NCBI GenBank assembly: GCA_018267285.1
Contig: JAFDYU010000009.1
Span: forward strand, 22,967-86,966
Direction of reading: 5' to 3'
Source of the DNA: Bacteroidota bacterium
GTDB lineage: Bacteria > Bacteroidota > Bacteroidia > Cytophagales > Cyclobacteriaceae
Length of the DNA: 64,000 bases
Shown one piece after another: positions 1 to 64,000 of the stretch (positions are counted from its first letter, which is position 1; the number at the start of each line of letters is the position of its first letter). The notes beneath the pieces were generated by a model, which worked only from the letters and a program-made list of their open reading frames with translations, did no database searches and was not told the origin of the DNA. The position numbers were made by a program, and so were the translations under genes.

Positions 1-1
1 T

Positions 2-376
2 TTTATTTTAAGGCAAGGTGGCGTTGCATACGTAACAACTCCAAATTTCAATTCAATTTCTAGAAACATCTTAGGTCCAAAATGGAACATTATTGAATAT
101 CCAGAGCATTTGAGCTATTATACTCCCAAAACTTTGACTCGGCTATTTGAGCAAAACAATTTTAAAATGGTTGAAATAAGTACGACAGGAATATCGTTTG
201 ATCGATTTCACAACAGCGGATCGAATCAAGGGAATGCCTCCCTTGGCGCTGACGAACAACTAAGGCAAAAGGCAGAGAACAAGATTGTATTTAAGATGCT
301 GAAGAGTGTCATTAATCATGCTCTTAACCTCACCTCAAAGGGTGATTCTCTAAAAGCTTTATTTAAAAAGAATTAG
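2..376 (+). CDS. SAM-dependent methyltransferase, C-terminal part (5' end outside window)
   Basis: The frame is open from base 2, so only the last ~124 residues are present. Reading upstream of the first possible internal start gives GGVAYVTTPNFNSISRN followed by an EYPEHLSYYTPKTLTRLF stretch. This is typical of the C-terminal part of class I SAM methyltransferases of the Methyltransf_23 type (post-motif-III strand, then the His-Leu-x-Tyr/Phe-Tyr-Thr segment). The SAM-binding glycine motif would lie before the window. It ends 4 bases before the next plus-strand gene and belongs to the surface-polysaccharide locus, where such enzymes usually modify sugars or lipid carriers. The substrate cannot be told. 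Confidence 0.75.
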   Translation, partial: FILRQGGVAYVTTPNFNSISRNILGPKWNIIEYPEHLSYYTPKTLTRLFEQNNFKMVEISTTGISFDRFHNSGSNQGNASLGADEQLRQKAENKIVFKMLKSVINHALNLTSKGDSLKALFKKN

Positions 377-380
377 TAGC

Positions 381-1700
381 ATGGAATTACGTGATCTTAT
401 TTTCACGCCTTTGGTTATTGTGCTGGTTTATCTGGCCGCATATATCCTTCGGCCAAGGATCACTAATGAATTTACCAGAAGGTATTTCTTCCCAGCATTG
501 ACAGTTAGAATAATTGGAGCTTTGTCGGTGGGCTTCATCTACCAGTTTTATTACCCGGGAGGAGACACTTTTACTTATCACAAATTGGGCAGCCGTGTGC
601 TTTGGGAAGCATTCATGAAATCTCCGTCAATCGGTATCGACCTTTTCTTTCGAGAAAAAGGTGTACTTGGATCGTATGTTTACTATTCAAAGCTTGAACT
701 TTTCAATGATCCTGCTTCCTATACTGTAACACAAATTGCGTTCGTATTCGATTTGTTCACTTTTTCAAGTTACTCTGCAACAGCGGTCTTGTTTTCTGTG
801 ATAGGTTTTCTTGGCTCTTGGCTAATGTTCCTTGCATTCTTTGAAATGTACCCTTCTCTTCGCAATTCCATTGCTCTTTCTACTTTATTTATTCCTTCGG
901 TAATATTTTGGGGCTCTGGACTTTTGAAGGATACACTAACGTACGCATCGGTCGGTGCTGCACTCTATTCCTGTCATCATCTCTTCATTAAAAAAAAATA
1001 TAGCTACGGGAAAGTAGTTCTCTTAATAGTTTCATTCTTCCTCCTGTACAAAATCAAAATTTATATTTTGCTGACTTTTGTTCCTTCTCTGATTCTGTGG
1101 GTTTTCTTTGAAAATCTGGCACACATTCGGAACAAAATTACGCGAGTCTTTGCTGCTCCAGCAGTAACAGTAATTGCCTTTGCGCTTTCAATGTTCGCTA
1201 TATTGAAGGCAGGTGAGGACAACCCCAAATATTCATACTCTAAACTTGCCAAAACTGCTCAGGTTACTGCATATGATATTAGGTATTGGTCAGGTAAAGG
1301 AGCTGGTTCAGGATACACTTTGGGCGAGCTTGATGGTACTTTTGGCTCAATGATTGCATTAGCACCTAGTGCTGTTGTAGTTTCGCTCTTTAGGCCATTT
1401 ATCTGGGAAGTCAATAATCCTTTGATGCTAATTTCTTCAATAGAGGCCACACTGCTTCTACTGTTACTTGTGTTTGTTTTAATTCGAAGCAATTTTTTTC
1501 TGTTAAAGTCACTAACTCACCCAACTGTCATTTTTTGTCTTGGTTTTTCATTAATTTTTGCTTTTGCTGTGGGCGTTTCTACATATAATTTTGGGTCGTT
1601 GGTTCGATATAAAATTCCACTCCTGCCTTTTTTTATGATTGCTTTGATATTAATTGATGATTTGTCGCGTAAAGAACGAATTAGGAAATTCTCGAGCTAA
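381..1700 (+). CDS. polytopic membrane protein of polysaccharide locus
   Basis: A 439-residue protein with roughly ten strongly hydrophobic segments spread along its length, so an inner-membrane protein. The first extramembrane loop carries a GGDTFTYH stretch near residue 60, and a second hydrophilic loop (about residues 285-320) is rich in Gly, Ser and Tyr. I do not recognise the family with certainty. Large multi-span proteins in such loci are usually polymerases, flippases or GT-C type transferases. Here export runs through Wzm/Wzt, so a classical Wzy/Wzx role is less expected. It starts 4 bases after the preceding methyltransferase and is followed by a long inverted-repeat element. Confidence 0.7.
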   Translation: MELRDLIFTPLVIVLVYLAAYILRPRITNEFTRRYFFPALTVRIIGALSVGFIYQFYYPGGDTFTYHKLGSRVLWEAFMKSPSIGIDLFFREKGVLGSYVYYSKLELFNDPASYTVTQIAFVFDLFTFSSYSATAVLFSVIGFLGSWLMFLAFFEMYPSLRNSIALSTLFIPSVIFWGSGLLKDTLTYASVGAALYSCHHLFIKKKYSYGKVVLLIVSFFLLYKIKIYILLTFVPSLILWVFFENLAHIRNKITRVFAAPAVTVIAFALSMFAILKAGEDNPKYSYSKLAKTAQVTAYDIRYWSGKGAGSGYTLGELDGTFGSMIALAPSAVVVSLFRPFIWEVNNPLMLISSIEATLLLLLLVFVLIRSNFFLLKSLTHPTVIFCLGFSLIFAFAVGVSTYNFGSLVRYKIPLLPFFMIALILIDDLSRKERIRKFSS

Positions 1701-1712
1701 ACCTACTGCTGT

Positions 1713-1926
1713 GTTCAAGTAATAAGTGCAACAGGTGATTTTCTTTCAAATACAAAGATGTAAGCCATATAAAAGAAGTAAAGGGCAAGGTGAATTTCGA
1801 TTTTTCCTTTGTCTTTTAAAGGAAATCGAAACCCTTGACTTCTTTTATATGGCTTTAAAACCAGCATTTGAGAGGAAAATCACCTATTCTGAAAATCTTT
1901 GAAGTTGTTGAACTTATTAGTTGAAC
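1713..1926. repeat. 214-bp nested inverted-repeat element between convergent genes
   Basis: Terminal arms of 20 bases (1713-1732 and 1907-1926) are reverse complements with two mismatches. Inside them, 1733-1743 pairs with 1875-1885, and 1764-1779 is a perfect 16-base match to the complement of 1838-1853. The inner arms continue imperfectly toward a centre near 1812. The element fills almost the whole gap between a plus gene ending at 1700 and a minus gene whose stop codon begins at 1927. It could be a MITE-like remnant or a very long bidirectional terminator. No transposase is present, and I see no clear target-site duplication. Confidence 0.7.
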
Positions 1927-3012
1927 TTAGAACTTCGTAAACAAGCCAAGAAATAATTTTTTGTTTGAATTTACCGAGTACTTCTGCTCGACAGTCTTTT
2001 TTCCAGCCACTCCTAATTGTTGTCGCAATTCTTTGCTTTCAATTAGTGCAGACAGCATCTTCTTCCATTCATAATCATTGTTTGCTATATAGCCGTTTAC
2101 GCCCTGATCGATTATGGATGGGTTTGCACCAACAGGTGAAGCTACTGTTGGAATTTGAAGAGCCATGTACTGCAGTATTTTAAACCCGCACTTGCCTCGG
2201 GTCCATTCGTCATCAGGTAAAGGCATAATCCCTATATCAAATTGTGATAGATCTATAATTTCAGTTTGCAAACTCCACAGTTTAAAATGCATGCGCTCTA
2301 AATTGAATTTCGGTGGCTGATCAGCAATAAACCAAAATTCAACAAACGGAAATTTTTTTTCAATTGAGATCAACACTTGCTCAATTTCATTCAAATATTT
2401 GAGGGTTGAATGCGAGCCTGTCCAGCCAATCACGACTCTTTGACTTGAAATTGATTGCCTATCAGCTCCGTGAAATTGATGAGTATTTTCTGTATCTATT
2501 GTGGTTGGGTTAACCACTACATTTTCATTAAAGCGTTTAGCATAAGCTGCCAGGTAGGGGTTTCCTGTGCTAACCTTATAACTCCATTTACAAATACTAG
2601 ACACTTTTTTTCTCCACCGAATCGTACGCTCCAACCAGTGTTCATTGGTTTTATCTGTGAGCCAAATGGCATCATCAAAATCATAAATGATTTTTTTCTG
2701 GAAAACTTTTGCAATAATCCATTCAAAAATAGGCGGGCCAATCGGTGCACATTCACGATGGATAAATATAAAATCAACTGGAATAGCTTTAAATATGGCT
2801 ACAAAACGTCTAAGAAATCCTGATGAGAGTAGTATCAATTTGAGAAAGGAATTCCCTTTTTTGAAAAAAATCTTCCAGTTTTGAGAGCTTAAAAACGATT
2901 GCACCTCAAATTTTGAGTGCTCATTGGAAAGCAAAAAGAAGTATTGCTCGAAGCGGAATCGTTGTGAGGGTGATTCACCTAACGGATAGGGAACAAAGAA
3001 AAGAATTTTCAT
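1927..3012 (-). CDS. glycosyltransferase, family 4-like
   Basis: A 361-residue protein beginning MKILFFVPYPLGESPSQRF. The open frame extends further upstream to 3213, but that part would overlap the divergent permease gene. The ATG at 3012 gives a normal GT-B N-terminus and follows a TAATTTTG box, so I use it. The C-terminal half has GT4 features: a VIGWTGSHSTLKYL loop and a PLPDDEWTRGKCGFKILQYM segment that takes the place of the usual EPFGxxxxEAMA nucleotide-sugar site, then a GVNGY loop. It probably transfers a sugar during glycan assembly at the cytoplasmic face. It is the only minus-strand gene in the first 17 kb and is convergent with 381-1700 across the inverted repeat. Confidence 0.8.
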   Translation of the reverse strand: MKILFFVPYPLGESPSQRFRFEQYFFLLSNEHSKFEVQSFLSSQNWKIFFKKGNSFLKLILLSSGFLRRFVAIFKAIPVDFIFIHRECAPIGPPIFEWIIAKVFQKKIIYDFDDAIWLTDKTNEHWLERTIRWRKKVSSICKWSYKVSTGNPYLAAYAKRFNENVVVNPTTIDTENTHQFHGADRQSISSQRVVIGWTGSHSTLKYLNEIEQVLISIEKKFPFVEFWFIADQPPKFNLERMHFKLWSLQTEIIDLSQFDIGIMPLPDDEWTRGKCGFKILQYMALQIPTVASPVGANPSIIDQGVNGYIANNDYEWKKMLSALIESKELRQQLGVAGKKTVEQKYSVNSNKKLFLGLFTKF

Positions 3013-3024
3013 GCTAACTTGCCG

Positions 3025-3032
3025 CAAAATTA
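3025..3032 (-). promoter_or_regulatory. TAnnTTTG -7 box for the minus-strand glycosyltransferase
   Basis: On the minus strand the sequence TAATTTTG lies 12 bases before the ATG at 3012. It matches the Bacteroidota -7 consensus TAnnTTTG exactly. I see no convincing -33 TTTG at the expected spacing, so this is tentative. It supports the internal ATG rather than the longer open frame. Confidence 0.4.
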
Positions 3033-3081
3033 AAGAACCAAAAAATATTTTTTCTTCGCAAGTTGCTGAATATAAATTACT

Positions 3082-3912
3082 ATGCCCGAGTATATAGAGT
3101 ACAAAATTGAGCCTCCCAGTACTGCTAAAATTCTTCACTGGAAAGAACTCTGGCTCTATCGAGAGCTTTTTTATTTTTTTACCTGGCGCGATATAAAAGT
3201 AAAATATAAACAAACTCTTCTTGGCTTTTTATGGGCCATACTTCAGCCCCTTTTTATGATGATTATATTTACATTCTTCTTTGGAAGAGCACTCAATATT
3301 CCATCTCAAAATTTGCCATACCCTTTGTATGTTTTTTCAGGGCTTTTGCTTTGGAACATGTTTTCAGCAGGTCTTACCAATGCTTCCAATAGCATGGTAA
3401 ATAATGCAGCTATTATTAAAAAGATTTATTTTCCTCGTCTGATCATCCCTGTGTCATCAATTTTAGTAGCTCTTTTTGATTTTCTTATGGGCTTCGGTAT
3501 CTACACAGGTTTGTTGGTTTATTATGCACAACCTGTTGCATGGAGCGCTGCTTTTATATGGCCCCTTGCCTTGATTCTTACGGTAGTTGCCACGATGGGC
3601 CTTGGGTCTTGGCTATCTGCATTGAATATTAAATACCGTGACTTTAGATATGTGATCCCGTTTCTGGTACAGGTGCTGTTCTTTTTAACGCCTGTAATCT
3701 ATCCTGTTTCGATGCTGAAGTACCCGTTTCTGCAATACATTTTAGTTTGCTCACCCATGTATGCGGCCATCGAGCTTTTCCGCTATCCACTCACTGATGC
3801 GATGCCCGATATTTATTTTATGACGGCTAGCTTGACTTCGGGGGTGGTGTTCCTTTTTATAGGAATTTTTTATTTTAAACAAACCGAAAATTTCTTCGCT
3901 GATTACGCTTAA
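3082..3912 (+). CDS. ABC-2 type polysaccharide export permease (Wzm-like)
   Basis: A 276-residue integral membrane protein with about six hydrophobic spans. The N-terminal FFTWRDIKVKYKQTLLGFLW segment is characteristic of Wzm/KpsM/TagG-type permeases (an amphipathic helix followed by the first span). Its ATP-binding partner follows 3 bases later, which settles the pairing. Together they should move a lipid-linked glycan from cytoplasm to periplasm. Length is normal for the family. It is the first gene of the long plus-strand run and diverges from the glycosyltransferase at 1927-3012. Confidence 0.92.
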   Translation: MPEYIEYKIEPPSTAKILHWKELWLYRELFYFFTWRDIKVKYKQTLLGFLWAILQPLFMMIIFTFFFGRALNIPSQNLPYPLYVFSGLLLWNMFSAGLTNASNSMVNNAAIIKKIYFPRLIIPVSSILVALFDFLMGFGIYTGLLVYYAQPVAWSAAFIWPLALILTVVATMGLGSWLSALNIKYRDFRYVIPFLVQVLFFLTPVIYPVSMLKYPFLQYILVCSPMYAAIELFRYPLTDAMPDIYFMTASLTSGVVFLFIGIFYFKQTENFFADYA

Positions 3913-3915
3913 GAG

Positions 3916-5142
3916 ATGAAGCCAATTTTAGAAGTAAGAAACATCGGTAAAAAATTCCGTCTGCAGCATCAATCTCGCGGGTACTTGAGTTTGCGTGAGC
4001 GTCTTGTTTCGGCAATTAGGTTTGAGCGGAACGAAACCGAAGACTTTTGGGCACTTACTGATGTTTCGTTTGATGTACAGCAAGGAGAATCGATCGGAAT
4101 CATCGGACGTAATGGAGCGGGCAAATCAACATTGTTGAAAATCCTTTCGAAAATTACACCCCCTACTACAGGAAAAATTATTTCTCGTGGCAGGACTGCA
4201 AGTTTGCTCGAAGTGGGTACGGGCTTTCACCCGGAATTAACAGGCCGTGAAAATATTTTCTTTAACGGTTCTCTGTTGGGAATGAAACGCAAAGAGATCA
4301 AAAATAAATTTGATGAAATCGTAGATTTTAGTGGAGTAGAAAAATTTTTGGACACACCGCTAAAACATTATAGCAGCGGCATGCAACTGCGCTTGGCTTT
4401 TGCCGTAGCTGCGTTTCTAGAGCCTGAAATTTTAATCATAGACGAAGTACTTGCCGTAGGTGATGCGGAATTCCAGAAGAAGTGTCTCGGCAAAATGGAA
4501 GATGTGAGCAAAAGCGGAAGAACTATTTTGTTTGTAAGTCACAATATGGCTGCCGTACAAAGCCTTTGCACTAAGTCCATTTTGTTAAAAAACGGGAAAC
4601 TTCAATTTATCAATTTTTCAACCGAAGTTATTCAAGAGTACTTCAATCAGATTGAAGGGAATTTAAAAAATCATAGTGGTATCTTAGAGTTTAACCAAAA
4701 CAATAGTACAAAGCCAATAAAAAAAATTGAAATCCTGTGCGATGGAAAAAACTCCAATACAGCCCACATGGGTTGCCAATTGGAAATCCGAGTGCATTTT
4801 AAAACCACAACTTATCTCGATGCTCCTGTGCTGGGGGTTATTTTTAAAGATGGCCAAGGGATTCCTATGATTGGGGTGAACAACAAACATTATGCTGGAA
4901 ATATAGCCGAGCACCCAATTAGCGAAGGGTGCATTTCAATGAGCATACCCTACCTTACACTCTTTGAAGGCGTGTATCATACGGATATCCACTTTGGAAA
5001 TGGTTATAGCGACTATGAAATCTTGCAAGACTGCTTTGAGTTCACAGTAGAGCCCTTGAAATTTGCATCGGGCGAAATTCCAGATAAAAGATTTAACAGA
5101 CTATTTATTAAAGAAATTGAATGGACACTTGATTCCAAATAA
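3916..5142 (+). CDS. ABC transporter ATP-binding protein with C-terminal Wzt domain
   Basis: A 408-residue protein. The nucleotide-binding domain (about 1-240) has Walker A GRNGAGKST at residues 64-72, the ABC signature YSSGMQLRL near 152-160, Walker B ILIIDE at 172-177 and the H-loop His at 209. Residues ~260-405 form an extra beta-rich domain like the Wzt C-terminal domain, which in characterised systems recognises the terminal modification of the glycan before export. This fits the methyltransferase gene that follows 5 bases later. It is co-transcribed with the permease before it. Confidence 0.93.
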   Translation: MKPILEVRNIGKKFRLQHQSRGYLSLRERLVSAIRFERNETEDFWALTDVSFDVQQGESIGIIGRNGAGKSTLLKILSKITPPTTGKIISRGRTASLLEVGTGFHPELTGRENIFFNGSLLGMKRKEIKNKFDEIVDFSGVEKFLDTPLKHYSSGMQLRLAFAVAAFLEPEILIIDEVLAVGDAEFQKKCLGKMEDVSKSGRTILFVSHNMAAVQSLCTKSILLKNGKLQFINFSTEVIQEYFNQIEGNLKNHSGILEFNQNNSTKPIKKIEILCDGKNSNTAHMGCQLEIRVHFKTTTYLDAPVLGVIFKDGQGIPMIGVNNKHYAGNIAEHPISEGCISMSIPYLTLFEGVYHTDIHFGNGYSDYEILQDCFEFTVEPLKFASGEIPDKRFNRLFIKEIEWTLDSK

Positions 5143-5147
5143 AGCTT

Positions 5148-5822
5148 ATGCTTAAAAGAGTAATCAGAAAAATCAAATTTACTTTCCTTAAGCAGAGAGT
5201 AAGAACGTACAAAGAATTTTCCATAACCCAACCATTTGATTTGGTTACACCAGAGAAGGTGAAGATAAATATTGAATTCCTTCGTTCTTATCATTCGCAA
5301 TACATTAACGAAGTTTCAAGTAGCAATATGGCCGCATCGCTTGAACTTTCGGGGTATCTATTGAGTATTTGTCAAACCAATCAATACTCACACATGCTCG
5401 ACATGGGTTCGGGTTTCAGCTCCTTCATTCTAAGATATTATGCCAAAGAAAACCCACACGTAAAAGTGGTTTCCGTTGATGACAATGTTGCTTGGCTTGA
5501 TAAAACCAAGACATTTTTGGAACAACACCAATTGGATACAAAAAATATTTATCACTTAGATGATTTTCTTAATTCTGAAGAAAAAGATTTTGACCTTGTT
5601 CTGCACGATCTCAACTTTGTGGAAGTTAGGATCAACTATGTTGAACAATTAATTCAAAAAACAAAACAAGGCGGTGTGTTGATTATGGATGATGTGCATA
5701 AACCGGATTACCTTTTTGCGTTACTTTCTAAGTTGAGGAAAGAGAATGTGAAGCTCTTTGATATCAAAACAATAACAGAGGATAGTTTTGGTAGATTTGC
5801 GTTGGCACTGGTAAAAGAATAA
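5148..5822 (+). CDS. class I SAM-dependent methyltransferase
   Basis: A 224-residue protein with SAM-binding motif I LDMGSGFSS at about residues 84-92, an acidic SVDDN after beta-2, an LVLHDLNF motif IV and an LIMDDVHKP post-motif. It resembles O-methyltransferases that read the acidic end of beta-4 and beta-5. Its place directly after a Wzt-type ATPase makes it a candidate chain-capping enzyme whose product the Wzt C-terminal domain would recognise; that is inference. The stop at 5822 is 1 base before the next ATG. Confidence 0.75.
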   Translation: MLKRVIRKIKFTFLKQRVRTYKEFSITQPFDLVTPEKVKINIEFLRSYHSQYINEVSSSNMAASLELSGYLLSICQTNQYSHMLDMGSGFSSFILRYYAKENPHVKVVSVDDNVAWLDKTKTFLEQHQLDTKNIYHLDDFLNSEEKDFDLVLHDLNFVEVRINYVEQLIQKTKQGGVLIMDDVHKPDYLFALLSKLRKENVKLFDIKTITEDSFGRFALALVKE

Positions 5823-5823
5823 A

Positions 5824-6738
5824 ATGCAGGTAAGTATTGTCATCCCCACAAAAGATCGCGGAAAAATCTTTGATGATGGTCTGCAAAGCGTAGTTAAAGC
5901 AATTAAAGGGCTTGATGCGGAGGTAATCGTAATTAATGACAGCAGACTATCTACACCAACAATTCCAACTGAATTTACAAATGTCCGATTAATCCAGAAT
6001 CCTAAAAGTGGAGTTGCTTCCGCGAGAAACTTTGGGGCATCTGTATCTCAAGCCGAGTATCTTTTATTTATGGACGATGATTTCCTGATTCCCCCTCAAA
6101 CTATTTCACTCGCACTAGAAATTGCAAAACTGGATTCCAAAAAAATCCACCTTTTCAATTGGGTCTATCCTCCTGAGATTGAGCTTAAACTTTCCGAATT
6201 TCAATTCGGAAGATATTTAGTAGCCTTCGGGTTCACTAGTGTTCAAGGTTGGCTTGGTGATGAATGGCGTACTGAAGAGGTATTTGAACTAAATGATGGC
6301 GCTAGTTACTTTTTACCTATTAAAAGATCCATCTTCAAAGAAATTGGAGGTTACAATGAAAATTTTCTTCACGCAGGAGCCGAAGATTTTGATTTTGTTC
6401 AGCGGGCTAAAGAAAAGGGAATAAAATATTATTTAGACAAACGTTGCCTCTTGTATCACAATGAATCGGATAGGATCAGTCTTACAAATTGGCTAAACCG
6501 AAAGCTAAGAACCGGAGAGACATTACAAATGGCTGTGGGCCTGGGTCACGAACGACTGAAAATAAAATATTCATTATACCGAAAATTCCTTTTTAAAAGG
6601 ATCTCTAATTCTAAGTTCATATTATTTGGAATTTTAAAACTGATACCTAATGTGCCCCAATTTGACAGAGTATATTTTAAAATAACCAATTTACTTTTAT
6701 CTGTATATCTCTTTGATGGCTATACAAAAAAGATCTAG
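5824..6738 (+). CDS. glycosyltransferase family 2
   Basis: A 304-residue GT-A fold enzyme. It begins VSIVIPTKDRG, has the metal-binding DDD triad at residues 84-86 (LLFMDDDFLIP) and an AEDFDF segment around residue 197 in the place of the usual ED catalytic motif. The last ~70 residues are basic and hydrophobic, as in membrane-associated transferases. It probably adds one sugar to the growing glycan. It sits 1 base after the preceding methyltransferase gene and 1 base before the next start. Confidence 0.88.
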   Translation: MQVSIVIPTKDRGKIFDDGLQSVVKAIKGLDAEVIVINDSRLSTPTIPTEFTNVRLIQNPKSGVASARNFGASVSQAEYLLFMDDDFLIPPQTISLALEIAKLDSKKIHLFNWVYPPEIELKLSEFQFGRYLVAFGFTSVQGWLGDEWRTEEVFELNDGASYFLPIKRSIFKEIGGYNENFLHAGAEDFDFVQRAKEKGIKYYLDKRCLLYHNESDRISLTNWLNRKLRTGETLQMAVGLGHERLKIKYSLYRKFLFKRISNSKFILFGILKLIPNVPQFDRVYFKITNLLLSVYLFDGYTKKI

Positions 6739-6739
6739 G

Positions 6740-7612
6740 ATGAGGAAAATCTTGAAAAAAATCTATGAATTATTGCCATTGAAAAAGCAGATTTTTCTTG
6801 TGCTTCGATTATTGCCTATACCCGAATCAATTTTCAAGCATCTTTATTTTAATGGGCTTATTTCAGTTGAAGTCGGAAACAAGTCTTTCAAAATGTTTCA
6901 CTATGGCTATCAGCTCGAGAATGAATTATTTTGGAGAGGCCTCAAAGGCGGCTGGGAAAAAACATCAATGCAAATTTGGACTTCTTTATCAAAACATTCT
7001 GCGGTAATTTTTGATATTGGGGCTAACACAGGGGTCTTCTCTCTAGTGTCGGAAACTATCAATCCAAATTCTAAAATCTTTGCATTTGAGCCGGTTCAAA
7101 GAGTATACGAAAAGCTCGAAAAGAATATTGAAATGAATAAACATCACATAACGCCCGTGTGTAAAGGGTTATCTGACTTTGATGGAGTTGCCACTATTTA
7201 CGATTTACCTACAGAACACATCTATAGTGTTACCATCAATGAGAATACCAATCCTCCTGAAAGAAATGCTATTCCAACTCAAGTTGCCGTCATAACAGTA
7301 GATTCATTTTGCGAAAAAAATAATTTGAATCAGATCGATTTATTAAAAATTGATGTTGAAACTCACGAGCCTGAAGTGCTACTGGGAGCTTTAAAAACCC
7401 TAAAAAAAAATTGCCCCCCCATGATTATAGAAATTCTTAATGAAACTGTCGCTCAACGGGTCCATAAAATTTTAGAGGGTTTTAATTATCTATTTTTCTC
7501 TCTTGATGAAACTAAAGGGGCAATCCACTGCAAAAAACTCGGTGAAATGGGATTTGGGAATTACTTAGCCTGTAAAAAAACAGGTGCTGATTTTTTAAAA
7601 CTTGCTGTATGA
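6740..7612 (+). CDS. FkbM family methyltransferase (first of a tandem pair)
   Basis: I choose the ATG at 6740, one base after the upstream stop; an in-frame ATG at 6713 would overlap the previous gene and add nine residues. The 290-residue product has FDIGANTG (about 91-98, SAM motif I), FAFEPVQRVYE and LLKIDVETHEPEVLLGA, the set typical of FkbM O-methyltransferases, which often methylate sugar hydroxyls. The next gene has the same fold but a different sequence, so the two probably act on different positions or residues. The gene overlaps its successor by 4 bases. Confidence 0.85.
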   Translation: MRKILKKIYELLPLKKQIFLVLRLLPIPESIFKHLYFNGLISVEVGNKSFKMFHYGYQLENELFWRGLKGGWEKTSMQIWTSLSKHSAVIFDIGANTGVFSLVSETINPNSKIFAFEPVQRVYEKLEKNIEMNKHHITPVCKGLSDFDGVATIYDLPTEHIYSVTINENTNPPERNAIPTQVAVITVDSFCEKNNLNQIDLLKIDVETHEPEVLLGALKTLKKNCPPMIIEILNETVAQRVHKILEGFNYLFFSLDETKGAIHCKKLGEMGFGNYLACKKTGADFLKLAV

Positions 7613-8469
7613 AAAACAGGAGATTAATTGACTTACCCAAAGAAATTTTCAAAGTCCCTTTTTTAGAAAAAATATTGACACATTTAACCAACAATAAAAA
7701 TCATAAAAATTTTTTTGCTAGGCTCCCTCCACTTAACAAGTCGTACCCCAAAAATTCGATTCGTTACTCAAAACGCAACGAAATAAGCTACGAACTGGAC
7801 ATTAGTGACTATATTGAATGGTTGGTGTACTTCGGCATCTTGATGGAGCCCCATAAATCTCTTTACGGCTTGGCTAAAAGCGGAGATATTGTATTTGATG
7901 TGGGGGCAAACATTGGAGAAACTACTTTTAATTTGGCTCGAACAGTGGGCACTTTCGGAGCTGTTCATTCATTTGAACCAGATCCGTATATTTTCTCAAA
8001 AATATTGAAAAATTACAAATTGAATACATTTGTAAATATTTCACTCAACAACTTTGCCTTGGGCAGCGATCCGAGTGAATTGTGTTTAAGCACGCCCGTT
8101 GAAGATAATCGTGGAGGAACTCGAATACGCCCGACCGATAAATCTGGAAACAAGGTGCCGGTATCTACGGTTGATATTTACGTTTCTGAAAAACAAATAA
8201 AAAAAATTGATTTAATAAAAATAGATGTTGAGGGTTTTGAACATCGGGTGCTGCTGGGTGCAGAAGCTACGCTGAATAAATTCAAACCAAAATTATTTAT
8301 AGAAATTAATGATGACAATTTGCACGAGCAAGGCGATTCGGCAAAAACACTTATAGAAAAATTGTTGAACAATGGTTACAAAATTCAAAATGCCGCTACG
8401 AATGAAGCCGTCACAGAGGCAACCGATTTTCGAAAACATCATTTTGATATTATAGCAACTCATGAGTAG
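7609..8469 (+). CDS. FkbM family methyltransferase (second of a tandem pair)
   Basis: A 286-residue protein with FDVGANIG at about 96-103, a HSFEPDPYIF segment and LIKIDVEGFEHRVLLGAEA, which define an FkbM-type O-methyltransferase. The ATG overlaps the previous stop as ATGA, a sign of translational coupling. It differs from its upstream neighbour over most of its length, so the pair is an old duplication or two independent recruits. It overlaps the sulfotransferase gene by 8 bases. Confidence 0.85.
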   Translation: MKNRRLIDLPKEIFKVPFLEKILTHLTNNKNHKNFFARLPPLNKSYPKNSIRYSKRNEISYELDISDYIEWLVYFGILMEPHKSLYGLAKSGDIVFDVGANIGETTFNLARTVGTFGAVHSFEPDPYIFSKILKNYKLNTFVNISLNNFALGSDPSELCLSTPVEDNRGGTRIRPTDKSGNKVPVSTVDIYVSEKQIKKIDLIKIDVEGFEHRVLLGAEATLNKFKPKLFIEINDDNLHEQGDSAKTLIEKLLNNGYKIQNAATNEAVTEATDFRKHHFDIIATHE

Positions 8470-9289
8470 ACCTTTACTTTGCTATTTTGGTCATCACAAA
8501 TGCGCCTCTACATGGGTTATAGGTATACTCTATGATGTTTGTCATGCATTGGGGCTGAACATCTTTGAGAGGCAAATCATTCTGATGGAAGAACCCTCTT
8601 CGATCATCAACAATATGAATGTCGATTTTTATATTTGTCAAAGTAGCGACTATGAAAAAGTAAAGCCCCTAAACAATCTTCGTGGCTTTCATATCATTAG
8701 AGATCCGAGGGATTTAATTATTTCTGGTTATTTCTCTCACTTACATAGCCATGCAATCGGAAAATGGACTGAATTAAGGTATCACCGGAATAACCTTATG
8801 AAGGTAAATAAGGATGATGGTCTATTCTTAGAGATGGAATTTGATAAATACTTTATCGACCACATCGCTACCTGGAACTACAATGATCCTAATATTCTCG
8901 AGTTAAGATACGAAGATATCTCTCACAATCCAAAAAAATATTTCACACTAATTTTTGAATTCCTTGGAATTTATGGTCAAGTAATTGAGGGTAAACAGCT
9001 TTGGATTAACTCATATGCTAACCGGGTTTTTAATCGTTTGTCATTAGATTATCGATGGAGGCAAGATAAAATGAATGAACCTTTTCTCGATCATTTAATC
9101 GCCAAAAATCATTTCCAAAAACTCTCCAATGGAAGAAGTTATGGTGAAGAAAATCCAAAATCACATTATCGTAGCGGGTTGGCTGGCAACTGGAAATATC
9201 ATTTTAATGAACAGCACAAAAAGAAATTCAAAGGCTTATTTGGTGATCTTTTAGTAAAACTGAACTATGAATCGAATAACGATTGGTGA
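8462..9289 (+). CDS. sulfotransferase domain protein
   Basis: A 275-residue protein. The N-terminal GHHKCASTW at residues 10-18 is a 5'-phosphosulfate binding loop of PAPS-dependent sulfotransferases, and RDPRDLIISGYFSH at about 80-93 is the 3'-phosphate binding motif with its conserved Arg and Ser. LRYEDI further on matches the usual sulfotransferase segment. It should move sulfate from PAPS to a sugar hydroxyl of the glycan, assuming the cell makes PAPS. No PAPS biosynthesis gene is visible here. It is embedded in the glycan operon with overlaps on both sides. Confidence 0.82.
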   Translation: MSRPLLCYFGHHKCASTWVIGILYDVCHALGLNIFERQIILMEEPSSIINNMNVDFYICQSSDYEKVKPLNNLRGFHIIRDPRDLIISGYFSHLHSHAIGKWTELRYHRNNLMKVNKDDGLFLEMEFDKYFIDHIATWNYNDPNILELRYEDISHNPKKYFTLIFEFLGIYGQVIEGKQLWINSYANRVFNRLSLDYRWRQDKMNEPFLDHLIAKNHFQKLSNGRSYGEENPKSHYRSGLAGNWKYHFNEQHKKKFKGLFGDLLVKLNYESNNDW

Positions 9290-10416
9290 TGCTAATGAAT
9301 GAGCTATCTACGAAAAAAGTCGTTTATATTGTTTCCCAAGTTCATAAATCTTTGGCCTTTGAGTGGATTGCTGAAGGCCTGAAAAAAAAATACGATCTCA
9401 CTTTTATTTTGCTCAACGCGCAAGGTTCGCCTCTGGAAGATTTTCTGTTAGCAAAAGGAGTTGAAGTTCGAAGGATAAACTATCGAGGTAAAATAGATTT
9501 TCTAACAGCCTTTATTAAAATTCTTCTTTTTTTTATTAAATCTAAACCTGAAGTTGTGCATGCACACCTTCTCGATGCTCAACTCATTGGTTTGGTTGCC
9601 GCAAAATTAGTTGGTATAAAAAATCGTATTTACACAAGACACAATAGCAACTTTCATCATGTCTATCACCAAAAGGGAATCCTCTTTGACAAGATTAGCA
9701 ACGGATTAGCTACCAAAATTGTCTCCGTTAGCTACGCTACCGATATTACATTAACTCAACTGGAGAAAGTCAATACTTCAAAAATTGTCAAAATACCCCA
9801 TGGGTTTGACATGAAAATTTTTGAACAGGTCCCTTCAGAAAGAAGGGTGGCAATTATAAAAAAGTGGAGCATTACTGACAATAAACCAATTGTTGGGGTC
9901 ATCGCTCGGCATATTGAGTGGAAGGGAATTCAATACATTATTCCCGCTTTTAAAAAATTCTTAAACGAATATCCTTCGGCTACTTTAATTCTTGTCAATG
10001 CAACTGGTCCTTATCATAAAATAATTTTAGAGCTGTTGAACTCTATACCTCGTGATAGATTCATTCTTATCCCATTTGAAGTGGACATCGCAGCCTTATA
10101 TTCAGTTTTCGACTTATATGTGCACACGCCAATAGATACAGTGTGTGAAGCTTTTGGGCAAACCTATATTGAAGCTCTTGCTGCTGGCGTCCCCTCAATA
10201 TTTACGCTGTCTGGAATCGCTAACGAATTTATTGAGCACGAAAAAAATGCCTTAATAGTTCCATTTAAGAATAGTGATGAAATCTACCAAGCTCTTTTGA
10301 GGCTTTGGACAGATATATCATTACGAGAAAAACTTATTAGCAATGGCAGACATGATGTAATTTCGAAGTTTGAATTATCCTCTATGTTGGCGGCTCTGAA
10401 TAAACTTTATGAGTGA
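9283..10416 (+). CDS. glycosyltransferase family 4
   Basis: A 377-residue GT-B protein. VVYIVSQVHKSLAFEWIAEG opens the N-terminal Rossmann domain, VHAHLLDAQ follows, and the donor site reads CEAFGQTYIEALAAGVPSI, the E-x7-E signature of GT4. ATGs at 9283, 9289 and 9295 are all possible; 9283 overlaps the preceding stop by 7 bases, and 9295 begins MNELSTKK. The enzyme should use a nucleotide-activated sugar with retention. It overlaps the next gene by 8 bases. Confidence 0.87.
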   Translation: MVMLMNELSTKKVVYIVSQVHKSLAFEWIAEGLKKKYDLTFILLNAQGSPLEDFLLAKGVEVRRINYRGKIDFLTAFIKILLFFIKSKPEVVHAHLLDAQLIGLVAAKLVGIKNRIYTRHNSNFHHVYHQKGILFDKISNGLATKIVSVSYATDITLTQLEKVNTSKIVKIPHGFDMKIFEQVPSERRVAIIKKWSITDNKPIVGVIARHIEWKGIQYIIPAFKKFLNEYPSATLILVNATGPYHKIILELLNSIPRDRFILIPFEVDIAALYSVFDLYVHTPIDTVCEAFGQTYIEALAAGVPSIFTLSGIANEFIEHEKNALIVPFKNSDEIYQALLRLWTDISLREKLISNGRHDVISKFELSSMLAALNKLYE

Positions 10417-11293
10417 GCTTCTCTTTAGCATAGTTATCCCCACTTACAACCGATCGGGTTTTATCCGTAAAACGATTGATTCCGTTTTGAATCAATCTTT
10501 TCAAAATTTTGAAGTCATTGTAGTTGATGATGGGAGCTCTGACAATACTGAAGAAGTTGTGAGATCGATAAATGATCAGAAAATTTGTTATTACAAAAAA
10601 CAAAATGGCGAACGAGCTGCTGCTAGAAACTTTGGTGCTGCTTTTTCGAAGGGTCATTTCATTAATTTTTTAGATTCGGATGATTTACTGTACCCTAATC
10701 ACTTAGATGTGGCAACAAAATTCATCGAAAAAAATAAAACCGTAGATGCCTTTCATCTTGGTTATGAAATCAAAAATAATATTGGTGATATTCGATCGAT
10801 AAATAACATCCGATCGGTTAATAATCGAATTGTAAATGGGAATATGCTAAGTTGTAACGGTGTTTTTATCAGACGCAATGTTCTTTTAAAAAATCCATTC
10901 AATGAAGATCGGTCATTGTCTTCACTTGAAGATTGGGAGCTCTGGATAAGATTAAGTGCTCGATACCTTTTTTTAAATGACAATTCGATAACATCAACAA
11001 TTGTCCAGCATAATAGCAGAAGTGTAATGACTGTCGATATTTCTAAAATAAAGACCAAAGTTGATCGATTTGTTCATTACGTCACCAATGATGAGCAGAA
11101 TAGAAGATATTACGGCCAAAGGTTAAACAAGGCAGTGGCGAGTGCTTTCACTTACGCCTCGCTTCATCTTGCTATGGCTAATGAAAGCAAAAGAGAGGTT
11201 TTCCATTATTTATGGAAAGGAGTGAAAACTTACCCGGGTGAAATATTGAAAAAACGTTTTTTGGTTATTATGAAAAAACTAATTAGCCATTAA
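10409..11293 (+). CDS. glycosyltransferase family 2
   Basis: A 294-residue GT-A enzyme beginning FSIVIPTYNRSGFI, with VVDDGSSDNT and the metal site LDSDD near residue 91. A later LEDWELWIRLS segment is the usual ED catalytic region. This is the common EPS/O-antigen type of transferase. It overlaps the GT4 gene before it and stands 6 bases before the next. The acceptor sugar cannot be predicted. Confidence 0.9.
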   Translation: MSELLFSIVIPTYNRSGFIRKTIDSVLNQSFQNFEVIVVDDGSSDNTEEVVRSINDQKICYYKKQNGERAAARNFGAAFSKGHFINFLDSDDLLYPNHLDVATKFIEKNKTVDAFHLGYEIKNNIGDIRSINNIRSVNNRIVNGNMLSCNGVFIRRNVLLKNPFNEDRSLSSLEDWELWIRLSARYLFLNDNSITSTIVQHNSRSVMTVDISKIKTKVDRFVHYVTNDEQNRRYYGQRLNKAVASAFTYASLHLAMANESKREVFHYLWKGVKTYPGEILKKRFLVIMKKLISH

Positions 11294-11299
11294 ATCAAT

Positions 11300-12511
11300 A
11301 TGAAAAACATATTGATTTTGACATATTGGAGTTACCATGATGCGCTTATCCAAACGTACACGCTACCTTATGTAAAAATCATTCTTAAAAACTTACCCAA
11401 GGGCAGCAAAATCTATTTGCTCACGTTGGAAAAAGATGGCCAAGCGCTTAAATCTCCCAAACGTTCTGAAATCGAAACGGCTTTTAAGAGTGATGAAATC
11501 GAGTGGCTGCCGATTCAATATCAACCCTTTGGTTTTTTTGCTTTCTTCATGTGGACCTCGGCTTCTTTAAAATTAAGCCTGCTTATTCTCCAAAAAAAAA
11601 TATCTGTAATCCATTGCTGGTGTACACCGGCCGGAGCCATTGGCTACCTTTTAGCAACTCTGCTAAATCGTAAACTCGTTATTGATAGTTACGAACCGCA
11701 TGCCGAAGCAATGGTTGAAAACGGAACCTGGACGAGAAAAAGTCTGGCTTTTCGATTGTTATTTTGGTTGGAAAAAAAACAGACTCAAAAAGCGGAGTTC
11801 ATCATTGCTGCCACAAAGGGAATGCGTGAATATGCTCAGGAAAAATATGAAGTATCAATCCATCAATATTTTGTAAAGCCAGCGTGTGTTGATTTGAATT
11901 TGTTTTCTATAAAAGACATTAAAAATGAGAAGCTATTGGAGGAGCTCAATCTGTCTGGGAAAATAGTTTGCGTCTATGCTGGTAAGTTTGGCGGCATCTA
12001 TCTGGACAAAGAAGTATTTGACTTCTTAAAAGTCGCATCAGAATACTGGGGCGAATCTTTTCGGGTTTTGATCTTAACTAGTCACAAACGAAATGAAATT
12101 GTTAGTTTCTGCAATTCTGTCGGCTTGTCGCCAGAAATTGTCATCTCACTTTTTGTAGACCACAAGCAAGTGCCAACATATCTCGGTCTCGGGGATTTTG
12201 CGATGACCCCGGTTAAACCCGTAAACACAAAAAGATTCTGTACACCAATAAAGGATGGCGAGTATTGGGCTTTAGGTTTGCCCGTGGTAATTCCAGCTAA
12301 TATTTCGGATGATTCTGCTATAATTGAAAAAACAAAAATCGGAGTTGTATTAACCCGGCTAGAATACTCCGCTTACCGAGAAGCCATAGAAAAAATGGAT
12401 AAACTTCTTCATCAGGAATCTGATAACCTATATAGTAAGATCAGATCTGTTGCCGAACAGTATAGAAGTTTCGATATTGCCGAGAAAGTATATGCTTCCG
12501 TATATGCTTAA
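11300..12511 (+). CDS. glycosyltransferase, GT-B fold (GT4-like)
   Basis: A 403-residue protein with an N-terminal domain starting ILILTYWSYHDALIQT, an HCWCTPAGAIGYLLA segment and DSYEPHAEAM. The C-terminal domain has CVYAGKFGG, a typical GT4 beta-alpha turn, and ends with a KDGEYWALGLPVVIPANI stretch in place of the standard E-x7-E. It is a GT4-like enzyme with a divergent donor site. It ends the tightly packed glycan run; the 54-base gap to the next gene may hold a weak promoter. Confidence 0.78.
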   Translation: MKNILILTYWSYHDALIQTYTLPYVKIILKNLPKGSKIYLLTLEKDGQALKSPKRSEIETAFKSDEIEWLPIQYQPFGFFAFFMWTSASLKLSLLILQKKISVIHCWCTPAGAIGYLLATLLNRKLVIDSYEPHAEAMVENGTWTRKSLAFRLLFWLEKKQTQKAEFIIAATKGMREYAQEKYEVSIHQYFVKPACVDLNLFSIKDIKNEKLLEELNLSGKIVCVYAGKFGGIYLDKEVFDFLKVASEYWGESFRVLILTSHKRNEIVSFCNSVGLSPEIVISLFVDHKQVPTYLGLGDFAMTPVKPVNTKRFCTPIKDGEYWALGLPVVIPANISDDSAIIEKTKIGVVLTRLEYSAYREAIEKMDKLLHQESDNLYSKIRSVAEQYRSFDIAEKVYASVYA

Positions 12512-12565
12512 TAAACACAATTTCGTTTTTTTGCATTGATTTTTAATTACCTTATACTGTAAAGT

Positions 12566-13498
12566 ATGACCAAAATTCTTATCACCGGTGGCGCTGGTTT
12601 CATTGGTAGTTCTCTTGCTGAACGCCTTCTTGCCACTGGCCAATATTTTGTCGTTGTAGTTGACAACCTACTAACCGGGAGCTTAAAAAAAATTCCAAAC
12701 CATGAGAATTGCCGGTTTATCAAATGTGATGTGAACAACTATAATGACATCTCATCCATCATGACGAGTTATCAGTTTGATTATGTTTTTCACTATGCTG
12801 CAGTGGTTGGTGTTAATCGCACCATCGAAAATCCGATCATGGTGCTCAACGATTTACAGGGAATAAAAAACGTTCTCGATTTGTGTAAAAATACAGGTGT
12901 GAAGCGCATATTCTTTTCTAGCTCATCAGAAGTTTATGGCGAACCAGTGGAACTGCCACAGCATGAGGAGACAACACCGCTGAATTCAAGATTGCCTTAT
13001 GCCGTTGTGAAAAACGCTGGAGAATCATTTTGTAAATCCTACCAGAAAGAATTCGGACTTGATTATACCATCTTCAGATTCTTCAATACGTACGGCCCCA
13101 AGCAAAGCACCGATTTTGTAATTTCTAAATTTATAAAAGCTGCATTAAAAAATCAACCGATAACTGTTTACGGAAATGGAAATCAAACAAGAACATTTTG
13201 CTTTATTGACGATAACACAACTTGCACGCTTAAAATACTTGAAGAAGGTCACGCTATCAATGACGTAATCAATATTGGGAGTGAAATAGATATTACCATT
13301 TTGGAGTTGGCTGAATTAATCATTGCCTTAACTAAATCGAGCTCCAGAATTGAGTTTTTGCCCCCTCTTAAAGAAGGAGACATGACGCGAAGACAGCCCG
13401 ACTCAAAGAAAATGAAAAAAATAATTGGCAACAATTTCATTTCATTAGAAGATGGACTGAAGAAAATTCTGCAAACAGAAATGGCTTTCTTGTATTAA
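12566..13498 (+). CDS. NAD-dependent epimerase/dehydratase (extended SDR, nucleotide-sugar enzyme)
   Basis: A 310-residue extended SDR. It has the NAD loop GGAGFIGS at residues 8-15, an SSSSEVYGE serine strand near 119-126, and the catalytic Tyr145-x3-Lys149 in YAVVK. The FFNTYGP and TRTFCFIDD motifs are those of UDP-glucuronate decarboxylase, dTDP-glucose 4,6-dehydratase and UDP-glucose 4-epimerase relatives. It therefore supplies a nucleotide sugar for the glycan, but which one cannot be decided from sequence alone. It stands 16 bases before the large PKD gene. Confidence 0.85.
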   Translation: MTKILITGGAGFIGSSLAERLLATGQYFVVVVDNLLTGSLKKIPNHENCRFIKCDVNNYNDISSIMTSYQFDYVFHYAAVVGVNRTIENPIMVLNDLQGIKNVLDLCKNTGVKRIFFSSSSEVYGEPVELPQHEETTPLNSRLPYAVVKNAGESFCKSYQKEFGLDYTIFRFFNTYGPKQSTDFVISKFIKAALKNQPITVYGNGNQTRTFCFIDDNTTCTLKILEEGHAINDVINIGSEIDITILELAELIIALTKSSSRIEFLPPLKEGDMTRRQPDSKKMKKIIGNNFISLEDGLKKILQTEMAFLY

Positions 13499-13514
13499 GT
13501 ACGATATACACCTC

Positions 13515-16500
13515 ATGGCGCGTTTTGTGTTTTTTTTAAGTTGTCTCTTTTGCATGAGCGAAGCATTTTCTCAATGTGGAACAGCCGTTTTTACTTCTGC
13601 TTCTACCGGCTGCATCAATCAAAGAATACCAGTTACAAATAATTCATCGGCTGGTAATTATTTTTGGGATTTCTGCACTGGCGATTTTTTAAACACACCG
13701 ACCTCTCAGGCACTGTATTCTCTTTCTTCTGCCGTTGGCAGGCCAGCCATTGAATTGACTTACGATGGCTCAACTTGGTATGGCTTCGTAACGGGCACCT
13801 GGACAAATACATTGTACCGACTTACTTATGGAAATGGCCCTGAGGCTGGCCCTACATTTATCGATAATCTTGGCGATTTATCTGGCAAATTAAATAACCC
13901 AGGTCCTGTTAGAATTATCTCTGAGAATAATCTATGGTATGGCTTCATCTACTGTACGGCTACAGGCGAGCTTTTGAAATTGAGTTTTGGCAGCAGACTC
14001 ACAAATTTGATTTCCGTAACGGTTTTATACACAAATCTGTCTTACCTAAATTCCGGCTTGGCATTCGGACGTGATGCCACAAATGGATGGACATGTTTGT
14101 TGTCAAATGCGAGTACGTTAAGCATAATTCGACTCGGAAATTCTTTGACATCGCCATCGAATAGCGATGTCATTACATCTTTATCAATACCTAACGCAAA
14201 CAGTTTCGCTGACATAGACTTGATTAATGTTTGCGGGCAATGGACGGCCCTGGGCACAAATCTGGGAAACGCAAATGTTTATCGATTTGATTTTGGAACT
14301 AATCTTTTCTCTTCGCCATCAATAACTCAAATTGCGACTATTCCAGTAAATAATCCTGGAAGATTGAGAATTGCACAGGACGGAGAAAACTATTTCATTT
14401 TCGTTTCTTCACTTGATGGCCTCTTCACGAAATTGAGTTTCGGGAATGACCTGACTTCATCACCATCAATTACCAACGAAGGAAACATGGGTGTTCTTTC
14501 GAATTGCTATGGCTTAGCTGTTGCAAATGGCAATAATTCAAATTGGACAATACTATCGGTAAGTCAGGCTAACGGGCAAGTCTTCTCTACAACATATCCA
14601 GATAATTGCACAGCAACACCTAAAACATCGAATTCAACTACGCCTACTTTCAGTTATTCATCACAAGGGAATTATAATGTTTCTTTGATGAATTCGAACT
14701 CTTCTGGTACAGTTGTAAAAACAAATTCTATCACGATTAATCCTCTTACTGCTCCCGACATCACCTTTACCTCTCAAAACAGTTGTGCCAACAACAACAT
14801 TAACTTCACTTCCTCCAATCAATCGGGAGATATATCAACCTATCAATGGGATTTTGGCGATGCCACAAACTCTACAAGTGCTAATCCTAGTCACATTTAC
14901 TCCGCAGCCTCTACCTACTACCCCTCCCTAACCGTCACGGCCACCAACGGCTGCCAGAATTCGTTGCAGGATACGTTGCAGGTATTTAATGCCCCTCAGG
15001 CCACATTCACTATTCCATCCGTGTCACCCATCTGTACCAATCAAAATTATACGTTCACCAACACTTCTACTTACGACATCGGCTCCAACCCCACCTGGCA
15101 ATGGAGCGTAAACGATACCATCATTACTTCAGCAAAGGAACTGGCTCATACTTTTTCCTCGTCCTCAACCCAAAAAATTTCACTCACCGCTTCTATACCG
15201 GGTTGTTCTTCGCAGTCGGTTCAAACGATCAATTCTTTGGTGGATGGCCCTTTGGTCGATTTCACCTCACCCACCTATGGGTGCGATTCCACGAGCGTCA
15301 CGTTCACCAACACTTCTACCGGTTCTGTGAGCGGCTATCAATGGAATTATGGAGATGGTAATACTACTGCGCAAACTGATGGAGCAAATTCTTTTGCACA
15401 ATCGGGTTCCTATGCGGTAAGCTTAACCGCCACCAACGCAGCCGGGTGCGTCAATTCTCTTTCAAAAAATATTTCTATTTACACCAACCCACAACCTGAT
15501 TTTAAAATCGAGTTGCCTCCGTTTTCTTGTGCTAAGTCTCCGGCACAATTTGATAACCTGACTTCGTCACTACCCGACAGTAACATCAGTACCTGGGCGT
15601 GGAGTTTTGGCGATTCGCTGAGCGGTTCTTCTTCTGCTAAAAATCCGGCCTACACGTATTCCTCTGCTAAAGATTATACAGTTACCCTTCAGGCAACAAC
15701 CAATTTTGGGTGCACCAAGTCCCTACAAAAAACCGTAACAATTTCGCCTTCGCCACAGGCGGGGTTCACCTACTCACCCGCTTGCGTCAATCAAAGCACA
15801 CAGTTCACCAATGCCTCATCGGGCAACATAACTGCTTATCAATGGACGCTACCGAACAAAATTTTACAAGGCACAACACCTACGTATAGTTTTAATTCAT
15901 CGGGAAGTTTCCCTGTTACATTAACTGTGACCGGTGCTAATGGTTGTTTGAATCAGGTTTCCAAAAACATTACTGTACCCGTTTTGCCCGTAGTAGATTT
16001 CTCTACGCAAGCTCCCTGCACCGGGCATCCTACCACTTTTCAAGAACTCAACCCGGGAGGAAGTGACCCGGCTGTCTCCTGGAATTGGAATTTCGGATCG
16101 AGGAGTGCTACCGGGCAAATGGCGAGTTACCAATTCCCAGACGTTAACGTGTATTCCGTAACGATGAACACCACCCGGCAATCGGGTTGTGTCTATTCCA
16201 TTTCAAAAAATATTTCCATAAGCACGGGTCCTATGGCTGATTTCACACCTTCTCAATTTGCAGGTGCTGCGCCATTGTCGGTTACCTTTCAAAATAATTC
16301 AACGGGCGATAGTTCCTTTTGGCAATTTGGCGACTCGAATAACTCCACAAGTACCGATTTATCTCCCACATTTGTTTACGCTAACCTGGGAGCTTACAAG
16401 GCGCTTCTCACCGTAAGCAATGTGTTGGGATGCAGCGATACACTGAGCACAGAAATTGATGTGGTTGTGCCACACATCGATTTAACGATGAACAACTTTT

Positions 16501-17042
16501 CGTTATCCAACGACCCAAGTACGAATTCATCTAAGGCCACGGTAACCGTTTTTAATGCGGGAAATATTCCGCTCATCAACCCAACGGTTGAAATTGACTT
16601 GGGAGGTGGTGCGTTTATTAAAGAAAACATAACCGGTATGATCCGCCCCGGGAAATCGCTTACGCAAATGTTATCGTTGCAAATTGTTCCTCAAACGTTG
16701 CCGTACATCTGCGCCATTGTTGCGGCAACCAACGATGCCGACCTAGCCAACAATAAACAGTGTGTAGCACTTGCCAACGAAGATGTGGTGAGTGAGCCTT
16801 ACCCCAATCCCACCCATACCGGGTCTATCAGTTTTGATTGGATCAGTGCCTCGCAAGAAAATATTCAGATAACAATTTTTAAATCGAATGGGGAAACGGC
16901 TTTCCATCAATATTTGGATTCCGTACCGAGCGGGCTCACGCAAATGAAAATCAATACCTCTGATTTTTCTGATGGATTGTACCTGATTCAATTTTCGGGA
17001 AATTCCACAAAAAAAACATATCGGTTTATTGTTGCCAATTAA
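13515..17042 (+). CDS. secreted PKD-repeat protein with T9SS C-terminal sorting domain
   Basis: A 1175-residue protein with a signal peptide (hydrophobic FVFFLSCLFCM, cleavage likely after AFSQ). A PKD-like FWDF element appears near residue 50, and then ~310 residues form a repeated propeller-like region with recurring LxFGxxL turns. The matching PKD second half (TPTFSYSSQGNYNVSLM) follows near residue 378. About seven ordinary PKD domains follow (YQWDFGD, WAWSFGD, FWQFGD and relatives), then a CARDB-like domain (~990-1090) and a ~80-residue tail beginning EPYPNPTHTG and ending in YRFIVAN, a type A T9SS sorting domain. It is expected on the cell surface or released, with a structural or adhesive role. 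Its base composition becomes somewhat more GC-rich after about 14.75 kb. Confidence 0.88.
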   Translation: MARFVFFLSCLFCMSEAFSQCGTAVFTSASTGCINQRIPVTNNSSAGNYFWDFCTGDFLNTPTSQALYSLSSAVGRPAIELTYDGSTWYGFVTGTWTNTLYRLTYGNGPEAGPTFIDNLGDLSGKLNNPGPVRIISENNLWYGFIYCTATGELLKLSFGSRLTNLISVTVLYTNLSYLNSGLAFGRDATNGWTCLLSNASTLSIIRLGNSLTSPSNSDVITSLSIPNANSFADIDLINVCGQWTALGTNLGNANVYRFDFGTNLFSSPSITQIATIPVNNPGRLRIAQDGENYFIFVSSLDGLFTKLSFGNDLTSSPSITNEGNMGVLSNCYGLAVANGNNSNWTILSVSQANGQVFSTTYPDNCTATPKTSNSTTPTFSYSSQGNYNVSLMNSNSSGTVVKTNSITINPLTAPDITFTSQNSCANNNINFTSSNQSGDISTYQWDFGDATNSTSANPSHIYSAASTYYPSLTVTATNGCQNSLQDTLQVFNAPQATFTIPSVSPICTNQNYTFTNTSTYDIGSNPTWQWSVNDTIITSAKELAHTFSSSSTQKISLTASIPGCSSQSVQTINSLVDGPLVDFTSPTYGCDSTSVTFTNTSTGSVSGYQWNYGDGNTTAQTDGANSFAQSGSYAVSLTATNAAGCVNSLSKNISIYTNPQPDFKIELPPFSCAKSPAQFDNLTSSLPDSNISTWAWSFGDSLSGSSSAKNPAYTYSSAKDYTVTLQATTNFGCTKSLQKTVTISPSPQAGFTYSPACVNQSTQFTNASSGNITAYQWTLPNKILQGTTPTYSFNSSGSFPVTLTVTGANGCLNQVSKNITVPVLPVVDFSTQAPCTGHPTTFQELNPGGSDPAVSWNWNFGSRSATGQMASYQFPDVNVYSVTMNTTRQSGCVYSISKNISISTGPMADFTPSQFAGAAPLSVTFQNNSTGDSSFWQFGDSNNSTSTDLSPTFVYANLGAYKALLTVSNVLGCSDTLSTEIDVVVPHIDLTMNNFSLSNDPSTNSSKATVTVFNAGNIPLINPTVEIDLGGGAFIKENITGMIRPGKSLTQMLSLQIVPQTLPYICAIVAATNDADLANNKQCVALANEDVVSEPYPNPTHTGSISFDWISASQENIQITIFKSNGETAFHQYLDSVPSGLTQMKINTSDFSDGLYLIQFSGNSTKKTYRFIVAN

Positions 17043-17044
17043 CT

Positions 17045-17356
17045 TTGACACTCGAAGAAATCACACAAACGCTTTGGCAAGCATCAGAAAACAAAAAGGC
17101 TTGTCGCATTCAATTGGAGGGAGAATTCCTTCCGCGCACAATTTATCCGTATGGAGTTTGTACTACTTCAAAAAATCAAATTGTATTGGTTTGCTGGCAA
17201 GCGATGGGTTTTACAAAGGCAGGAGCAAAAGAAGGCTATCGCAATTTGCAACTGGATAAGATTTCTGAAATAGAAATTCTTTCCGCTCATTTCCAAAAGC
17301 GCGATGACTTCAACCCTGCCGATGTGCAATACAAAGATTGGGTTTATCATATTTAG
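17045..17356 (+). CDS. hypothetical protein, 103 residues
   Basis: No ATG is available; the frame begins at a TTG 2 bases after the PKD gene stop. The product reads [20 protein letters not shown] and contains an [11 protein letters not shown]...LVCWQ segment followed by a basic stretch and an [10 protein letters not shown] strand. This is loosely like the WYL-type ligand-binding fold seen in many bacterial regulators, but there is no DNA-binding domain. I do not assign a function. It ends overlapping the convergent aroC stop by 4 bases, and the close spacing suggests it is read through from upstream. Confidence 0.6.
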
Positions 17357-18426
17357 ACCTTTGAACTTCTGGCAAGCAATAAAAAATCAGCCATCACCAA
17401 CGCGGCCATCGCTTCCACTATCGGAACTGCCCGCGGCACTACGCACGGATCGTGCCGGCCTTTGCCTGAAACGGTTACCTCGTTTCCTTCTTTATTTACG
17501 CTTTGCTGATCTTGCATGATGGTAGCCACGGGCTTAAAAGCTACATTAAAATAAATATCTTCTCCGTTGCTGATACCACCCTGAATTCCACCGGAGTGAT
17601 TTGTTTTTGTACGGATTCGTTCGCCATCGTTATAGAATTCATCGTTGTGTTGTGAGCCTCGAAGTTTTGTTCCTTCAAATCCGCTCCCGTATTCAAATCC
17701 TTTCACAGCATTGATACCCAGCATGGCATGGCCGAGGGCTGCGTGCAGTTTGCCGAACACGGGTTCGCCCAGCCCTACCGGTACTTTTTTTATCACACAC
17801 GTAACAAGCCCGCCAATGGTGTCGCGCTGTAAGCGCACTTCGTCAATCAGGGCAATCATCTTTTCAGCGATGGCTGCCTCGGGGCAGCGCACGATGTTCG
17901 TTTCTGTTTTGGATAAATCCAGTTCGGTATAATGCGGTGTTTTGATCTCTCCCACCTGCGAAACGTAGGCGTAGATTTCTATTTCGGATTTCCTCAGAAA
18001 CAATTTTGCTATTGCACCTGCGGCTACACGGGCTGCTGTTTCGCGGGCCGAACTTCTGCCACCACCCCGGTAATCGCGGATACCATATTTTTTTTCGTAC
18101 GTAAAATCTGCGTGCGAAGGGCGGAAACTTTCTGCCACATGGCTGTAATCTTTACTTCGCTGATCGTTGTTTTCAATGACCAAGGCAATCGGGGTGCCCG
18201 TTGACTTGCCCTCGAAAACGCCCGACAATATTTTAAATGTGTCGTCTTCTTTTCGCTGCGTAGTAATTTTCGATTGGCCCGGTTTTCTCCGGTCAAGTTC
18301 TTGTTGAATAAATGCCTCATCGATTTCTAACCCGGCCGGGCATCCGTCAACGATAACGCCAATGGCCGCACCGTGCGACTCGCCAAAGGTTGTGATTGAA
18401 AAGATTTTGCCAAACGTATTACTCAT
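17353..18426 (-). CDS. aroC: chorismate synthase
   Basis: A 357-residue protein with the family signatures [18 protein letters not shown] (residues ~11-28) and [20 protein letters not shown] (~120-140). It converts 5-enolpyruvylshikimate 3-phosphate to chorismate with reduced FMN, the last step of the shikimate pathway, in the cytoplasm. Length matches the usual ~360 residues. It starts with ATG and has a promoter-like TTTG-N20-TATCTTCA upstream. It is a single gene, convergent with the small plus-strand ORF. Confidence 0.97.
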
Positions 18427-18433
18427 CGGGGCA

Positions 18434-18465
18434 TGAAGATAACGGCAGAATCAATCACGCCCAAA
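18434..18465 (-). promoter_or_regulatory. putative Bacteroidota-type promoter of aroC
   Basis: On the minus strand a TTTG (18465-18462) is followed after 20 bases by TATCTTCA (18441-18434), close to the TTTG-N19-21-TAnnTTTG pattern. The ATG of aroC is only 8 bases beyond, so the leader would be very short or absent. Confidence 0.45.
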
Positions 18466-18467
18466 CT

Positions 18468-19913
18468 TCATCTCTTTTTTAGCAGGAAAAAGAGCGTGGC
18501 CGAGACAATTAGACCTGAAAAAATATGGATTGCCCATTTTATCCACCGTGAGTCGGGAAAAGATTTTAGTGTGTTATCGGCTGAATTAATGCGGTCGTAA
18601 AATGAGCCTGAGTCGTTGCTGCCAATCGACTGATTTTTAAAACTCTCGCCCATTACCCGTACGGTTTGCTGCGATTTTAGGGTATCGTATTTTTTGGTTT
18701 TCGGATTGAAAAATACCCACTGAAAATAATTGCCGAGGTTGTAGCTGCCCGGCTCTTTGGGTATCATAAAGTAACTGAAATTTTTTGTGCCGGTAACCCG
18801 CCCGCCTTCGCGGTTGATGTTTTGCCTAACGTTCGGTTCGTAAAAATCAAACGCGGGTGTATTGCCCAGGGTGGGTTTGGCAATGGCCGAGATGTTGCCT
18901 TCACCATACACATTAAATTCGTACGATATGCTTTGTCCCGTTTTCAGGTCCGTTTGGTTAAGGCGTTCGTCCAGTTTATAGTTGCCTACGGCCACCGCAT
19001 CGCGCAGCGGGTGTGGCGGCAGTTCTTTCACCCGAACGGTTTTGGGCTTCGAGTAAAATGTTTTGAAATCTTCCTTGCGGTTTTGCCCGAAGAACGATGG
19101 GTTTCGAGCCACTTTAAATTTGATCATTTCCAGCCCAACGCTGGGGAATGTAACCGGTTGGCTGTTGAGTGGAAAAAAAGTAGCCTGGTAAATTTTGTAC
19201 TGCATGTAATTCTTGTTGCCTATTTTGATGGGCTCGCCTTCAATGTTTTCTATGTTGAAATTTTCTTCCCAGCAGTTTCCGGGTTTCATTTTTTTCAAAA
19301 TGTCTGAGAGCTGCCTACCGATATCATGAAACTGCAATAGTGCTCTGTTGTTTTCGGCCACCAGAAAAGACAGCGTTGTAGTAAACCCTTCGCCCACGTA
19401 CACCTCTTCTTTGTTGGTGGTGAGCATCAACAAAGCGTCTTCCTTTACATCAACAAATTCGGTAGGCTGGTTGCGGCCAAAAAAATCGGTCATCGGGTCG
19501 CGGTCAAAAAAACTGCGGAACGGATCGCTCTGTTGCATCTGTACAGGCGGCCCAACTTTCACTTTTTTTCCGGGCACGGTGTAGTACTGATCGTTCACTT
19601 TTAGTTTAAACGAAGGCACGGTGATGATCCCCTGTTTGGTGGGCACGTAGGTCATGATAATGCTTTGCGAAGAACTGATTTGGCCGTTGGTGATGTTCGT
19701 TTGCGAAGAAGACGAAGTTCCCCGCTTTTGAAAACCTACTATTTCCGGAAAATTTTCATACGATTTTAATCGGTCGTTGTTCACCGTAACCGTGATCGTC
19801 CAGGCCTGATTTTGGCCGATCTCATCGGGGCCTAATGCAATCTGCACATTTTGCGCTTTGGCAAAAAATCCGGCAAGGATGCCCGTCAATAAAAAAAATA
19901 TCTTTTTCATCAT
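18468..19913 (-). CDS. BatD-like oxygen tolerance family membrane protein
   Basis: About 481 residues from the ATG pair at 19913/19910, which follows a GGAAA; the open frame extends eight residues further. A signal peptide (KKIFFLLTGILAGFFAKAQ) leads into several beta-rich Ig-like repeats and one C-terminal transmembrane helix (about 455-478) ending LLKKR. The N-terminal segment QIALGPDEIGQNQAWTITVT and the TSSSSQTNITNGQISSSQS region match the BatD family. These proteins sit in the inner membrane with most of the chain in the periplasm. BatD is usually encoded with BatA/B/C/E, which are absent here, so this is a solitary paralogue. Its molecular role is unknown. Confidence 0.85.
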   Translation of the reverse strand: MMKKIFFLLTGILAGFFAKAQNVQIALGPDEIGQNQAWTITVTVNNDRLKSYENFPEIVGFQKRGTSSSSQTNITNGQISSSQSIIMTYVPTKQGIITVPSFKLKVNDQYYTVPGKKVKVGPPVQMQQSDPFRSFFDRDPMTDFFGRNQPTEFVDVKEDALLMLTTNKEEVYVGEGFTTTLSFLVAENNRALLQFHDIGRQLSDILKKMKPGNCWEENFNIENIEGEPIKIGNKNYMQYKIYQATFFPLNSQPVTFPSVGLEMIKFKVARNPSFFGQNRKEDFKTFYSKPKTVRVKELPPHPLRDAVAVGNYKLDERLNQTDLKTGQSISYEFNVYGEGNISAIAKPTLGNTPAFDFYEPNVRQNINREGGRVTGTKNFSYFMIPKEPGSYNLGNYFQWVFFNPKTKKYDTLKSQQTVRVMGESFKNQSIGSNDSGSFYDRINSADNTLKSFPDSRWIKWAIHIFSGLIVSATLFFLLKKR

Positions 19914-19973
19914 AATTTCCAACGCAACTCGTTGCATAACAAAATTGCAGCCACAAAAATAAAATTCTTTCTT

Positions 19974-20003
19974 TTTGGTTCTACAACTGTTTTGTTACCT
20001 TCA
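19974..20003 (+). promoter_or_regulatory. putative promoter of the small conserved ORF
   Basis: TTTG at 19974-19977 is followed after 18 bases by TACCTTCA at 19996-20003, near the Bacteroidota -33/-7 pattern. The ATG it would serve is at 20051. Confidence 0.4.
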
Positions 20004-20050
20004 TCGTTGAATTGCGACAGGCGGTTGCATGCCTACACAAATTTTTTATC

Positions 20051-20242
20051 ATGAGAATGCTTAGTTATGTCAAAAAAATTCTCACACGGGTGAGTTTTGA
20101 CGCGCGGCTCTTTGAGAAAGAGTTGCGAAAGGCAATTAAAGTTTTAATTGCCGAGGAAGTACAAGAACTCAGAAATTGGTGCTACATCAATTATGGGAAT
20201 CAATACGAGGCCATTTTAAACCGATGCTTCGTGCTTGCGTAA
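20051..20242 (+). CDS. small conserved hypothetical protein, 63 residues
   Basis: I choose the ATG at 20051 (MRMLSYVKKILTRVSFDA); an in-frame start 39 bases earlier is less likely because the leader between is AT-rich and non-coding in look. The product is mostly helical and highly charged (FEKELRKAIKVLIAEEVQEL), with aromatic residues near the end, no signal peptide and no known catalytic motif. From memory, very similar ~63-residue proteins occur in Cytophagales genomes, but no function is known to me. It is bounded by its own promoter-like boxes and a terminator, so it is probably a monocistronic gene. Confidence 0.65.
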   Translation: MRMLSYVKKILTRVSFDARLFEKELRKAIKVLIAEEVQELRNWCYINYGNQYEAILNRCFVLA

Positions 20243-20270
20243 GAAACCAATTCGTTAAACCATTAGAAAG

Positions 20271-20290
20271 CCCGCCTTGTGCGGGTTTTA
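20271..20290. terminator. intrinsic terminator between convergent genes
   Basis: CCCGC (20271-20275) and GCGGG (20281-20285) form a short GC-rich stem with loop CTTGT. It is followed by TTTTATTTT on the plus strand and preceded by AAAG, so it can serve the small plus-strand gene and, less well, queG on the minus strand. Confidence 0.7.
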
Positions 20291-21211
20291 TTTTGTAACA
20301 AACTCAATGTTCCGTTTCAACCCTAAAAATTTTGTACGTTTTACTGCCGATTTTTTAAAAAGCTTTTGAAAAACTTCGTCTGTAATTTCTTTCCAATTGT
20401 TTATTTTCATTTTCTCTAAATCAGGGTGCGGATTAAATCTCTGCTCGTTGTGCGATTTTGAAAAACGATTCCACGGGCACACGTCCTGGCAGATATCGCA
20501 GCCAAAAATCCAATTTTCAAATTTCCCTTTTTGCTCAACGGGGATTTCATCTTTTAATTCAATAGTAAAATACGAAATGCATTTGCTGCCATCTACCACA
20601 TACGGCTCAACAATAGCATCGGTGGGGCAGGCATCCATACAAGCCGTGCACGTGCCGCAATAATCTTTAATCGGCCCGTCATACTCCAATTCCAAATCGA
20701 TGATCAATTCTGCGAGAAAGAAAAAACTTCCCGCGCTTCGATTGAGGAGCAATGAATTTTTCCCTACCCAACCCAACCCCGACTTTGCGGCCCACGCGTG
20801 TTCGTGCACCGGGGCGGAGTCCACAAAAGCTCTCCCGCTTACGTCACCCACTTTTTCGCGAATGCGCTCCAAGAAAATTTTCAGTTTGTCTTTTACCACA
20901 ACATGATAGTCTTCGCCATACGCGTACTTGGCAATTTTTAAATCGGCACGTTCGGCTAAATCGTTTTCCGGAAAATAATTATACATCAAACTCACCACCG
21001 ATTTCGCGCCTTCAACCAGCAGCCTCGGGTCGAGGCGTTTATCGAAATTCTCGTTGAGGTAATTCATTGTGCCGGCATAACCATGCTTCAGCCATTCTTC
21101 CAATCGGGGCGACTCTTCTTCTAAAAACCCGGCCTTAGAAATTCCGCAAAAACTGAAACCGAGTTCGGCAGCAATTGATTTGATCTGTCTCGTGATATCT
21201 GATTTATTCAA
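20288..21211 (-). CDS. queG: epoxyqueuosine reductase
   Basis: A 307-residue protein that reduces epoxyqueuosine to queuosine in the tRNA anticodon. It has an N-terminal cobalamin-binding domain ([14 protein letters not shown] start, [20 protein letters not shown]) and two [4Fe-4S] sites, [16 protein letters not shown] and [14 protein letters not shown], as in QueG. The only plausible start is a TTG at 21211: there is no in-frame ATG before residue 49, and a stop lies upstream. That TTG is the first base of a heptanucleotide tandem repeat, so its translation signal is unusual. Function is confident; the start is less so. Confidence 0.94.
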
Positions 21212-21250
21212 TTCGTTATTCGTTATTCGTTATTCGTTATTCGTTATTCA
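21211..21250. repeat. heptanucleotide tandem repeat (ATTCGTT) abutting the queG start
   Basis: Five perfect copies of ATTCGTT run from 21211 to 21245, followed by ATTCA. The array occupies the place where a leader and ribosome-binding region of queG would be on the minus strand, ending in its TTG start codon. Change in copy number by slippage would shift promoter or leader spacing. Confidence 0.9.
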
Positions 21251-21306
21251 AATACAAATTACACAATGATTAACTTATCATGATTAACTTTTAACTTCAC
21301 ACCTCA

Positions 21307-21783
21307 ATGACATCCGATAAAATAAAATCCCTCAGCGATGCGTCTCTACAAGTGAAATCCTGGAAAAATTCGGGTCAAAAAGTGGTGTTTACCAACGGCT
21401 GCTTTGATTTGGTTCATTTGGGCCACGTAGATTACCTTGAAAAGGCCCGAAACCTGGGCAACCGACTTGTGGTGGGGCTGAATACCGACAGCTCCGTAAG
21501 CCGATTTAAAGGCCCTGAGCGGCCTTTGCAAGATCAGAACTCGCGGGCGAGGGTGATGGCCTCTTTTGAGTTTGTGGATATGGTGGTTTTTTTTGATGAA
21601 GACACCCCCCTGAATCTCATCGCTGAACTAGTTCCGGATATTCTCGTAAAAGGCAGTGACTATTTGGCAGAAAACATCGTTGGCGCAGATGTTGTTATCA
21701 AGAACGGAGGTGAAGTAAAAACCATCGATTTTGTGCCGGGCTACTCCACCACCCGAATTGTGGAAAAAATTAAACGAACATAA
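21307..21783 (+). CDS. rfaE2: D-glycero-beta-D-manno-heptose 1-phosphate adenylyltransferase
   Basis: A 158-residue nucleotidyltransferase with [19 protein letters not shown], where HLGH at residues 37-40 is the cytidylyltransferase-family catalytic motif, and a later DILVKGSDY plus STTRIVEKI. It corresponds to the C-terminal half of E. coli HldE, without the kinase half, as in other organisms that carry RfaE2 as a separate protein. It makes ADP-heptose for lipopolysaccharide core. Upstream (21266-21290) an 11-base ATGATTAACTT unit occurs twice, with a 3-base spacer between the copies. The next gene begins 11 bases after the stop. Confidence 0.9.
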
Positions 21784-21794
21784 ACTAACAAACT

Positions 21795-22490
21795 ATGGGG
21801 GCTATCGTAATCGGTTTATTTTTCATGCTCATCGGCTGGATGGTGAGCTCAAAGCTAAAAAGCAAATTCAAACAATATTCAGAAATTCATTTAACCAAAG
21901 ACCTGACGGGCGCTGAGGTTGCACGCCTGATGCTTGCCGACAACAACATTCGCGATGTGCAAGTGACGTGTGTAGAAGGCCAACTCACCGATCATTACGA
22001 TCCGTCAAGCAAAACCGTAAACCTAAGTCAAGGGGTTTTTTATGGACGCAATGCTGCCGCTGCGGCAGTGGCATCCCACGAGTGCGGCCACGCAGTGCAA
22101 CACGCTCAGGCGTACAGTATGCTGCAGTTCCGCTCGGCCATGGTGCCCGTGCAAAACATTACTTCGCAGGTGATGAATTTCATTTTTATGGCCTCGCTAT
22201 TTGGCGGGTTTATGTTCCATAGCTTCTTGCCGTGGAATACCGTTATCCTGATTATGATTGCCTGTTATGGCGTGTTTGCACTCTTTGCGTTAGTAACCTT
22301 GCCGGTAGAATTTGATGCGAGCAACCGCGCCTTGGCATGGGTTCGCACCCGAAACATGGTAACCCCGGGTGAATATGATATGGCCAAAGATGCGCTGAAA
22401 TGGGCCGCCATGACTTATGTTGTTGCTGCCATTGGCGCCATCACTATGCTGGCGTATTACATTATGCGATACATGGGCAGCCGCGATTAA
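21795..22490 (+). CDS. zinc metallopeptidase, YugP family
   Basis: A 231-residue membrane protein. It has an N-terminal span (residues 3-18), the zinc-binding HECGH at 95-99 within VASHECGHAVQHAQAYS, then two or three hydrophobic spans (about 120-170 and 200-225) with VEFDASNRALAWV between them. This is the layout of the YugP/Zn-dependent membrane peptidase family, active site presumably at the membrane face. Substrates are not known. It probably shares a transcript with rfaE2 and is closed by a terminator 24 bases downstream. Confidence 0.88.
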   Translation: MGAIVIGLFFMLIGWMVSSKLKSKFKQYSEIHLTKDLTGAEVARLMLADNNIRDVQVTCVEGQLTDHYDPSSKTVNLSQGVFYGRNAAAAAVASHECGHAVQHAQAYSMLQFRSAMVPVQNITSQVMNFIFMASLFGGFMFHSFLPWNTVILIMIACYGVFALFALVTLPVEFDASNRALAWVRTRNMVTPGEYDMAKDALKWAAMTYVVAAIGAITMLAYYIMRYMGSRD

Positions 22491-22513
22491 TTTATCTCAT
22501 TTACAAATTCAAA

Positions 22514-22545
22514 AGCCACTCCAATTTTATCGGGGTGGCTTTTTT
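22514..22545 (+). terminator. intrinsic terminator after the metallopeptidase gene
   Basis: AGCCACTCC (22514-22522) pairs with GGGGTGGCT (22532-22540), nine base pairs including one T-G wobble, with loop AATTTTATC and a following T run. Confidence 0.8.
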
Positions 22546-22619
22546 GTTTACCTAATAAATGCTCTGTACGCATACAAATTTTATCCGTATTATTGCGGCA
22601 AGAATAGAACCAGAACAGT

Positions 22620-23759
22620 ATGAATTTTGAGCTGACCGAAGAACAATTAACCGTACAGAAAGCCGCACGCGATTTTGCCCAAACCGAATTGTTGCCCGGA
22701 GTAATTGAACGCGATACCGAACAGAAATTTCCGGCCGAACAAATAAAAAAAATGGGCGAACTGGGTTTCCTCGGCATGATGACCGACCCCAAATACAATG
22801 GCGGTGGCATGGACACTATTTCGTATGTGCTTGCCATGGAAGAGATTTCCAAAATAGATGCGTCTGCTTCGGTGTGTATGTCGGTAAATAATTCGTTGGT
22901 GTGCTGGGGGCTCGAACGGTTTGGAACCGAAGAACAAAAAGAGAAGTATTTAAAAAAACTTGCAACCGGAGAGTCGATCGGGGCTTTCTGCTTGTCGGAA
23001 CCGGAAGCCGGAAGCGATGCCACTTCGCAGCGAACAACAGCCGAAGACAAAGGCGATTATTATTTGCTGAACGGAACAAAGAACTGGATCACCAACGGAA
23101 AGAGTGCAAGCGTCTATTTGGTAATTGCACAAACCCATCCCGAAAAAAGACACAAAGGAATCAATGCGTTAATTGTTGAAAGAGGGATGCCGGGTTTTGT
23201 GGTTGGAAAGAAAGAAGACAAGATGGGCATTCGCGGCAGCGACACCCATTCGTTAATGTTTACCGATGTAAAAGTACCTAAAGCCAACCGCATTGGCGAA
23301 GATGGTTTCGGCTTTACCTTCGCCATGACAACGCTTAATGGCGGAAGAATTGGGATTGCCTCACAAGCATTGGGAATAGCTTCCGGTGCTTATGAGCTTG
23401 CCGTGAAATACGCCAAAGAACGAAAAGCCTTTGGCAAACACCTGAGCGAGCACCAGGCCATTCAATTCAAGCTGGCCGATATGGCCACAAAAATAAATGC
23501 AGCCCGGCTTTTAGTTTGGCAAGCCGCCCACCTCAAAGATCAAAAGAAAGATTTTGTAAAAGCCGCAGCCATGGCCAAACTCTTCGCTTCACAAATTGCA
23601 CAAGAAGTAACTACCGAGGCTGTGCAGATTCATGGAGGCTACGGCTACGTAAAAGAATTTCATGTGGAACGCCTCATGCGCGATGCCAAAATCACCCAGA
23701 TTTACGAAGGCACTACGGAGATCCAAAAGATGGTGATCTCGAGAGAGCTGTTGAAGTAA
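22620..23759 (+). CDS. acyl-CoA dehydrogenase
   Basis: A 379-residue flavoprotein of the short/medium-chain family. It has LTEEQLTVQKAARDFAQTEL at the N-terminus, the FAD/substrate signature GAFCLSEPEAGSDA, the WITNGKSA motif, and near the C-terminus QIHGGYGYVKEFHVER and QIYEGTTEIQ, whose Glu is the catalytic base of this class. It oxidises acyl-CoA to trans-2-enoyl-CoA and passes electrons to ETF. Length is typical. It stands alone between a terminator and the MORN-repeat pair. Confidence 0.95.
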   Translation: MNFELTEEQLTVQKAARDFAQTELLPGVIERDTEQKFPAEQIKKMGELGFLGMMTDPKYNGGGMDTISYVLAMEEISKIDASASVCMSVNNSLVCWGLERFGTEEQKEKYLKKLATGESIGAFCLSEPEAGSDATSQRTTAEDKGDYYLLNGTKNWITNGKSASVYLVIAQTHPEKRHKGINALIVERGMPGFVVGKKEDKMGIRGSDTHSLMFTDVKVPKANRIGEDGFGFTFAMTTLNGGRIGIASQALGIASGAYELAVKYAKERKAFGKHLSEHQAIQFKLADMATKINAARLLVWQAAHLKDQKKDFVKAAAMAKLFASQIAQEVTTEAVQIHGGYGYVKEFHVERLMRDAKITQIYEGTTEIQKMVISRELLK

Positions 23760-23817
23760 ATTTGCTGCTGCTCTATTTATTTTTTTATCTTATTTTTATT
23801 GAACACAAACGTGCTCA

Positions 23818-24975
23818 ATGAAAAAGGTAACTATTCTTAGCATGGTTCTTACCGTTGCCTCGTTCTCACTACCCTGCCAAGACAAGCCTCTTGCGTTTTA
23901 CGACATCATCGCCAACGACAGCATCCGGATGTATTTTGATCCAGAATACCATTTTACCGAAAAACCCTGTGCTCAATTTATTCGCTACATCCGGGTTAAT
24001 GACCAGGGAGACTTCAATGGCTATTTTGCAGATGCAACCACTGACGGATCTGTAATCGGAACCGGCCGATACATTAACGGAAAACGCCATGGCCATTTTG
24101 AAACATACTACCCAAATGGTAAAATAAAACGCAAAGGAGAATACCGAAACAATTTACCGGTGGGCGATTGGGAGTTCTACTACGACAGCGGCCTGCCCGA
24201 GCGAACCTTGAAAATAACCGACTCCGACACGTTGTTGATCAGGTATATAGATAAGAAAGGTAATTTACTTGTGCAGAATGGTAAAGGGAAATTCAAAGGG
24301 ACGGTGGAAGCCTCCGGATCGGTCATTGCAAAAGGAAAAATTGTGAACGGGAAACCTGATCGAAAATGGAAATCCACCTACTCTAACAACGCAATATTTT
24401 GCGAAGAAAAATTTAAGAATGGAAAACTTATAAAAGGAATATTCCCAACTGCCATACCAGGGGCCAACAGATATTATTATAGCCAATCACTATTGAGTGC
24501 ATTTTTATTTGCGGATTACGTAACTGATCTTGAGAAGTATCAAGTTAAGAAATGTACAGATTCGATTCTTAACAATAATGAGATAGGGAATAGACCTATT
24601 GACCATGTACAGTTCCGTAGAGACTTGTACAACTCAGTCAAAATCATTTCTGATAACAATAATGGGTTCAAAAGAGTGATGAGCAATGTTGGCTATACAA
24701 CGGTCTTAAACGCACCTGTTATTTGTATTCGGTTTGAAACAAATGAAAAAAGAGAGCCCATAAATTTTCAAGTAATAACCGATGGGGGGCATGAGTATCT
24801 CGGAGTGGTATCATCTCTACTAATGAAGTTGAGAAATTTCCCTCCGAAAGAAAGAATATTTTTTTTCTTTCAAATAGATCGCAGCGGGATGTCTTCAACC
24901 CTAGGTAATAACCTTCTTATATTGTATTACTTTTCAAAAGAGCGTGCATTTGATGCGAGTAAGCTTAGAAAATAA
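23818..24975 (+). CDS. exported MORN-repeat protein, copy 1
   Basis: A 385-residue protein with a signal peptide (VTILSMVLTVASFSLPC). The cysteine at residue 20 could be lipidated, but the context SLPC is not a canonical lipobox. Residues ~70-130 hold MORN/YwqK-type repeats: GTGRYINGKRHGHFETYY, then PNGKIKRKGEYRNNLPVGDW and EFYYDSG. The C-terminal ~190 residues have no domain I recognise; they contain a conserved ICIRFETNEK strand and end YYFSKERAFDASKLRK. Such proteins are often labelled antitoxins in automated annotation, without support here. It is paired with a close paralogue at 25122-26246. Confidence 0.75.
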   Translation: MKKVTILSMVLTVASFSLPCQDKPLAFYDIIANDSIRMYFDPEYHFTEKPCAQFIRYIRVNDQGDFNGYFADATTDGSVIGTGRYINGKRHGHFETYYPNGKIKRKGEYRNNLPVGDWEFYYDSGLPERTLKITDSDTLLIRYIDKKGNLLVQNGKGKFKGTVEASGSVIAKGKIVNGKPDRKWKSTYSNNAIFCEEKFKNGKLIKGIFPTAIPGANRYYYSQSLLSAFLFADYVTDLEKYQVKKCTDSILNNNEIGNRPIDHVQFRRDLYNSVKIISDNNNGFKRVMSNVGYTTVLNAPVICIRFETNEKREPINFQVITDGGHEYLGVVSSLLMKLRNFPPKERIFFFFQIDRSGMSSTLGNNLLILYYFSKERAFDASKLRK

Positions 24976-25121
24976 CCTATGCGATATTGTGGCTAGTTTT
25001 AAATACAAATTCTTTACCTTAGCAAAACTTTTATTCACGTTATTCGCAAGTTTCTTTCTTTTGCTCCAAAGAATCACTTTCATTTTTTTTACTTCTTTTT
25101 TAAAGAACAGAAACGTGCTCT

Positions 25122-26246
25122 ATGAATAAGGTAACTATTCTTAGCCTGCTTCTTGCCATTGCCTCATTCTCACTACCCTGCCAAGACAAACCTCTTGCGT
25201 TTTACGACATCATCGCCAACGACAGCATCCAGATGTATTTTGATCCAGAATATCATTTTACCGAAAAACCGTGTGCTCAATTTATTCGCTACATCCGGGT
25301 TAATGACCAGGGAGACTTCAATGGCTATTTTGCAGATGCAACGATTGACGGAGCTGTAATCGGAACCGGCCGATACATTAACGGAAAGCGCCACGGCCAT
25401 TTTGAAACGTACTACCCAAATGGTAAAACAAAACGCAAAGGAGAATATCGAAACAATTTACCGGTGGGCGATTGGGAGTTCTACTACGACAGCGGCCTGC
25501 CCGAGCGAACCTTGAAAATAACCGACACTGACACGTTGTTGATCAGGTATATAGATAAGAAAGGCAATTTGCTGGTGCAGGATGGCCAAGGCAAATTCAA
25601 AGGGCCGGTGGAAGCCTCCGGATCGATCATTGCAAAAGGAAAAATTGTGGATGGAAAACCGGATAGAAAATGGTCTACACCTTATCGCTCAATGATCTAT
25701 TGCGAAGAAAAATTTAAAAAAGGCAAGTTCGTTAAAGGGATATTCCCCATGGCAAAACCGGGGGAATATTATCACAACTATTCGCGGCTGGCCATATTTT
25801 TATATGCCAACTACCTGACCGACCTGGAGAAATATCAGGTAGAAAAATGTGAAGACTATACCCGCAATAATGTGATAGAAAGGGAACCGATTGATCATCT
25901 ACAACTCCACAAAGACTTGTTCGATAGCATTAAACCAATTGTAGAAAATCTTTTTGTCCATCATGTTGATCTCAGCGGTGACAACCTTATGGTTATGGTT
26001 ATTAAGTTTGAAACCAATGAAAAAAGTGAGCCCAAGAATTTTACACTTATAACCGACTGGGGTCGTCAATATTTTGGACCCGTATCTTCCGTCTTAAAAA
26101 ACTTGCGAAATTTTGCTCCAAATGACAGGGTCTTTTTTTTCATGCAAATGGACATTAATGGTCGTTCGGATGTTGGTGTGCTGCTTAAAATTTGGTACTA
26201 TTTTTCTAAGCAACGGGAGTTTGACCCAGTCCAGTTGAGAAAATAA
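25122..26246 (+). CDS. exported MORN-repeat protein, copy 2
   Basis: A 374-residue paralogue of the upstream gene with the same signal peptide type and MORN repeats. Residues 1-185 are nearly identical to copy 1. From about residue 185 the identity drops to roughly half by eye, with several short gaps, although landmarks such as DLEKYQVEKC, FETNEKSEP and YYFSKQREFD remain. The contrast within one gene points to recent gene conversion of the 5' half or strong divergence of the 3' half. The role is unknown; location is predicted outside the inner membrane. Confidence 0.75.
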   Translation: MNKVTILSLLLAIASFSLPCQDKPLAFYDIIANDSIQMYFDPEYHFTEKPCAQFIRYIRVNDQGDFNGYFADATIDGAVIGTGRYINGKRHGHFETYYPNGKTKRKGEYRNNLPVGDWEFYYDSGLPERTLKITDTDTLLIRYIDKKGNLLVQDGQGKFKGPVEASGSIIAKGKIVDGKPDRKWSTPYRSMIYCEEKFKKGKFVKGIFPMAKPGEYYHNYSRLAIFLYANYLTDLEKYQVEKCEDYTRNNVIEREPIDHLQLHKDLFDSIKPIVENLFVHHVDLSGDNLMVMVIKFETNEKSEPKNFTLITDWGRQYFGPVSSVLKNLRNFAPNDRVFFFMQMDINGRSDVGVLLKIWYYFSKQREFDPVQLRK

Positions 26247-26286
26247 TTTTTGATAACCTGAGGTGCATTGCACTCCGTAAATTCTT

Positions 26287-26294
26287 TACCTTTG
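26287..26294 (+). promoter_or_regulatory. TAnnTTTG -7 box before the 26311 gene
   Basis: TACCTTTG matches the Bacteroidota -7 consensus, with a TTG 16-17 bases further upstream. The homologous site in the duplicated upstream copy (about 25016) reads TACCTTAG. The first usable start codon is 17 bases downstream. Confidence 0.45.
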
Positions 26295-26310
26295 TCAAAC
26301 CCTTTTCACT

Positions 26311-26814
26311 TTGGTTCGCAAGTTTTTTCCGTTGGACAAAAACTACCTGCTTGAAGCAGCCCAGCTCGCTCTTCAGGAAAAATTACTCACTCAATTAGTC
26401 GAAATTGTTAAAGACTCATTTGCGCAAAAAAGCAATCCATTGGGTTTGTTGGACGATTTCAGTCTGAAGATCAAAAACCATCAAGCTCAAAATCTTAAGC
26501 CACTCAATAATTTTTATCAAAACATCTGCGGGGTTTATCGCTTTAAAAACAGCGACAACCAGCTTGAGTTTGTATGGGATGGCCGCGAGCATCTGGAAAA
26601 GTACAAGGAAGAGTGGTCGCGGGTTTTTACAAACTGGGTAACTGACTTCTGCAAGCAAGAACTTTTTATTCAAGCCGTGCTGGACTTAACCGTTTTTCTT
26701 CCTGAAAATCGTCATGCCGATTTAGCAGAAAACCGAATGAACAATTTTATGCTTCGGCAGTTTGAAGTCAAGATGCACAAAACAAAAGGCCTTGTAGAAA
26801 TGAAAATGGCTTGA
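26311..26814 (+). CDS. hypothetical protein, ~160 residues
   Basis: No ATG is available near the 5' end; TTG codons at 26311 and 26332 are both possible, the latter giving DKNYLLEAAQLALQEKLLTQ. The protein looks soluble and helical, with an FYQNICGVYRFKNSDNQLEF beta segment and a WDGREHLEKYKEEWSRV stretch. I recognise no family. The stop lies 2 bases before the convergent stop of the next gene. Its 5' region resembles the flank of the duplicated MORN unit, so the duplication seems to have copied the beginning of this gene as well. Confidence 0.6.
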   Translation: MVRKFFPLDKNYLLEAAQLALQEKLLTQLVEIVKDSFAQKSNPLGLLDDFSLKIKNHQAQNLKPLNNFYQNICGVYRFKNSDNQLEFVWDGREHLEKYKEEWSRVFTNWVTDFCKQELFIQAVLDLTVFLPENRHADLAENRMNNFMLRQFEVKMHKTKGLVEMKMA

Positions 26815-26816
26815 TG

Positions 26817-27470
26817 TCAAACTGAGTTTGTCGAAGTCGCTTCTTTTTTTAACAACTCACAGATTTTATATCGTTCGTCCTTTGTATCGTTGTAAACTGC
26901 AGTTAGCAGTTTGTACACATTTTTGATCCCAATTTTTTTGCACCACTCAAAAGGCCCAAACGGATAATTAGTGCCCAGTTTCATTGCCAGATCAATATCT
27001 GCTCTGGAGGCTACCCCTTCTTCTATTGCAAAGTACGCTTCGTTAATAATCATACAGACAATGCGCGGGGTTATCATGCCCACACGGTCTTCTGCAATTT
27101 TGAAATGGGTGTTGAGTTGCGTACAAATTTTCTCCAGTTGAGGCTGGTCTTCTTTTTTTAATAGGGTTATTTCCAGAATCTCTCGATTCAAAAAAGAAGG
27201 CAAACCGCAAAAGCCAAATACGGCAGCCTTGCAACTTTTACCCGACAAAATTTGTGCGAGGGTGGCGTTAGTAGAATTCAGAAATATAACCTGATCTTCC
27301 CGGTCGTACCCCGAAATAGCACCTGGTTTAAAATCAAAGACAATTCCACCCGTCTTCATCCTCTCCTGTGCTTGTACATGCTCTTCGTAATGATGGTAGC
27401 CATGCGTTGGGCCAAATTTAAGTTGGCATTCCTTTAAATTCGATTCGCTACCGACTACTACTATTTCCAT
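26817..27470 (-). CDS. 3-hydroxyacyl-CoA dehydrogenase C-terminal domain protein
   Basis: A 217-residue protein. Residues ~120-205 match the helical 3HCDH C-terminal domain: AEDRVGMITPRIVCMIINEAYFAIEEGVAS, followed by DIDLAMKLGTNYPFGPFEW. The N-terminal ~115 residues are where a full enzyme has its NAD-binding Rossmann domain, but the glycine-rich loop reads VVVGSESNL instead of GxGxxG and the region is short. It may have lost NAD binding or taken on another role. Full-length family members are about 280 residues or more. It diverges from ridA with a 49-base spacer. Confidence 0.75.
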   Translation of the reverse strand: MEIVVVGSESNLKECQLKFGPTHGYHHYEEHVQAQERMKTGGIVFDFKPGAISGYDREDQVIFLNSTNATLAQILSGKSCKAAVFGFCGLPSFLNREILEITLLKKEDQPQLEKICTQLNTHFKIAEDRVGMITPRIVCMIINEAYFAIEEGVASRADIDLAMKLGTNYPFGPFEWCKKIGIKNVYKLLTAVYNDTKDERYKICELLKKEATSTNSV

Positions 27471-27519
27471 AGGTGGGCTAAAAAAGTTTTCAGATATTTG
27501 ATCAAAAGTAAAAAAGATT

Positions 27520-27900
27520 ATGGCAAAAGAAGTTGTTTATTCCCCAAATGCACCCGAGCCCATCGGGCCCTACAGCCAGGCCATTAAAGCCGGCAACATG
27601 CTTTTTGTCTCCGGGCAGATTGCCATCCAAAAACCATCCGGAAATCTGGTAACGGGCAATATCACCGAGGAAGCGCATCAGGTGATGAAAAATCTTTCAG
27701 AAATTTTAAAAGCTTCCGAAATGGATTTTTCTCACATAGCCAAAACCACCATCTTCCTTAAAGACATGAACAACTTTCCAAAAGTAAACGAAGTGTATGG
27801 TTCTTATTTTAAAGAAATGCCTCCCGCACGCGAAACCGTGGAAGTAAGCCGGCTGCCCAAAGATGTAAACGTTGAGATTTCGTGTATTGCCGTTAAGTAA
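27520..27900 (+). CDS. ridA: RidA family protein (2-iminobutanoate/2-iminopropanoate deaminase)
   Basis: A 126-residue protein with the family start PEPIGPYSQAIKAGNMLFVSGQ and the diagnostic end PPARETVEVSRLPKDVNVEI. Arg104 corresponds to the substrate-carboxylate Arg105 of E. coli RidA, and Glu119 to the usual catalytic-pocket Glu. It hydrolyses reactive enamine/imine intermediates made by PLP enzymes, as a trimer in the cytoplasm. It precedes gltX by 53 bases and is probably separately promoted from it. Confidence 0.95.
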   Translation: MAKEVVYSPNAPEPIGPYSQAIKAGNMLFVSGQIAIQKPSGNLVTGNITEEAHQVMKNLSEILKASEMDFSHIAKTTIFLKDMNNFPKVNEVYGSYFKEMPPARETVEVSRLPKDVNVEISCIAVK

Positions 27901-27927
27901 TCCGCAAGCCGTTACCCACTTATTTTT

Positions 27928-27935
27928 TAACTTTG
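27928..27935 (+). promoter_or_regulatory. TAnnTTTG -7 box for gltX and its run
   Basis: TAACTTTG matches the consensus fully and lies 18 bases before the gltX ATG, giving a leader of perhaps 10-13 bases. A -33 element is not evident. Confidence 0.45.
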
Positions 27936-27953
27936 ACCTCATTTCGATTTTGA

Positions 27954-29489
27954 ATGAAAGAGGTTAGAGTTCGATTTGCCCCAAGCCCCACTGGTGCCTT
28001 GCACATTGGCGGAGTGCGCACAGCACTTTACAATTTTTTACTTGCCCGAAAACACAAGGGCACGATGATTCTTCGCATTGAAGATACCGATCAAACCCGC
28101 TTTGTACCCGGTGCAGAAGAGTACATCATCGATTCATTAAAATGGGCCGGTATCGAAATTGACGAAGGCGTTGGCAAGGGCGGCCCTCATGCCCCATATC
28201 GCCAAAGCGAGCGCAAAGCCATTTATCAAAAATACGCCCAGCAGTTAGTAAGCGAGGGAAAAGCGTATTATGCCTTCGATACAGAAGCAGAATTGGAAGC
28301 TATGCGCGAGAGACTGAAAGCTCAGGGGTCGTCCGATCAGCAGTACAGCAGTGGCACGCGAATGCAAATGAAAAACTCCCTCACGCTCTCCGAGGTTGAG
28401 GTGGCAGAAAAAATTAATTCCGGAGTTCACTACGTTATCCGTTTGAAAGTTCCGACAAATGAAGAAATACAATTAACGGATTTGATACGCGGGGAAGTTC
28501 GGGTTAACTCTTCTCAAATCGATGACAAAGTACTGATGAAATCGGATGGCATGCCTACGTATCATCTGGCAAACGTGGTTGATGATTACCTCATGAAAAT
28601 TTCGCACGTTATCCGTGGGGAAGAGTGGTTGCCCAGCGCACCGTTGCACGTGTTACTCTACAAATTTTTGAGGTGGGAAAAAGAGATGCCACAGTTCGCG
28701 CACCTTCCGTTGCTTTTAAAAGCCGATGGAAACGGTAAGCTGAGTAAGCGCGATGCCGACAAAGCAGGTTTCCCTATTTTTCCACTGAATTGGACTGATC
28801 CCAAGACCAATGAGTTTTCAACAGGCTTTCGCGAAAACGGTTATCTCCCGGAAGCCTTGTTGAATTTCCTTGCTTTCCTTGGATGGAATCCGGGCACAGA
28901 ACAAGAGATATTTTCGATGCAAGAGTTGGTAGATACTTTTTCCATCGAACGGATTGGGAAGGCAGGAGCTAAGTTCGACATACACAAAGCGCAGTGGTTC
29001 AATCAACAGTATCTTCGTGCAAAAACAGATCAACAGCTTTCAGCCTTTTTGTTCGAATCCTTGAAAAAGGAGAATATCAATTGCCCGGAAGAAAAGGCAA
29101 TCAAAGTTTGTGCAGCCCTGAAAGAGCGAGTAACGTTTCCCCAAGACTTTTGGGAGCACGGAAAGTTTTTCTTTAATGCACCAACACAATTCGATCATCC
29201 TCTTATCGCTAAAAAATGGAATAACGATGTCGTAAAATTTCTTTCCGCGTATCAAGAAGAGTTGAAAGCACAACCAACCTTAAATGTCGAATCTGCTAAA
29301 ATGTTGTTAGATCATACCGCTCAGGCAACCGGCATTGCTTCGGGTAAAATAATGCAAATGCTGCGGGTGGTGTTGACCGGTGGAGCAGCTGGCCCCGATT
29401 TGATGCAGACGATGGACATTATTGGGAAAGATGAAGCGATTAATAGAATCTCATTTGCGCTGGAAAACTTCAACGTAAAAATTCCGTAA
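27954..29489 (+). CDS. gltX: glutamate--tRNA ligase
   Basis: A 511-residue class I aminoacyl-tRNA synthetase. FAPSPTGALHIGGVRTAL has the HIGH-type motif HIGG at residues 17-20, and KLSKRD near residue 262 is the KMSKS-type loop. The rest fits the anticodon-binding domain of GluRS. It charges tRNA-Glu. It heads a run of five plus-strand genes separated by 9, 3, 8 and 2 bases, so it probably shares a transcript with them. Confidence 0.97.
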   Translation: MKEVRVRFAPSPTGALHIGGVRTALYNFLLARKHKGTMILRIEDTDQTRFVPGAEEYIIDSLKWAGIEIDEGVGKGGPHAPYRQSERKAIYQKYAQQLVSEGKAYYAFDTEAELEAMRERLKAQGSSDQQYSSGTRMQMKNSLTLSEVEVAEKINSGVHYVIRLKVPTNEEIQLTDLIRGEVRVNSSQIDDKVLMKSDGMPTYHLANVVDDYLMKISHVIRGEEWLPSAPLHVLLYKFLRWEKEMPQFAHLPLLLKADGNGKLSKRDADKAGFPIFPLNWTDPKTNEFSTGFRENGYLPEALLNFLAFLGWNPGTEQEIFSMQELVDTFSIERIGKAGAKFDIHKAQWFNQQYLRAKTDQQLSAFLFESLKKENINCPEEKAIKVCAALKERVTFPQDFWEHGKFFFNAPTQFDHPLIAKKWNNDVVKFLSAYQEELKAQPTLNVESAKMLLDHTAQATGIASGKIMQMLRVVLTGGAAGPDLMQTMDIIGKDEAINRISFALENFNVKIP

Positions 29490-29498
29490 AAAGAAAAT

Positions 29499-29717
29499 AT
29501 GGCAAAGAACAAAGAAAGTAAATCTAAGAAACAAGGTAAGCCCAGAGTTCATCAAGAGCTGAAAGGGTTCGAGGTATCTATTGATTCTTTTGGTGAATTG
29601 AAATCAAATTTGGCCATCGAAAAACTCAATAAATTCTTAGACGAAAATGTGGACGACAAAAAGTTGGCCGAGCGGGAAGATTACGAAGAAATTAAAAAGA
29701 CTAAAAAGAAAAAATAA
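29499..29717 (+). CDS. small charged hypothetical protein, 72 residues
   Basis: A lysine- and glutamate-rich protein with basic ends (KNKESKSKKQGKPRV at the start, KKTKKKK at the end) and a central FEVSIDSFGELKSNLAIEKL core. No known domain. It sits 9 bases after gltX and 3 before the next gene, so it is translated as part of the run. From memory it resembles small conserved proteins of Bacteroidota; the function is unknown. Confidence 0.7.
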   Translation: MAKNKESKSKKQGKPRVHQELKGFEVSIDSFGELKSNLAIEKLNKFLDENVDDKKLAEREDYEEIKKTKKKK

Positions 29718-29720
29718 ACT

Positions 29721-30494
29721 ATGCCCACATCACACATCATCGACTACCAAATCAAAGGGGAAAGTATCCAGATTGTTGAAGTTGAACTCGACCCGATGGA
29801 AACCGTAATTGCCGAAGCCGGAGCCATGCTTTTTATGGAAGATGGCATTTTATTCGAAACTAAAATGGGCGATGGTTCCAACCCCAACCAAGGACTGCTC
29901 GACAAATTATTTTCGGCCGGTAGTCGCTTGTTAACAGGCGAATCGTTGTTTATGACCCACTTCACCAATCGAGGCAATAAAAAAGCTAAAGTAGGATTCT
30001 CTGCTCCGTATCCGGGCACAGTTATTCCGGTTGAGCTGAGCCGATGCCCGGGTCAAGAACTTATTGTTCAAAAAGACGGATTTTTGTGTGCGGCTTTTGG
30101 AACAAAACTTTCCATCTTCTTTAACCGAAAAATAGGTGCCGGTTTAGTGGGTGGCGAAGGATTTATTTTGGAAAAACTCCAAGGCGATGGTAAAGCCTTT
30201 GTTCACGCGGGCGGCACAGTAATCGAGCGTACCCTCAACAATGAAACTCTTCGTGTTGACACGGGCTGTGTGGTTGCCTTCGAATCGCAAATTGATTTTG
30301 ATGTCGAAACTTCAGGGAGTTTGAAGTCAATGGTATTTGGTGGCGAGGGAATTTTCCTGGCCACCCTTCGCGGCAGCGGCAAAGTTTGGTTGCAATCCAT
30401 GCCCATCAGAAAACTGGTGCAGGCTTTATCTCCTTACGGAAGCAACAGCCGAAAAGAAGCAAGCTCGCTGTTGGGCGGTTTATTTGAAGGCTAA
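29721..30494 (+). CDS. AIM24/TIGR00266 family protein
   Basis: A 257-residue beta-rich protein with the family hallmarks: [20 protein letters not shown] near the N-terminus, an LFMTHFTN segment, and [13 protein letters not shown] in the middle. It lacks a signal peptide and membrane spans. The family forms trimeric beta-barrels; its biochemical role is not established. It is third in the gltX run. Confidence 0.85.
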
Positions 30495-30502
30495 CGTTGG
30501 AT

Positions 30503-31711
30503 ATGCAGACCATCAAAATAGGTTTAATTCGTGAAGGGAAAGTGCCACCCGATAAGCGCGTGCCGTTTACCCCACATCAGGCGCAAGAAATTGAGCAGCG
30601 ATATCCTAACGTAAAAATCGTTTGCGAGCCAAGTGAAGTGAGGGCCTTTAGAGAAAATGAATACAAGGAATTGGGTGTTACGGTAGGCGATGTAGCGAAC
30701 AGCGATATCCTCATGGGAATTAAAGAAGTGCCCATCAAAAATCTGATTGCCAACAAAACGTATCTCTTCTTCTCGCACACAATGAAGAAACAACCCCACA
30801 ACCAGGGCCTACTCCGGGAAGTGATGAAAAAGAATATCAGATTGATCGATTACGAAGCCTTAAAAGATTCGCAAGGAAATCGGCTGGTGGCATTTGGCCG
30901 TTTTGCCGGAATTGTAGGGGCTTACAACGGCCTTTGGGTTTATGGCAATCGTTACAAAAAATATTTTTTACGTAGGGCTTTCGAGTGTTTCGATATTAAT
31001 GATTTAAAAATTGAACTCCGTAAGGTAATTCTCCCGCCTATTAAAATAGTTTTAACGGGTGCAGGCCGTGTTGCGAAAGGCGCGATGGAAACCCTCGATA
31101 CAGTTGGAATTAGAAAGGTTAATGCGCAGGAGTTTCTTGCAAATCAATATAACGAGCCGGTGTATGTGCAGCTTAGCAGTGCCGACTACCACGTTCGTAA
31201 AGGTGGTGGCCATTTCAATCGTGAAGAATTTCATCAGCACCCAGAATTATACGATTCTGATTTTGTGAAATTCACTAAATCTGCCGACATACTTATGGCC
31301 GGAGCATTTTGGAATCCGAAAGCTCCACGGCTTTTTCAAATAGAAACCACTAAAAACCCTGAATTTAAAATTAAAATCATTGCCGACATTACCTGCGACA
31401 TTGATGGATCGGTTCCCACTACAAAAAAGCCAAGTTCTATTACCGATCCACTTTATGATTATGATCCTGTGACAGACCGAACACTAAATCCGCTAAGCGG
31501 GGAAAATTTCATAACTGTTATGGCGGTTGATAACCTGCCCTGCGAGCTCCCGCGAAGTGCTTCGGAAGAATTTGGCCGTGACTTGATTGACCGAATCTTA
31601 AAGCCCTTGCTAGGAAAAGATCCGGAAGGAATTATTGATAGAGCCACGATTGTTGAGAAGGGAAAGTTGACTCAGCATTTTTCATACCTCGAAGACTATG
31701 TAAATCTATAA
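30503..31711 (+). CDS. NAD-dependent dehydrogenase, alanine dehydrogenase/saccharopine dehydrogenase (LYS1) type
   Basis: From the ATG at 30503 the product has 402 residues; a TTG two codons earlier is not needed. The N-terminal AlaDh_PNT-like domain has IGLIREGKVPPDKRVPFTP. The segments FFSHTMKKQ and AFGRFAGIVGAYNGL match the SHxxKxQ and GRFAGxxGA positions of lysine-forming saccharopine dehydrogenase. A Rossmann region VLTGAGRVAKGAMETL follows. It could make or use saccharopine, or be an alanine-dehydrogenase-like enzyme; no other lysine pathway gene is near. Fourth in the gltX run. Confidence 0.8.
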   Translation: MQTIKIGLIREGKVPPDKRVPFTPHQAQEIEQRYPNVKIVCEPSEVRAFRENEYKELGVTVGDVANSDILMGIKEVPIKNLIANKTYLFFSHTMKKQPHNQGLLREVMKKNIRLIDYEALKDSQGNRLVAFGRFAGIVGAYNGLWVYGNRYKKYFLRRAFECFDINDLKIELRKVILPPIKIVLTGAGRVAKGAMETLDTVGIRKVNAQEFLANQYNEPVYVQLSSADYHVRKGGGHFNREEFHQHPELYDSDFVKFTKSADILMAGAFWNPKAPRLFQIETTKNPEFKIKIIADITCDIDGSVPTTKKPSSITDPLYDYDPVTDRTLNPLSGENFITVMAVDNLPCELPRSASEEFGRDLIDRILKPLLGKDPEGIIDRATIVEKGKLTQHFSYLEDYVNL

Positions 31712-31713
31712 CC

Positions 31714-32019
31714 ATGATGTTTTTATACAACGTAACAATTGGGATTGATAAAGAAATTGAGCACGAGTGGCTTTCGTGGATGAAGAATTATTATTTACCC
31801 AAAGTAATGCAGTCGGGAGCATTTCTGGAGTACAAGATTTACAAAGTAATTACACACGAAGACGAGGGCTCTGTTTCCTATAGCGTTCAATGTTTTTCAA
31901 ACGCCATTGAAAAAATCGTTCACTTTCTGAATAATGACGGGAAAGTATTGGTGGAGGAACAGCGCGACCGATACAAAGAGAAACACGTAGTCTTCAACAC
32001 GCTCCTCCAAGAATCATAA
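31714..32019 (+). CDS. DUF4286 family protein
   Basis: A 101-residue protein that fits the DUF4286 family: LYNVTIGIDKEIEHEWLSWM at the start, a central FLEYKIYKV and SYSVQCFS, and the conserved YKEKHVVFNTLL end. It resembles a small ferredoxin-like alpha/beta barrel of the dimeric type. Function is unknown. It starts 2 bases after the dehydrogenase stop and ends the run. Confidence 0.85.
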   Translation: MMFLYNVTIGIDKEIEHEWLSWMKNYYLPKVMQSGAFLEYKIYKVITHEDEGSVSYSVQCFSNAIEKIVHFLNNDGKVLVEEQRDRYKEKHVVFNTLLQES

Positions 32020-32054
32020 TTTATTAGCTTTTTTTGACGCATTTCATACTTGAG

Positions 32055-32540
32055 TTAATGATTTGTTGTGAGTAAAGTCTCTATTTCCTCTCGCTCTAAA
32101 CTGCAATTAACCCACTCTTCATCAAGTTTTGCCTTGTATTTTTTGTAAAAATTAATAGCTGGCTTATTCCAATTCAATACCTGCCATTTCATACCGGTAC
32201 AATTCTCCAGAACCGATGCCTCCATTGTTTTTTCGAATAGCAATTTTCCTAATCCAAATCCCCGTTCTGATTCTGTAACGATAATATCCTCGAGGTAAAG
32301 GCGTTTCCCTTTCCATGTTGAATACCTGAAATAGTATAAAGACAATCCGACAATGCGATTGTTCTTTTCAGCAACGAAAAAACTAAAAACTGGATTTGAG
32401 CCAAAGCCATCTATTTCCATTTGAGATACAGAATTGGAAACTTGATTCAATGCTTTTTCATAAAGGGCAAGCTCTTTTATCAATTCAAGTACGTGGGGTA
32501 AATCTTCTTTAGTCCCTTTTCTGACGGTTACGGTTGTCAT
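32055..32540 (-). CDS. GNAT family N-acetyltransferase
   Basis: A 161-residue acetyltransferase. VRKGTKEDLPHVLELIKELA opens the GNAT fold, and residues ~85-105 hold the acetyl-CoA loop region LEDIIVTESERGFGLGKLL with the R/Q-x-x-G-x-G/A pattern (RGFGLG). An NFYKKYKAK motif closes it. It resembles diamine/thialysine acetyltransferases (SSAT-like), but substrate choice is not safe. It is preceded by the gldN terminator, so it must be transcribed separately. Confidence 0.88.
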   Translation of the reverse strand: MTTVTVRKGTKEDLPHVLELIKELALYEKALNQVSNSVSQMEIDGFGSNPVFSFFVAEKNNRIVGLSLYYFRYSTWKGKRLYLEDIIVTESERGFGLGKLLFEKTMEASVLENCTGMKWQVLNWNKPAINFYKKYKAKLDEEWVNCSLEREEIETLLTTNH

Positions 32541-32559
32541 AGTTTTGTGAAATAAAAAA

Positions 32560-32577
32560 GGCTCCTAAAAAGGAGCC
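32560..32577 (-). terminator. intrinsic terminator of the gld operon
   Basis: On the minus strand GGCTCCT (32577-32571) and AGGAGCC (32566-32560) form a 7-bp perfect stem with a 4-base loop, followed by a run of T (complement of the A run 32554-32559). It lies 21 bases after the gldN stop. Confidence 0.9.
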
Positions 32578-32598
32578 CTTCATTGTTATGTTTTGCTA

Positions 32599-33579
32599 TC
32601 AATATTCCCAGAGGTTGTGTTCTTTTTCCATAAGAACCATTTCCTTCTCCCAACGTGCGAATACGGATTCTGAATAGGAGCGACCATTTGCTTCAAATAC
32701 TTGTTGAATGGTTTCGTCATTAGGGTTCTCAACCTTTCTAATCACACCATGGAACAAGCGCAATTTGAAGGCATCCAAAAATGTTTTCCCTTCGGATGGG
32801 TTATACATATTTTGCCACATCACCCTTCTACGCTCGTTCATATCCTTGCTGTGGGCTAACCGATCTATTTCTTTTGAAAGTTCTTTATACGAAAACCAAA
32901 ACCGATAACTCAGTTTATCAGATGCGTTATTGGGGTCTTCCAGAACAACTCCGAACGCTAAAATATCATAATACAACGTTGATCTTCTTTTGTCAAAAAT
33001 TACGTCTTCAATCAAATCAAGGCCTACAATTTTTGCAGCATCGAGGGTAACGTTCATTGGACCTAAGTCTTCCCAAGATGTAGCACTAGTTACAGGATTT
33101 GGGTTGGCGGGATCTCCAGGATTGGGGGCCTGTATATCATTTCTTAACCTAAAAACATGTATTTCACCTTTATCATCAGGATACATAACTTTATCACCCG
33201 CTAAATAAGACCTTGTTCCATCCCAATTTCCCTGAGTCTCTGATTTCACATAATTCTGACCCAAGTTTAATGCTGTGGTATCGGGCATTGTATTTTCCTT
33301 TTGGAAATCGGCCGGGTCGCCAAATATATTTCCGTATGGGTGTAATTTGCCTTCTTTGAGCAAGTCAATTACCAAACTTGATATTGATGATTTTCTAGAG
33401 TTAAAACCCGAGTTCTGTTTCTCGTTCAAGTCAATTACCCTATAAACCCTAAAGCGATATAATTGCTCGTAATAGGGTATTTTTTCTATTGAATTAGGGT
33501 TGAAAATGGTGTCGTACTGAGCCCAGGAGCTCCCCAATCCCATAACAAGCCATGCGCAAAAAAATAGGGTGCGTTTCAT
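32599..33579 (-). CDS. gldN: gliding motility / T9SS protein GldN
   Basis: A 326-residue exported protein: signal peptide ending SSWAQ, then the typical YRFRVYRVIDLNEKQN and, late in the chain, RVMWQNMYNPSEGKTF. GldN forms with GldK the periplasmic/outer-membrane ring of the type IX secretion system. It is the last gene of gldKLMN, 11 bases after gldM, and is followed by a terminator. Length is usual for the family. Confidence 0.95.
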   Translation of the reverse strand: MKRTLFFCAWLVMGLGSSWAQYDTIFNPNSIEKIPYYEQLYRFRVYRVIDLNEKQNSGFNSRKSSISSLVIDLLKEGKLHPYGNIFGDPADFQKENTMPDTTALNLGQNYVKSETQGNWDGTRSYLAGDKVMYPDDKGEIHVFRLRNDIQAPNPGDPANPNPVTSATSWEDLGPMNVTLDAAKIVGLDLIEDVIFDKRRSTLYYDILAFGVVLEDPNNASDKLSYRFWFSYKELSKEIDRLAHSKDMNERRRVMWQNMYNPSEGKTFLDAFKLRLFHGVIRKVENPNDETIQQVFEANGRSYSESVFARWEKEMVLMEKEHNLWEY

Positions 33580-33590
33580 TTCTTTTTAAA

Positions 33591-35186
33591 TTAGTTAATC
33601 CTGCAATTCACCGTCATCTTCGATCCATTCACTTGCTTGGTCGAGCCATCGTATGTACCTCTTTGCACCTGCACTTGTGATATGGTAATGTTATCTCCTT
33701 TTTTAACTCTGTACTGACTCAATGGAATAGTACCGGATTTTAATGTTATTGGAGAGCCTCCGTTTATCTGCAGGGTTAAAGCTGAAACATAATATTTATT
33801 ATCCTTATTGTTGTTTTTAGCAAAAATTGGATCGATGATTTCAGGTTCAACCCTAACTGATGCGGTACCGGCAGGTATACCTTTTGAAAGGTCTATCGTG
33901 TTTGGTCCGGCTTTCAATTCTGCCACAGGCATTGGCACATCTTGTGTTTGAAATTTTTGTATTCCAATCCCCTGGCCGTTTAATAATACGTTAACATTAC
34001 ATTGAGCGCGTGTAGGGAGGATTGCAAATTTGCCAGGAGCTAATTTGTAAGTCTTTCCCTGCTCTGCGGGTACCGATAAATCAAGACCCGATAAGTCCGT
34101 TAAACCCGGAATAGTAACGTTCACTTCTGTTCCGCAATCTTTATATAAAGTTGCAGCCGCTGCCGAACCGAATATAGCTACCGGCCTTAACACTCTATAA
34201 TCGATGGTTTTCTCGAAAGGGGTTTTGCCTGGGAGGTTAAGATCGATCTTAACTTTGAAAGACATCTTCGCAATACCTGCTGCATCAAAGTTTGATGCGC
34301 CAGCTGGAAATTTTACCTTTCCCATTTTGATTTTACTTCCTGCGCCCAAGCCCACATCTACGTCTTCAATCTGCAGTGGCTTCCCATCCTTAAACATAGC
34401 TGGTGTTAATCCGGATGAAGCACCTGCTAAAAACAAATTACCTTCATACATCTGGCCGGCTACCAGTGTGTTCGATTCAGCCTGAACCATGGGCACGAAT
34501 TGGTCAAATTTAATAACCGCGCCTTCAGCTATAGCATTGAGTGAGTCCAGTGCGGCCGATTCGTACTCGAGTACTTCGGTCTGCATTTGGCTCATCATAG
34601 CAATTGCTGCCATTGCCGGGGTTCCTTCGAACGAAAACTGAAGGAAGTCCTTTGATGCTTGGTGTGCATCATTTTTAAAATCTTCAAAGTCTTCAGCCTT
34701 CTTATCCAACTTAGCGAAAGGTTTTTTCAGTTGCATAATCTGATTCAAGTCTTTTACATAGGCTTTAAGCTTTTTTTGATACTCTTGGCCAACTTCCGGC
34801 TTACGACTGTCGAGCATTATTTCTTCAGGGCGATTTGTATTTAATACCAATTCTTCCCCTTCCATCGCCTTACCACTCGCATCGGTTGCAATTTTCTTTT
34901 TTACTTCATTTAGGTATTTAACCATTGCGGCAGTAAGATCACGAACCTTTTGAGCCTTTTCTTTGGCTACTGTCACCTTATCTTCCTTGCTCGTAGCTCC
35001 CTTAATTCCGTCAAGTTTTCTGTTGTTTTTAGATATATCCTCTGCAACCAAATCCACCAAAGTGGTATTTACAATTGCAAATTTTTCGAGGATGGCACTA
35101 CTTACGTTCAACGCCAAAAGCGCGGTGAGCACGAGGTACATCATGCCTATCATCTTTTGCCTCGGGGTTTCCTTACCACCTGCCAT
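33591..35186 (-). CDS. gldM: gliding motility / T9SS motor protein GldM
   Basis: A 531-residue protein with a cytoplasmic start MAGGKETPRQKMIGMMYLV and one transmembrane helix (about residues 13-33), followed by a long periplasmic part: a helical bundle (~35-220) and beta-sandwich domains. The membrane helix works with GldL as the proton-driven motor of T9SS and gliding, while the periplasmic shaft reaches the GldK/GldN ring. Start, length and gene order agree with the family. Confidence 0.96.
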   Translation of the reverse strand: MAGGKETPRQKMIGMMYLVLTALLALNVSSAILEKFAIVNTTLVDLVAEDISKNNRKLDGIKGATSKEDKVTVAKEKAQKVRDLTAAMVKYLNEVKKKIATDASGKAMEGEELVLNTNRPEEIMLDSRKPEVGQEYQKKLKAYVKDLNQIMQLKKPFAKLDKKAEDFEDFKNDAHQASKDFLQFSFEGTPAMAAIAMMSQMQTEVLEYESAALDSLNAIAEGAVIKFDQFVPMVQAESNTLVAGQMYEGNLFLAGASSGLTPAMFKDGKPLQIEDVDVGLGAGSKIKMGKVKFPAGASNFDAAGIAKMSFKVKIDLNLPGKTPFEKTIDYRVLRPVAIFGSAAAATLYKDCGTEVNVTIPGLTDLSGLDLSVPAEQGKTYKLAPGKFAILPTRAQCNVNVLLNGQGIGIQKFQTQDVPMPVAELKAGPNTIDLSKGIPAGTASVRVEPEIIDPIFAKNNNKDNKYYVSALTLQINGGSPITLKSGTIPLSQYRVKKGDNITISQVQVQRGTYDGSTKQVNGSKMTVNCRIN

Positions 35187-35232
35187 GTGTTGTTAGTTTT
35201 AAGTTTAAAATATTTTTTAAAAAATCTGTTTA

Positions 35233-36051
35233 TTATCCTTTCATGGCAGTCAGCATGCTGCCGTATACTTTATTAAGAGCTGTTAAATTATTGGTAAGCG
35301 AGTTTAATTCAGCAGTAAATTTGGCTGTGTTGTCACCCACTTTTGATAATCCTTGCATAGCACCGCCCAAGCTCTCGTAGAACTTGTTCATGTTCTTCAC
35401 GTGCGAATCTGCATCTTTCAATTCCATTTCGTAAACTGAATTGAGGGCAGCCAAGTTCTTAGTAACTGCCTGAACTTGCTTATGGTATTCGCTGGTGTCT
35501 TTCGAAGCGTCTGACATCGCCTTAACAGCTGTCATGGCTACACCGTACGATTTATTCATTTCGGTTAACGAGGTAGAAGCAGCCTGTACATTTTTTGCGT
35601 ATTCGTTTGTTGCAACGGCAGCATTAGACAGGCTATTCATTTGGGAGGCTGAGGTTGCCAAATTGGTCAAGCCTTTGCCCAAATTATCCAAGAGGTTTTG
35701 ATCCACCTTAGCGGTCTTGAGCATCTCATCAATTTTTAGCAAAGGAGATTCGCCTGCACCCGGCCTATTGCTGATGCGTGTAGCCGTATGTGTGGTGGGG
35801 GTTTCATAATCTTCTGCCAATTCCGGATAAACTTTGCTCCAATCCACTTCCGCGTGTTTGGGCTCGAATGCACTAAGAAAGAAGATACCCGCCTCTACCG
35901 AGAGACCGATAATCAACATTTCATTTGCACCATTCCAGTGTTGAATTTTGAAAAGCGCACCAACAATAACAACTGATGCACCAATGCCGTAAATCTTAGG
36001 CATTATTGTTTCGTAGAGAAGAGCTCCAAAACCGCCTTTTTTCTTTGCCAT
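35233..36051 (-). CDS. gldL: gliding motility / T9SS motor protein GldL
   Basis: A 272-residue inner-membrane protein. It begins MAKKKGGFGALLYETIMPKI, has two N-terminal transmembrane helices (about 17-35 and 40-60) joined by the conserved KIQHWNGANEM loop, and continues as a long helical cytoplasmic tail with repeated short AALNSVYE/TALNKVYG-type segments. It pairs with GldM as the motor stator. Forty-six bases separate it from gldM. Confidence 0.96.
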   Translation of the reverse strand: MAKKKGGFGALLYETIMPKIYGIGASVVIVGALFKIQHWNGANEMLIIGLSVEAGIFFLSAFEPKHAEVDWSKVYPELAEDYETPTTHTATRISNRPGAGESPLLKIDEMLKTAKVDQNLLDNLGKGLTNLATSASQMNSLSNAAVATNEYAKNVQAASTSLTEMNKSYGVAMTAVKAMSDASKDTSEYHKQVQAVTKNLAALNSVYEMELKDADSHVKNMNKFYESLGGAMQGLSKVGDNTAKFTAELNSLTNNLTALNKVYGSMLTAMKG

Positions 36052-36109
36052 GGTTCTTAGGGATTTAAGTTTAGTCCGTTTTTTTTCTAAATATAATTCA
36101 AGTTTTTAA

Positions 36110-37234
36110 TTATTGAAATTCGGTTCCTGCCGAACGACCGAGGTTAGTCATTGCACAACGGAAACCTATGTAAGCACGAGTAGAATCTTTATATTCATAA
36201 GTACGTGTACCTGTTTCAAGGTAATAAGAAATATCTTTCCATGAGCCTCCACGTATTACTTTTCTTGCATTGTATTTCTCTTTGGAGTTGCCTTGCTTAT
36301 CATAAGCTCTGTCGTCTATGAATTGGGGGTTCAAATCCCACACAGTAGGCACAGAGGCAGGGTTAAAATCATCGAGGCACCACTCCGAAACATTTCCCGA
36401 CATATCTACTAACCCGTAGTCGTTAGGGAAGAATGATGCAACTGGAGAAGTGTAGGCATAGCCGTCATCAAAATAATTACCACGACCCGGTTTAAAATTA
36501 GCGAGCATACATCCCTTTGAATTACGGATATACGGATTACCCCAAGGGTACTTAGCCATATCGCGGCCACCACGTGCAGCGTACTCCCACTCTGCTTCGG
36601 AAGGCAGACGGAAGGCAGGCATTGGAGGTTGGCCACCATTAACTTGTCTCCATTCGTTTAAAAATGCAGTTCTCCAACGGCCAAAAAAATTGGCAGCTTC
36701 CCAGCTTACCCCAACAACAGGATATTCTTTGTAGCCGGGGTGTTGCCAGTAGTAATCAACCAGCGGGTCTCCCATGTGATGCGAGAAATCCCTCATCCAA
36801 ACGGTGGTGTCCGGATAATACCTTGCCATGAATTCTTGCTGGCTTACCTGTGGCAGTTTGGTGAGTTGGGTGCCACCCTCAGCTCCCATAAAAAAAGTGG
36901 TGAACTGCAGGTACTCATCGTTTGTTATTTCGGTCTCATCCATAAACATGGGGCCGATTGTAATTTGCTTATTAAAATTGATCTGGGTTGATGCCGGATC
37001 TTCATCGGCCTGCCCCATGTGGAAAGTGCCGGCTGGAATTGGAACCATTCCGTAGGGAATGACCATTGCCCAACCTTCTCTTCTTTCGAGTGTAGATTGG
37101 CCTACTAATTCTCCCTGGCCATCACCGCCACCTTTGTTATTGCCAATACCCAAAAGGCTGCAAGCTCCCATTGTTGCACCAACTGCAAGTAACAGTACGC
37201 CTTGTACAAACTTGTGAGAAATCATTTTCTTCAT
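36110..37234 (-). CDS. gldK: gliding motility / T9SS lipoprotein GldK
   Basis: A 374-residue lipoprotein: signal sequence with lipobox ending at Cys25 (ATMGAC), then a formylglycine-generating-enzyme-like (FGE/SUMF1) fold from about residue 60, with PIPAGTFHMGQADED, FRLPSEAEWEYAARGG, DMSGNVSEWCLDD and GFRCA. In T9SS the fold is structural: GldK and GldN form a ring under the outer membrane. It is the first gene of gldKLMN, with a candidate promoter in the 146-base gap upstream. Confidence 0.96.
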   Translation of the reverse strand: MKKMISHKFVQGVLLLAVGATMGACSLLGIGNNKGGGDGQGELVGQSTLERREGWAMVIPYGMVPIPAGTFHMGQADEDPASTQINFNKQITIGPMFMDETEITNDEYLQFTTFFMGAEGGTQLTKLPQVSQQEFMARYYPDTTVWMRDFSHHMGDPLVDYYWQHPGYKEYPVVGVSWEAANFFGRWRTAFLNEWRQVNGGQPPMPAFRLPSEAEWEYAARGGRDMAKYPWGNPYIRNSKGCMLANFKPGRGNYFDDGYAYTSPVASFFPNDYGLVDMSGNVSEWCLDDFNPASVPTVWDLNPQFIDDRAYDKQGNSKEKYNARKVIRGGSWKDISYYLETGTRTYEYKDSTRAYIGFRCAMTNLGRSAGTEFQ

Positions 37235-37248
37235 ACCATTAGCATTTG

Positions 37249-37277
37249 TAAATATACTACTCGTTATTTTAGTCCAA
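37249..37277 (-). promoter_or_regulatory. putative promoter of gldKLMN
   Basis: On the minus strand TTG (37277-37275) is followed after 18 bases by TATATTTA (37256-37249), near the -33/-7 pattern of Bacteroidota, 14 bases before the gldK ATG. Confidence 0.4.
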
Positions 37278-37379
37278 CGAACAGACTCGAAAGTTATTCT
37301 TTTTTTACTGTCTTTTTAAAATAAGAGGTTACCAAATTGTTTAAAATCTTAAAAAAAACCAAATCGTTATCTATTTATC

Positions 37380-38327
37380 TCATTTTCTATACCTGGGTGT
37401 CCTCACTATTTTCTTGCCTCCGGTAGAGATAGCCGGAAGTTCATAAATCAGCATAAACTCGTGAGACGTAGCTTGTTTGGCAGCCTGATCTTTGATTACA
37501 TAATCGAGCGAATAGCCTAACCGCATCGATTTATCCTTTAGGAATGTGTAGCCCAACAATAAACTTGCCGATTCGCCCTGGCGGAATGAAAGCCCACCCC
37601 ACATCACATCTTTAAGGTAGGCAATAGAAGTTAAGTTAAAGGAAGTCTTTACCAAATCGGATTGAACCAATGCTGCAAATTGGAATTTTAGATCAAAATT
37701 AACTTGATAAAAATACCCTCCGGTTACGTACAAGTGAGATTGAAGCGGGTTTCTGATATTCTTTCCAAAATCAAACGAGGCATGGGTTAGGTGATCTACG
37801 CTAGCCCCCACATAAAATTTTTCTTTTCGCCAAAATGCCCCAACTGCCATGTCGGGTCGTATTTGCGACTGAGCACCTCCGTTTAAAAAAGATTCGTAGT
37901 CTACTGCTTTAAAATAATTCGCATCAATGGTTTGCGAGTAGGCACCAGCCCTCAATCCGAAACTTAGCTTGCTGTTTTTTATACCGAGATGGTAAGCATA
38001 CGAAGCTTGAACTTCAAGGTTATTGTATGGGCCTAAATTATCGTGAGAAATAAATCCGCCAAAGCCGCTATTCAATTTAAAGATTGGAGTGGAGAAGGTG
38101 ATCAACTGAGTTGTGGGTGCACCACCTGTGCCATAGGTTGGTGTATAACCAAGCCACTGACTGCGGTGCAAGGCGGTAACCTTTGTTACACCTTCTGTGC
38201 CCGAGAAGCCCGGATTGTAGTAGATGGTATTAAACATGTACTGACTGAATTGCGGATCTTGCTGTGCAGAAAGATGCCATGCAAGACTGACTATCAGTGA
38301 ACACGTTAAAAAATTCTTTTTTGCCAT
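37380..38327 (-). CDS. PorP/SprF family T9SS outer-membrane protein
   Basis: I choose the ATG at 38327 (MAKKNFLTCSLIVSLAWHLS), which gives a signal peptide and 315 residues; the open frame begins 18 codons earlier. After cleavage near SAQ the chain starts QDPQFSQYMFNTIYYNPGFSGTEG, the hallmark of the PorP/SprF family, and continues as a beta-barrel. PorP-type proteins link secreted substrates such as SprB or PorE to the T9SS. The position before gldK is the classical one. A TATCTTTA box lies at 38356-38349 on the minus strand. Confidence 0.92.
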   Translation of the reverse strand: MAKKNFLTCSLIVSLAWHLSAQQDPQFSQYMFNTIYYNPGFSGTEGVTKVTALHRSQWLGYTPTYGTGGAPTTQLITFSTPIFKLNSGFGGFISHDNLGPYNNLEVQASYAYHLGIKNSKLSFGLRAGAYSQTIDANYFKAVDYESFLNGGAQSQIRPDMAVGAFWRKEKFYVGASVDHLTHASFDFGKNIRNPLQSHLYVTGGYFYQVNFDLKFQFAALVQSDLVKTSFNLTSIAYLKDVMWGGLSFRQGESASLLLGYTFLKDKSMRLGYSLDYVIKDQAAKQATSHEFMLIYELPAISTGGKKIVRTPRYRK

Positions 38328-38441
38328 CAGTTTAAAAAATACGAGGAATAAAGATAGGTGAATTCTTTCAAACAAATCCAAACCTACTATAATTAAAGCA
38401 AAATTATTCGTTTTTCGGCTAAAAAGTTAGCAGTGAATAAG

Positions 38442-39218
38442 TTATTTGCTCCCATTAACCTTTTTCACATAAAGCTCGAGTGCCCCGGCCATAGATGGCG
38501 CATTGGGGAGAGGTGCTTCTATATCAAGTATCAGCCCGTTTTCTTTAACAGCTTTTGCCGTAGTGGGGCCGAACGCAGCAAGCCTTGTGCTGTTTTGTTT
38601 AAACTCCGGGAAGTTTACAAAGAGTGAGTTTACGCCTGAAGGGCTGAAGAATGCGAGGATATCGTAATAGACATTTTTCAGATCGGAAAGGTCTGCCGCA
38701 ACAGTATGATTAATAATAGCTTCGTTGTAGGTGTAGCCGTTTTCTTTTAAGAAATCGGGAATATCGTTTTTGCGGATATCAGAGCAGGGGTATAAAAATT
38801 TCTCATTTTTATACTTCTTTAAAATCTCGAGTAAATCTTTGGTGTCTTTTAAGCCGGTAAAAATTTTGCGTTTACGAATGACGATGTACTTCTGAAGGTA
38901 GTTCGAGGTTTGATCGGAAATGCAGAAGTACTTCATCTCAGGCGGCATCTCTAATTTTAACTCTCTGCAAAGAATGAAAAAGTGATCTACTGCATTTCGG
39001 CTTGTAAAAATGATAGCGGTATGCTGTAGAATTTCAATTTTCTGCTTGCGAAATTCTTTTGCACCAACGGGCTCCACTTGAATAAATGGCCTAAAATCAA
39101 TTTTGATGTTGAATTTCTCTGCAAGCTTCAGATAAGGAGAGTTAACATCGGTAGGGGCTTCCTGTGTGACTAAGATGCTTTTTACTTTGCGCATCCTGTC
39201 AGTAGCTGTTTCAATCAT
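38442..39218 (-). CDS. hemD: uroporphyrinogen-III synthase
   Basis: A 258-residue protein of the HemD fold: KSILVTQEAPTDVNSPYLKL at the start, TAIIFTSRNAVDHFF in the first domain, and LAFFSPSGVNSLFV and LAAFGPTTAKAVKENGL in the second. It closes hydroxymethylbilane to uroporphyrinogen III for heme. An ATG eight codons inside (39194) is possible, but the longer N-terminus resembles relatives. It is 22 bases after the DUF4271 gene, a pairing common in Bacteroidota. Confidence 0.9.
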   Translation of the reverse strand: MIETATDRMRKVKSILVTQEAPTDVNSPYLKLAEKFNIKIDFRPFIQVEPVGAKEFRKQKIEILQHTAIIFTSRNAVDHFFILCRELKLEMPPEMKYFCISDQTSNYLQKYIVIRKRKIFTGLKDTKDLLEILKKYKNEKFLYPCSDIRKNDIPDFLKENGYTYNEAIINHTVAADLSDLKNVYYDILAFFSPSGVNSLFVNFPEFKQNSTRLAAFGPTTAKAVKENGLILDIEAPLPNAPSMAGALELYVKKVNGSK

Positions 39219-39240
39219 ATCAACACGTAGCGGTTCAGGC

Positions 39241-40302
39241 TTATTTCAAAAATATCTTGATCAACACGATCAATGGGATAAATTCTGTGGCGCAAAGGTA
39301 TGAAAATAAATGGAATGAACTGAACTGTGCTTTGTTCATTATTTTGGCATATAGCAATACTGCGCCAAGAACGAGAATTGCACAGCTTATTTTTAAAAAA
39401 AAATAATAGTTTACACTGACACTGAGCGAATAGCAAACGATGCTTATGCCTCCGATCAAAAAAAGCATAAACAGTTGCACTCGCACAAAATGAAAAAACT
39501 GGAATCCGGCAATATCTCTACAGGCAAACAAAACGGCCACCACTCTTGCAATCAACCATTTGGCCATGAGTAGCGCAACTATTGCCAACGCCAATAAAAT
39601 CCACAGCAGAACATACCCGCCCACCGATCCGCTTGTGGGCAGAATAAATTCGGACAGGCCCTGATCGGAAAATTTTTTTGCAATCAACAACGCGAGGGAT
39701 GTTAACAAGCCGGTGAATGAATAAAACAAAAGATTAACACTCGATACAATGCGGAGGGTAATTTGGCTTTCATCGTGATCGCGAACAGAAAATATTTTTC
39801 CAACATTCATGTAATCCAATGTCAGCTGTGGGTTGGTGCGGAGTAGTGCTGTAAAGAAAACTATCAGAATCAGGGTTGCCAGTAAAATAAAATTGTTGAA
39901 CGCATTACTTTGACGGATTGGGTTTGCAAATGGGTTCTTAGGTTTTAATTCCAACAACTTAACCGAAATATTTTTAACTCTGTTTTTCTGGTACAGACTA
40001 ACCAAAATGTTTTTCTGAAAAATCTTGTACAGACTATCTATATTAAGTGTGAACGCTTTGCCGAAAGCCACCAGATCCGAATTAATAAATACGTAAAAAA
40101 TATTTTTGCCCTGAATCTGTACCCACCCACTTCTTTTTTCAAGATTCAAACCGAAGTGTATAGTCTCTACAGGTTGCCCGTCAAATTTTTCGAATCTCCC
40201 ACCTTGAAGAACCATCATTGACTGACTGATGTCTTCGGTTACCACAAGCTCTTTAGTTTCTTGAGTAAAAGAAAAAAGGAAAGCAAAAATTAGTAGTCGC
40301 AT
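39241..40302 (-). CDS. DUF4271 family membrane protein
   Basis: A 353-residue protein with a short N-terminal signal or anchor, a periplasmic part up to about residue 140, and then five to seven transmembrane segments to the C-terminus, the layout of DUF4271 proteins. Conserved landmarks include LTLDYMNVGKIFSVRDHDES and FHFVRVQLFML. Its role is unknown; its steady linkage with hemD and T9SS genes in this phylum suggests a shared transcript rather than a known joint function. Confidence 0.8.
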   Translation of the reverse strand: MRLLIFAFLFSFTQETKELVVTEDISQSMMVLQGGRFEKFDGQPVETIHFGLNLEKRSGWVQIQGKNIFYVFINSDLVAFGKAFTLNIDSLYKIFQKNILVSLYQKNRVKNISVKLLELKPKNPFANPIRQSNAFNNFILLATLILIVFFTALLRTNPQLTLDYMNVGKIFSVRDHDESQITLRIVSSVNLLFYSFTGLLTSLALLIAKKFSDQGLSEFILPTSGSVGGYVLLWILLALAIVALLMAKWLIARVVAVLFACRDIAGFQFFHFVRVQLFMLFLIGGISIVCYSLSVSVNYYFFLKISCAILVLGAVLLYAKIMNKAQFSSFHLFSYLCATEFIPLIVLIKIFLK

Positions 40303-40312
40303 GGTTATGCCT

Positions 40313-40320
40313 CAAAATTA
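40313..40320 (-). promoter_or_regulatory. TAnnTTTG -7 box for DUF4271-hemD
   Basis: TAATTTTG on the minus strand lies 10 bases before the ATG at 40302 and matches the consensus exactly. The divergent hemW promoter is about 50 bases away in the same intergenic stretch. Confidence 0.4.
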
Positions 40321-40341
40321 TCACTAAAACTGAAAGATCGC

Positions 40342-40372
40342 TTGTCTGCTACTTCGATCATATTTTATTTTG
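40342..40372 (+). promoter_or_regulatory. putative promoter of hemW with possible leaderless start
   Basis: TTG at 40342-40344, a 21-base spacer, then TATTTTG at 40366-40372, and the hemW ATG only 4 bases after the box. The sequence TTTGTGCTATG here is repeated exactly in front of the minus-strand WG-repeat gene at 44012. Confidence 0.45.
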
Positions 40373-40376
40373 TGCT

Positions 40377-41513
40377 ATGGCCGGACTTTATCTGCATATC
40401 CCGTTTTGTAAACAGGCCTGTTATTATTGCGATTTCCACTTTTCAACCCGGGCCGATACTAAACGTGAACTGATTTCCACTATCTGCACTGAAATTGAGA
40501 TCCAAAAAAAATATCTGGAGAGTGAACCTATCCACACTATTTATTTTGGTGGAGGCACACCTTCTCTTCTATCGCAGAAAGAAATCGAAGATTTATTCAA
40601 TTCAATCCATAAAAATTTTGTGGTTGACCAAGATGCTGAAATAACTCTGGAGGCCAACCCGGACGATCTCACCCCGGAAAATTTATCGATGTTCAAAAAT
40701 GCTTCTATCAACCGATTGAGCATCGGCATTCAATCGTTCGATGAAACCGTATTAAAATTTCTTAACCGGGCACATTCTGCTGCCGAAGCCGAACGGTGTA
40801 TTTGGACTGCACGTGATTTGGGTTTTAACAACATCAGTATGGATTTGATTTTCTCCATCCCCGGACAAACTAATCCAATGCTGAAAACAAATATCGATAA
40901 AGCTGTTGCGCTTAACCCCGAACATATTTCTGCCTATTCGCTTACCATCGAAGAAAAAACTGTTTTCGGAAAATGGTTGAAAAATGGAACCTTAAAAGCT
41001 GACACTGACGAAACGGCTGCCCTGCAAATGGAAATGGTTATGGATTCGCTGTGCAAAGAAGGTTATGAACATTATGAGGTCTCCAACTTTTGCAAACCGG
41101 GGTTTCATTCCAGGCACAACAGCAGCTATTGGCAGCAGAAAAAATATTTGGGTGTTGGACCCAGTGCTCACTCGTATAATGGAATTTCGCGTCAATCTAA
41201 TATCAGCAACAACCCGCAGTACGTCAAATCCATTCAACAAGGTCAGATACCTTTTCAATTTGAACTATTAAGCCGGGCAAACAAAGTTAATGAGTATTTG
41301 CTCACCACCTTGCGTACCTCAAGCGGATGTGATCTGAGTTACCTACGGTCTGAATTTCAATTCGATCTTACGATTGAACATAAAGTTGAAATTGAAAATT
41401 ACCTCCATCAAGGGATGCTTTTGCACAAGGAAAACCACATCGTTTTAACCCCAAAGGGCAAGCTGTTCGCAGATAAAATTTCGGCCGATCTTTTTACCGA
41501 TGACCCAACATAG
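40377..41513 (+). CDS. hemW: radical SAM heme chaperone HemW
   Basis: A 378-residue radical SAM protein. MAGLYLHIPFCKQACYYCDF contains the CxxxCxxC cluster site (Cys11, Cys15, Cys18), and TIYFGGGTPSLL is the SAM-binding GGE-like motif. A HemN C-terminal domain follows (SAYSLTIEEKTVFG, SSYWQQKKYLGVGPSAHSY). It lacks the extra N-terminal part of true coproporphyrinogen oxidase HemN, which supports the HemW (heme insertion) call. It diverges from the DUF4271/hemD unit, so heme genes flank one promoter region. Confidence 0.92.
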   Translation: MAGLYLHIPFCKQACYYCDFHFSTRADTKRELISTICTEIEIQKKYLESEPIHTIYFGGGTPSLLSQKEIEDLFNSIHKNFVVDQDAEITLEANPDDLTPENLSMFKNASINRLSIGIQSFDETVLKFLNRAHSAAEAERCIWTARDLGFNNISMDLIFSIPGQTNPMLKTNIDKAVALNPEHISAYSLTIEEKTVFGKWLKNGTLKADTDETAALQMEMVMDSLCKEGYEHYEVSNFCKPGFHSRHNSSYWQQKKYLGVGPSAHSYNGISRQSNISNNPQYVKSIQQGQIPFQFELLSRANKVNEYLLTTLRTSSGCDLSYLRSEFQFDLTIEHKVEIENYLHQGMLLHKENHIVLTPKGKLFADKISADLFTDDPT

Positions 41514-41537
41514 CAAATGATTTACTAATTTTCTGCC

Positions 41538-41903
41538 ATGAGCGATGAGGAAAAGAAAGTAAGGATGCTGCTGAAATCGGTGATTTTCCATTATCACGGG
41601 CTGGACGAAATTGAAAAGCAGGATTTGGAAAGCACTTCCATACAACTTGAAGCCCAGAAAGAATTAGAGTGGGCTCTTGAATTTGTGGCCGAAGATTACA
41701 TCACAGCCTTTGACCGCGCCCGCGCATACCTAAACGACATTATTGGCGACTACCCCAAAACCAAGCGTGTGGATTTAATCAACATGGTTTGGGAAGCCAA
41801 CAATCTTAAGGGATTTATTACAGAAATGGAAGCTACTGCCATGCTAAAACTTGCCAAAGACTGGGGTGTGGAAAATGAGCTGATCTCACTTGCGCTCCAT
41901 TAA
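41538..41903 (+). CDS. conserved hypothetical protein, 121 residues
   Basis: A soluble, mainly helical acidic protein: KKVRMLLKSVIFHYHGLDEI, QKELEWALEFVAEDY, and an MVWEANNLKGFITEMEATAM helix. No catalytic motif or signal peptide. It starts 24 bases after hemW and is probably co-transcribed. I do not recognise a named family. It ends 3 bases from the convergent WG-repeat gene. Confidence 0.7.
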   Translation: MSDEEKKVRMLLKSVIFHYHGLDEIEKQDLESTSIQLEAQKELEWALEFVAEDYITAFDRARAYLNDIIGDYPKTKRVDLINMVWEANNLKGFITEMEATAMLKLAKDWGVENELISLALH

Positions 41904-41906
41904 ATT

Positions 41907-44012
41907 TCAGTGCAGTACCTCTTCTTTCCATTCTGATTTTTTCTTGAGCAGAAAAATATTTTCCCGGTCATCAAAAATAATCCGGTCAAAATCAATGGGG
42001 ATGATGTTCATCCCCCGGCTGGAAATTACTCCGCATTTTCCATCGCGGCACGCGATGAGTTTTTCGTTTCCACCAACGGTAAGCGAATCGTACCGCGGCT
42101 CGATTTGAACCCTGCCCGTTTCATCGGCCAATCCTTGAAGTTTATTTGAAATGAGTTTAAAAGTATTGGTTTGTCTGATAATTTTATCATAACGCAAGGC
42201 CAAGATCACTTTGCCGTTTTTTTCGATCAAGCCAACTTGATTATTTCTTGAAACCACCGCAACACCTGAAGTAAAATTTGCTGGACTATCGTAATTTGGG
42301 TTGATAACCACGCGATCTTCGATGTTTACAAAACCCCATTTGCTTATGAGTTTGATGGCCGCAAGGCCTTCGTGAAATTCGCCAACACTATCGTATCGGT
42401 TGGCAATTCGTAAATGCCCCACGGTGTCGATAAACCCAAACCGACCATCTTTCTTTATCCCTCGATAACCTTCGCTCTCTTGAAATACTATTTCTGTGTT
42501 CTCGGGAAAACTGGTTCGTTTACTAATCAGCCCATCGTAAGTAATTGTTTTTTCTATCCCGCTGGGGAGTGTCTCTACAAAATTTTCTTTACCAAATTTT
42601 AACGGGTAAGGAGTAAAATAAATAATGTCGCCTTTTAAGGATTTCAAAAATTGATTGCCGGGCTGTTTCTGTAAATAAAGATTTGCATTGATAACCGTTA
42701 TCGGAAATTGTTGCGGGGGCACTATCCAGTCTTCATTTTTATTGATGATACCATAACCCCCTTTGAATTTTACTGCAATCAGATCACCAACTGGTTCGGC
42801 AAGAGAATCAAAAACACAATGCACAGACTCATTGCCCTTCGAATCGACAAACCCAAAATATCCTTTGTTCTTTGCTAAATAATAATTGTTGTTGAGCAGG
42901 TGCAACTGTTCGTAAAACCGATCGGTAATAATTTTTCCTTGCGCATTTAACAATTCCCAGCCACGGCCTTTTAGAAAAGTGCTGTAAACATTAGCCTGAT
43001 ACCACAACGAATCGTAATAAAAAGGAACCAGAATTGTATTTTGAAGATTGATCACTCCGTATTTAGCGTTAAATCGTGCAAGAATAAGTTGAGGTTCAAT
43101 TTCACGGATCTGTTCATAACAAAGAGGTACTATCTCTTTAAAATTTTCGTCTACCACCCCCCATCTGTTCCCTCTTTTAATAAAAATATTTTTGCCAGAG
43201 GTAATTTTCAGCTCATCGGCAAGTAGTTTCTTTTTTGTTTCATTTTTGTCGTTAACAAAAGTCCATTCTGTAGGAAGTTGAGTTGCTATTTTCCCTTCCT
43301 TCCCAATCTTTATTGAAGCATATTTTGTTTCCAGTTTTGTTTGGCCATCGCGGCCGATCAGCCCCTGCAAATGGTCTTGGTAAACTATTGCATAGCCTTT
43401 ACGGAAAGCAGAAACGCTGTCAATTACAAAACCAGTTACGGCCTTTCCTTCTTCCGAAAACAAAGCTACTTTACCCACTTTGTTCTCAACCGCATAGCGC
43501 AGTGTGCCCAGCGGGCTGATGTTTTGGTAAACAGCGGGCAGAATAATTTTCTGGTTAAAATCTACAAGTCCATATTGGTAGCCGGCACGGGTTAAATTAA
43601 AAACTATAGCCCGAAGGCCTTGCACTTTTATACCATCGTAAATCAATGGAATTTTTATTTCGCCTTTTAAGTTGAGGCATCCGGTTTTGAAAGAGATTGA
43701 GTTGATTTTTTTTCTGACGATAACCCATTCGCCTCCTGCGTACTCCAGTTTTTCGTAGTCGGCCGGTGTGATGAATTTTTTTTCAAGATTTATGAGTCCC
43801 CACAAACCTTGTTGGCGATAGCCCGTTACTTTGCCGATCACCGAAAAATTTCCGTCCGACCATCCGAGTGCTTCAAACGCAGCCGGTAGCACCACTTGAT
43901 TGTTGTCATCTTTAAGCCCCACTTTGCCATTTTCTTCAAACGTTTTATACTGCGTGGCAACCAGCGGATGAAACAGCAAACACCCCATGATAAAAATCAG
44001 CACACATTTCAT
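41907..44012 (-). CDS. exported WG-repeat protein
   Basis: A 701-residue protein with a short signal peptide (CVLIFIMGCLLFHPLVA) and many WG beta repeats, recognisable by GLWGLINLEKKFITPADYEKL, NRWGVVDENFKEIVPL, KYGVINLQNTILVPFYYDSL and SKWGFVNIEDRVVINPNYDS. About a dozen copies cover nearly the whole chain. WG repeats build beta-solenoid or propeller-like surfaces used in binding; no catalytic domain is present. It is likely periplasmic or surface-located. The ATG is 4 bases after a TACCTTTG box. Confidence 0.88.
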   Translation of the reverse strand: MKCVLIFIMGCLLFHPLVATQYKTFEENGKVGLKDDNNQVVLPAAFEALGWSDGNFSVIGKVTGYRQQGLWGLINLEKKFITPADYEKLEYAGGEWVIVRKKINSISFKTGCLNLKGEIKIPLIYDGIKVQGLRAIVFNLTRAGYQYGLVDFNQKIILPAVYQNISPLGTLRYAVENKVGKVALFSEEGKAVTGFVIDSVSAFRKGYAIVYQDHLQGLIGRDGQTKLETKYASIKIGKEGKIATQLPTEWTFVNDKNETKKKLLADELKITSGKNIFIKRGNRWGVVDENFKEIVPLCYEQIREIEPQLILARFNAKYGVINLQNTILVPFYYDSLWYQANVYSTFLKGRGWELLNAQGKIITDRFYEQLHLLNNNYYLAKNKGYFGFVDSKGNESVHCVFDSLAEPVGDLIAVKFKGGYGIINKNEDWIVPPQQFPITVINANLYLQKQPGNQFLKSLKGDIIYFTPYPLKFGKENFVETLPSGIEKTITYDGLISKRTSFPENTEIVFQESEGYRGIKKDGRFGFIDTVGHLRIANRYDSVGEFHEGLAAIKLISKWGFVNIEDRVVINPNYDSPANFTSGVAVVSRNNQVGLIEKNGKVILALRYDKIIRQTNTFKLISNKLQGLADETGRVQIEPRYDSLTVGGNEKLIACRDGKCGVISSRGMNIIPIDFDRIIFDDRENIFLLKKKSEWKEEVLH

Positions 44013-44016
44013 AGCA

Positions 44017-44024
44017 CAAAGGTA
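44017..44024 (-). promoter_or_regulatory. TAnnTTTG -7 box, possible leaderless start of the WG-repeat gene
   Basis: On the minus strand TACCTTTG is followed by TGCT and then the ATG at 44012. With the usual distance from -7 box to transcription start, the mRNA would begin at or next to the start codon. Confidence 0.5.
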
Positions 44025-44080
44025 ATGGAGAATGGATGAGAAGGGAATTTTTCTAACCTTTGCAGGGTTAACAGAGGACT

Positions 44081-45466
44081 ATGTACATTCAGCAACTTTA
44101 TACCAACTGTCTGGCCGAAGCAGCCTACTACATTGAATCGGATGGCGAAGCTGCCGTAATCGACCCGATCCGTGAAACCGAGCCCTATCTTGAATTGGCA
44201 ACTACGCGTGGGGCAAAAATCAAATATATTTTTGAAACGCACTTTCATGCCGACTTTGTAAGTGGCCATATTGATTTGAGTAAAAAAACAGGAGCCACCA
44301 TTATTTATGGGCCGATGGCTGAAACAAAATACAAAGTACATAACGCAATAGATGGCGAATTTTTTTCTGTTGGAAAGCTGCAGATCAAAGTATTGCACAC
44401 ACCGGGCCACACCCCGGAGTCAAGTTGTTATTTGCTTTTCGATGAGCACGGTAAAGAACACTCCATCTTTACGGGCGACACACTCTTTGTGGGTGACGTG
44501 GGCCGCCCCGATTTGCTGGATGGAAAAATGAAACCCGAAGAATTGGCCAGTATGCTTTACGATTCGTTGAACCAAAAAATAAAGCCTCTTGCCGATGATG
44601 TGATCGTCTATCCTGCACACGGAGCCGGCTCGGCTTGCGGAAAAAATATTGGCAAAGAAACTTTTTCAACCGTTGGCGAACAGAAGAAGTTTAACTATGC
44701 CCTGAAGTCTCCTTCGCGCGAACATTTTGTGAAAGAAGTAACCGAAGGAATTTTGCCACCACCGCATTATTTCTTTGAAGATGCCCGCATCAATAAAGAC
44801 GGCTATTCATCGGTTGATGAAGTGGTGAAAAAAAATAACCGTGCACTACCTGTTGATGAGTTTGTAAAACTAATGAACGATGGGGCTGTTGTTTTAGACA
44901 CCCGCACCGCAGACGACTTTGAAAAAGGGTTTATCCCCTCCTCCATTAATATTGGCCTCAACGGGCAGTATGCTGTATGGGTGGGCACACTCATCGACAT
45001 TAGCCAACCGATTCTCTTAGTGACGGAACCCGGTAAAGAACATGAATCGATTTTACGGTTGGCGAGAATTGGTTACGAAAAAGTGCTTGGGCATTTGAGC
45101 GGAGGCATTTCGTCCTGGCAAAATAAAATAGATTCCGTTCATTCTATTCAGCCCGCAAAAATGAAAGAAGAATTAGCACATGGAACGGAGGTTATTGATG
45201 TGCGCAAGCCAAGTGAGTGGGCAGTTAGCCACGTTAAAGGGGCAATGTTTTTGCCGTTGGCACAAATGCCTTCAAACGTTTTACATCTTGATAAAAATAA
45301 ACCTTACATCGTTCACTGCGGTGGCGGTTATCGCTCTATGACGGCCATTTCTTTAATGAAAAGAGAAGGTTTTACAAACCTCACTAATATTTATGGTGGC
45401 TTCGGTGCTATGCAAAATGCAGGCCTGGAGATTGTGGCCGAGGAAGAAGTTATCGTTAGTCGTTAA
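44081..45466 (+). CDS. metallo-beta-lactamase fold hydrolase fused to two rhodanese domains
   Basis: A 461-residue protein. The N-terminal MBL domain (about 1-235) has THFHADFVSGH (His54, His56, Asp58, His63), HTPGHTPES, FTGDTLFVGDVGRPDL and YPAHGAG, as in ETHE1-type persulfide dioxygenases. Two rhodanese domains follow. The first (~265-360) lacks the active-site Cys (LLVTEPGKEHES in its place), and the second (~370-455) keeps it (VHCGGGYRS). It probably oxidises or relays sulfane sulfur, for example glutathione or bacillithiol persulfides. The thiol peroxidase follows 29 bases later. It is cytoplasmic. Confidence 0.88.
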   Translation: MYIQQLYTNCLAEAAYYIESDGEAAVIDPIRETEPYLELATTRGAKIKYIFETHFHADFVSGHIDLSKKTGATIIYGPMAETKYKVHNAIDGEFFSVGKLQIKVLHTPGHTPESSCYLLFDEHGKEHSIFTGDTLFVGDVGRPDLLDGKMKPEELASMLYDSLNQKIKPLADDVIVYPAHGAGSACGKNIGKETFSTVGEQKKFNYALKSPSREHFVKEVTEGILPPPHYFFEDARINKDGYSSVDEVVKKNNRALPVDEFVKLMNDGAVVLDTRTADDFEKGFIPSSINIGLNGQYAVWVGTLIDISQPILLVTEPGKEHESILRLARIGYEKVLGHLSGGISSWQNKIDSVHSIQPAKMKEELAHGTEVIDVRKPSEWAVSHVKGAMFLPLAQMPSNVLHLDKNKPYIVHCGGGYRSMTAISLMKREGFTNLTNIYGGFGAMQNAGLEIVAEEEVIVSR

Positions 45467-45495
45467 TAAAATAGTGTTTACCTTAATTTAATTAC

Positions 45496-45999
45496 ATGCA
45501 ACATTCAAAAACCCTACTCGGGCCCAATACCGCAGACCTTATCGGTAATCTCCCCACAGTTGGTAGTCAAGCTCCTGCATTTGTTCTTTCGGCCAACGAT
45601 ATGTCGGATGTACATCTGAAAAATTTCACTGGGAAAAAAGTGATCTTAAATATTTTCCCAAGCGTAGACACGGGTGTGTGCGCAACTTCTACCCGCAAGT
45701 TCAATCAATACCTTGCTTCTCTTGAAAACACGGTTGTGCTGTGCATTTCAAAAGATTTGCCGTTTGCCCAAAAGCGTTTTTGTGGGGCAGAAGGGATCGA
45801 CAAGGCCATTACGCTTTCCGATTTTCGCAATCGTGGCTTTGGTAAAGATTATGGAGTAGAGCTAACGAGCAGCAGCTTTGCCGGATTATTTGCCCGCGCC
45901 ATTGTGGTGATAGACCCTTCCGGTAAAGTAAAATATACAGAACTCGTTCCACAGGTTGGCGAAGAACCCAACTACGAAGCTGCCTTGAATGCATTGTAG
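45496..45999 (+). CDS. tpx: thiol peroxidase
   Basis: A 167-residue atypical 2-Cys peroxiredoxin. SVDTGVCATSTRKFN has the peroxidatic cysteine at residue 62, and RFCGAEG carries the resolving cysteine at residue 96, the same spacing as E. coli Tpx. It reduces hydroperoxides with thioredoxin. The neighbour upstream handles persulfides, so the pair fits thiol homeostasis. A terminator follows 22 bases after the stop. Confidence 0.95.
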   Translation: MQHSKTLLGPNTADLIGNLPTVGSQAPAFVLSANDMSDVHLKNFTGKKVILNIFPSVDTGVCATSTRKFNQYLASLENTVVLCISKDLPFAQKRFCGAEGIDKAITLSDFRNRGFGKDYGVELTSSSFAGLFARAIVVIDPSGKVKYTELVPQVGEEPNYEAALNAL

Positions 46000-46021
46000 T
46001 TTTAAAAAAAATATTTTCAAG

Positions 46022-46050
46022 CCCTCATCCATCTGGTGAGGGTTTTTTTT
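46022..46050 (+). terminator. intrinsic terminator after tpx
   Basis: CCCTCA (46022-46027) pairs with TGAGGG (46037-46042), extended by CC/GG across one bulged T, and is followed by a run of eight T. Confidence 0.85.
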
Positions 46051-46066
46051 TGCAACGGTAAAGAAA

Positions 46067-47344
46067 ATGAGTTATATTTTACTCATGAAAATTTTTGTCA
46101 TTTCTGTTTGTCTGATGATTTCAGGTTGGATAAATGCACAAACCGATTACCTCCTCACTGCAGATCGCGTCTTCGATGGAGAATCCATGCACACGGGGTG
46201 GGCCGTGGTGGTTCAGGGAAACAAAATTACTTCAGCAGGGCCATTGGAAAAAATGCCTATCCCGACAGATGCACAGAAAATTTCATTTCCAAATTCAACA
46301 CTCCTTCCCGGACTTATTGAAGGGCACTCCCATCTCCTTCTTCACCCGTACAACGAGACATCGTGGAACGATCAGGTTTTAAAAGAAAGCGATGCTTACC
46401 GCGTGGCACGTGCAACCATTCATGCAAAAAACACCTTGTCTGCCGGTTTTACCACCGTTCGCGATCTGGGCACAGAAGGAGCGGGCTATGCCGATGTGGG
46501 TCTTAAAAAATCTATTGAAGATGGAATCATAGTTGGCCCTCGGATGCTGGTTTCCGGCCGGGCAATTGTTGCCACCGGTTCGTACGGTCCGAAAGGTTTT
46601 GACACCGATATGAACATCATGATAGGAGCGGAAGAAGCAGACGGAGATAATTTGATCCGTGTGGTGCGCGACCAGATTGGCAAGGGAGCCGATATTGTAA
46701 AAGTTTATGCCGACTACCGATGGGGGAGAAGCAATGAGTCGAAGCCGACATTTACCGTTGAAGAATTAAAACTGGTTGTTGAAACGGCCAACAGCAGTGG
46801 GCGGCCTGTAGTAGCGCACGCATCAACTCCCGAAGGAATGCGCAGGGCAATTGTTGCCGGCATCGAGACCATTGAGCATGGAGATGAAGGTACCATGGAA
46901 ATATTTCAGTTGATGAAAGAAAAAAACATTTCACTTTGCCCTACTCTTGCTGCGGACGATGCTGTGGCACAATACCGCGGGTGGAAAAAGGGAATTGACC
47001 CCGAACCTTTGCAAATCAAAAAGAAAAAAGAAAGTTTTAAAATGGCTTTGCAAGCGGGGGTAACCATTCTTGCCGGTGGAGATGTGGGTGTGTTTGCCCA
47101 TGGGGAAAACGTGCGCGAGCTTGAAATGATGAGCGAGTATGGAATGCAACCCATGGATGTATTGCAATCGGCAACGAGCACAAACGCCAAAGCTTTTCAT
47201 CTCGACAACCAAATCGGTTCAATCCGCGAAGGCTTGAAAGCCGACCTTATCATTGTTTCCGGTGACCCTTCAAAAGATATTTCTAATCTTCGAAAGATTA
47301 GATTAGTAATGAAGGACGGTATCATTTACAAAAATGAAAAGTGA
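46067..47344 (+). CDS. exported amidohydrolase (imidazolonepropionase-like)
   Basis: A 425-residue protein with a signal peptide (MKIFVISVCLMISGWINAQ). The ATG at 46085 would start exactly at that peptide and is an equally good choice. The amidohydrolase fold shows EGHSHLLL (metal-binding HxH), DIVKVYAD (Lys), VVAHASTPEG and IETIEHGDEG (His) and ILAGGDVGVFAHGEN (Asp). These are the metal ligands of the subfamily of Xaa-Pro dipeptidase/imidazolonepropionase-like enzymes. It should act in the periplasm on an amide or cyclic substrate. It is followed 15 bases later by an isomerase-like gene. Confidence 0.88.
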   Translation: MSYILLMKIFVISVCLMISGWINAQTDYLLTADRVFDGESMHTGWAVVVQGNKITSAGPLEKMPIPTDAQKISFPNSTLLPGLIEGHSHLLLHPYNETSWNDQVLKESDAYRVARATIHAKNTLSAGFTTVRDLGTEGAGYADVGLKKSIEDGIIVGPRMLVSGRAIVATGSYGPKGFDTDMNIMIGAEEADGDNLIRVVRDQIGKGADIVKVYADYRWGRSNESKPTFTVEELKLVVETANSSGRPVVAHASTPEGMRRAIVAGIETIEHGDEGTMEIFQLMKEKNISLCPTLAADDAVAQYRGWKKGIDPEPLQIKKKKESFKMALQAGVTILAGGDVGVFAHGENVRELEMMSEYGMQPMDVLQSATSTNAKAFHLDNQIGSIREGLKADLIIVSGDPSKDISNLRKIRLVMKDGIIYKNEK

Positions 47345-47359
47345 TTTGTACTTTCAGGC

Positions 47360-48220
47360 ATGAATCGAAAAGAAGCCTTAAAAAAAATTGCGATTACGGC
47401 TGCCGGTACGTCTCTGCTTCCCGGCCTGGTTGGTGCTACGCCAATGCCCTCGACACTTAAAGGGAATATCAATCACAGTGCCTGCCAGTGGTGCTACGAT
47501 GATATTCCTTTGGAAAAACTCTGTGAGGCCGCAAAAGAAATTGGAATTAAATCCATCGACCTGCTTAATTCAACTCAATGGCCTACGGCAGCCCAATACG
47601 GGCTCACCTGCGCCATGGCATACGCGGGCGACCTCGGATTAAGGAAGGGCTTCAACGATGCGTCTCTTCACGAAACACTGTTAAAAAAATATACTGAGGG
47701 CTTGCCTAAAGCTGCCGATGCGGGATTGAAAAATGTTATTTGTTTCAGCGGGAACTCCAATGGGCTTTCCTCAAAACAAGGTTTGGAAAATTGTGCGCGA
47801 GGCTTAGAGCCGGTTCTGAAAATTGCTGCTAAATACCAAATCACGCTGAGCATGGAATTGCTCAACAGCAAAGTCGATCATATCGACTATCAATGCGATC
47901 ACACCGCCTGGGGTGTGATCCTTTGCGAAAAATTGGGCGTAGATAATTTCAAGTTATTGTACGACATCTACCACATGCAGATTATGGAAGGGGATGTGAT
48001 TTCCACCATCACAAAAAACATAAAGTACATTTCTCATTTCCATACGGGCGGAGTACCCGGCCGCAACGAGATTGATGAAACTCAGGAATTATTTTATCCG
48101 GCTGTTATGCGTGCCATTGTGAAAACCGGTTTCCATGGTTATGTAGCACAGGAATTTATTCCAAGCCGAACCGATAAGCTCGCCTCGTTAAAACAAGCTA
48201 TTAACATTTGCGATGTGTGA
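47360..48220 (+). CDS. exported TIM-barrel protein, hydroxypyruvate isomerase-like
   Basis: A 286-residue protein with an N-terminal MNRKEALKKIAITAAGTSLL leader that looks like a signal for export (a twin-arginine-like NRK, but without a full RR). The AP_endonuc_2 fold follows: SACQWCYDDIPLEKLCEAAK, SMELLNSKVDHIDYQCDHT (metal-binding Glu), LLYDIYHMQIMEGDV (Asp/His) and HFHTGGVPGRNEIDETQEL. These match hydroxypyruvate isomerase relatives. The true substrate is unknown. It is probably co-transcribed with the amidohydrolase. Confidence 0.85.
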   Translation: MNRKEALKKIAITAAGTSLLPGLVGATPMPSTLKGNINHSACQWCYDDIPLEKLCEAAKEIGIKSIDLLNSTQWPTAAQYGLTCAMAYAGDLGLRKGFNDASLHETLLKKYTEGLPKAADAGLKNVICFSGNSNGLSSKQGLENCARGLEPVLKIAAKYQITLSMELLNSKVDHIDYQCDHTAWGVILCEKLGVDNFKLLYDIYHMQIMEGDVISTITKNIKYISHFHTGGVPGRNEIDETQELFYPAVMRAIVKTGFHGYVAQEFIPSRTDKLASLKQAINICDV

Positions 48221-48230
48221 CCCGTAAACG

Positions 48231-50771
48231 TTAATTAAGTCTTCCTCGGGCAATGAACTTTCTCAATGTGTTCTCTACAGGAAGAACCAATAACGCAATT
48301 CCAACCTGAACGAAAAAATCAATTACTGGCGATGTTTTTAAAGTTACAAAAGCATTAACGGTTACCGACAGGAATTGAATAATCAAAATGATGGTAAGCA
48401 TGGAGAGCAACTGACTCAACAACTTGTATTTTGAATTGCCTGCGCTTAGTCGAATAGATAAAAACACGAGTATTCCTAAAACGACAACCTCCAAGAGATA
48501 AAACCATGATCGTTTCCAGTAGGGAGGCTCAACCTCCAAGGTAACTTCTTCCACAGCCGAAGTTTTCCCCATAAGGTCTCTCGTCTGCACGGCCAGTCTG
48601 TATTTCCCGGGCGGCAGATAAGAAAAATTGACAATGTTGTTGGAGGTTGACCACGGTGTCCAATCGCTGCTCTGGCCTTTAACCTGATACCGATACTCTA
48701 CCGCTTTCATTCCCAGATAATCGGGCTGTACAAACTCGAACGAAACCGTGCTTTCCAGTTGGCTCACCATTATCGAGCGCGATGGTTTTAGTCTGTTTTG
48801 CTGGCCGCGTACTTCGCGCAAGAAAAGCGGGTAGCCGTTTGGATTTTGATCTGCTTGTTTCCCTGAAAATTTGTAGAGCTCATTATTCGCGGTAATCACC
48901 CACAGACTTTCATCTTCAGCCAAAGAGATGAACCGTATGTTCGAAAAGAGCCCAAGCCATTGTAGCTTAAGTGCAGCTTGCATACGCGGATCAACCGTGC
49001 GCCACCGGTGGCCATCGTGAAACCAGAAATACCCTGCCGAAGCAAAATATTTTTTAGGGCCTGGCAACGAATCGTATTTTTCAAAATGATTTTTACTAAT
49101 GTCGTATCTAAAAAAACTTCCGGCTGTAGCTACGTAAACTTCAGTACCGTAAGCCAAACCTACGCTTTCATCAAAGGATGGATTTGAAAAAGGTATTCGT
49201 TCGACCGCGGTGATCCCTCCATCCACGGTTTCAATTTTCGTAGCGTTGGTTCTGCCGCATAGCCATATATTCTGTAGCTTATCTTCAAAAATGTAACTCA
49301 CATAATCGCGAATGGTATCCAACAAATGCGTTTCCTGCCAGCTGTTCGCTGTATATGTATATGTTTTTATCTCGTCTTTAAATGTGCTGACCAGAATTTG
49401 ACCCAACGACTTCGACTTAAAAGCCGCATGTACCGGAGAAAATGTAACAGCATCGGTTTTTGTGTTTGTTACAGCAGCCAATCCAAAATCGCCAACTGCC
49501 AAAAGTTGATCGTCTGCTAAAATCAACTGAGAAACCTTTCCGGAGATGCCCTCAACTTTTTTGTAGGCATACACGGTAGACTTAATAATTTGCTTTGCGG
49601 GTTGATCTTGTTTTTTCGAATTGACTCGGTTTCTTGAAGATGAAATCAATCCTTTTTTTGTACTTGACTCCTTCGTTTCTTTTTCTCCGGTCTTTACTTC
49701 CTGATCAATTTCTTGCTGCACAAGACAATATAAGCCGAGGGTTGTACCTACATATGTTTTTCCTTGATATGTTTTGGCGCAAAGTAAATTTCCTTCTAAC
49801 CCAGAATAATGGCTGTACGATTTAAACGGAATGAATGGGGTTACACGGGAAAATCCATAGTCATGCGCTACCCACAGGCCTTGGTTACGATCTGCAAACA
49901 TGGAGTACACTTCGTTATCGGGTAGGCCGGTATAGTAATTGGTAATCTCTTTTGTTTCGCCTGTTTGTGGATTAATGAAAATTACTCCACCATGCAAGGT
50001 ACCTACTGCCACAAGCGCATCATTTAGCCAGGCTGCGTTTACGGGTATGTTCCTTATCAGGAAATCTTTATCAGAAACATTTATTTCTTTTAATCCTGAG
50101 CTACTTGCTAAAAAAAATCTTGTGCCCTCCACACAGAGTAAAGTGATGGGGGTTGAAGAATCGGAGGATGACGCAAAGTCTATGGACAGTTTATCCGTCC
50201 ATGGAAAGTTAGGCTCTACTAATTTATTGTCTTCAATTTTGTAATAACCATTTACCGTCTTAACAAAAATCTTACCCGCAATCTCCATCAACCCCTCAAA
50301 CCCTTCGTTGGGTTTGGCTTTCATTGTTGCCTCTACATTCCCTGAAAGAGAAAGAATAAAAACCGATTTAGTGTTAGCAAAATAAATCTTGTTGTTGTGC
50401 GAGAGGCACGCGAAAATTTGAGTTGCGTCCGGTAGGTTTTGAGATAACGAATGATACTCCTTCACATTGTCGTTGCCAATGACCAGTTTGCCAAAGCCAT
50501 CGTACCCTCCCACAAAAACATCTTGCCCGGCTGCAGCTATTGTAAGTGTTGGTCCCGGGGTTGTGATTAGCCCCCAATTGCGCCCGTCAAACTCAAGTAC
50601 ACCACGCTTGTTTGCAAAATAGATAACTCCTGTCTCTCCCTGTGCCATGGCAAAGGTGTGGTAATCAAAGCGCTCATCTTGCGGGGTGTAGTGTGAAATA
50701 AAGTAATTGCCCGACTGAGCCTGGCAAAAGTTCGCAACCAAAACAAAGACAAAGAGTAGTTTTACTTTCAT
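48231..50771 (-). CDS. propeller/Y_Y_Y-domain membrane protein without output domain
   Basis: An 846-residue protein: signal peptide (LLFVFVLVANFCQAQ), then two-component-regulator-type propeller repeats (GVIYFANKRGVLEFDGRNW, GLWVAHDYGFSRV, NIWLCGRTNATKI) to about residue 640. A Y_Y_Y domain (~650-745, ending LEVEPPYWKR) and a C-terminal membrane part with three or more hydrophobic helices (~748-840) follow. A lysine-rich hydrophilic insert of ~45 residues (EIDQEVKTGEKETKE and on) interrupts the propeller near residue 370. In hybrid sensors this layout leads into a histidine kinase and an AraC domain; neither is present here. The function is unknown. Confidence 0.82.
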   Translation of the reverse strand: MKVKLLFVFVLVANFCQAQSGNYFISHYTPQDERFDYHTFAMAQGETGVIYFANKRGVLEFDGRNWGLITTPGPTLTIAAAGQDVFVGGYDGFGKLVIGNDNVKEYHSLSQNLPDATQIFACLSHNNKIYFANTKSVFILSLSGNVEATMKAKPNEGFEGLMEIAGKIFVKTVNGYYKIEDNKLVEPNFPWTDKLSIDFASSSDSSTPITLLCVEGTRFFLASSSGLKEINVSDKDFLIRNIPVNAAWLNDALVAVGTLHGGVIFINPQTGETKEITNYYTGLPDNEVYSMFADRNQGLWVAHDYGFSRVTPFIPFKSYSHYSGLEGNLLCAKTYQGKTYVGTTLGLYCLVQQEIDQEVKTGEKETKESSTKKGLISSSRNRVNSKKQDQPAKQIIKSTVYAYKKVEGISGKVSQLILADDQLLAVGDFGLAAVTNTKTDAVTFSPVHAAFKSKSLGQILVSTFKDEIKTYTYTANSWQETHLLDTIRDYVSYIFEDKLQNIWLCGRTNATKIETVDGGITAVERIPFSNPSFDESVGLAYGTEVYVATAGSFFRYDISKNHFEKYDSLPGPKKYFASAGYFWFHDGHRWRTVDPRMQAALKLQWLGLFSNIRFISLAEDESLWVITANNELYKFSGKQADQNPNGYPLFLREVRGQQNRLKPSRSIMVSQLESTVSFEFVQPDYLGMKAVEYRYQVKGQSSDWTPWSTSNNIVNFSYLPPGKYRLAVQTRDLMGKTSAVEEVTLEVEPPYWKRSWFYLLEVVVLGILVFLSIRLSAGNSKYKLLSQLLSMLTIILIIQFLSVTVNAFVTLKTSPVIDFFVQVGIALLVLPVENTLRKFIARGRLN

Positions 50772-50848
50772 TTATTAAACACTTGTTTTTAAGCCGATAA
50801 ATTTACGGTTTCATTTCAAAAGTATTACCTGTGCCTTTGAGCATGAAA

Positions 50849-50880
50849 AAGGGCAAGCCTGAAAAATCAGGCTTGCCCTT
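50849..50880 (-). terminator. strong intrinsic terminator of the caspase operon
   Basis: A perfect 14-bp stem (50849-50862 with 50867-50880) and a 4-base AAAA loop, flanked by A and T runs on both sides, so active in either direction. It lies 18 bases after the caspase gene stop on the minus strand. Confidence 0.92.
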
Positions 50881-50898
50881 TTTAGATTTCGGCTTAAG

Positions 50899-52098
50899 CT
50901 ATTTGATCACGAAGACAAAGTCGCTGCCCGGTGCGTTGTCGCCAAACTCCCCGGCACGCGGCTGCGGCTTCAGTGCCTCCACATAGGTGTTGATCTCGCC
51001 CAGCGACAGCAGCATGTCCTTGCCCCCGCGGCTGCGCAGCGCCTCCAGGAACTTCCGCGCAAACGGTGAGTTCATCCCCGGCCGCCCATCGGGCACATAC
51101 TCCTTGCCACCGGAGGTCAGGTATCTCCTCGTCTTGTACGTAAGCTTGCGCGTCACCATCTCGGCCTGTGAGGCTTCCTTGTACGCTTCGTCATCCAATC
51201 CACGGTGGGCTATGGCCTGGTCGAACGTGCCCCCGAAGCACACGTCCATCGCCAAAAAGATATGCTCGCACGGTATGTTGTTAACTATGGAGCGCAGACG
51301 GTTGTGCGACAGGTACGTGGTCTTTGCCACATCGTTCGCCTGTGACTCTTTGGTCACCACGAAGCCCTCCCCGAAGGTCTGGTCGAACTGCCCGTGACCC
51401 GCAAAGAATATGAACAGCTGGTCCAGCGGTTTGTATTTCTTCTCCGCATACTCGCGCAGTTTCTTCAGGATGTCCGACTGCGTGCCGCCCTCCAGCACCT
51501 CCACTTTGTACCCGTAGTTCTTCTTCAGCTCTTCGGCTATCATCCGCCCGTCATTGACCGGGTTCACCAGGTCCGGCCAGTGCTCATAGTCGTTGGTGGT
51601 GAACAGTACCGCATAGTCTGTCCGGTCCAGCTTGCTCGCATCGGTGAGCCCTGTCGTGCCCACGCGTACCGACCGGTAGCTCACTGTCTTCACCCCGTCC
51701 TCGTTCTCGGCTATGATCTCCAGCACGTTCTCCCCGTCCATCAGGGTCAGGTTCTTCTCGATCACCGCCTTGTGCCTCTCCGATTCCGTGGCCGGCTCGA
51801 TGTTCAGCATCCCCCGCGAGGCTGACTCCGGTGTCTCTTTTATGATGATCTGGATGTTCTTCAGCGGCTTGGCCGATTCCACTTCGATCTTGATCTTGTA
51901 CTTTGCCTCGCCCACGTAATTGCTCTCGGCCGTTGGCGTGATCCAGTTGATCACCGGGATCACCGAGTTGGCCAACTTCTTGGGGTCGCTGAAGTCCACT
52001 TCAAATTCGTTCGTGCGGGTGCTCACGTTCTGCGACTTCGCACTCGAAATCACTAACAGCACCAACACCCATAGCGTTAAGTTGAGTCGTGTTTTCAT
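50899..52098 (-). CDS. exported caspase-fold peptidase (C14 family)
   Basis: From the ATG at 52098 (MKTRLNLTLWVLVLLVISSA) the product has 399 residues with a signal peptide ending near AKSQ; the open frame runs 40 codons further upstream into the preceding gene. Residues ~40-150 form an Ig-like domain, and the caspase domain spans ~155-395. The catalytic His235 is in FFAGHGQFD and Cys287 in MDVCFGG. There is no T9SS tail. The predicted place is the periplasm, unusual for bacterial caspase homologues. The gene is very GC-rich (43 of 60 bases in 51001-51060). It follows the giant gene by 11 bases and is last in the operon. Confidence 0.88.
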   Translation of the reverse strand: MKTRLNLTLWVLVLLVISSAKSQNVSTRTNEFEVDFSDPKKLANSVIPVINWITPTAESNYVGEAKYKIKIEVESAKPLKNIQIIIKETPESASRGMLNIEPATESERHKAVIEKNLTLMDGENVLEIIAENEDGVKTVSYRSVRVGTTGLTDASKLDRTDYAVLFTTNDYEHWPDLVNPVNDGRMIAEELKKNYGYKVEVLEGGTQSDILKKLREYAEKKYKPLDQLFIFFAGHGQFDQTFGEGFVVTKESQANDVAKTTYLSHNRLRSIVNNIPCEHIFLAMDVCFGGTFDQAIAHRGLDDEAYKEASQAEMVTRKLTYKTRRYLTSGGKEYVPDGRPGMNSPFARKFLEALRSRGGKDMLLSLGEINTYVEALKPQPRAGEFGDNAPGSDFVFVIK

Positions 52099-54105
52099 AT
52101 TGGTTGGGTTTATTTCTTCAAAATTATTTTCCCGGCATGTGCCTCGGACCCATTCTGGCCGCCCACTACCAGCCGGTAGATGTACACCCCATCGGCTGCA
52201 CGGTCTGAGGCATCCCACTCGGTGCTGTAAAAGCCAGCCGTGTACCGGCCGTTCACCAGTGTGGCCGCCTTGTTCCCCAGGATGTCGTACACGTCCACGG
52301 TCACTTGGTAGCCCCCGCTGTTTTCGGGCAGTGTAAAGCCGATCACGCTCTTGCCCGATGTGGGGTTCGGGTACGCTTTCCCAAGGGTGACACGGCTGGG
52401 TTTGATCTTCGCCTCAAGCCCCGTTCCGTAATAAACTTTAAACCGGGTCGAAACTCCCTTGTCGAACGCGTACCGGTCGCTGGCCCGCATGTCCACCAGC
52501 TCCTGCAGCGCCTCATCGAACAGGTAGAGCTCTTTGCCCCCCTCGCCAAACGCGGTGTTGTCCCAGCTCAAACTGGCCTGCCCGTCTAGGTTCGAATCAA
52601 CGGTAAACTCCCACGTGTGTTCGTCCGCGGTCGGGACGATGTCGCGGTCCAGGTTTTTGGCAAAATGCTCGGGGTGCGGAAAGTTCATCTCCACGTAGTC
52701 AATGAACCGCGGGGCGGTGACATCGTCAAAATCGTCCACGCTTTCCGAGGCCTGTGGGTTCATGCCCACGCCTCCCAGGGTGGACGTGAGGTTGCCCACG
52801 GTAAGCGAGATTGGGGCAACCCAGTTATCGGCATCTATGTCGGATGGGAGTGCCCCCTCCATTCGGCCGCCTGCCCCCGCTGCCGTAATCGGGAATTTGA
52901 CGGTCACTTTGTTGCTCCCCGAGTTAAAAACAAAACCGCCTTCATAGGCTTTCAATTGTGTCGTCACCGCGTATGTCCCGTTGAAGTTTTTTATGCTCGC
53001 CACGCCCGTTGGGTTGCCGCTCGCGGCAAGCACTTCCGCCCACGTCACCGTGAAGGGGTATGGGTTTCCGATCAGGTTCCAGCCAGGCTGAAGGTCTTTG
53101 CTGAACTGGTTCTGTTTGTTGTAGTTGGGCGAGGTGGCCCCCTCTATCGCTATGGTCGGGGGGTTCAGTGCATTGATGAAATAACCTACGCCCGTGGACA
53201 GGGTCGTGAAGTCGGCCGGATACTCCGCCCAACTGCTCTGATCCTTGTAGGTGAGCAGCCTCCACTTGCTCTTGTCCGGTGCCCCGAGCTCGTCAAAGAT
53301 CGTGGACACTTTGTTGTCGCTCAGTGTGTACGGAACGGCACCGATCCGCCAGTCCGCCACCTGCCCCGTGCCCGGCAGGGCTGGGAACACCGGGTTGGTG
53401 GCCGTTGAAGATGTTGCGTAATTTATGTACGAATAGTAGTAGTTGGAGGCGTCCGATGGACTCCGCCCTCTGTTGTTGCTGGGGTCTGAGGCCTTAAAGT
53501 AAAATTCTATGCCTATCGGCCCGTAGGCCGACTCCTGGATGGTTGCTTCGTATTTACTATTTGAGGCATTTAGAACAAGGGCCACTGAATCATACCCGTT
53601 CTTTGTCGTGATCTTCCGGTAGTACATCTTGGCGGGTGCCACGCCCACGCTGTCGGTTATGCCAACTGAAACGACTTTCGACCCGGACCCTTTCACTAGG
53701 TTGTCGGCTGTGTACGAGAACACCGGGGCTTTCTTGTCCGGGTAGTTCACCGTCTGGAACGTCCAGTCCGTGGTCCCCGTAACCAGGGATACCACTGCGC
53801 TGTCAGCTGTCATCAGCGCGTTGGCGTCATACTGAACATAATAGCTTATGTTGTGCTTGAGGGCGGACGGCAGTGTGTAGGTCAGGGTGTCCCCCGACTG
53901 GACTCCTGCCGATGCGTCCACTTGCGCTGTGGGCGCGGAGGGGGACGCGCTGTTGTACAGCTTCAACTGCTTGCCCGCAACGCCCACCATCGGCTCGCTG
54001 AAAATCACCTTCAGCTTGGTGTCCACCGCTATGCCTGTGCTGCCCTTGGCCGGAACTTCTGCGGCAACTGTGGGGGTCTGCTTCGTGGTGAAACGCCACG
54101 TGGAA
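50899..54105 (-). other. GC-rich block spanning the caspase gene and the 3' third of the giant gene
   Basis: Sampled rows here have 57-72% G+C (43/60 at 51001, 37/60 at 52201, 34/60 at 53041), against 38-47% in rows of the upstream part of the same giant frame (23/60 at 55561, 28/60 at 55201). The step falls near 54095-54110, at the end of the first Big_5-like domain (around the NNSTWRF codons). The gene at 58134-58865 is GC-rich again (39/60 at 58201). Confidence 0.85.
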
Positions 54106-57100
54106 TTATTGGTAATACCTGCCCATGCATTCCCAAAAATATCCGTAAACGCTCCATTGTCAACTATCACAAAATAGGTTTTATTGAAAGAGAGTAAACC
54201 AGTAGATGTAAAGGTGAATGTTTTATCATTTTGCATACCAGTACTCACATCAATTGTCGCTATTGGCAAAATAGGATTTGCTAAATCAAATATTTTTAAA
54301 AATTTTCCTACCACTGGCACAGCTGCCTGGTCGAAGGTGATACTCAGTGCGGGTTTTACACTTGCTCCGGTTGCATTGTTAGTTGGGCTCAAGGCTGTAA
54401 CGGCCGGGGGGGTTGTATCAGAAGGGATTACTATGTTAGCGCTCTTTCTTACCGGTGAATTGATGATGGCACCATAGGCATACCCGTTGTATTCGTTGAC
54501 AACAACATCATTAAAATAGTTGTTACCCCCCGAACCCAACCCCACATTTTGCCAGCTTTGGCCTTGATCTCTGGAAAGCCAAAGGTTTCCGCCAGAAACC
54601 GGGATAAAGTAATAATTCAGGCTGGCTATAATCAGTTTGTTGCCTGCCGGTGTGGATTGTTTAGTCCATGTTGACCCATCTGTGGTACTGTAAATCAGAC
54701 CCGTCTGATCGTATAGAAAAATTTTATTTTGAAAAAATTCTACGTTGACCGGGTTCTTAACCAAATTGATTTTATTGGCAGAACCAAACAATAACTGATA
54801 GGCTTCATTAGAATTGCTTGTATAATTGTACACTGTAAAATAGCTAATGCCATTTTGATCAACCGCAATATCATTAATATAAAAATTACTTGGCATACCT
54901 GTTGGGTTCAGTTCTACCCAAGAGGTGAGGTTGTTCGAATAATAAATTTTGTTGTTACTACACCCATAATACGTGGTTCCATCCGCAGTAACTACTTGTT
55001 GTAAGCCGGGCAAATTCGAAATGAGAAGACTCCATGTGTTTCCTCCGTCTGTAGTCTGAAACAAACTGTCTGGCCTGAACGCAAGCAGCGTACCATCGGG
55101 TTTACGGGTAAACCCAATAAAATGATGAGAGGTGTATGTATTCCAATTTTGAAAATCAGTCGAATAATAATTATTGCTGCCTTCTGTTGCGTACAACTTT
55201 GATGGAGCAGAGAGTTCGAGATCGCCAAGATTATCTTTGGGAATCCCTGTATTGCGTTCTGTAAACGTAGCTCCATCATCATCAGAGGTTGATATACCTT
55301 GGTTAGTTCCGGCAACCAAGCGAGTGCCTACCCAGCTTATATATGTAATTCTGCTAGCTGTTTGATGCCACGTCCAGTTAATACCACCATTGGTAGATTT
55401 TAAAAAACCATATTGGCTGTTGATCCGAGCAGGTACGTACAGCCCTCCCGATGGTGATACAAACACTTTATTATTTATATAATAATTGGCAGGGAAATCT
55501 CCGGTTATAGATACCCAGGTGGCCCCATTATCTGATGACCGAAAAACGCTATCATATGTGCTGAAATACAGATTGTTTGTACCTCCTGATATGGCATAAT
55601 TAGTAATGGTAGGGGAAGGAAAGGTTGCTGTACTCCATGTCGCTCCGCGGTCTGTGCTTTTCACCACTTTATATGTAGAAGATGTGTTGTCATAATAAGT
55701 TACAAATATTCCGGGAGTGGCTGTAGTCGTCACCTGAAGATCTTGAATACTTGCGTTATTCAAAACATATTTCGCAGTGCCAAATGAGCTGCCTCCGTTA
55801 GTCGAAACATATATTTTGCTATCTTGTGTAGCCATAATCAGATCGCCATTTGTACAATGTCTGATTTGACCTGGCCATCCAAAATTTTCGCTCCCGTTTT
55901 TTAATGTCCAGCCTGCCCCATTAACAGAAGAAATGATTTGGTTGTATGTGGCACCGTACAACGTGTTATTCGCTGTATCCATAGCCATATCGTTAATATA
56001 TGAGCCTTGGTATGAAAAATCAGTCCAGGTTGAAAAAGTTGTTGTCTTATAAATTGAGTTAGTGGTTAGCGTATATGTATTGCTAGCTTTATCCGTTAAG
56101 ATTTTTTGTATGTATTGACCCCATGGGCCATTGAGTGCTATCCAATTAAAGTTAATATAAGGGGGAGGGGCTGCCGGCACAAGTGAAGTTACAACATCTT
56201 TCACGGCAGGTATATTCACTCCACCTCCATAATAAGTAGTTGTGCTGGCATCATAGTCGAGCGCACTAATATATCCATCTGTGCTCGGTAGTGCAACGCT
56301 ACTCCAACTTTGGCCATCGTCAGCACTAACGTATAGAGCACCATAAGTACTAGCACAAATTCCATTGCCATTAGGAAGTGGCAATAATTTATTGTTTGAA
56401 AAAAGTGACGTGTTCCAGGTGGTACCTTGGTCTGAGGTATAATAGATAGCGTAACCAGAAGAAAGGTAAAGTTTGTTGTTGTTTACAAAAAAGTTGTTAG
56501 GGTAAAAATAATTCTGATCATTGGGTGTGAGTGTGAAAGTTAACAAGGTAGCTGAGGCCGTAGATGCATTAGCAGCACCGGAAGCCAAAACAATCTTGTA
56601 AACTTCATATATACCATTGGTGCCATTATAAACTAGTGCGTAGATATTGCCTGCGTTGTCTTGAGCCAAACCTTGTGAGCTATAGTTTGAAGGCATGCCG
56701 GTTACGGTAATATTATTCCATACGGATCCGTTTGTTGATGAGGCGAGCTGTTTGCCATTGTAGGAATTTGCAATACCATACATATACCCGGTATTAAAAG
56801 TGGTGTTGAAAGCAGTATAGTAAAAGTACTCCGTAGTGGCAGACCAGCCCACTCCGCTGTTACTTGAATACTGAAGCGGGTTATATCCAATTCCTAAAAT
56901 TGTATTGCTTCCAAAGGGGGTCTCAACCAGGCGATAAACTTGTGAGGTATAATTATTCAGGTAATTCCAGGTAGCTCCTTTATCATCCGAATACCAAGCC
57001 CCATTTGAAGAGTACCCTGTACGTGCATAAATGCGGTTTATTGTAGCCGGGGCTACAGCACCTGTAACTACCAAATCCTGAGCCGTGGCGAGGTTAATGC

Positions 57101-58097
57101 CACCCGTTGCAAATGACCAACTCGACAAAGTATTGGTTGTTAAAAAGACACCGTCTCCGTTGGTCCCTGCAAATGCTTTAGTAGCATTAACAAATTGAAG
57201 TGCTGTTACATTAGACCCTCCGTAATTACCCGATGGCCAGGTAGAAAGCGTTGTCCAAGATGCTCCGCTTGAGGCGGTTGTAGTAAAATATATTTTACTG
57301 TAGCCATTGTTGACGAAATATAACCCGGTTGGAGAGTTTGCCCAATACCCATTAAACGATGATTCTGCTATTCCCGTCTTTGCCGAAGACCAAGATGTGC
57401 CATTATATTTAAGAATATCATTAGTGCTGGTAATTGGGTTGGTATAGTATGCAGTGGCAAAAATGGTTGTGCCGAGTACCGCCAACTGCATCGAACTACC
57501 GCTTGAGGCATCGGCAAGAATTGTAGTTACGTTACTACTTGTCCATGGATTAGTGCCTGGGTTGGAATGTTTTTTAACTCCTTGCGAATCTGAAAAATAA
57601 AGATCTCCGTTTCCGGTAGCCACGGCATTACCAACATATTGCGTGCTAATTTGCGTCCAAGTGTGGCCGGAGTCGGTGCTTACGTATACTCCCCCGTATC
57701 CATACGCAGCATAAACTCCTGAGTTCACCTTAATCATTTTGTAGGCGCTATTAAGCATGCCGGCACTATCTACACGTGCCCAATTTGCTCCTCCATCCGT
57801 GGATGAAAACAGTTGGTAATAGTATAACGCGTAAAGGGTGCCACCATCAATCATTAGATCGCTGATATATAGATTTGATGGAGTGGTGGGCACAATTTTT
57901 GTCCAGTTGGTGCCATCGTTCGAGGTTACAAACAGACCGCTGTTAATTACTGCATAGGCTTTGCTGTTAGGCACATCTAATTCCAAGTCGTTAATATTAG
58001 CCCCGGGTGGTCCGTTTAAAGCCGTGAACTGAGATTGGCCATTAACTCTAATGGCTATGATTAACACACAGATCAGCAAATAAAATCTTCTTATCAT
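52110..58097 (-). CDS. giant T9SS-secreted double-propeller protein
   Basis: A 1995-residue protein with signal peptide (FYLLICVLIIAIRVNGQ). Residues ~25-648 and ~649-1225 are two related modules, each opening with an ALNGP-type strand and rich in BNR/Asp-box turns (STDGGANW, SDDKGATW, SADDGQSW, STDRGATW, SSDNGATW, SRDQGQSW). Two Big_5-like Ig domains follow (~1226-1335 and ~1336-1445), then a ~450-residue beta-rich region with GWNLIGNPYPF, and finally a T9SS type A sorting domain starting KAYPNPTSGKS (~1905-1995). It is expected at the cell surface. It sits between a small anchored protein and an exported caspase in one operon, and its base composition changes sharply at about residue 1332. 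Confidence 0.9.
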   Translation of the reverse strand: MIRRFYLLICVLIIAIRVNGQSQFTALNGPPGANINDLELDVPNSKAYAVINSGLFVTSNDGTNWTKIVPTTPSNLYISDLMIDGGTLYALYYYQLFSSTDGGANWARVDSAGMLNSAYKMIKVNSGVYAAYGYGGVYVSTDSGHTWTQISTQYVGNAVATGNGDLYFSDSQGVKKHSNPGTNPWTSSNVTTILADASSGSSMQLAVLGTTIFATAYYTNPITSTNDILKYNGTSWSSAKTGIAESSFNGYWANSPTGLYFVNNGYSKIYFTTTASSGASWTTLSTWPSGNYGGSNVTALQFVNATKAFAGTNGDGVFLTTNTLSSWSFATGGINLATAQDLVVTGAVAPATINRIYARTGYSSNGAWYSDDKGATWNYLNNYTSQVYRLVETPFGSNTILGIGYNPLQYSSNSGVGWSATTEYFYYTAFNTTFNTGYMYGIANSYNGKQLASSTNGSVWNNITVTGMPSNYSSQGLAQDNAGNIYALVYNGTNGIYEVYKIVLASGAANASTASATLLTFTLTPNDQNYFYPNNFFVNNNKLYLSSGYAIYYTSDQGTTWNTSLFSNNKLLPLPNGNGICASTYGALYVSADDGQSWSSVALPSTDGYISALDYDASTTTYYGGGVNIPAVKDVVTSLVPAAPPPYINFNWIALNGPWGQYIQKILTDKASNTYTLTTNSIYKTTTFSTWTDFSYQGSYINDMAMDTANNTLYGATYNQIISSVNGAGWTLKNGSENFGWPGQIRHCTNGDLIMATQDSKIYVSTNGGSSFGTAKYVLNNASIQDLQVTTTATPGIFVTYYDNTSSTYKVVKSTDRGATWSTATFPSPTITNYAISGGTNNLYFSTYDSVFRSSDNGATWVSITGDFPANYYINNKVFVSPSGGLYVPARINSQYGFLKSTNGGINWTWHQTASRITYISWVGTRLVAGTNQGISTSDDDGATFTERNTGIPKDNLGDLELSAPSKLYATEGSNNYYSTDFQNWNTYTSHHFIGFTRKPDGTLLAFRPDSLFQTTDGGNTWSLLISNLPGLQQVVTADGTTYYGCSNNKIYYSNNLTSWVELNPTGMPSNFYINDIAVDQNGISYFTVYNYTSNSNEAYQLLFGSANKINLVKNPVNVEFFQNKIFLYDQTGLIYSTTDGSTWTKQSTPAGNKLIIASLNYYFIPVSGGNLWLSRDQGQSWQNVGLGSGGNNYFNDVVVNEYNGYAYGAIINSPVRKSANIVIPSDTTPPAVTALSPTNNATGASVKPALSITFDQAAVPVVGKFLKIFDLANPILPIATIDVSTGMQNDKTFTFTSTGLLSFNKTYFVIVDNGAFTDIFGNAWAGITNNSTWRFTTKQTPTVAAEVPAKGSTGIAVDTKLKVIFSEPMVGVAGKQLKLYNSASPSAPTAQVDASAGVQSGDTLTYTLPSALKHNISYYVQYDANALMTADSAVVSLVTGTTDWTFQTVNYPDKKAPVFSYTADNLVKGSGSKVVSVGITDSVGVAPAKMYYRKITTKNGYDSVALVLNASNSKYEATIQESAYGPIGIEFYFKASDPSNNRGRSPSDASNYYYSYINYATSSTATNPVFPALPGTGQVADWRIGAVPYTLSDNKVSTIFDELGAPDKSKWRLLTYKDQSSWAEYPADFTTLSTGVGYFINALNPPTIAIEGATSPNYNKQNQFSKDLQPGWNLIGNPYPFTVTWAEVLAASGNPTGVASIKNFNGTYAVTTQLKAYEGGFVFNSGSNKVTVKFPITAAGAGGRMEGALPSDIDADNWVAPISLTVGNLTSTLGGVGMNPQASESVDDFDDVTAPRFIDYVEMNFPHPEHFAKNLDRDIVPTADEHTWEFTVDSNLDGQASLSWDNTAFGEGGKELYLFDEALQELVDMRASDRYAFDKGVSTRFKVYYGTGLEAKIKPSRVTLGKAYPNPTSGKSVIGFTLPENSGGYQVTVDVYDILGNKAATLVNGRYTAGFYSTEWDASDRAADGVYIYRLVVGGQNGSEAHAGKIILKK

Positions 58098-58133
58098 ACT
58101 ATAAATTTTTTCATTGCACTGCTCATTGTTTAA

Positions 58134-58865
58134 TCAATTATTTGGAAACGGTGGCAACGTAATATCCGGCTTGCCCTTTTCTCCGCCTCCCCCTTTCGCC
58201 ACCGTGGCCAGCGCCCCGGCTACCGCCACCACCGGAACCACTTTCAACAACAACGGGACTTTGGGTGCCACCTTGAAATAATCGGTGTACAGCACGTATT
58301 CCGTTGTCTTCGAGTCCGATATCTTCAACCGGTAGTCGCTGCCCTTCTTCGCACTGGACGGCACGTTCAACGTGTACGTTCCGTTGTTTGGTATGTTCAT
58401 ATCGCCCGCAACCCGCTCGTTCCCTTTATACAATTCGATGTGGATGGGGTCGGTGCTGCCCGGTTTCCATACTATGTTGTACAGTTTGCCCCTCTTGTAT
58501 TTTTTCTCCGTGTCGAAACCCTGGAGCTTCACAAATGGCACATACACTTTGCCCCTGAGCTCCAATGCCAGCTTGCCTTTGTAGCCCCCGTATTCCTGCA
58601 TGATGTTCCACTCTATCTTTTTGTTCAGCCCCGGTTTCACTTCCTGCCCTACATCGCCTTTTACTTTAGTGAGGGGGGCGGTGAAATTGTCTTTCGAGGC
58701 AAAGACGTTGAGCAAAAATTCGTGGCTGGCGTTGGAGTCGTCCAGGTCATAGTAAATGATGACTTTCTCTCCGTTCAATTCGATTTTTTTTACCGTTACG
58801 CTTTGCGCTTGTGTGTGCATAACACAGGCAAAAGCGACAGCCAAGGCGGGAAACAGCCGTTTCAT
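58134..58865 (-). CDS. small exported protein with Kre9/KNH-like domain and C-terminal anchor
   Basis: A 243-residue protein: signal peptide (LFPALAVAFACVMHTQAQ), an N-terminal beta domain with KKIELNGEKVIIYYDLDD, and a segment (~125-200) with YKRGKLYNIVWKPGS, IHIELYKGNE, NGTYTLNVPSS and DYRLKISDSK. This last segment resembles the Kre9/KNH Ig-like domain found in yeast wall proteins and many Bacteroidota. A hydrophobic helix near 206-224 precedes a Gly- and Pro-rich tail. It is first in the three-gene operon, GC-rich like the caspase gene, and 36 bases before the giant gene. The role is unknown; a docking or assembly partner is a guess. Confidence 0.72.
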   Translation of the reverse strand: MKRLFPALAVAFACVMHTQAQSVTVKKIELNGEKVIIYYDLDDSNASHEFLLNVFASKDNFTAPLTKVKGDVGQEVKPGLNKKIEWNIMQEYGGYKGKLALELRGKVYVPFVKLQGFDTEKKYKRGKLYNIVWKPGSTDPIHIELYKGNERVAGDMNIPNNGTYTLNVPSSAKKGSDYRLKISDSKTTEYVLYTDYFKVAPKVPLLLKVVPVVAVAGALATVAKGGGGEKGKPDITLPPFPNN

Positions 58866-58888
58866 AGGTTGGTGTGTGGTTTAAACAA

Positions 58889-58918
58889 CTAAATTACAGA
58901 TTTAATCCAATATTTCAA
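58889..58918 (-). promoter_or_regulatory. putative promoter of the Kre9-like/giant/caspase operon
   Basis: On the minus strand TTG (58918-58916), a 19-base spacer, and TAATTTAG (58896-58889) fit the Bacteroidota -33/-7 pattern with one mismatch. The ATG at 58865 is 23 bases downstream. Confidence 0.5.
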
Positions 58919-58959
58919 GGTGAGGTAAGTCTCAACTAATGATGATCTTGAAAATGAAT

Positions 58960-61053
58960 TTAACTAATCCGGCTCCAGTTTACGGCTGTTTTGCGAAGGG
59001 ATTCAATTTGATGTTTAATTAAAACATTTTCGGGTTTCGCCAACGCGGGGTCATTGGTTAAAATTTGGTTGGCGGCATCGCGTGCCTGTTGCAAAATTTT
59101 CCCGTCTTTGCCCAAATCGGCAATCAGCAGGTCGAGAGAACCGCTTTGTTGCGTGCCCATCAAGTCGCCAGGGCCTCGCAGCTTTAAATCGGTTTCAGCA
59201 ATTTCAAAACCGTTGTTGGTACGCACCATGGTTTCGATGCGGGTCTTAGAATCTGCACTAAGCTTAAAACTTGTTATCAATATACAAAACGACTGTTCCG
59301 CTCCCCGCCCTACACGCCCGCGCAACTGGTGCAACTGCGAAAGGCCAAAGCGCTCGGCACTTTCAATAATCATTACCGAAGCATTGGGCACGTCCACACC
59401 TACCTCTATCACGGTTGTGGCCACCATAATTTTTGTTTCGCCCTTCACAAAGCGTGCCATTTCAAAATCTTTCGCTTCGGGTTTCATCTGCCCATGAACG
59501 ATGCTGATGGGCACATCGGGGAAAGCGCGCGTCATGCTTTCGTATCCGTCCATCAAATGTTTGAGGTCGAGTTTTTCAGATTCTTCGATCAGCGGATAAA
59601 CCACATAAACTTGTCTTCCGGCATCGACTTGTGAACGAATAAATCCATTGACTTTCAGTCGTTGCGAGTCGAATTGATGTCTTGTTTTTATGGGTTTCCT
59701 TCCTTTGGGCAATTCATCGATCGTTGAAATTTCGAGATCGCCATACAAGGTCATGGCCAGTGTGCGTGGTATGGGTGTGGCTGTCATTACCAACACGTGC
59801 GGATAAACATCGGCATTCTTTTGCCAAAGTTTGCTGCGCTGAGCTACCCCAAACCGATGCTGTTCATCAATAATGGCTAAGCCGAGTTTTTTGAACTTTA
59901 CCTCCTCTTCGAGCAGGGCGTGTGTGCCAATCAGTATTTTCAACTCACCGCTTTCTAATTTTTCATGAATGGGTTTACGTTGCGATTTTTTTACCGAGCC
60001 GGTAAGCAACGCAATGGTGATCCCCATTTTATCGGTATATTTTTTAAGGTTTGAAAAATGTTGTTGTGCCAAAATTTCGGTGGGCGCCATCAACGCGGCT
60101 TGAGCTTCTCCGCCAATAGCCAACAGCATACAGATAAATGCCACAATCGTTTTGCCACTGCCCACGTCTCCCTGTAGCAGGCGGTTCATCTGTTTCCCGG
60201 ATTTTAAATCAGAATAAATTTCGCGTACTACTTTTTTTTGGGCTTCCGTCAGCTCAAACGGCAACTGTTCTTTGTAAAATTTCGTCAAGAGGTTTGTGTC
60301 GTTAAACACTTCGCCCTTAAATTTTCCCTGCCTCACCAATTTCATTTTGATGAGCCGCAGTTGTATAAAAAACAATTCTTCAAACTTTAGCCGCTGCTGT
60401 GCCGCCATCAAAAGTTCTTGTGTTTTGGCAAAGTGGATGTTTTTCAGTGCTTCTCTTTTTGAAATCAGCTTTTGTTGTATCCGTAAATTTTCAGGAAGTG
60501 TTTCGCGAATATGTTGTTCGGCTGTTTTAAAAAGCTCAAACTGAAATTTTGCAATCTGTTTGCTGTCGATGTAACGGGCGCGCAGTTTTTCACTGATCGG
60601 GTATATGGGTTGAAAAGAATTCCTCTTTAAATTGTTTTCCGTTGCCGGCTCAACTTCGGGATGTGCGATGTTGATTTTATTTCCGAAGCGAGTGGGTTTG
60701 CCAAAAACAACGTACTCGATGTTAGGTTTTATTTTTTTGATCACCCAGTCCACTCGCTGAAACCAAACCATTTCGATCTCGCCTTTGCCATCGGAGAAGT
60801 AACCCACCAACCGTTTCTTATACTTTGTTCCAATGATTTCAAAATCGGTAAATTTTCCTTTGAGTTGCACGTACGGCATTTCATCGTTCACTTCGCTGAT
60901 CGAATAAAACTTCGTGCGGTCTTCGTATCGAAATGGATAGCGCTGAATCAAATCTCCGTAGTTAAAAATCTTCAATTCTTTTTGAAGCAATGCAGCCCGC
61001 TGCGGCCCTACGCCTTTAAGAAATTCGATGGATGTTTCGAAGAAATTAGACAA
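58960..61053 (-). CDS. recG: ATP-dependent DNA helicase RecG
   Basis: A 697-residue helicase of usual length. It has an N-terminal OB-fold wedge domain (about 60-150), Walker A LLQGDVGSGKTIVAF near 295-305, a DEQHRFGV DExx box, MTATPIPRTLAM motif III, and the C-terminal part with TTVIEVGVDVPNAS and QLRGRVGRG. It remodels stalled forks and recombination intermediates. It is 66 bases downstream of gldD on the same strand. Confidence 0.96.
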   Translation of the reverse strand: MSNFFETSIEFLKGVGPQRAALLQKELKIFNYGDLIQRYPFRYEDRTKFYSISEVNDEMPYVQLKGKFTDFEIIGTKYKKRLVGYFSDGKGEIEMVWFQRVDWVIKKIKPNIEYVVFGKPTRFGNKINIAHPEVEPATENNLKRNSFQPIYPISEKLRARYIDSKQIAKFQFELFKTAEQHIRETLPENLRIQQKLISKREALKNIHFAKTQELLMAAQQRLKFEELFFIQLRLIKMKLVRQGKFKGEVFNDTNLLTKFYKEQLPFELTEAQKKVVREIYSDLKSGKQMNRLLQGDVGSGKTIVAFICMLLAIGGEAQAALMAPTEILAQQHFSNLKKYTDKMGITIALLTGSVKKSQRKPIHEKLESGELKILIGTHALLEEEVKFKKLGLAIIDEQHRFGVAQRSKLWQKNADVYPHVLVMTATPIPRTLAMTLYGDLEISTIDELPKGRKPIKTRHQFDSQRLKVNGFIRSQVDAGRQVYVVYPLIEESEKLDLKHLMDGYESMTRAFPDVPISIVHGQMKPEAKDFEMARFVKGETKIMVATTVIEVGVDVPNASVMIIESAERFGLSQLHQLRGRVGRGAEQSFCILITSFKLSADSKTRIETMVRTNNGFEIAETDLKLRGPGDLMGTQQSGSLDLLIADLGKDGKILQQARDAANQILTNDPALAKPENVLIKHQIESLRKTAVNWSRIS

Positions 61054-61119
61054 TGTTCAATTCGTCAATTTGCCAATGGATTAAATATAATTGGCCAATC
61101 GGCACATTGACAAATCGGT

Positions 61120-61710
61120 TTATTTATTTTTCCACTGTAATGTGTTGATCAAATGCATCGTTTCTTTTTTCATGAAGTCGATGGCGGGTGCGAGCGAATC
61201 GTTTTGCACACGGGTATTGAAATACAGCGCACCTCGAAGAAAATTTTGAGTGGAATCGGTCATGGTAAACTGAAACTGGCTTGGCACATCTCCGGCAATC
61301 TCTGCAATGACAGCGGTTTTGCCCGAGGGCGTCTTGGTAATCAGTTCGTCTATGGCGTTGGCCTTTATTTGCTGCTTTGAAGTAAGGTTGTAGGCATCGT
61401 TTAATAATTCTTTTAGCAGATTTTCGCGCCCCATCACTTTTTTGTAGGTGATATGGATATTGGCTTTTAGCGTGGGGTAATAAATTTCCACCCAGTGGCG
61501 CTCGCTTATCCACGAAGTGTCTTTTAGCAGTTTGGCGTGTTTGGAATACTCAAAACTATACGGAAGCGAATCGGGCAGCGGCCGATATTCTTCCCTGGGA
61601 AGTATCAGGCGGTTGTAGCCTTTGGGCTTGGGCTGGTACTCGTGCGAACAAGAGAATATAAGGCAGCCTGCCGCCATCATCAAATAACCAACAATCCATT
61701 TAGTCTTCAT
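61120..61710 (-). CDS. gldD: gliding motility lipoprotein GldD
   Basis: A 196-residue lipoprotein: lipobox LIFSC with Cys21, then the GldD pattern [32 protein letters not shown] and later [20 protein letters not shown]. In Flavobacterium GldD is needed for gliding and T9SS-related functions; its exact role is unclear. It overlaps the end of gldE by 11 bases, so translation is probably coupled. Confidence 0.93.
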
Positions 61711-63055
61711 CTTTCACGGCTTCTTCTTGCACCGCCACCCGCACACGGCTGATGCGTTTCTTGTCCACATTTAAAACCGTAAAGGTAAACCGATCGAACA
61801 CCACCCGATCTCCGTTCTTGGGCAATGCGCTATGCAGTTCGAGTATCAATCCGCCCAGCGATTCGCTCTCGCCTTTCACTTCGTCAAAAACAGACGAATC
61901 TACATCGAGTGCTTTACACAAATCGTGGATTGAAATTTTGCCTTCAAAAATAAAGTTGTGGTCGTCAATTTTCTGATAGCCGAGATTCACTTCATCGAAC
62001 TCATCGTTAATATCACCAATAATTTCTTCAATCAAATCTTCGAGTGTAATTACGCCCGATGTACCCCCGTATTCATCCACCACAATGGCTATGTGCACGT
62101 GCTTGCTTTGAAAATCTTTAAGCAGGGAATCCAATTTTTTTGTTTCGGGCACGAAAAAACCCGGTCGTAATAATTTCTGCCATTTGAAGTTTGCGCTTTC
62201 TTCCAGGTGCGGGAGCAAATCTTTGGTGTAGAGAATGCCTTCAATGGAATCGATGGTTTCGCGATAGACCGGAATCCGCGAGAACCCCGATTTATTTACC
62301 TGTTCCATCAATTCCGAAAAATTAACCTGAACATCGACCGATGAAATATCTATGCGCGATTTCATCACTTGCTTTACCGTGAGTGTGCCGAAGTTTACGA
62401 TGCCCTTTAAAATATCTTTTTCCTCTTCGGTGGTTTCGTTGTTTTTGGTGGTGAGCTCCAGTGCTTGATTCAGTTCTTCCACGGTTGAGCTATACCCTTT
62501 CTTCTTTACCCTGCGTTCTACCACGTTGCTCATGGAGAGCAGCAGCCAGGAAATGGGCCTCCACACACTCTGTAAAAATTTCCAGACACCTCCTACTTTT
62601 CTGGCAAAGCTTAGGTTGTGTTGTGTGGCATATACTTTCGGGATAATCTCGCTAAAAAAAGTGAGTGCAAACGTTACGATAAAAGTTACAATACCTACAA
62701 TAGTTTCCGCAGGTTTACGGGTGGCGGTCATCTCCCACATCAAAAAAGTAGAAATGGTAACCACGGCAACGTTTACAAAATCATGACAAATAAGAATTGT
62801 GGCGAGAAGCAATCGCGGCTTCTTGAGCAAGTCAACAATGTTTCGGTCTGCGGTTTCATCTGAAGTACGGCACCGGTCGAGGTAGTCTCCTTTCAAAGAA
62901 AAAAAAGCAACTTCAGAAGCCGAGATAAATGCCGAAACAATCAACAGAATAAGGATGCCGGTGAACCCAAACACATAAAACCAATTGGGCCCGCTGGCCA
63001 TGAGGTCGGAAAGAAATTGATTAGAAGGATTTTCTATTAGAAATATTGTTTTCAA
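61700..63055 (-). CDS. gldE: gliding-associated CNNM/CBS membrane protein GldE
   Basis: A 451-residue protein with a CNNM-type membrane domain (four hydrophobic segments, about 25-195, including the [14 protein letters not shown] motif), a CBS pair (~215-340, with [11 protein letters not shown] and [20 protein letters not shown]) and a CorC_HlyC domain at the end (~360-440). These are found in Mg/Co transport-related proteins; GldE of the gliding bacteria has this architecture and is linked to gldD and ssb, as here. It starts at a TTG (63055), with an alternative ATG 18 codons in. The TTG keeps an N-terminus like those of relatives. Confidence 0.9.
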
Positions 63056-63079
63056 GTAGTTGCACGTTCGTTACACAAA

Positions 63080-63514
63080 TCAAAAGGGTAAATCGTCTGT
63101 GCTGTTATCCATAGGCGATTTCATGTCATCGGCAGGCAGGGTTGCCGAAGCGCTTGGCCTATCTGAATTGTTTGCGCCTCCCGGTTTAGAGCCGATCAGC
63201 GTCATGTTATCGCCAATCACTTCAGTGGTATAGCGCGTTACGCCATCTTTTTCCCAACTGCGGGTTCGCATTTTTCCTTCGATGTAAACCTGATCGCCCT
63301 TGTGCAGATATTTTGAAGCGGTTTCGGCCAGGCCTCGCCACAGCACAATGTTGTGCCAGTCGGTTATTTCTTTACGCTCGCCCGTATTTCTGTCTTTGTA
63401 AACCTCGGAAGTAGCGATGGTAAAATTTACCACCATAGTGCCACTTTCGAGCGTTCGGGATTCGGGATCTTTTCCAAGTCTTCCAAGTAAAATCACTTTG
63501 TTTACGCCTGACAT
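63080..63514 (-). CDS. ssb: single-stranded DNA-binding protein
   Basis: The open frame is longer, but the ATG at 63514 gives the normal start MSGVNKVILLGRLGKDPESR and 144 residues. The OB-fold continues with VVNFTIATSEVYKD and TDWHNIVLWRGLAETASKYL. A disordered Gly/Ser/Pro-rich linker follows, and the acidic tail ends DDLPF, the usual protein-interaction tip. It stabilises ssDNA in replication and repair. It is followed 24 bases later by gldE. Confidence 0.95.
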   Translation of the reverse strand: MSGVNKVILLGRLGKDPESRTLESGTMVVNFTIATSEVYKDRNTGERKEITDWHNIVLWRGLAETASKYLHKGDQVYIEGKMRTRSWEKDGVTRYTTEVIGDNMTLIGSKPGGANNSDRPSASATLPADDMKSPMDNSTDDLPF

Positions 63515-63574
63515 ATTTGTTGTTAGTTTAATTACAAATCCAAATTCGGCTTCAAAAAAAATAGTGCCGGATTG

Positions 63575-63582
63575 CAAAGTTA
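63575..63582 (-). promoter_or_regulatory. TAnnTTTG -7 box for ssb-gldE-gldD
   Basis: TAACTTTG on the minus strand matches the -7 consensus, 60 bases before the ssb ATG. No clear -33 element at standard spacing. Confidence 0.4.
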
Positions 63583-63647
63583 CCAAAAATCTGCATCTTG
63601 AGTTTGCAACGTATTGATTCAAAGAATAAACGAAAATCGTTTTGCTT

Positions 63648-63998
63648 ATGAAATTGCCTCTCGTCTTTGTAATACTGTTTACCGGTGCCCTAAACTGTTC
63701 CGCACAAGAATTTAAAAAGGTGAGGGTTGGTTTTGCATTTGGCACTGGTAGCGGAATTGTAGCATCTCAAGAACTGGGGTACAGAGTAGCGGATAAGATT
63801 TTAATTGGAATTCGACTTGAAGGAAAAGCATTTTTTGCATCAACCGAAACCGGTTCATACGGTGTAAATAGTCAGTATTATTTTTCAAATAGAAATCTGC
63901 GGCCATTTGTTGGTTTGGGTATAAGTCTTTATCACTCCGGGCTTGTAGGTGATCCATTTTACGGATATGGTTCAAGAACTAAACCACTATCGACTTGA
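63648..63998 (+). CDS. small outer-membrane beta-barrel-like protein, possibly cut short
   Basis: From the ATG at 63648 the product has 116 residues: signal peptide (KLPLVFVILFTGALNCSAQ) and alternating strands such as KVRVGFAFGTGSGIVASQELG and RPFVGLGISLYHSG, as in 8-strand barrels of the outer membrane. The frame ends with TGA two bases before the window edge, after DPFYGYGSRTKPLST. Related proteins are usually 170-200 residues with more strands after the glycine-rich loop, so the gene may be frameshifted or genuinely short. The window end prevents a decision. Confidence 0.6.
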   Translation: MKLPLVFVILFTGALNCSAQEFKKVRVGFAFGTGSGIVASQELGYRVADKILIGIRLEGKAFFASTETGSYGVNSQYYFSNRNLRPFVGLGISLYHSGLVGDPFYGYGSRTKPLST

Positions 63999-64000
63999 AG

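Follow-up and report, generated by a model that had tools for sequence, protein, structure and literature searches.

A compositional seam inside a giant surface-protein gene, and a recurrent tail, caspase and anchor module in related Bacteroidota

In P. gingivalis, cargo of the type IX secretion system carries a type A sorting domain and is cleaved by PorU, a C25 peptidase (relevant parts of PMC4560394 and PMC4804311). Many prokaryotic caspase homologues and metacaspases have N-terminal helices, possibly signal peptides, and the pertinent sections of the survey literature list 16 operons with cell-surface functions (PMC3501461, PMC4933709), while 70 of 217 caspase-homologue operons are given there without an assigned function (PMC3501461). 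Polymorphic toxin systems use caspases as releasing peptidases, as described in the relevant section of PMC3482391. Finally, surface proteins of P. gingivalis undergo domain rearrangement and allelic exchange (part of PMC5266723).

Here, we describe a three-gene locus in which a giant surface protein, a secreted caspase and an Ig-like protein are encoded side by side. Positions refer to the window, i.e. the whole stretch of 64,000 nucleotides that was analysed, which belongs to a 25-contig draft genome. The component families are known already; a description of the trio was not found in the non-subscription literature searched.

Anatomy of the locus

The giant protein (1995 residues) is encoded by a single uninterrupted minus-strand open reading frame running from 58097 to 52110. 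Its parts and neighbours are as follows:

58134..58865, minus strand: 'anchor' gene, 243 residues, with a Kre9/KNH-like Ig domain (PF10342, 5.6e-9, Pfam)
58134..58865, minus strand: termini of the anchor protein, with a signal peptide recognised by eye and, from the alignment, a C-terminal helix followed by a short proline-containing end
54105..58097, minus strand: head of the giant protein, residues 1-1331, with a signal peptide recognised by eye and host-like codon usage (GC3 0.38)
54047..54107, minus strand: seam, placed by the change-point just behind codon 1331 (range 1330-1350), where the first Big_5 match runs out
52110..54104, minus strand: tail of the giant protein, residues 1332-1995, comprising the second Big_5 and then a conserved region of ~560 residues (GC3 0.74)
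50899..52098, minus strand: secreted caspase (C14), 399 residues (PF00656, 7.9e-17; GC3 0.82)
50772..50898, no strand: intergenic stretch of 35% GC closing the GC-rich block; an inverted repeat resembling a terminator was recognised by eye

In the head, Pfam matches Sortilin/VPS10-type propeller repeats (PF15902) in five stretches. PF13205 (Big_5) matches the giant protein in two stretches, the first at residues 1227-1338; the second was placed in the tail through an internal 36% match. The conserved ~560-residue region consists of an Ig domain, a beta-rich middle and a sorting domain resembling type A of the type IX system. The window's own sorting-domain match reaches 19.7 and 25.0 bits, below the Pfam cut-off of 27; the same genome holds 22 such matches, 19 of them above the cut-off, together with C25 proteins, three above their cut-off and one scoring 369 bits, which is presumably PorU-like, judging by its length.

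The caspase combines a signal peptide (by eye), an N-terminal domain and a caspase domain with H236 and C288, numbered along the frame 50902-52101, which begins one codon ahead of the ATG. Its C14 domain exceeds the curated cut-off (62.2 bits vs 21.4), and H236 and C288, which we take to be the catalytic His/Cys dyad, are invariant in 16 of 16 aligned caspases. A defence-caspase model (PADLOC) gives a weak match in one stretch (17.7 bits, 4e-4). The predicted structure of the anchor protein (pLDDT 81) has a helix at residues 205-223. The giant frame is adjoined by the caspase gene and then by a gene for a propeller protein, and Pfam detects neither a toxin nor an immunity domain in any of the four window proteins examined.

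The compositional seam

A sharp GC step within one uninterrupted frame, next to the border between two Big_5-like domains, was the starting point of the original prediction, and both its existence and its place are borne out. A codon-usage change-point, for which the 'rich' model was trained on codons beyond 1400 of the same giant gene plus the caspase, lies after codon 1331 (window position 54104); all positions from codon 1330 to 1350 score within 2 log units of it. An untrained search for GC3 steps in 185 ORFs of more than 600 codons picks the same codon, GC3 rising from 0.38 to 0.74, and ranks the giant frame first of the 185 (7.6, followed by 6.7 and 3.5). Counted per 100 codons, GC3 of the giant frame stays within 0.31-0.46 as far as about codon 1300 and then lies at 0.64-0.79. 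The step is real and sharp.

By segment, overall GC amounts to 41.8% in the head, 57.8% in the tail, 57.6% in the caspase and 51.0% in the anchor gene, where GC3 is 0.68; four neighbouring genes have GC3 values of 0.43-0.55. G+C at four-fold sites climbs from 0.39 in the head to 0.77 in the tail and 0.86 in the caspase and, because these sites carry the step, it is not due to amino-acid composition. The frequencies of A, C, G and T at four-fold sites are.32,.22,.17 and.29 in the head,.15,.33,.44 and.08 in the tail,.10,.26,.61 and.04 in the caspase, and.17,.31,.46 and.06 in the anchor gene.

The opening ~30 codons of the anchor gene are host-like in their codon usage, and the intergenic stretches at 50772-50898, 58098-58133 and 58866-58959 contain 25-35% GC. 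Together with the host-like head, they leave two separate GC-rich blocks, one from about codon 30 of the anchor gene to its end and the other from codon 1332 of the giant gene to the end of the caspase gene, meaning that the changes in composition coincide with module borders. The 65% G+C initially counted in a row at 58.13-58.87 kb is thus atypical of an anchor gene that starts host-like and averages 51.0%.

The window averages 42.4% GC, and host ORFs have a GC3 of 0.457 +/- 0.059 (1210 ORFs, 1.66 Mb, about half of the genome), the caspase and anchor genes being the two highest of all 1210. The compositional outliers are therefore the tail, the caspase and the upstream anchor gene, and the head is ordinary for its host. 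This reverses the original prediction, which had singled out the AT-rich head, and the proposal of a foreign head is wrong because the odd composition lies in the tail, caspase and anchor. A comparable step is absent from 20 homologous giant ORFs in 19 loci (L064-L083, with L080 cut by a contig end, L081 split and L082 lacking a start); mild rises in GC occur near the end of the giant gene in L074 and L077.

Tail, caspase and anchor in relatives

The host genome contains one such tail and one such caspase, plus a 38% relative of the caspase, rather than the several loci that had been named as support. The tail was found in 56 of 116 genomes (at 1e-10) and the head in 26 of the 116, the own genome counted in both cases; the caspase was found in 45 of 62 genomes of the genus (at 1e-30) and, in an order-level survey, in 39 of 390. 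Relatives' tails are 27-51% identical to that of the window, short of the high identity named as support. Homologues in many species that are collinear and equally conserved from end to end had been named as a refuting outcome, and this is partly borne out: collinear full-length homologues occur in five genomes (G045, G026, G036, G040 and G030), with head/tail identities of 58/48, 37/38, 37/44, 36/46 and 34/40%, respectively.

In relatives, one to several copies of the trio stand behind unrelated heads, and some tails have no caspase. Counting a caspase or anchor gene if it lies within 3.5 kb of a tail ORF on the same strand, loci L064-L083 have a caspase by 20 of 21 tail ORFs, the exception (L080) being at a contig end, and an anchor by 19 of 21. 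In two sets picked for a caspase, the corresponding counts are 19/19 and 13/19 (L188-L207, chosen for a caspase listed nearby) and 16/16 and 12/16 (15 of 27 named loci). The named loci stem mostly from Cyclobacteriaceae/Cytophagales MAGs (25 of 27 are titled as such), plus the isolates Chryseotalea sanaruensis and Chryseosolibacter histidini. Loci L208-L227, picked mostly for having no strong caspase listed, still show a caspase by 12 of 21 tail ORFs and an anchor by 10. The caspase-type genes in this set belong mostly to a second subfamily, some without the N-terminal domain, and the 12 include a third gene in L215 that is not C14 by Pfam and a 148-codon piece in L225. Seven of the set's 19 tail ORFs with at least 1.5 kb downstream are without a caspase, including L218 (G033). 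Tails of this kind occur within the same genus too, and no caspase is present in the examined stretch of L220 or of the other-family loci L222-L224, L274 and L275. Conversely, L206 holds a caspase and a weak anchor beside a giant gene with no tail match.

The order of the three genes varies (ATC, TAC, TCA) while they remain together, and in L222 a single ORF holds both the anchor domain and the tail. Pairwise distances correlate across 42 loci (Mantel values, which include shared species history: tail-caspase 0.85, tail-anchor 0.86, caspase-anchor 0.92). The heads of 11 giant proteins scanned by Pfam (ten from L188-L207, plus L074) are unrelated: they comprise LVIVD, fn3 arrays, FG-GAP_2, Sortilin with fn3, FG-GAP_3 with UnbV and Sortilin, and SBBP (below cut-off). 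In G040, the caspases of tandem operons are 94% identical at the amino-acid level and the giants 34%, rising over the last ~180 codons; in Chryseotalea, the caspases share 96% of amino acids and 87% of four-fold sites and the partial giants 43%. Such near-identical caspases beside diverged giants point to recombination inside the module. Taken together, these comparisons support the view that tail, caspase and anchor form a conserved module standing behind unrelated heads.

As for the surroundings, the operon lies between recG and the propeller gene in 12 of 21 loci, the window counted; the remaining stretches lack one of these two neighbours or both. L078 has one additional ORF inside this flanking arrangement.

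Head and tail yield conflicting trees. The head data reject the split in the tail tree (p-AU 2e-61) and the tail data reject the head's clade (p 0.035), in a test whose groups were named after the trees had been seen and with a conflict that hidden paralogy could also produce. The head tree pairs the window with G045, as does that of RecG, from which G040 and G003 are absent, and the tail data retain the two as sisters (p-AU 0.32). Plain descent with G045 is thus compatible with both, and a recent head swap in the window lineage, as originally proposed, is not demonstrated. The propeller gene is nearer to G040, and also to G003. The picture of a variable head on a conserved tail and caspase accordingly applies to the relatives, through their unrelated heads and conflicting trees, but not within the host genome.

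Origin of the GC-rich parts and comparison with known systems

In our preferred reading, which we regard as about evenly poised between right and wrong, the locus is a three-gene surface operon that joins a private head, open to exchange, to a conserved cassette for export and processing; the cassette parts would have become GC-rich by foreign origin or by recombination. It rests on the anatomy of the locus, the co-occurrence and correlated divergence of the three parts, the unrelated heads and a GC step confined to the host. Import and recombination-linked enrichment are both kept as causes of the GC change, import being slightly ahead.

Import would mean that an unsampled close relative, rich in GC, supplied new alleles of anchor, tail and caspase, the head being too diverged for recombination and staying native; we give this somewhat less than even credence. 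The codon usage of these parts is foreign to a host in which the caspase and anchor top the GC3 ranking and the four highly expressed genes found (EF-Tu, EF-G, RpoC, L11) favour T-ending codons instead, with T at 0.31-0.44 of four-fold sites vs 0.04-0.08 in tail and caspase. The compositional border is the module border, amid AT-rich intergenic DNA; the tail branch leading to the window measures 0.59, longer than those of G045, G040 and G036 (0.35-0.42); and the anchor clusters with that of G040 at a support of 94, whereas the head clusters with that of G045. However, no donor emerged: among 64 fetched loci the highest caspase GC3 is 0.66, none of the loci examined in other genomes holds a whole ORF of like codon usage, and the GC-rich relatives G055 and G039 differ from the window parts, as their C roughly matches or exceeds G and ATA codons are scarce in them. 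Moreover, the window caspase shares 84-89% identity with relatives of normal GC, among which it sits in the tree. Private changes at codon positions 1 and 2 also lack an AT>GC excess over GC>AT in caspase (3/2), tail (20/20) and anchor (11/10), so that the change in composition is essentially synonymous.

Alternatively, in a process akin to GC-biased gene conversion, the parts common to paralogous cassettes would have been converted repeatedly towards G- and C-ending codons, the private head escaping this and the other copies being lost or unassembled, a possibility that we rate as rather unlikely. The GC-rich parts are those common to paralogues, the relevant part of PMC4450053 ties GC to recombination in bacteria, and two further host surface giants have GC-rich patches: C10:3-4829 has a GC3 of 0.84 over its first 276 codons, and C18:93076-100293 carries a 258-bp repeat array (GC3 0.70 vs 0.41). 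Within each of these two genes, self-similarity is higher in windows of high GC3 (mean best identity 0.71 and 0.86, respectively) than in those of low GC3 (0.46 and 0.56). Yet, the C10 gene is free of arrays according to Tandem Repeats Finder, ten coding repeat arrays (three from the host, seven from relatives) differ from the rest of their genes by a trendless -0.11 to +0.29 in GC3, and no GC richness accompanies the homogenised tandem caspases of G040 or Chryseotalea. The host genome has a single cassette copy, and neither repeats nor a second copy were found at the window locus. In addition, compared with G045, the caspase has gained G not just from A and T but also from C (C>G 18, G>C 4; tail 17 and 12, with codon constraints outside the model), which is unexpected under symmetric conversion.

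A chimeric assembly in a metagenome bin is improbable: the draft has 25 contigs and most named relatives are themselves MAGs, but the reading frame is intact across the seam, the locus is collinear with five genomes, tail and caspase sit among their expected relatives in trees, and there is a separate GC-rich anchor patch as well as two more patches elsewhere in the genome. Codon selection for expression of tail and caspase would fit a synonymous change but is very improbable, given the T-rich highly expressed genes, a mid-gene step that is hard to account for in this way, and relatives without a comparable step.

Returning to the operon of private head and shared cassette, the latter would comprise the giant's last ~560 residues, the Sec-exported caspase and the membrane-anchored Ig-like protein. 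The type IX system would move the giant protein across the outer membrane via its C-terminal sorting domain, while the anchor protein would hold or present the common tail on the periplasmic side and the dedicated caspase would trim or release the giant protein at the tail, independently of the attached head. The head would then face outside, export and processing being left to the cassette. The seam would mark the border between head and cassette, and the cassette parts, rather than the head, would have passed through a phase of foreign origin or of recombination that left them with G- and C-ending codons. Head, gene order and locus all change while the secreted caspase keeps company with one tail, which makes this tail its likely substrate, and the presence of the caspase in most contexts across the genus suggests, by linkage, that it is likely a tail-specific peptidase. 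A bolder and doubtful version casts the trio as a dedicated, head-independent display machine, in which any head could be joined to the common tail, the caspase would act alongside PorU as another sorting or releasing peptidase, specific to this cargo, the membrane Ig protein would dock the tail, and the seam would reflect a cassette and a head inherited and recombined separately. For many caspase homologues of bacteria no substrate has been assigned, and the linkage of the trio makes this question directly testable. The seam, for its part, is a clean natural marker of how giant surface genes are assembled and illustrates that base composition can shift abruptly at silent sites within one gene.

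Like other prokaryotic caspase homologues, the window's caspase has a C14 domain with an H/C dyad; the operon section of PMC3501461 describes none with type IX cargo and an Ig-like partner, as is present here. With polymorphic toxins, as portrayed in part of PMC3482391, the locus shares large modular secreted proteins, caspase processing (here predicted) and the exchange of one end. There, however, it is the C-terminal end that varies, with the caspase typically present as an internal domain, whereas the locus described here has a variable N-terminal head and a caspase encoded by a gene of its own. A polymorphic toxin system was rejected, the C-terminus being the conserved part and the neighbours a caspase and a propeller protein. 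The mosaic of surface-protein domains recalls that of P. gingivalis, although the relevant part of PMC5266723 concerns exchange between strains of one species and describes no linked caspase module. Local high GC is shared with bacterial GC-biased gene conversion, which the pertinent part of PMC4450053 ties to recombination; what differs here is the size of the step (GC3 0.38 to 0.74 in one gene) and an asymmetry of G over C in the caspase. Set against the type IX system and PorU, finally, the host genome likewise has C25 proteins, but next to the cargo lies a distinct gene for a C14 caspase, which diverges in step with the cargo's tail.

Surroundings of the operon

The operon of giant surface protein, secreted C14 caspase and Ig-like anchor has a propeller gene as a neighbour in the window:

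48231-50771: Y_Y_Y/Reg_prop propeller protein, 846 aa

This propeller gene keeps its place beside the operon in many relatives. Elsewhere in the window, positions 5001-13000 have a GC content of 35-39%, which is below that of most of the window.

GC3 steps and GC-rich patches in other genes

In a paralogous operon of another genome (L188, G045:C17, 5746-10368), third-codon-position G+C (GC3) goes from about 0.39 in the head to 0.52-0.68 in the tail, a milder rise than that of the window's giant. In the window's own genome, GC3 also changes strongly within a second gene (L093, G000:C10, 3-4829), from 0.84 in the first 276 codons to 0.39 thereafter; the product of this gene, truncated by the contig start, is built of repeats and carries a match to the sorting domain. 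The same genome also encodes a surface-type protein of 2,406 codons (L120/L239, G000:C18:93076-100293) with an internal GC-rich patch, in which GC3 over 100 codons peaks at 0.75 and a 258-bp repeat array (81% match) is embedded.

Altered architectures, caspase variants and tandem copies

In a locus of another family (L222, G072), a single ORF (3643-8229) combines the anchor domain with the tail, and no caspase was found within the 15 kb examined. The giant gene of L081 (G027) consists of two ORFs (4404-8939 and 8983-10281) divided near the head/tail border, a split that may be either a real break or an assembly error. At L206 (G006:C3, 9552-11530), a caspase and a weak anchor match adjoin a 929-aa protein without the tail.

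Tails of the same kind at L209-L214, L216, L217 and L226 are adjoined by caspases of a second subfamily, several of which lack the N-terminal domain and one of which (L226) lies on the opposite strand; the third gene of L215 is not C14 according to Pfam. Finally, tandem operons occur in L065 (G040) and L176 (Chryseotalea), their caspases sharing 94-96% identity, whereas the giants share 34-43%.
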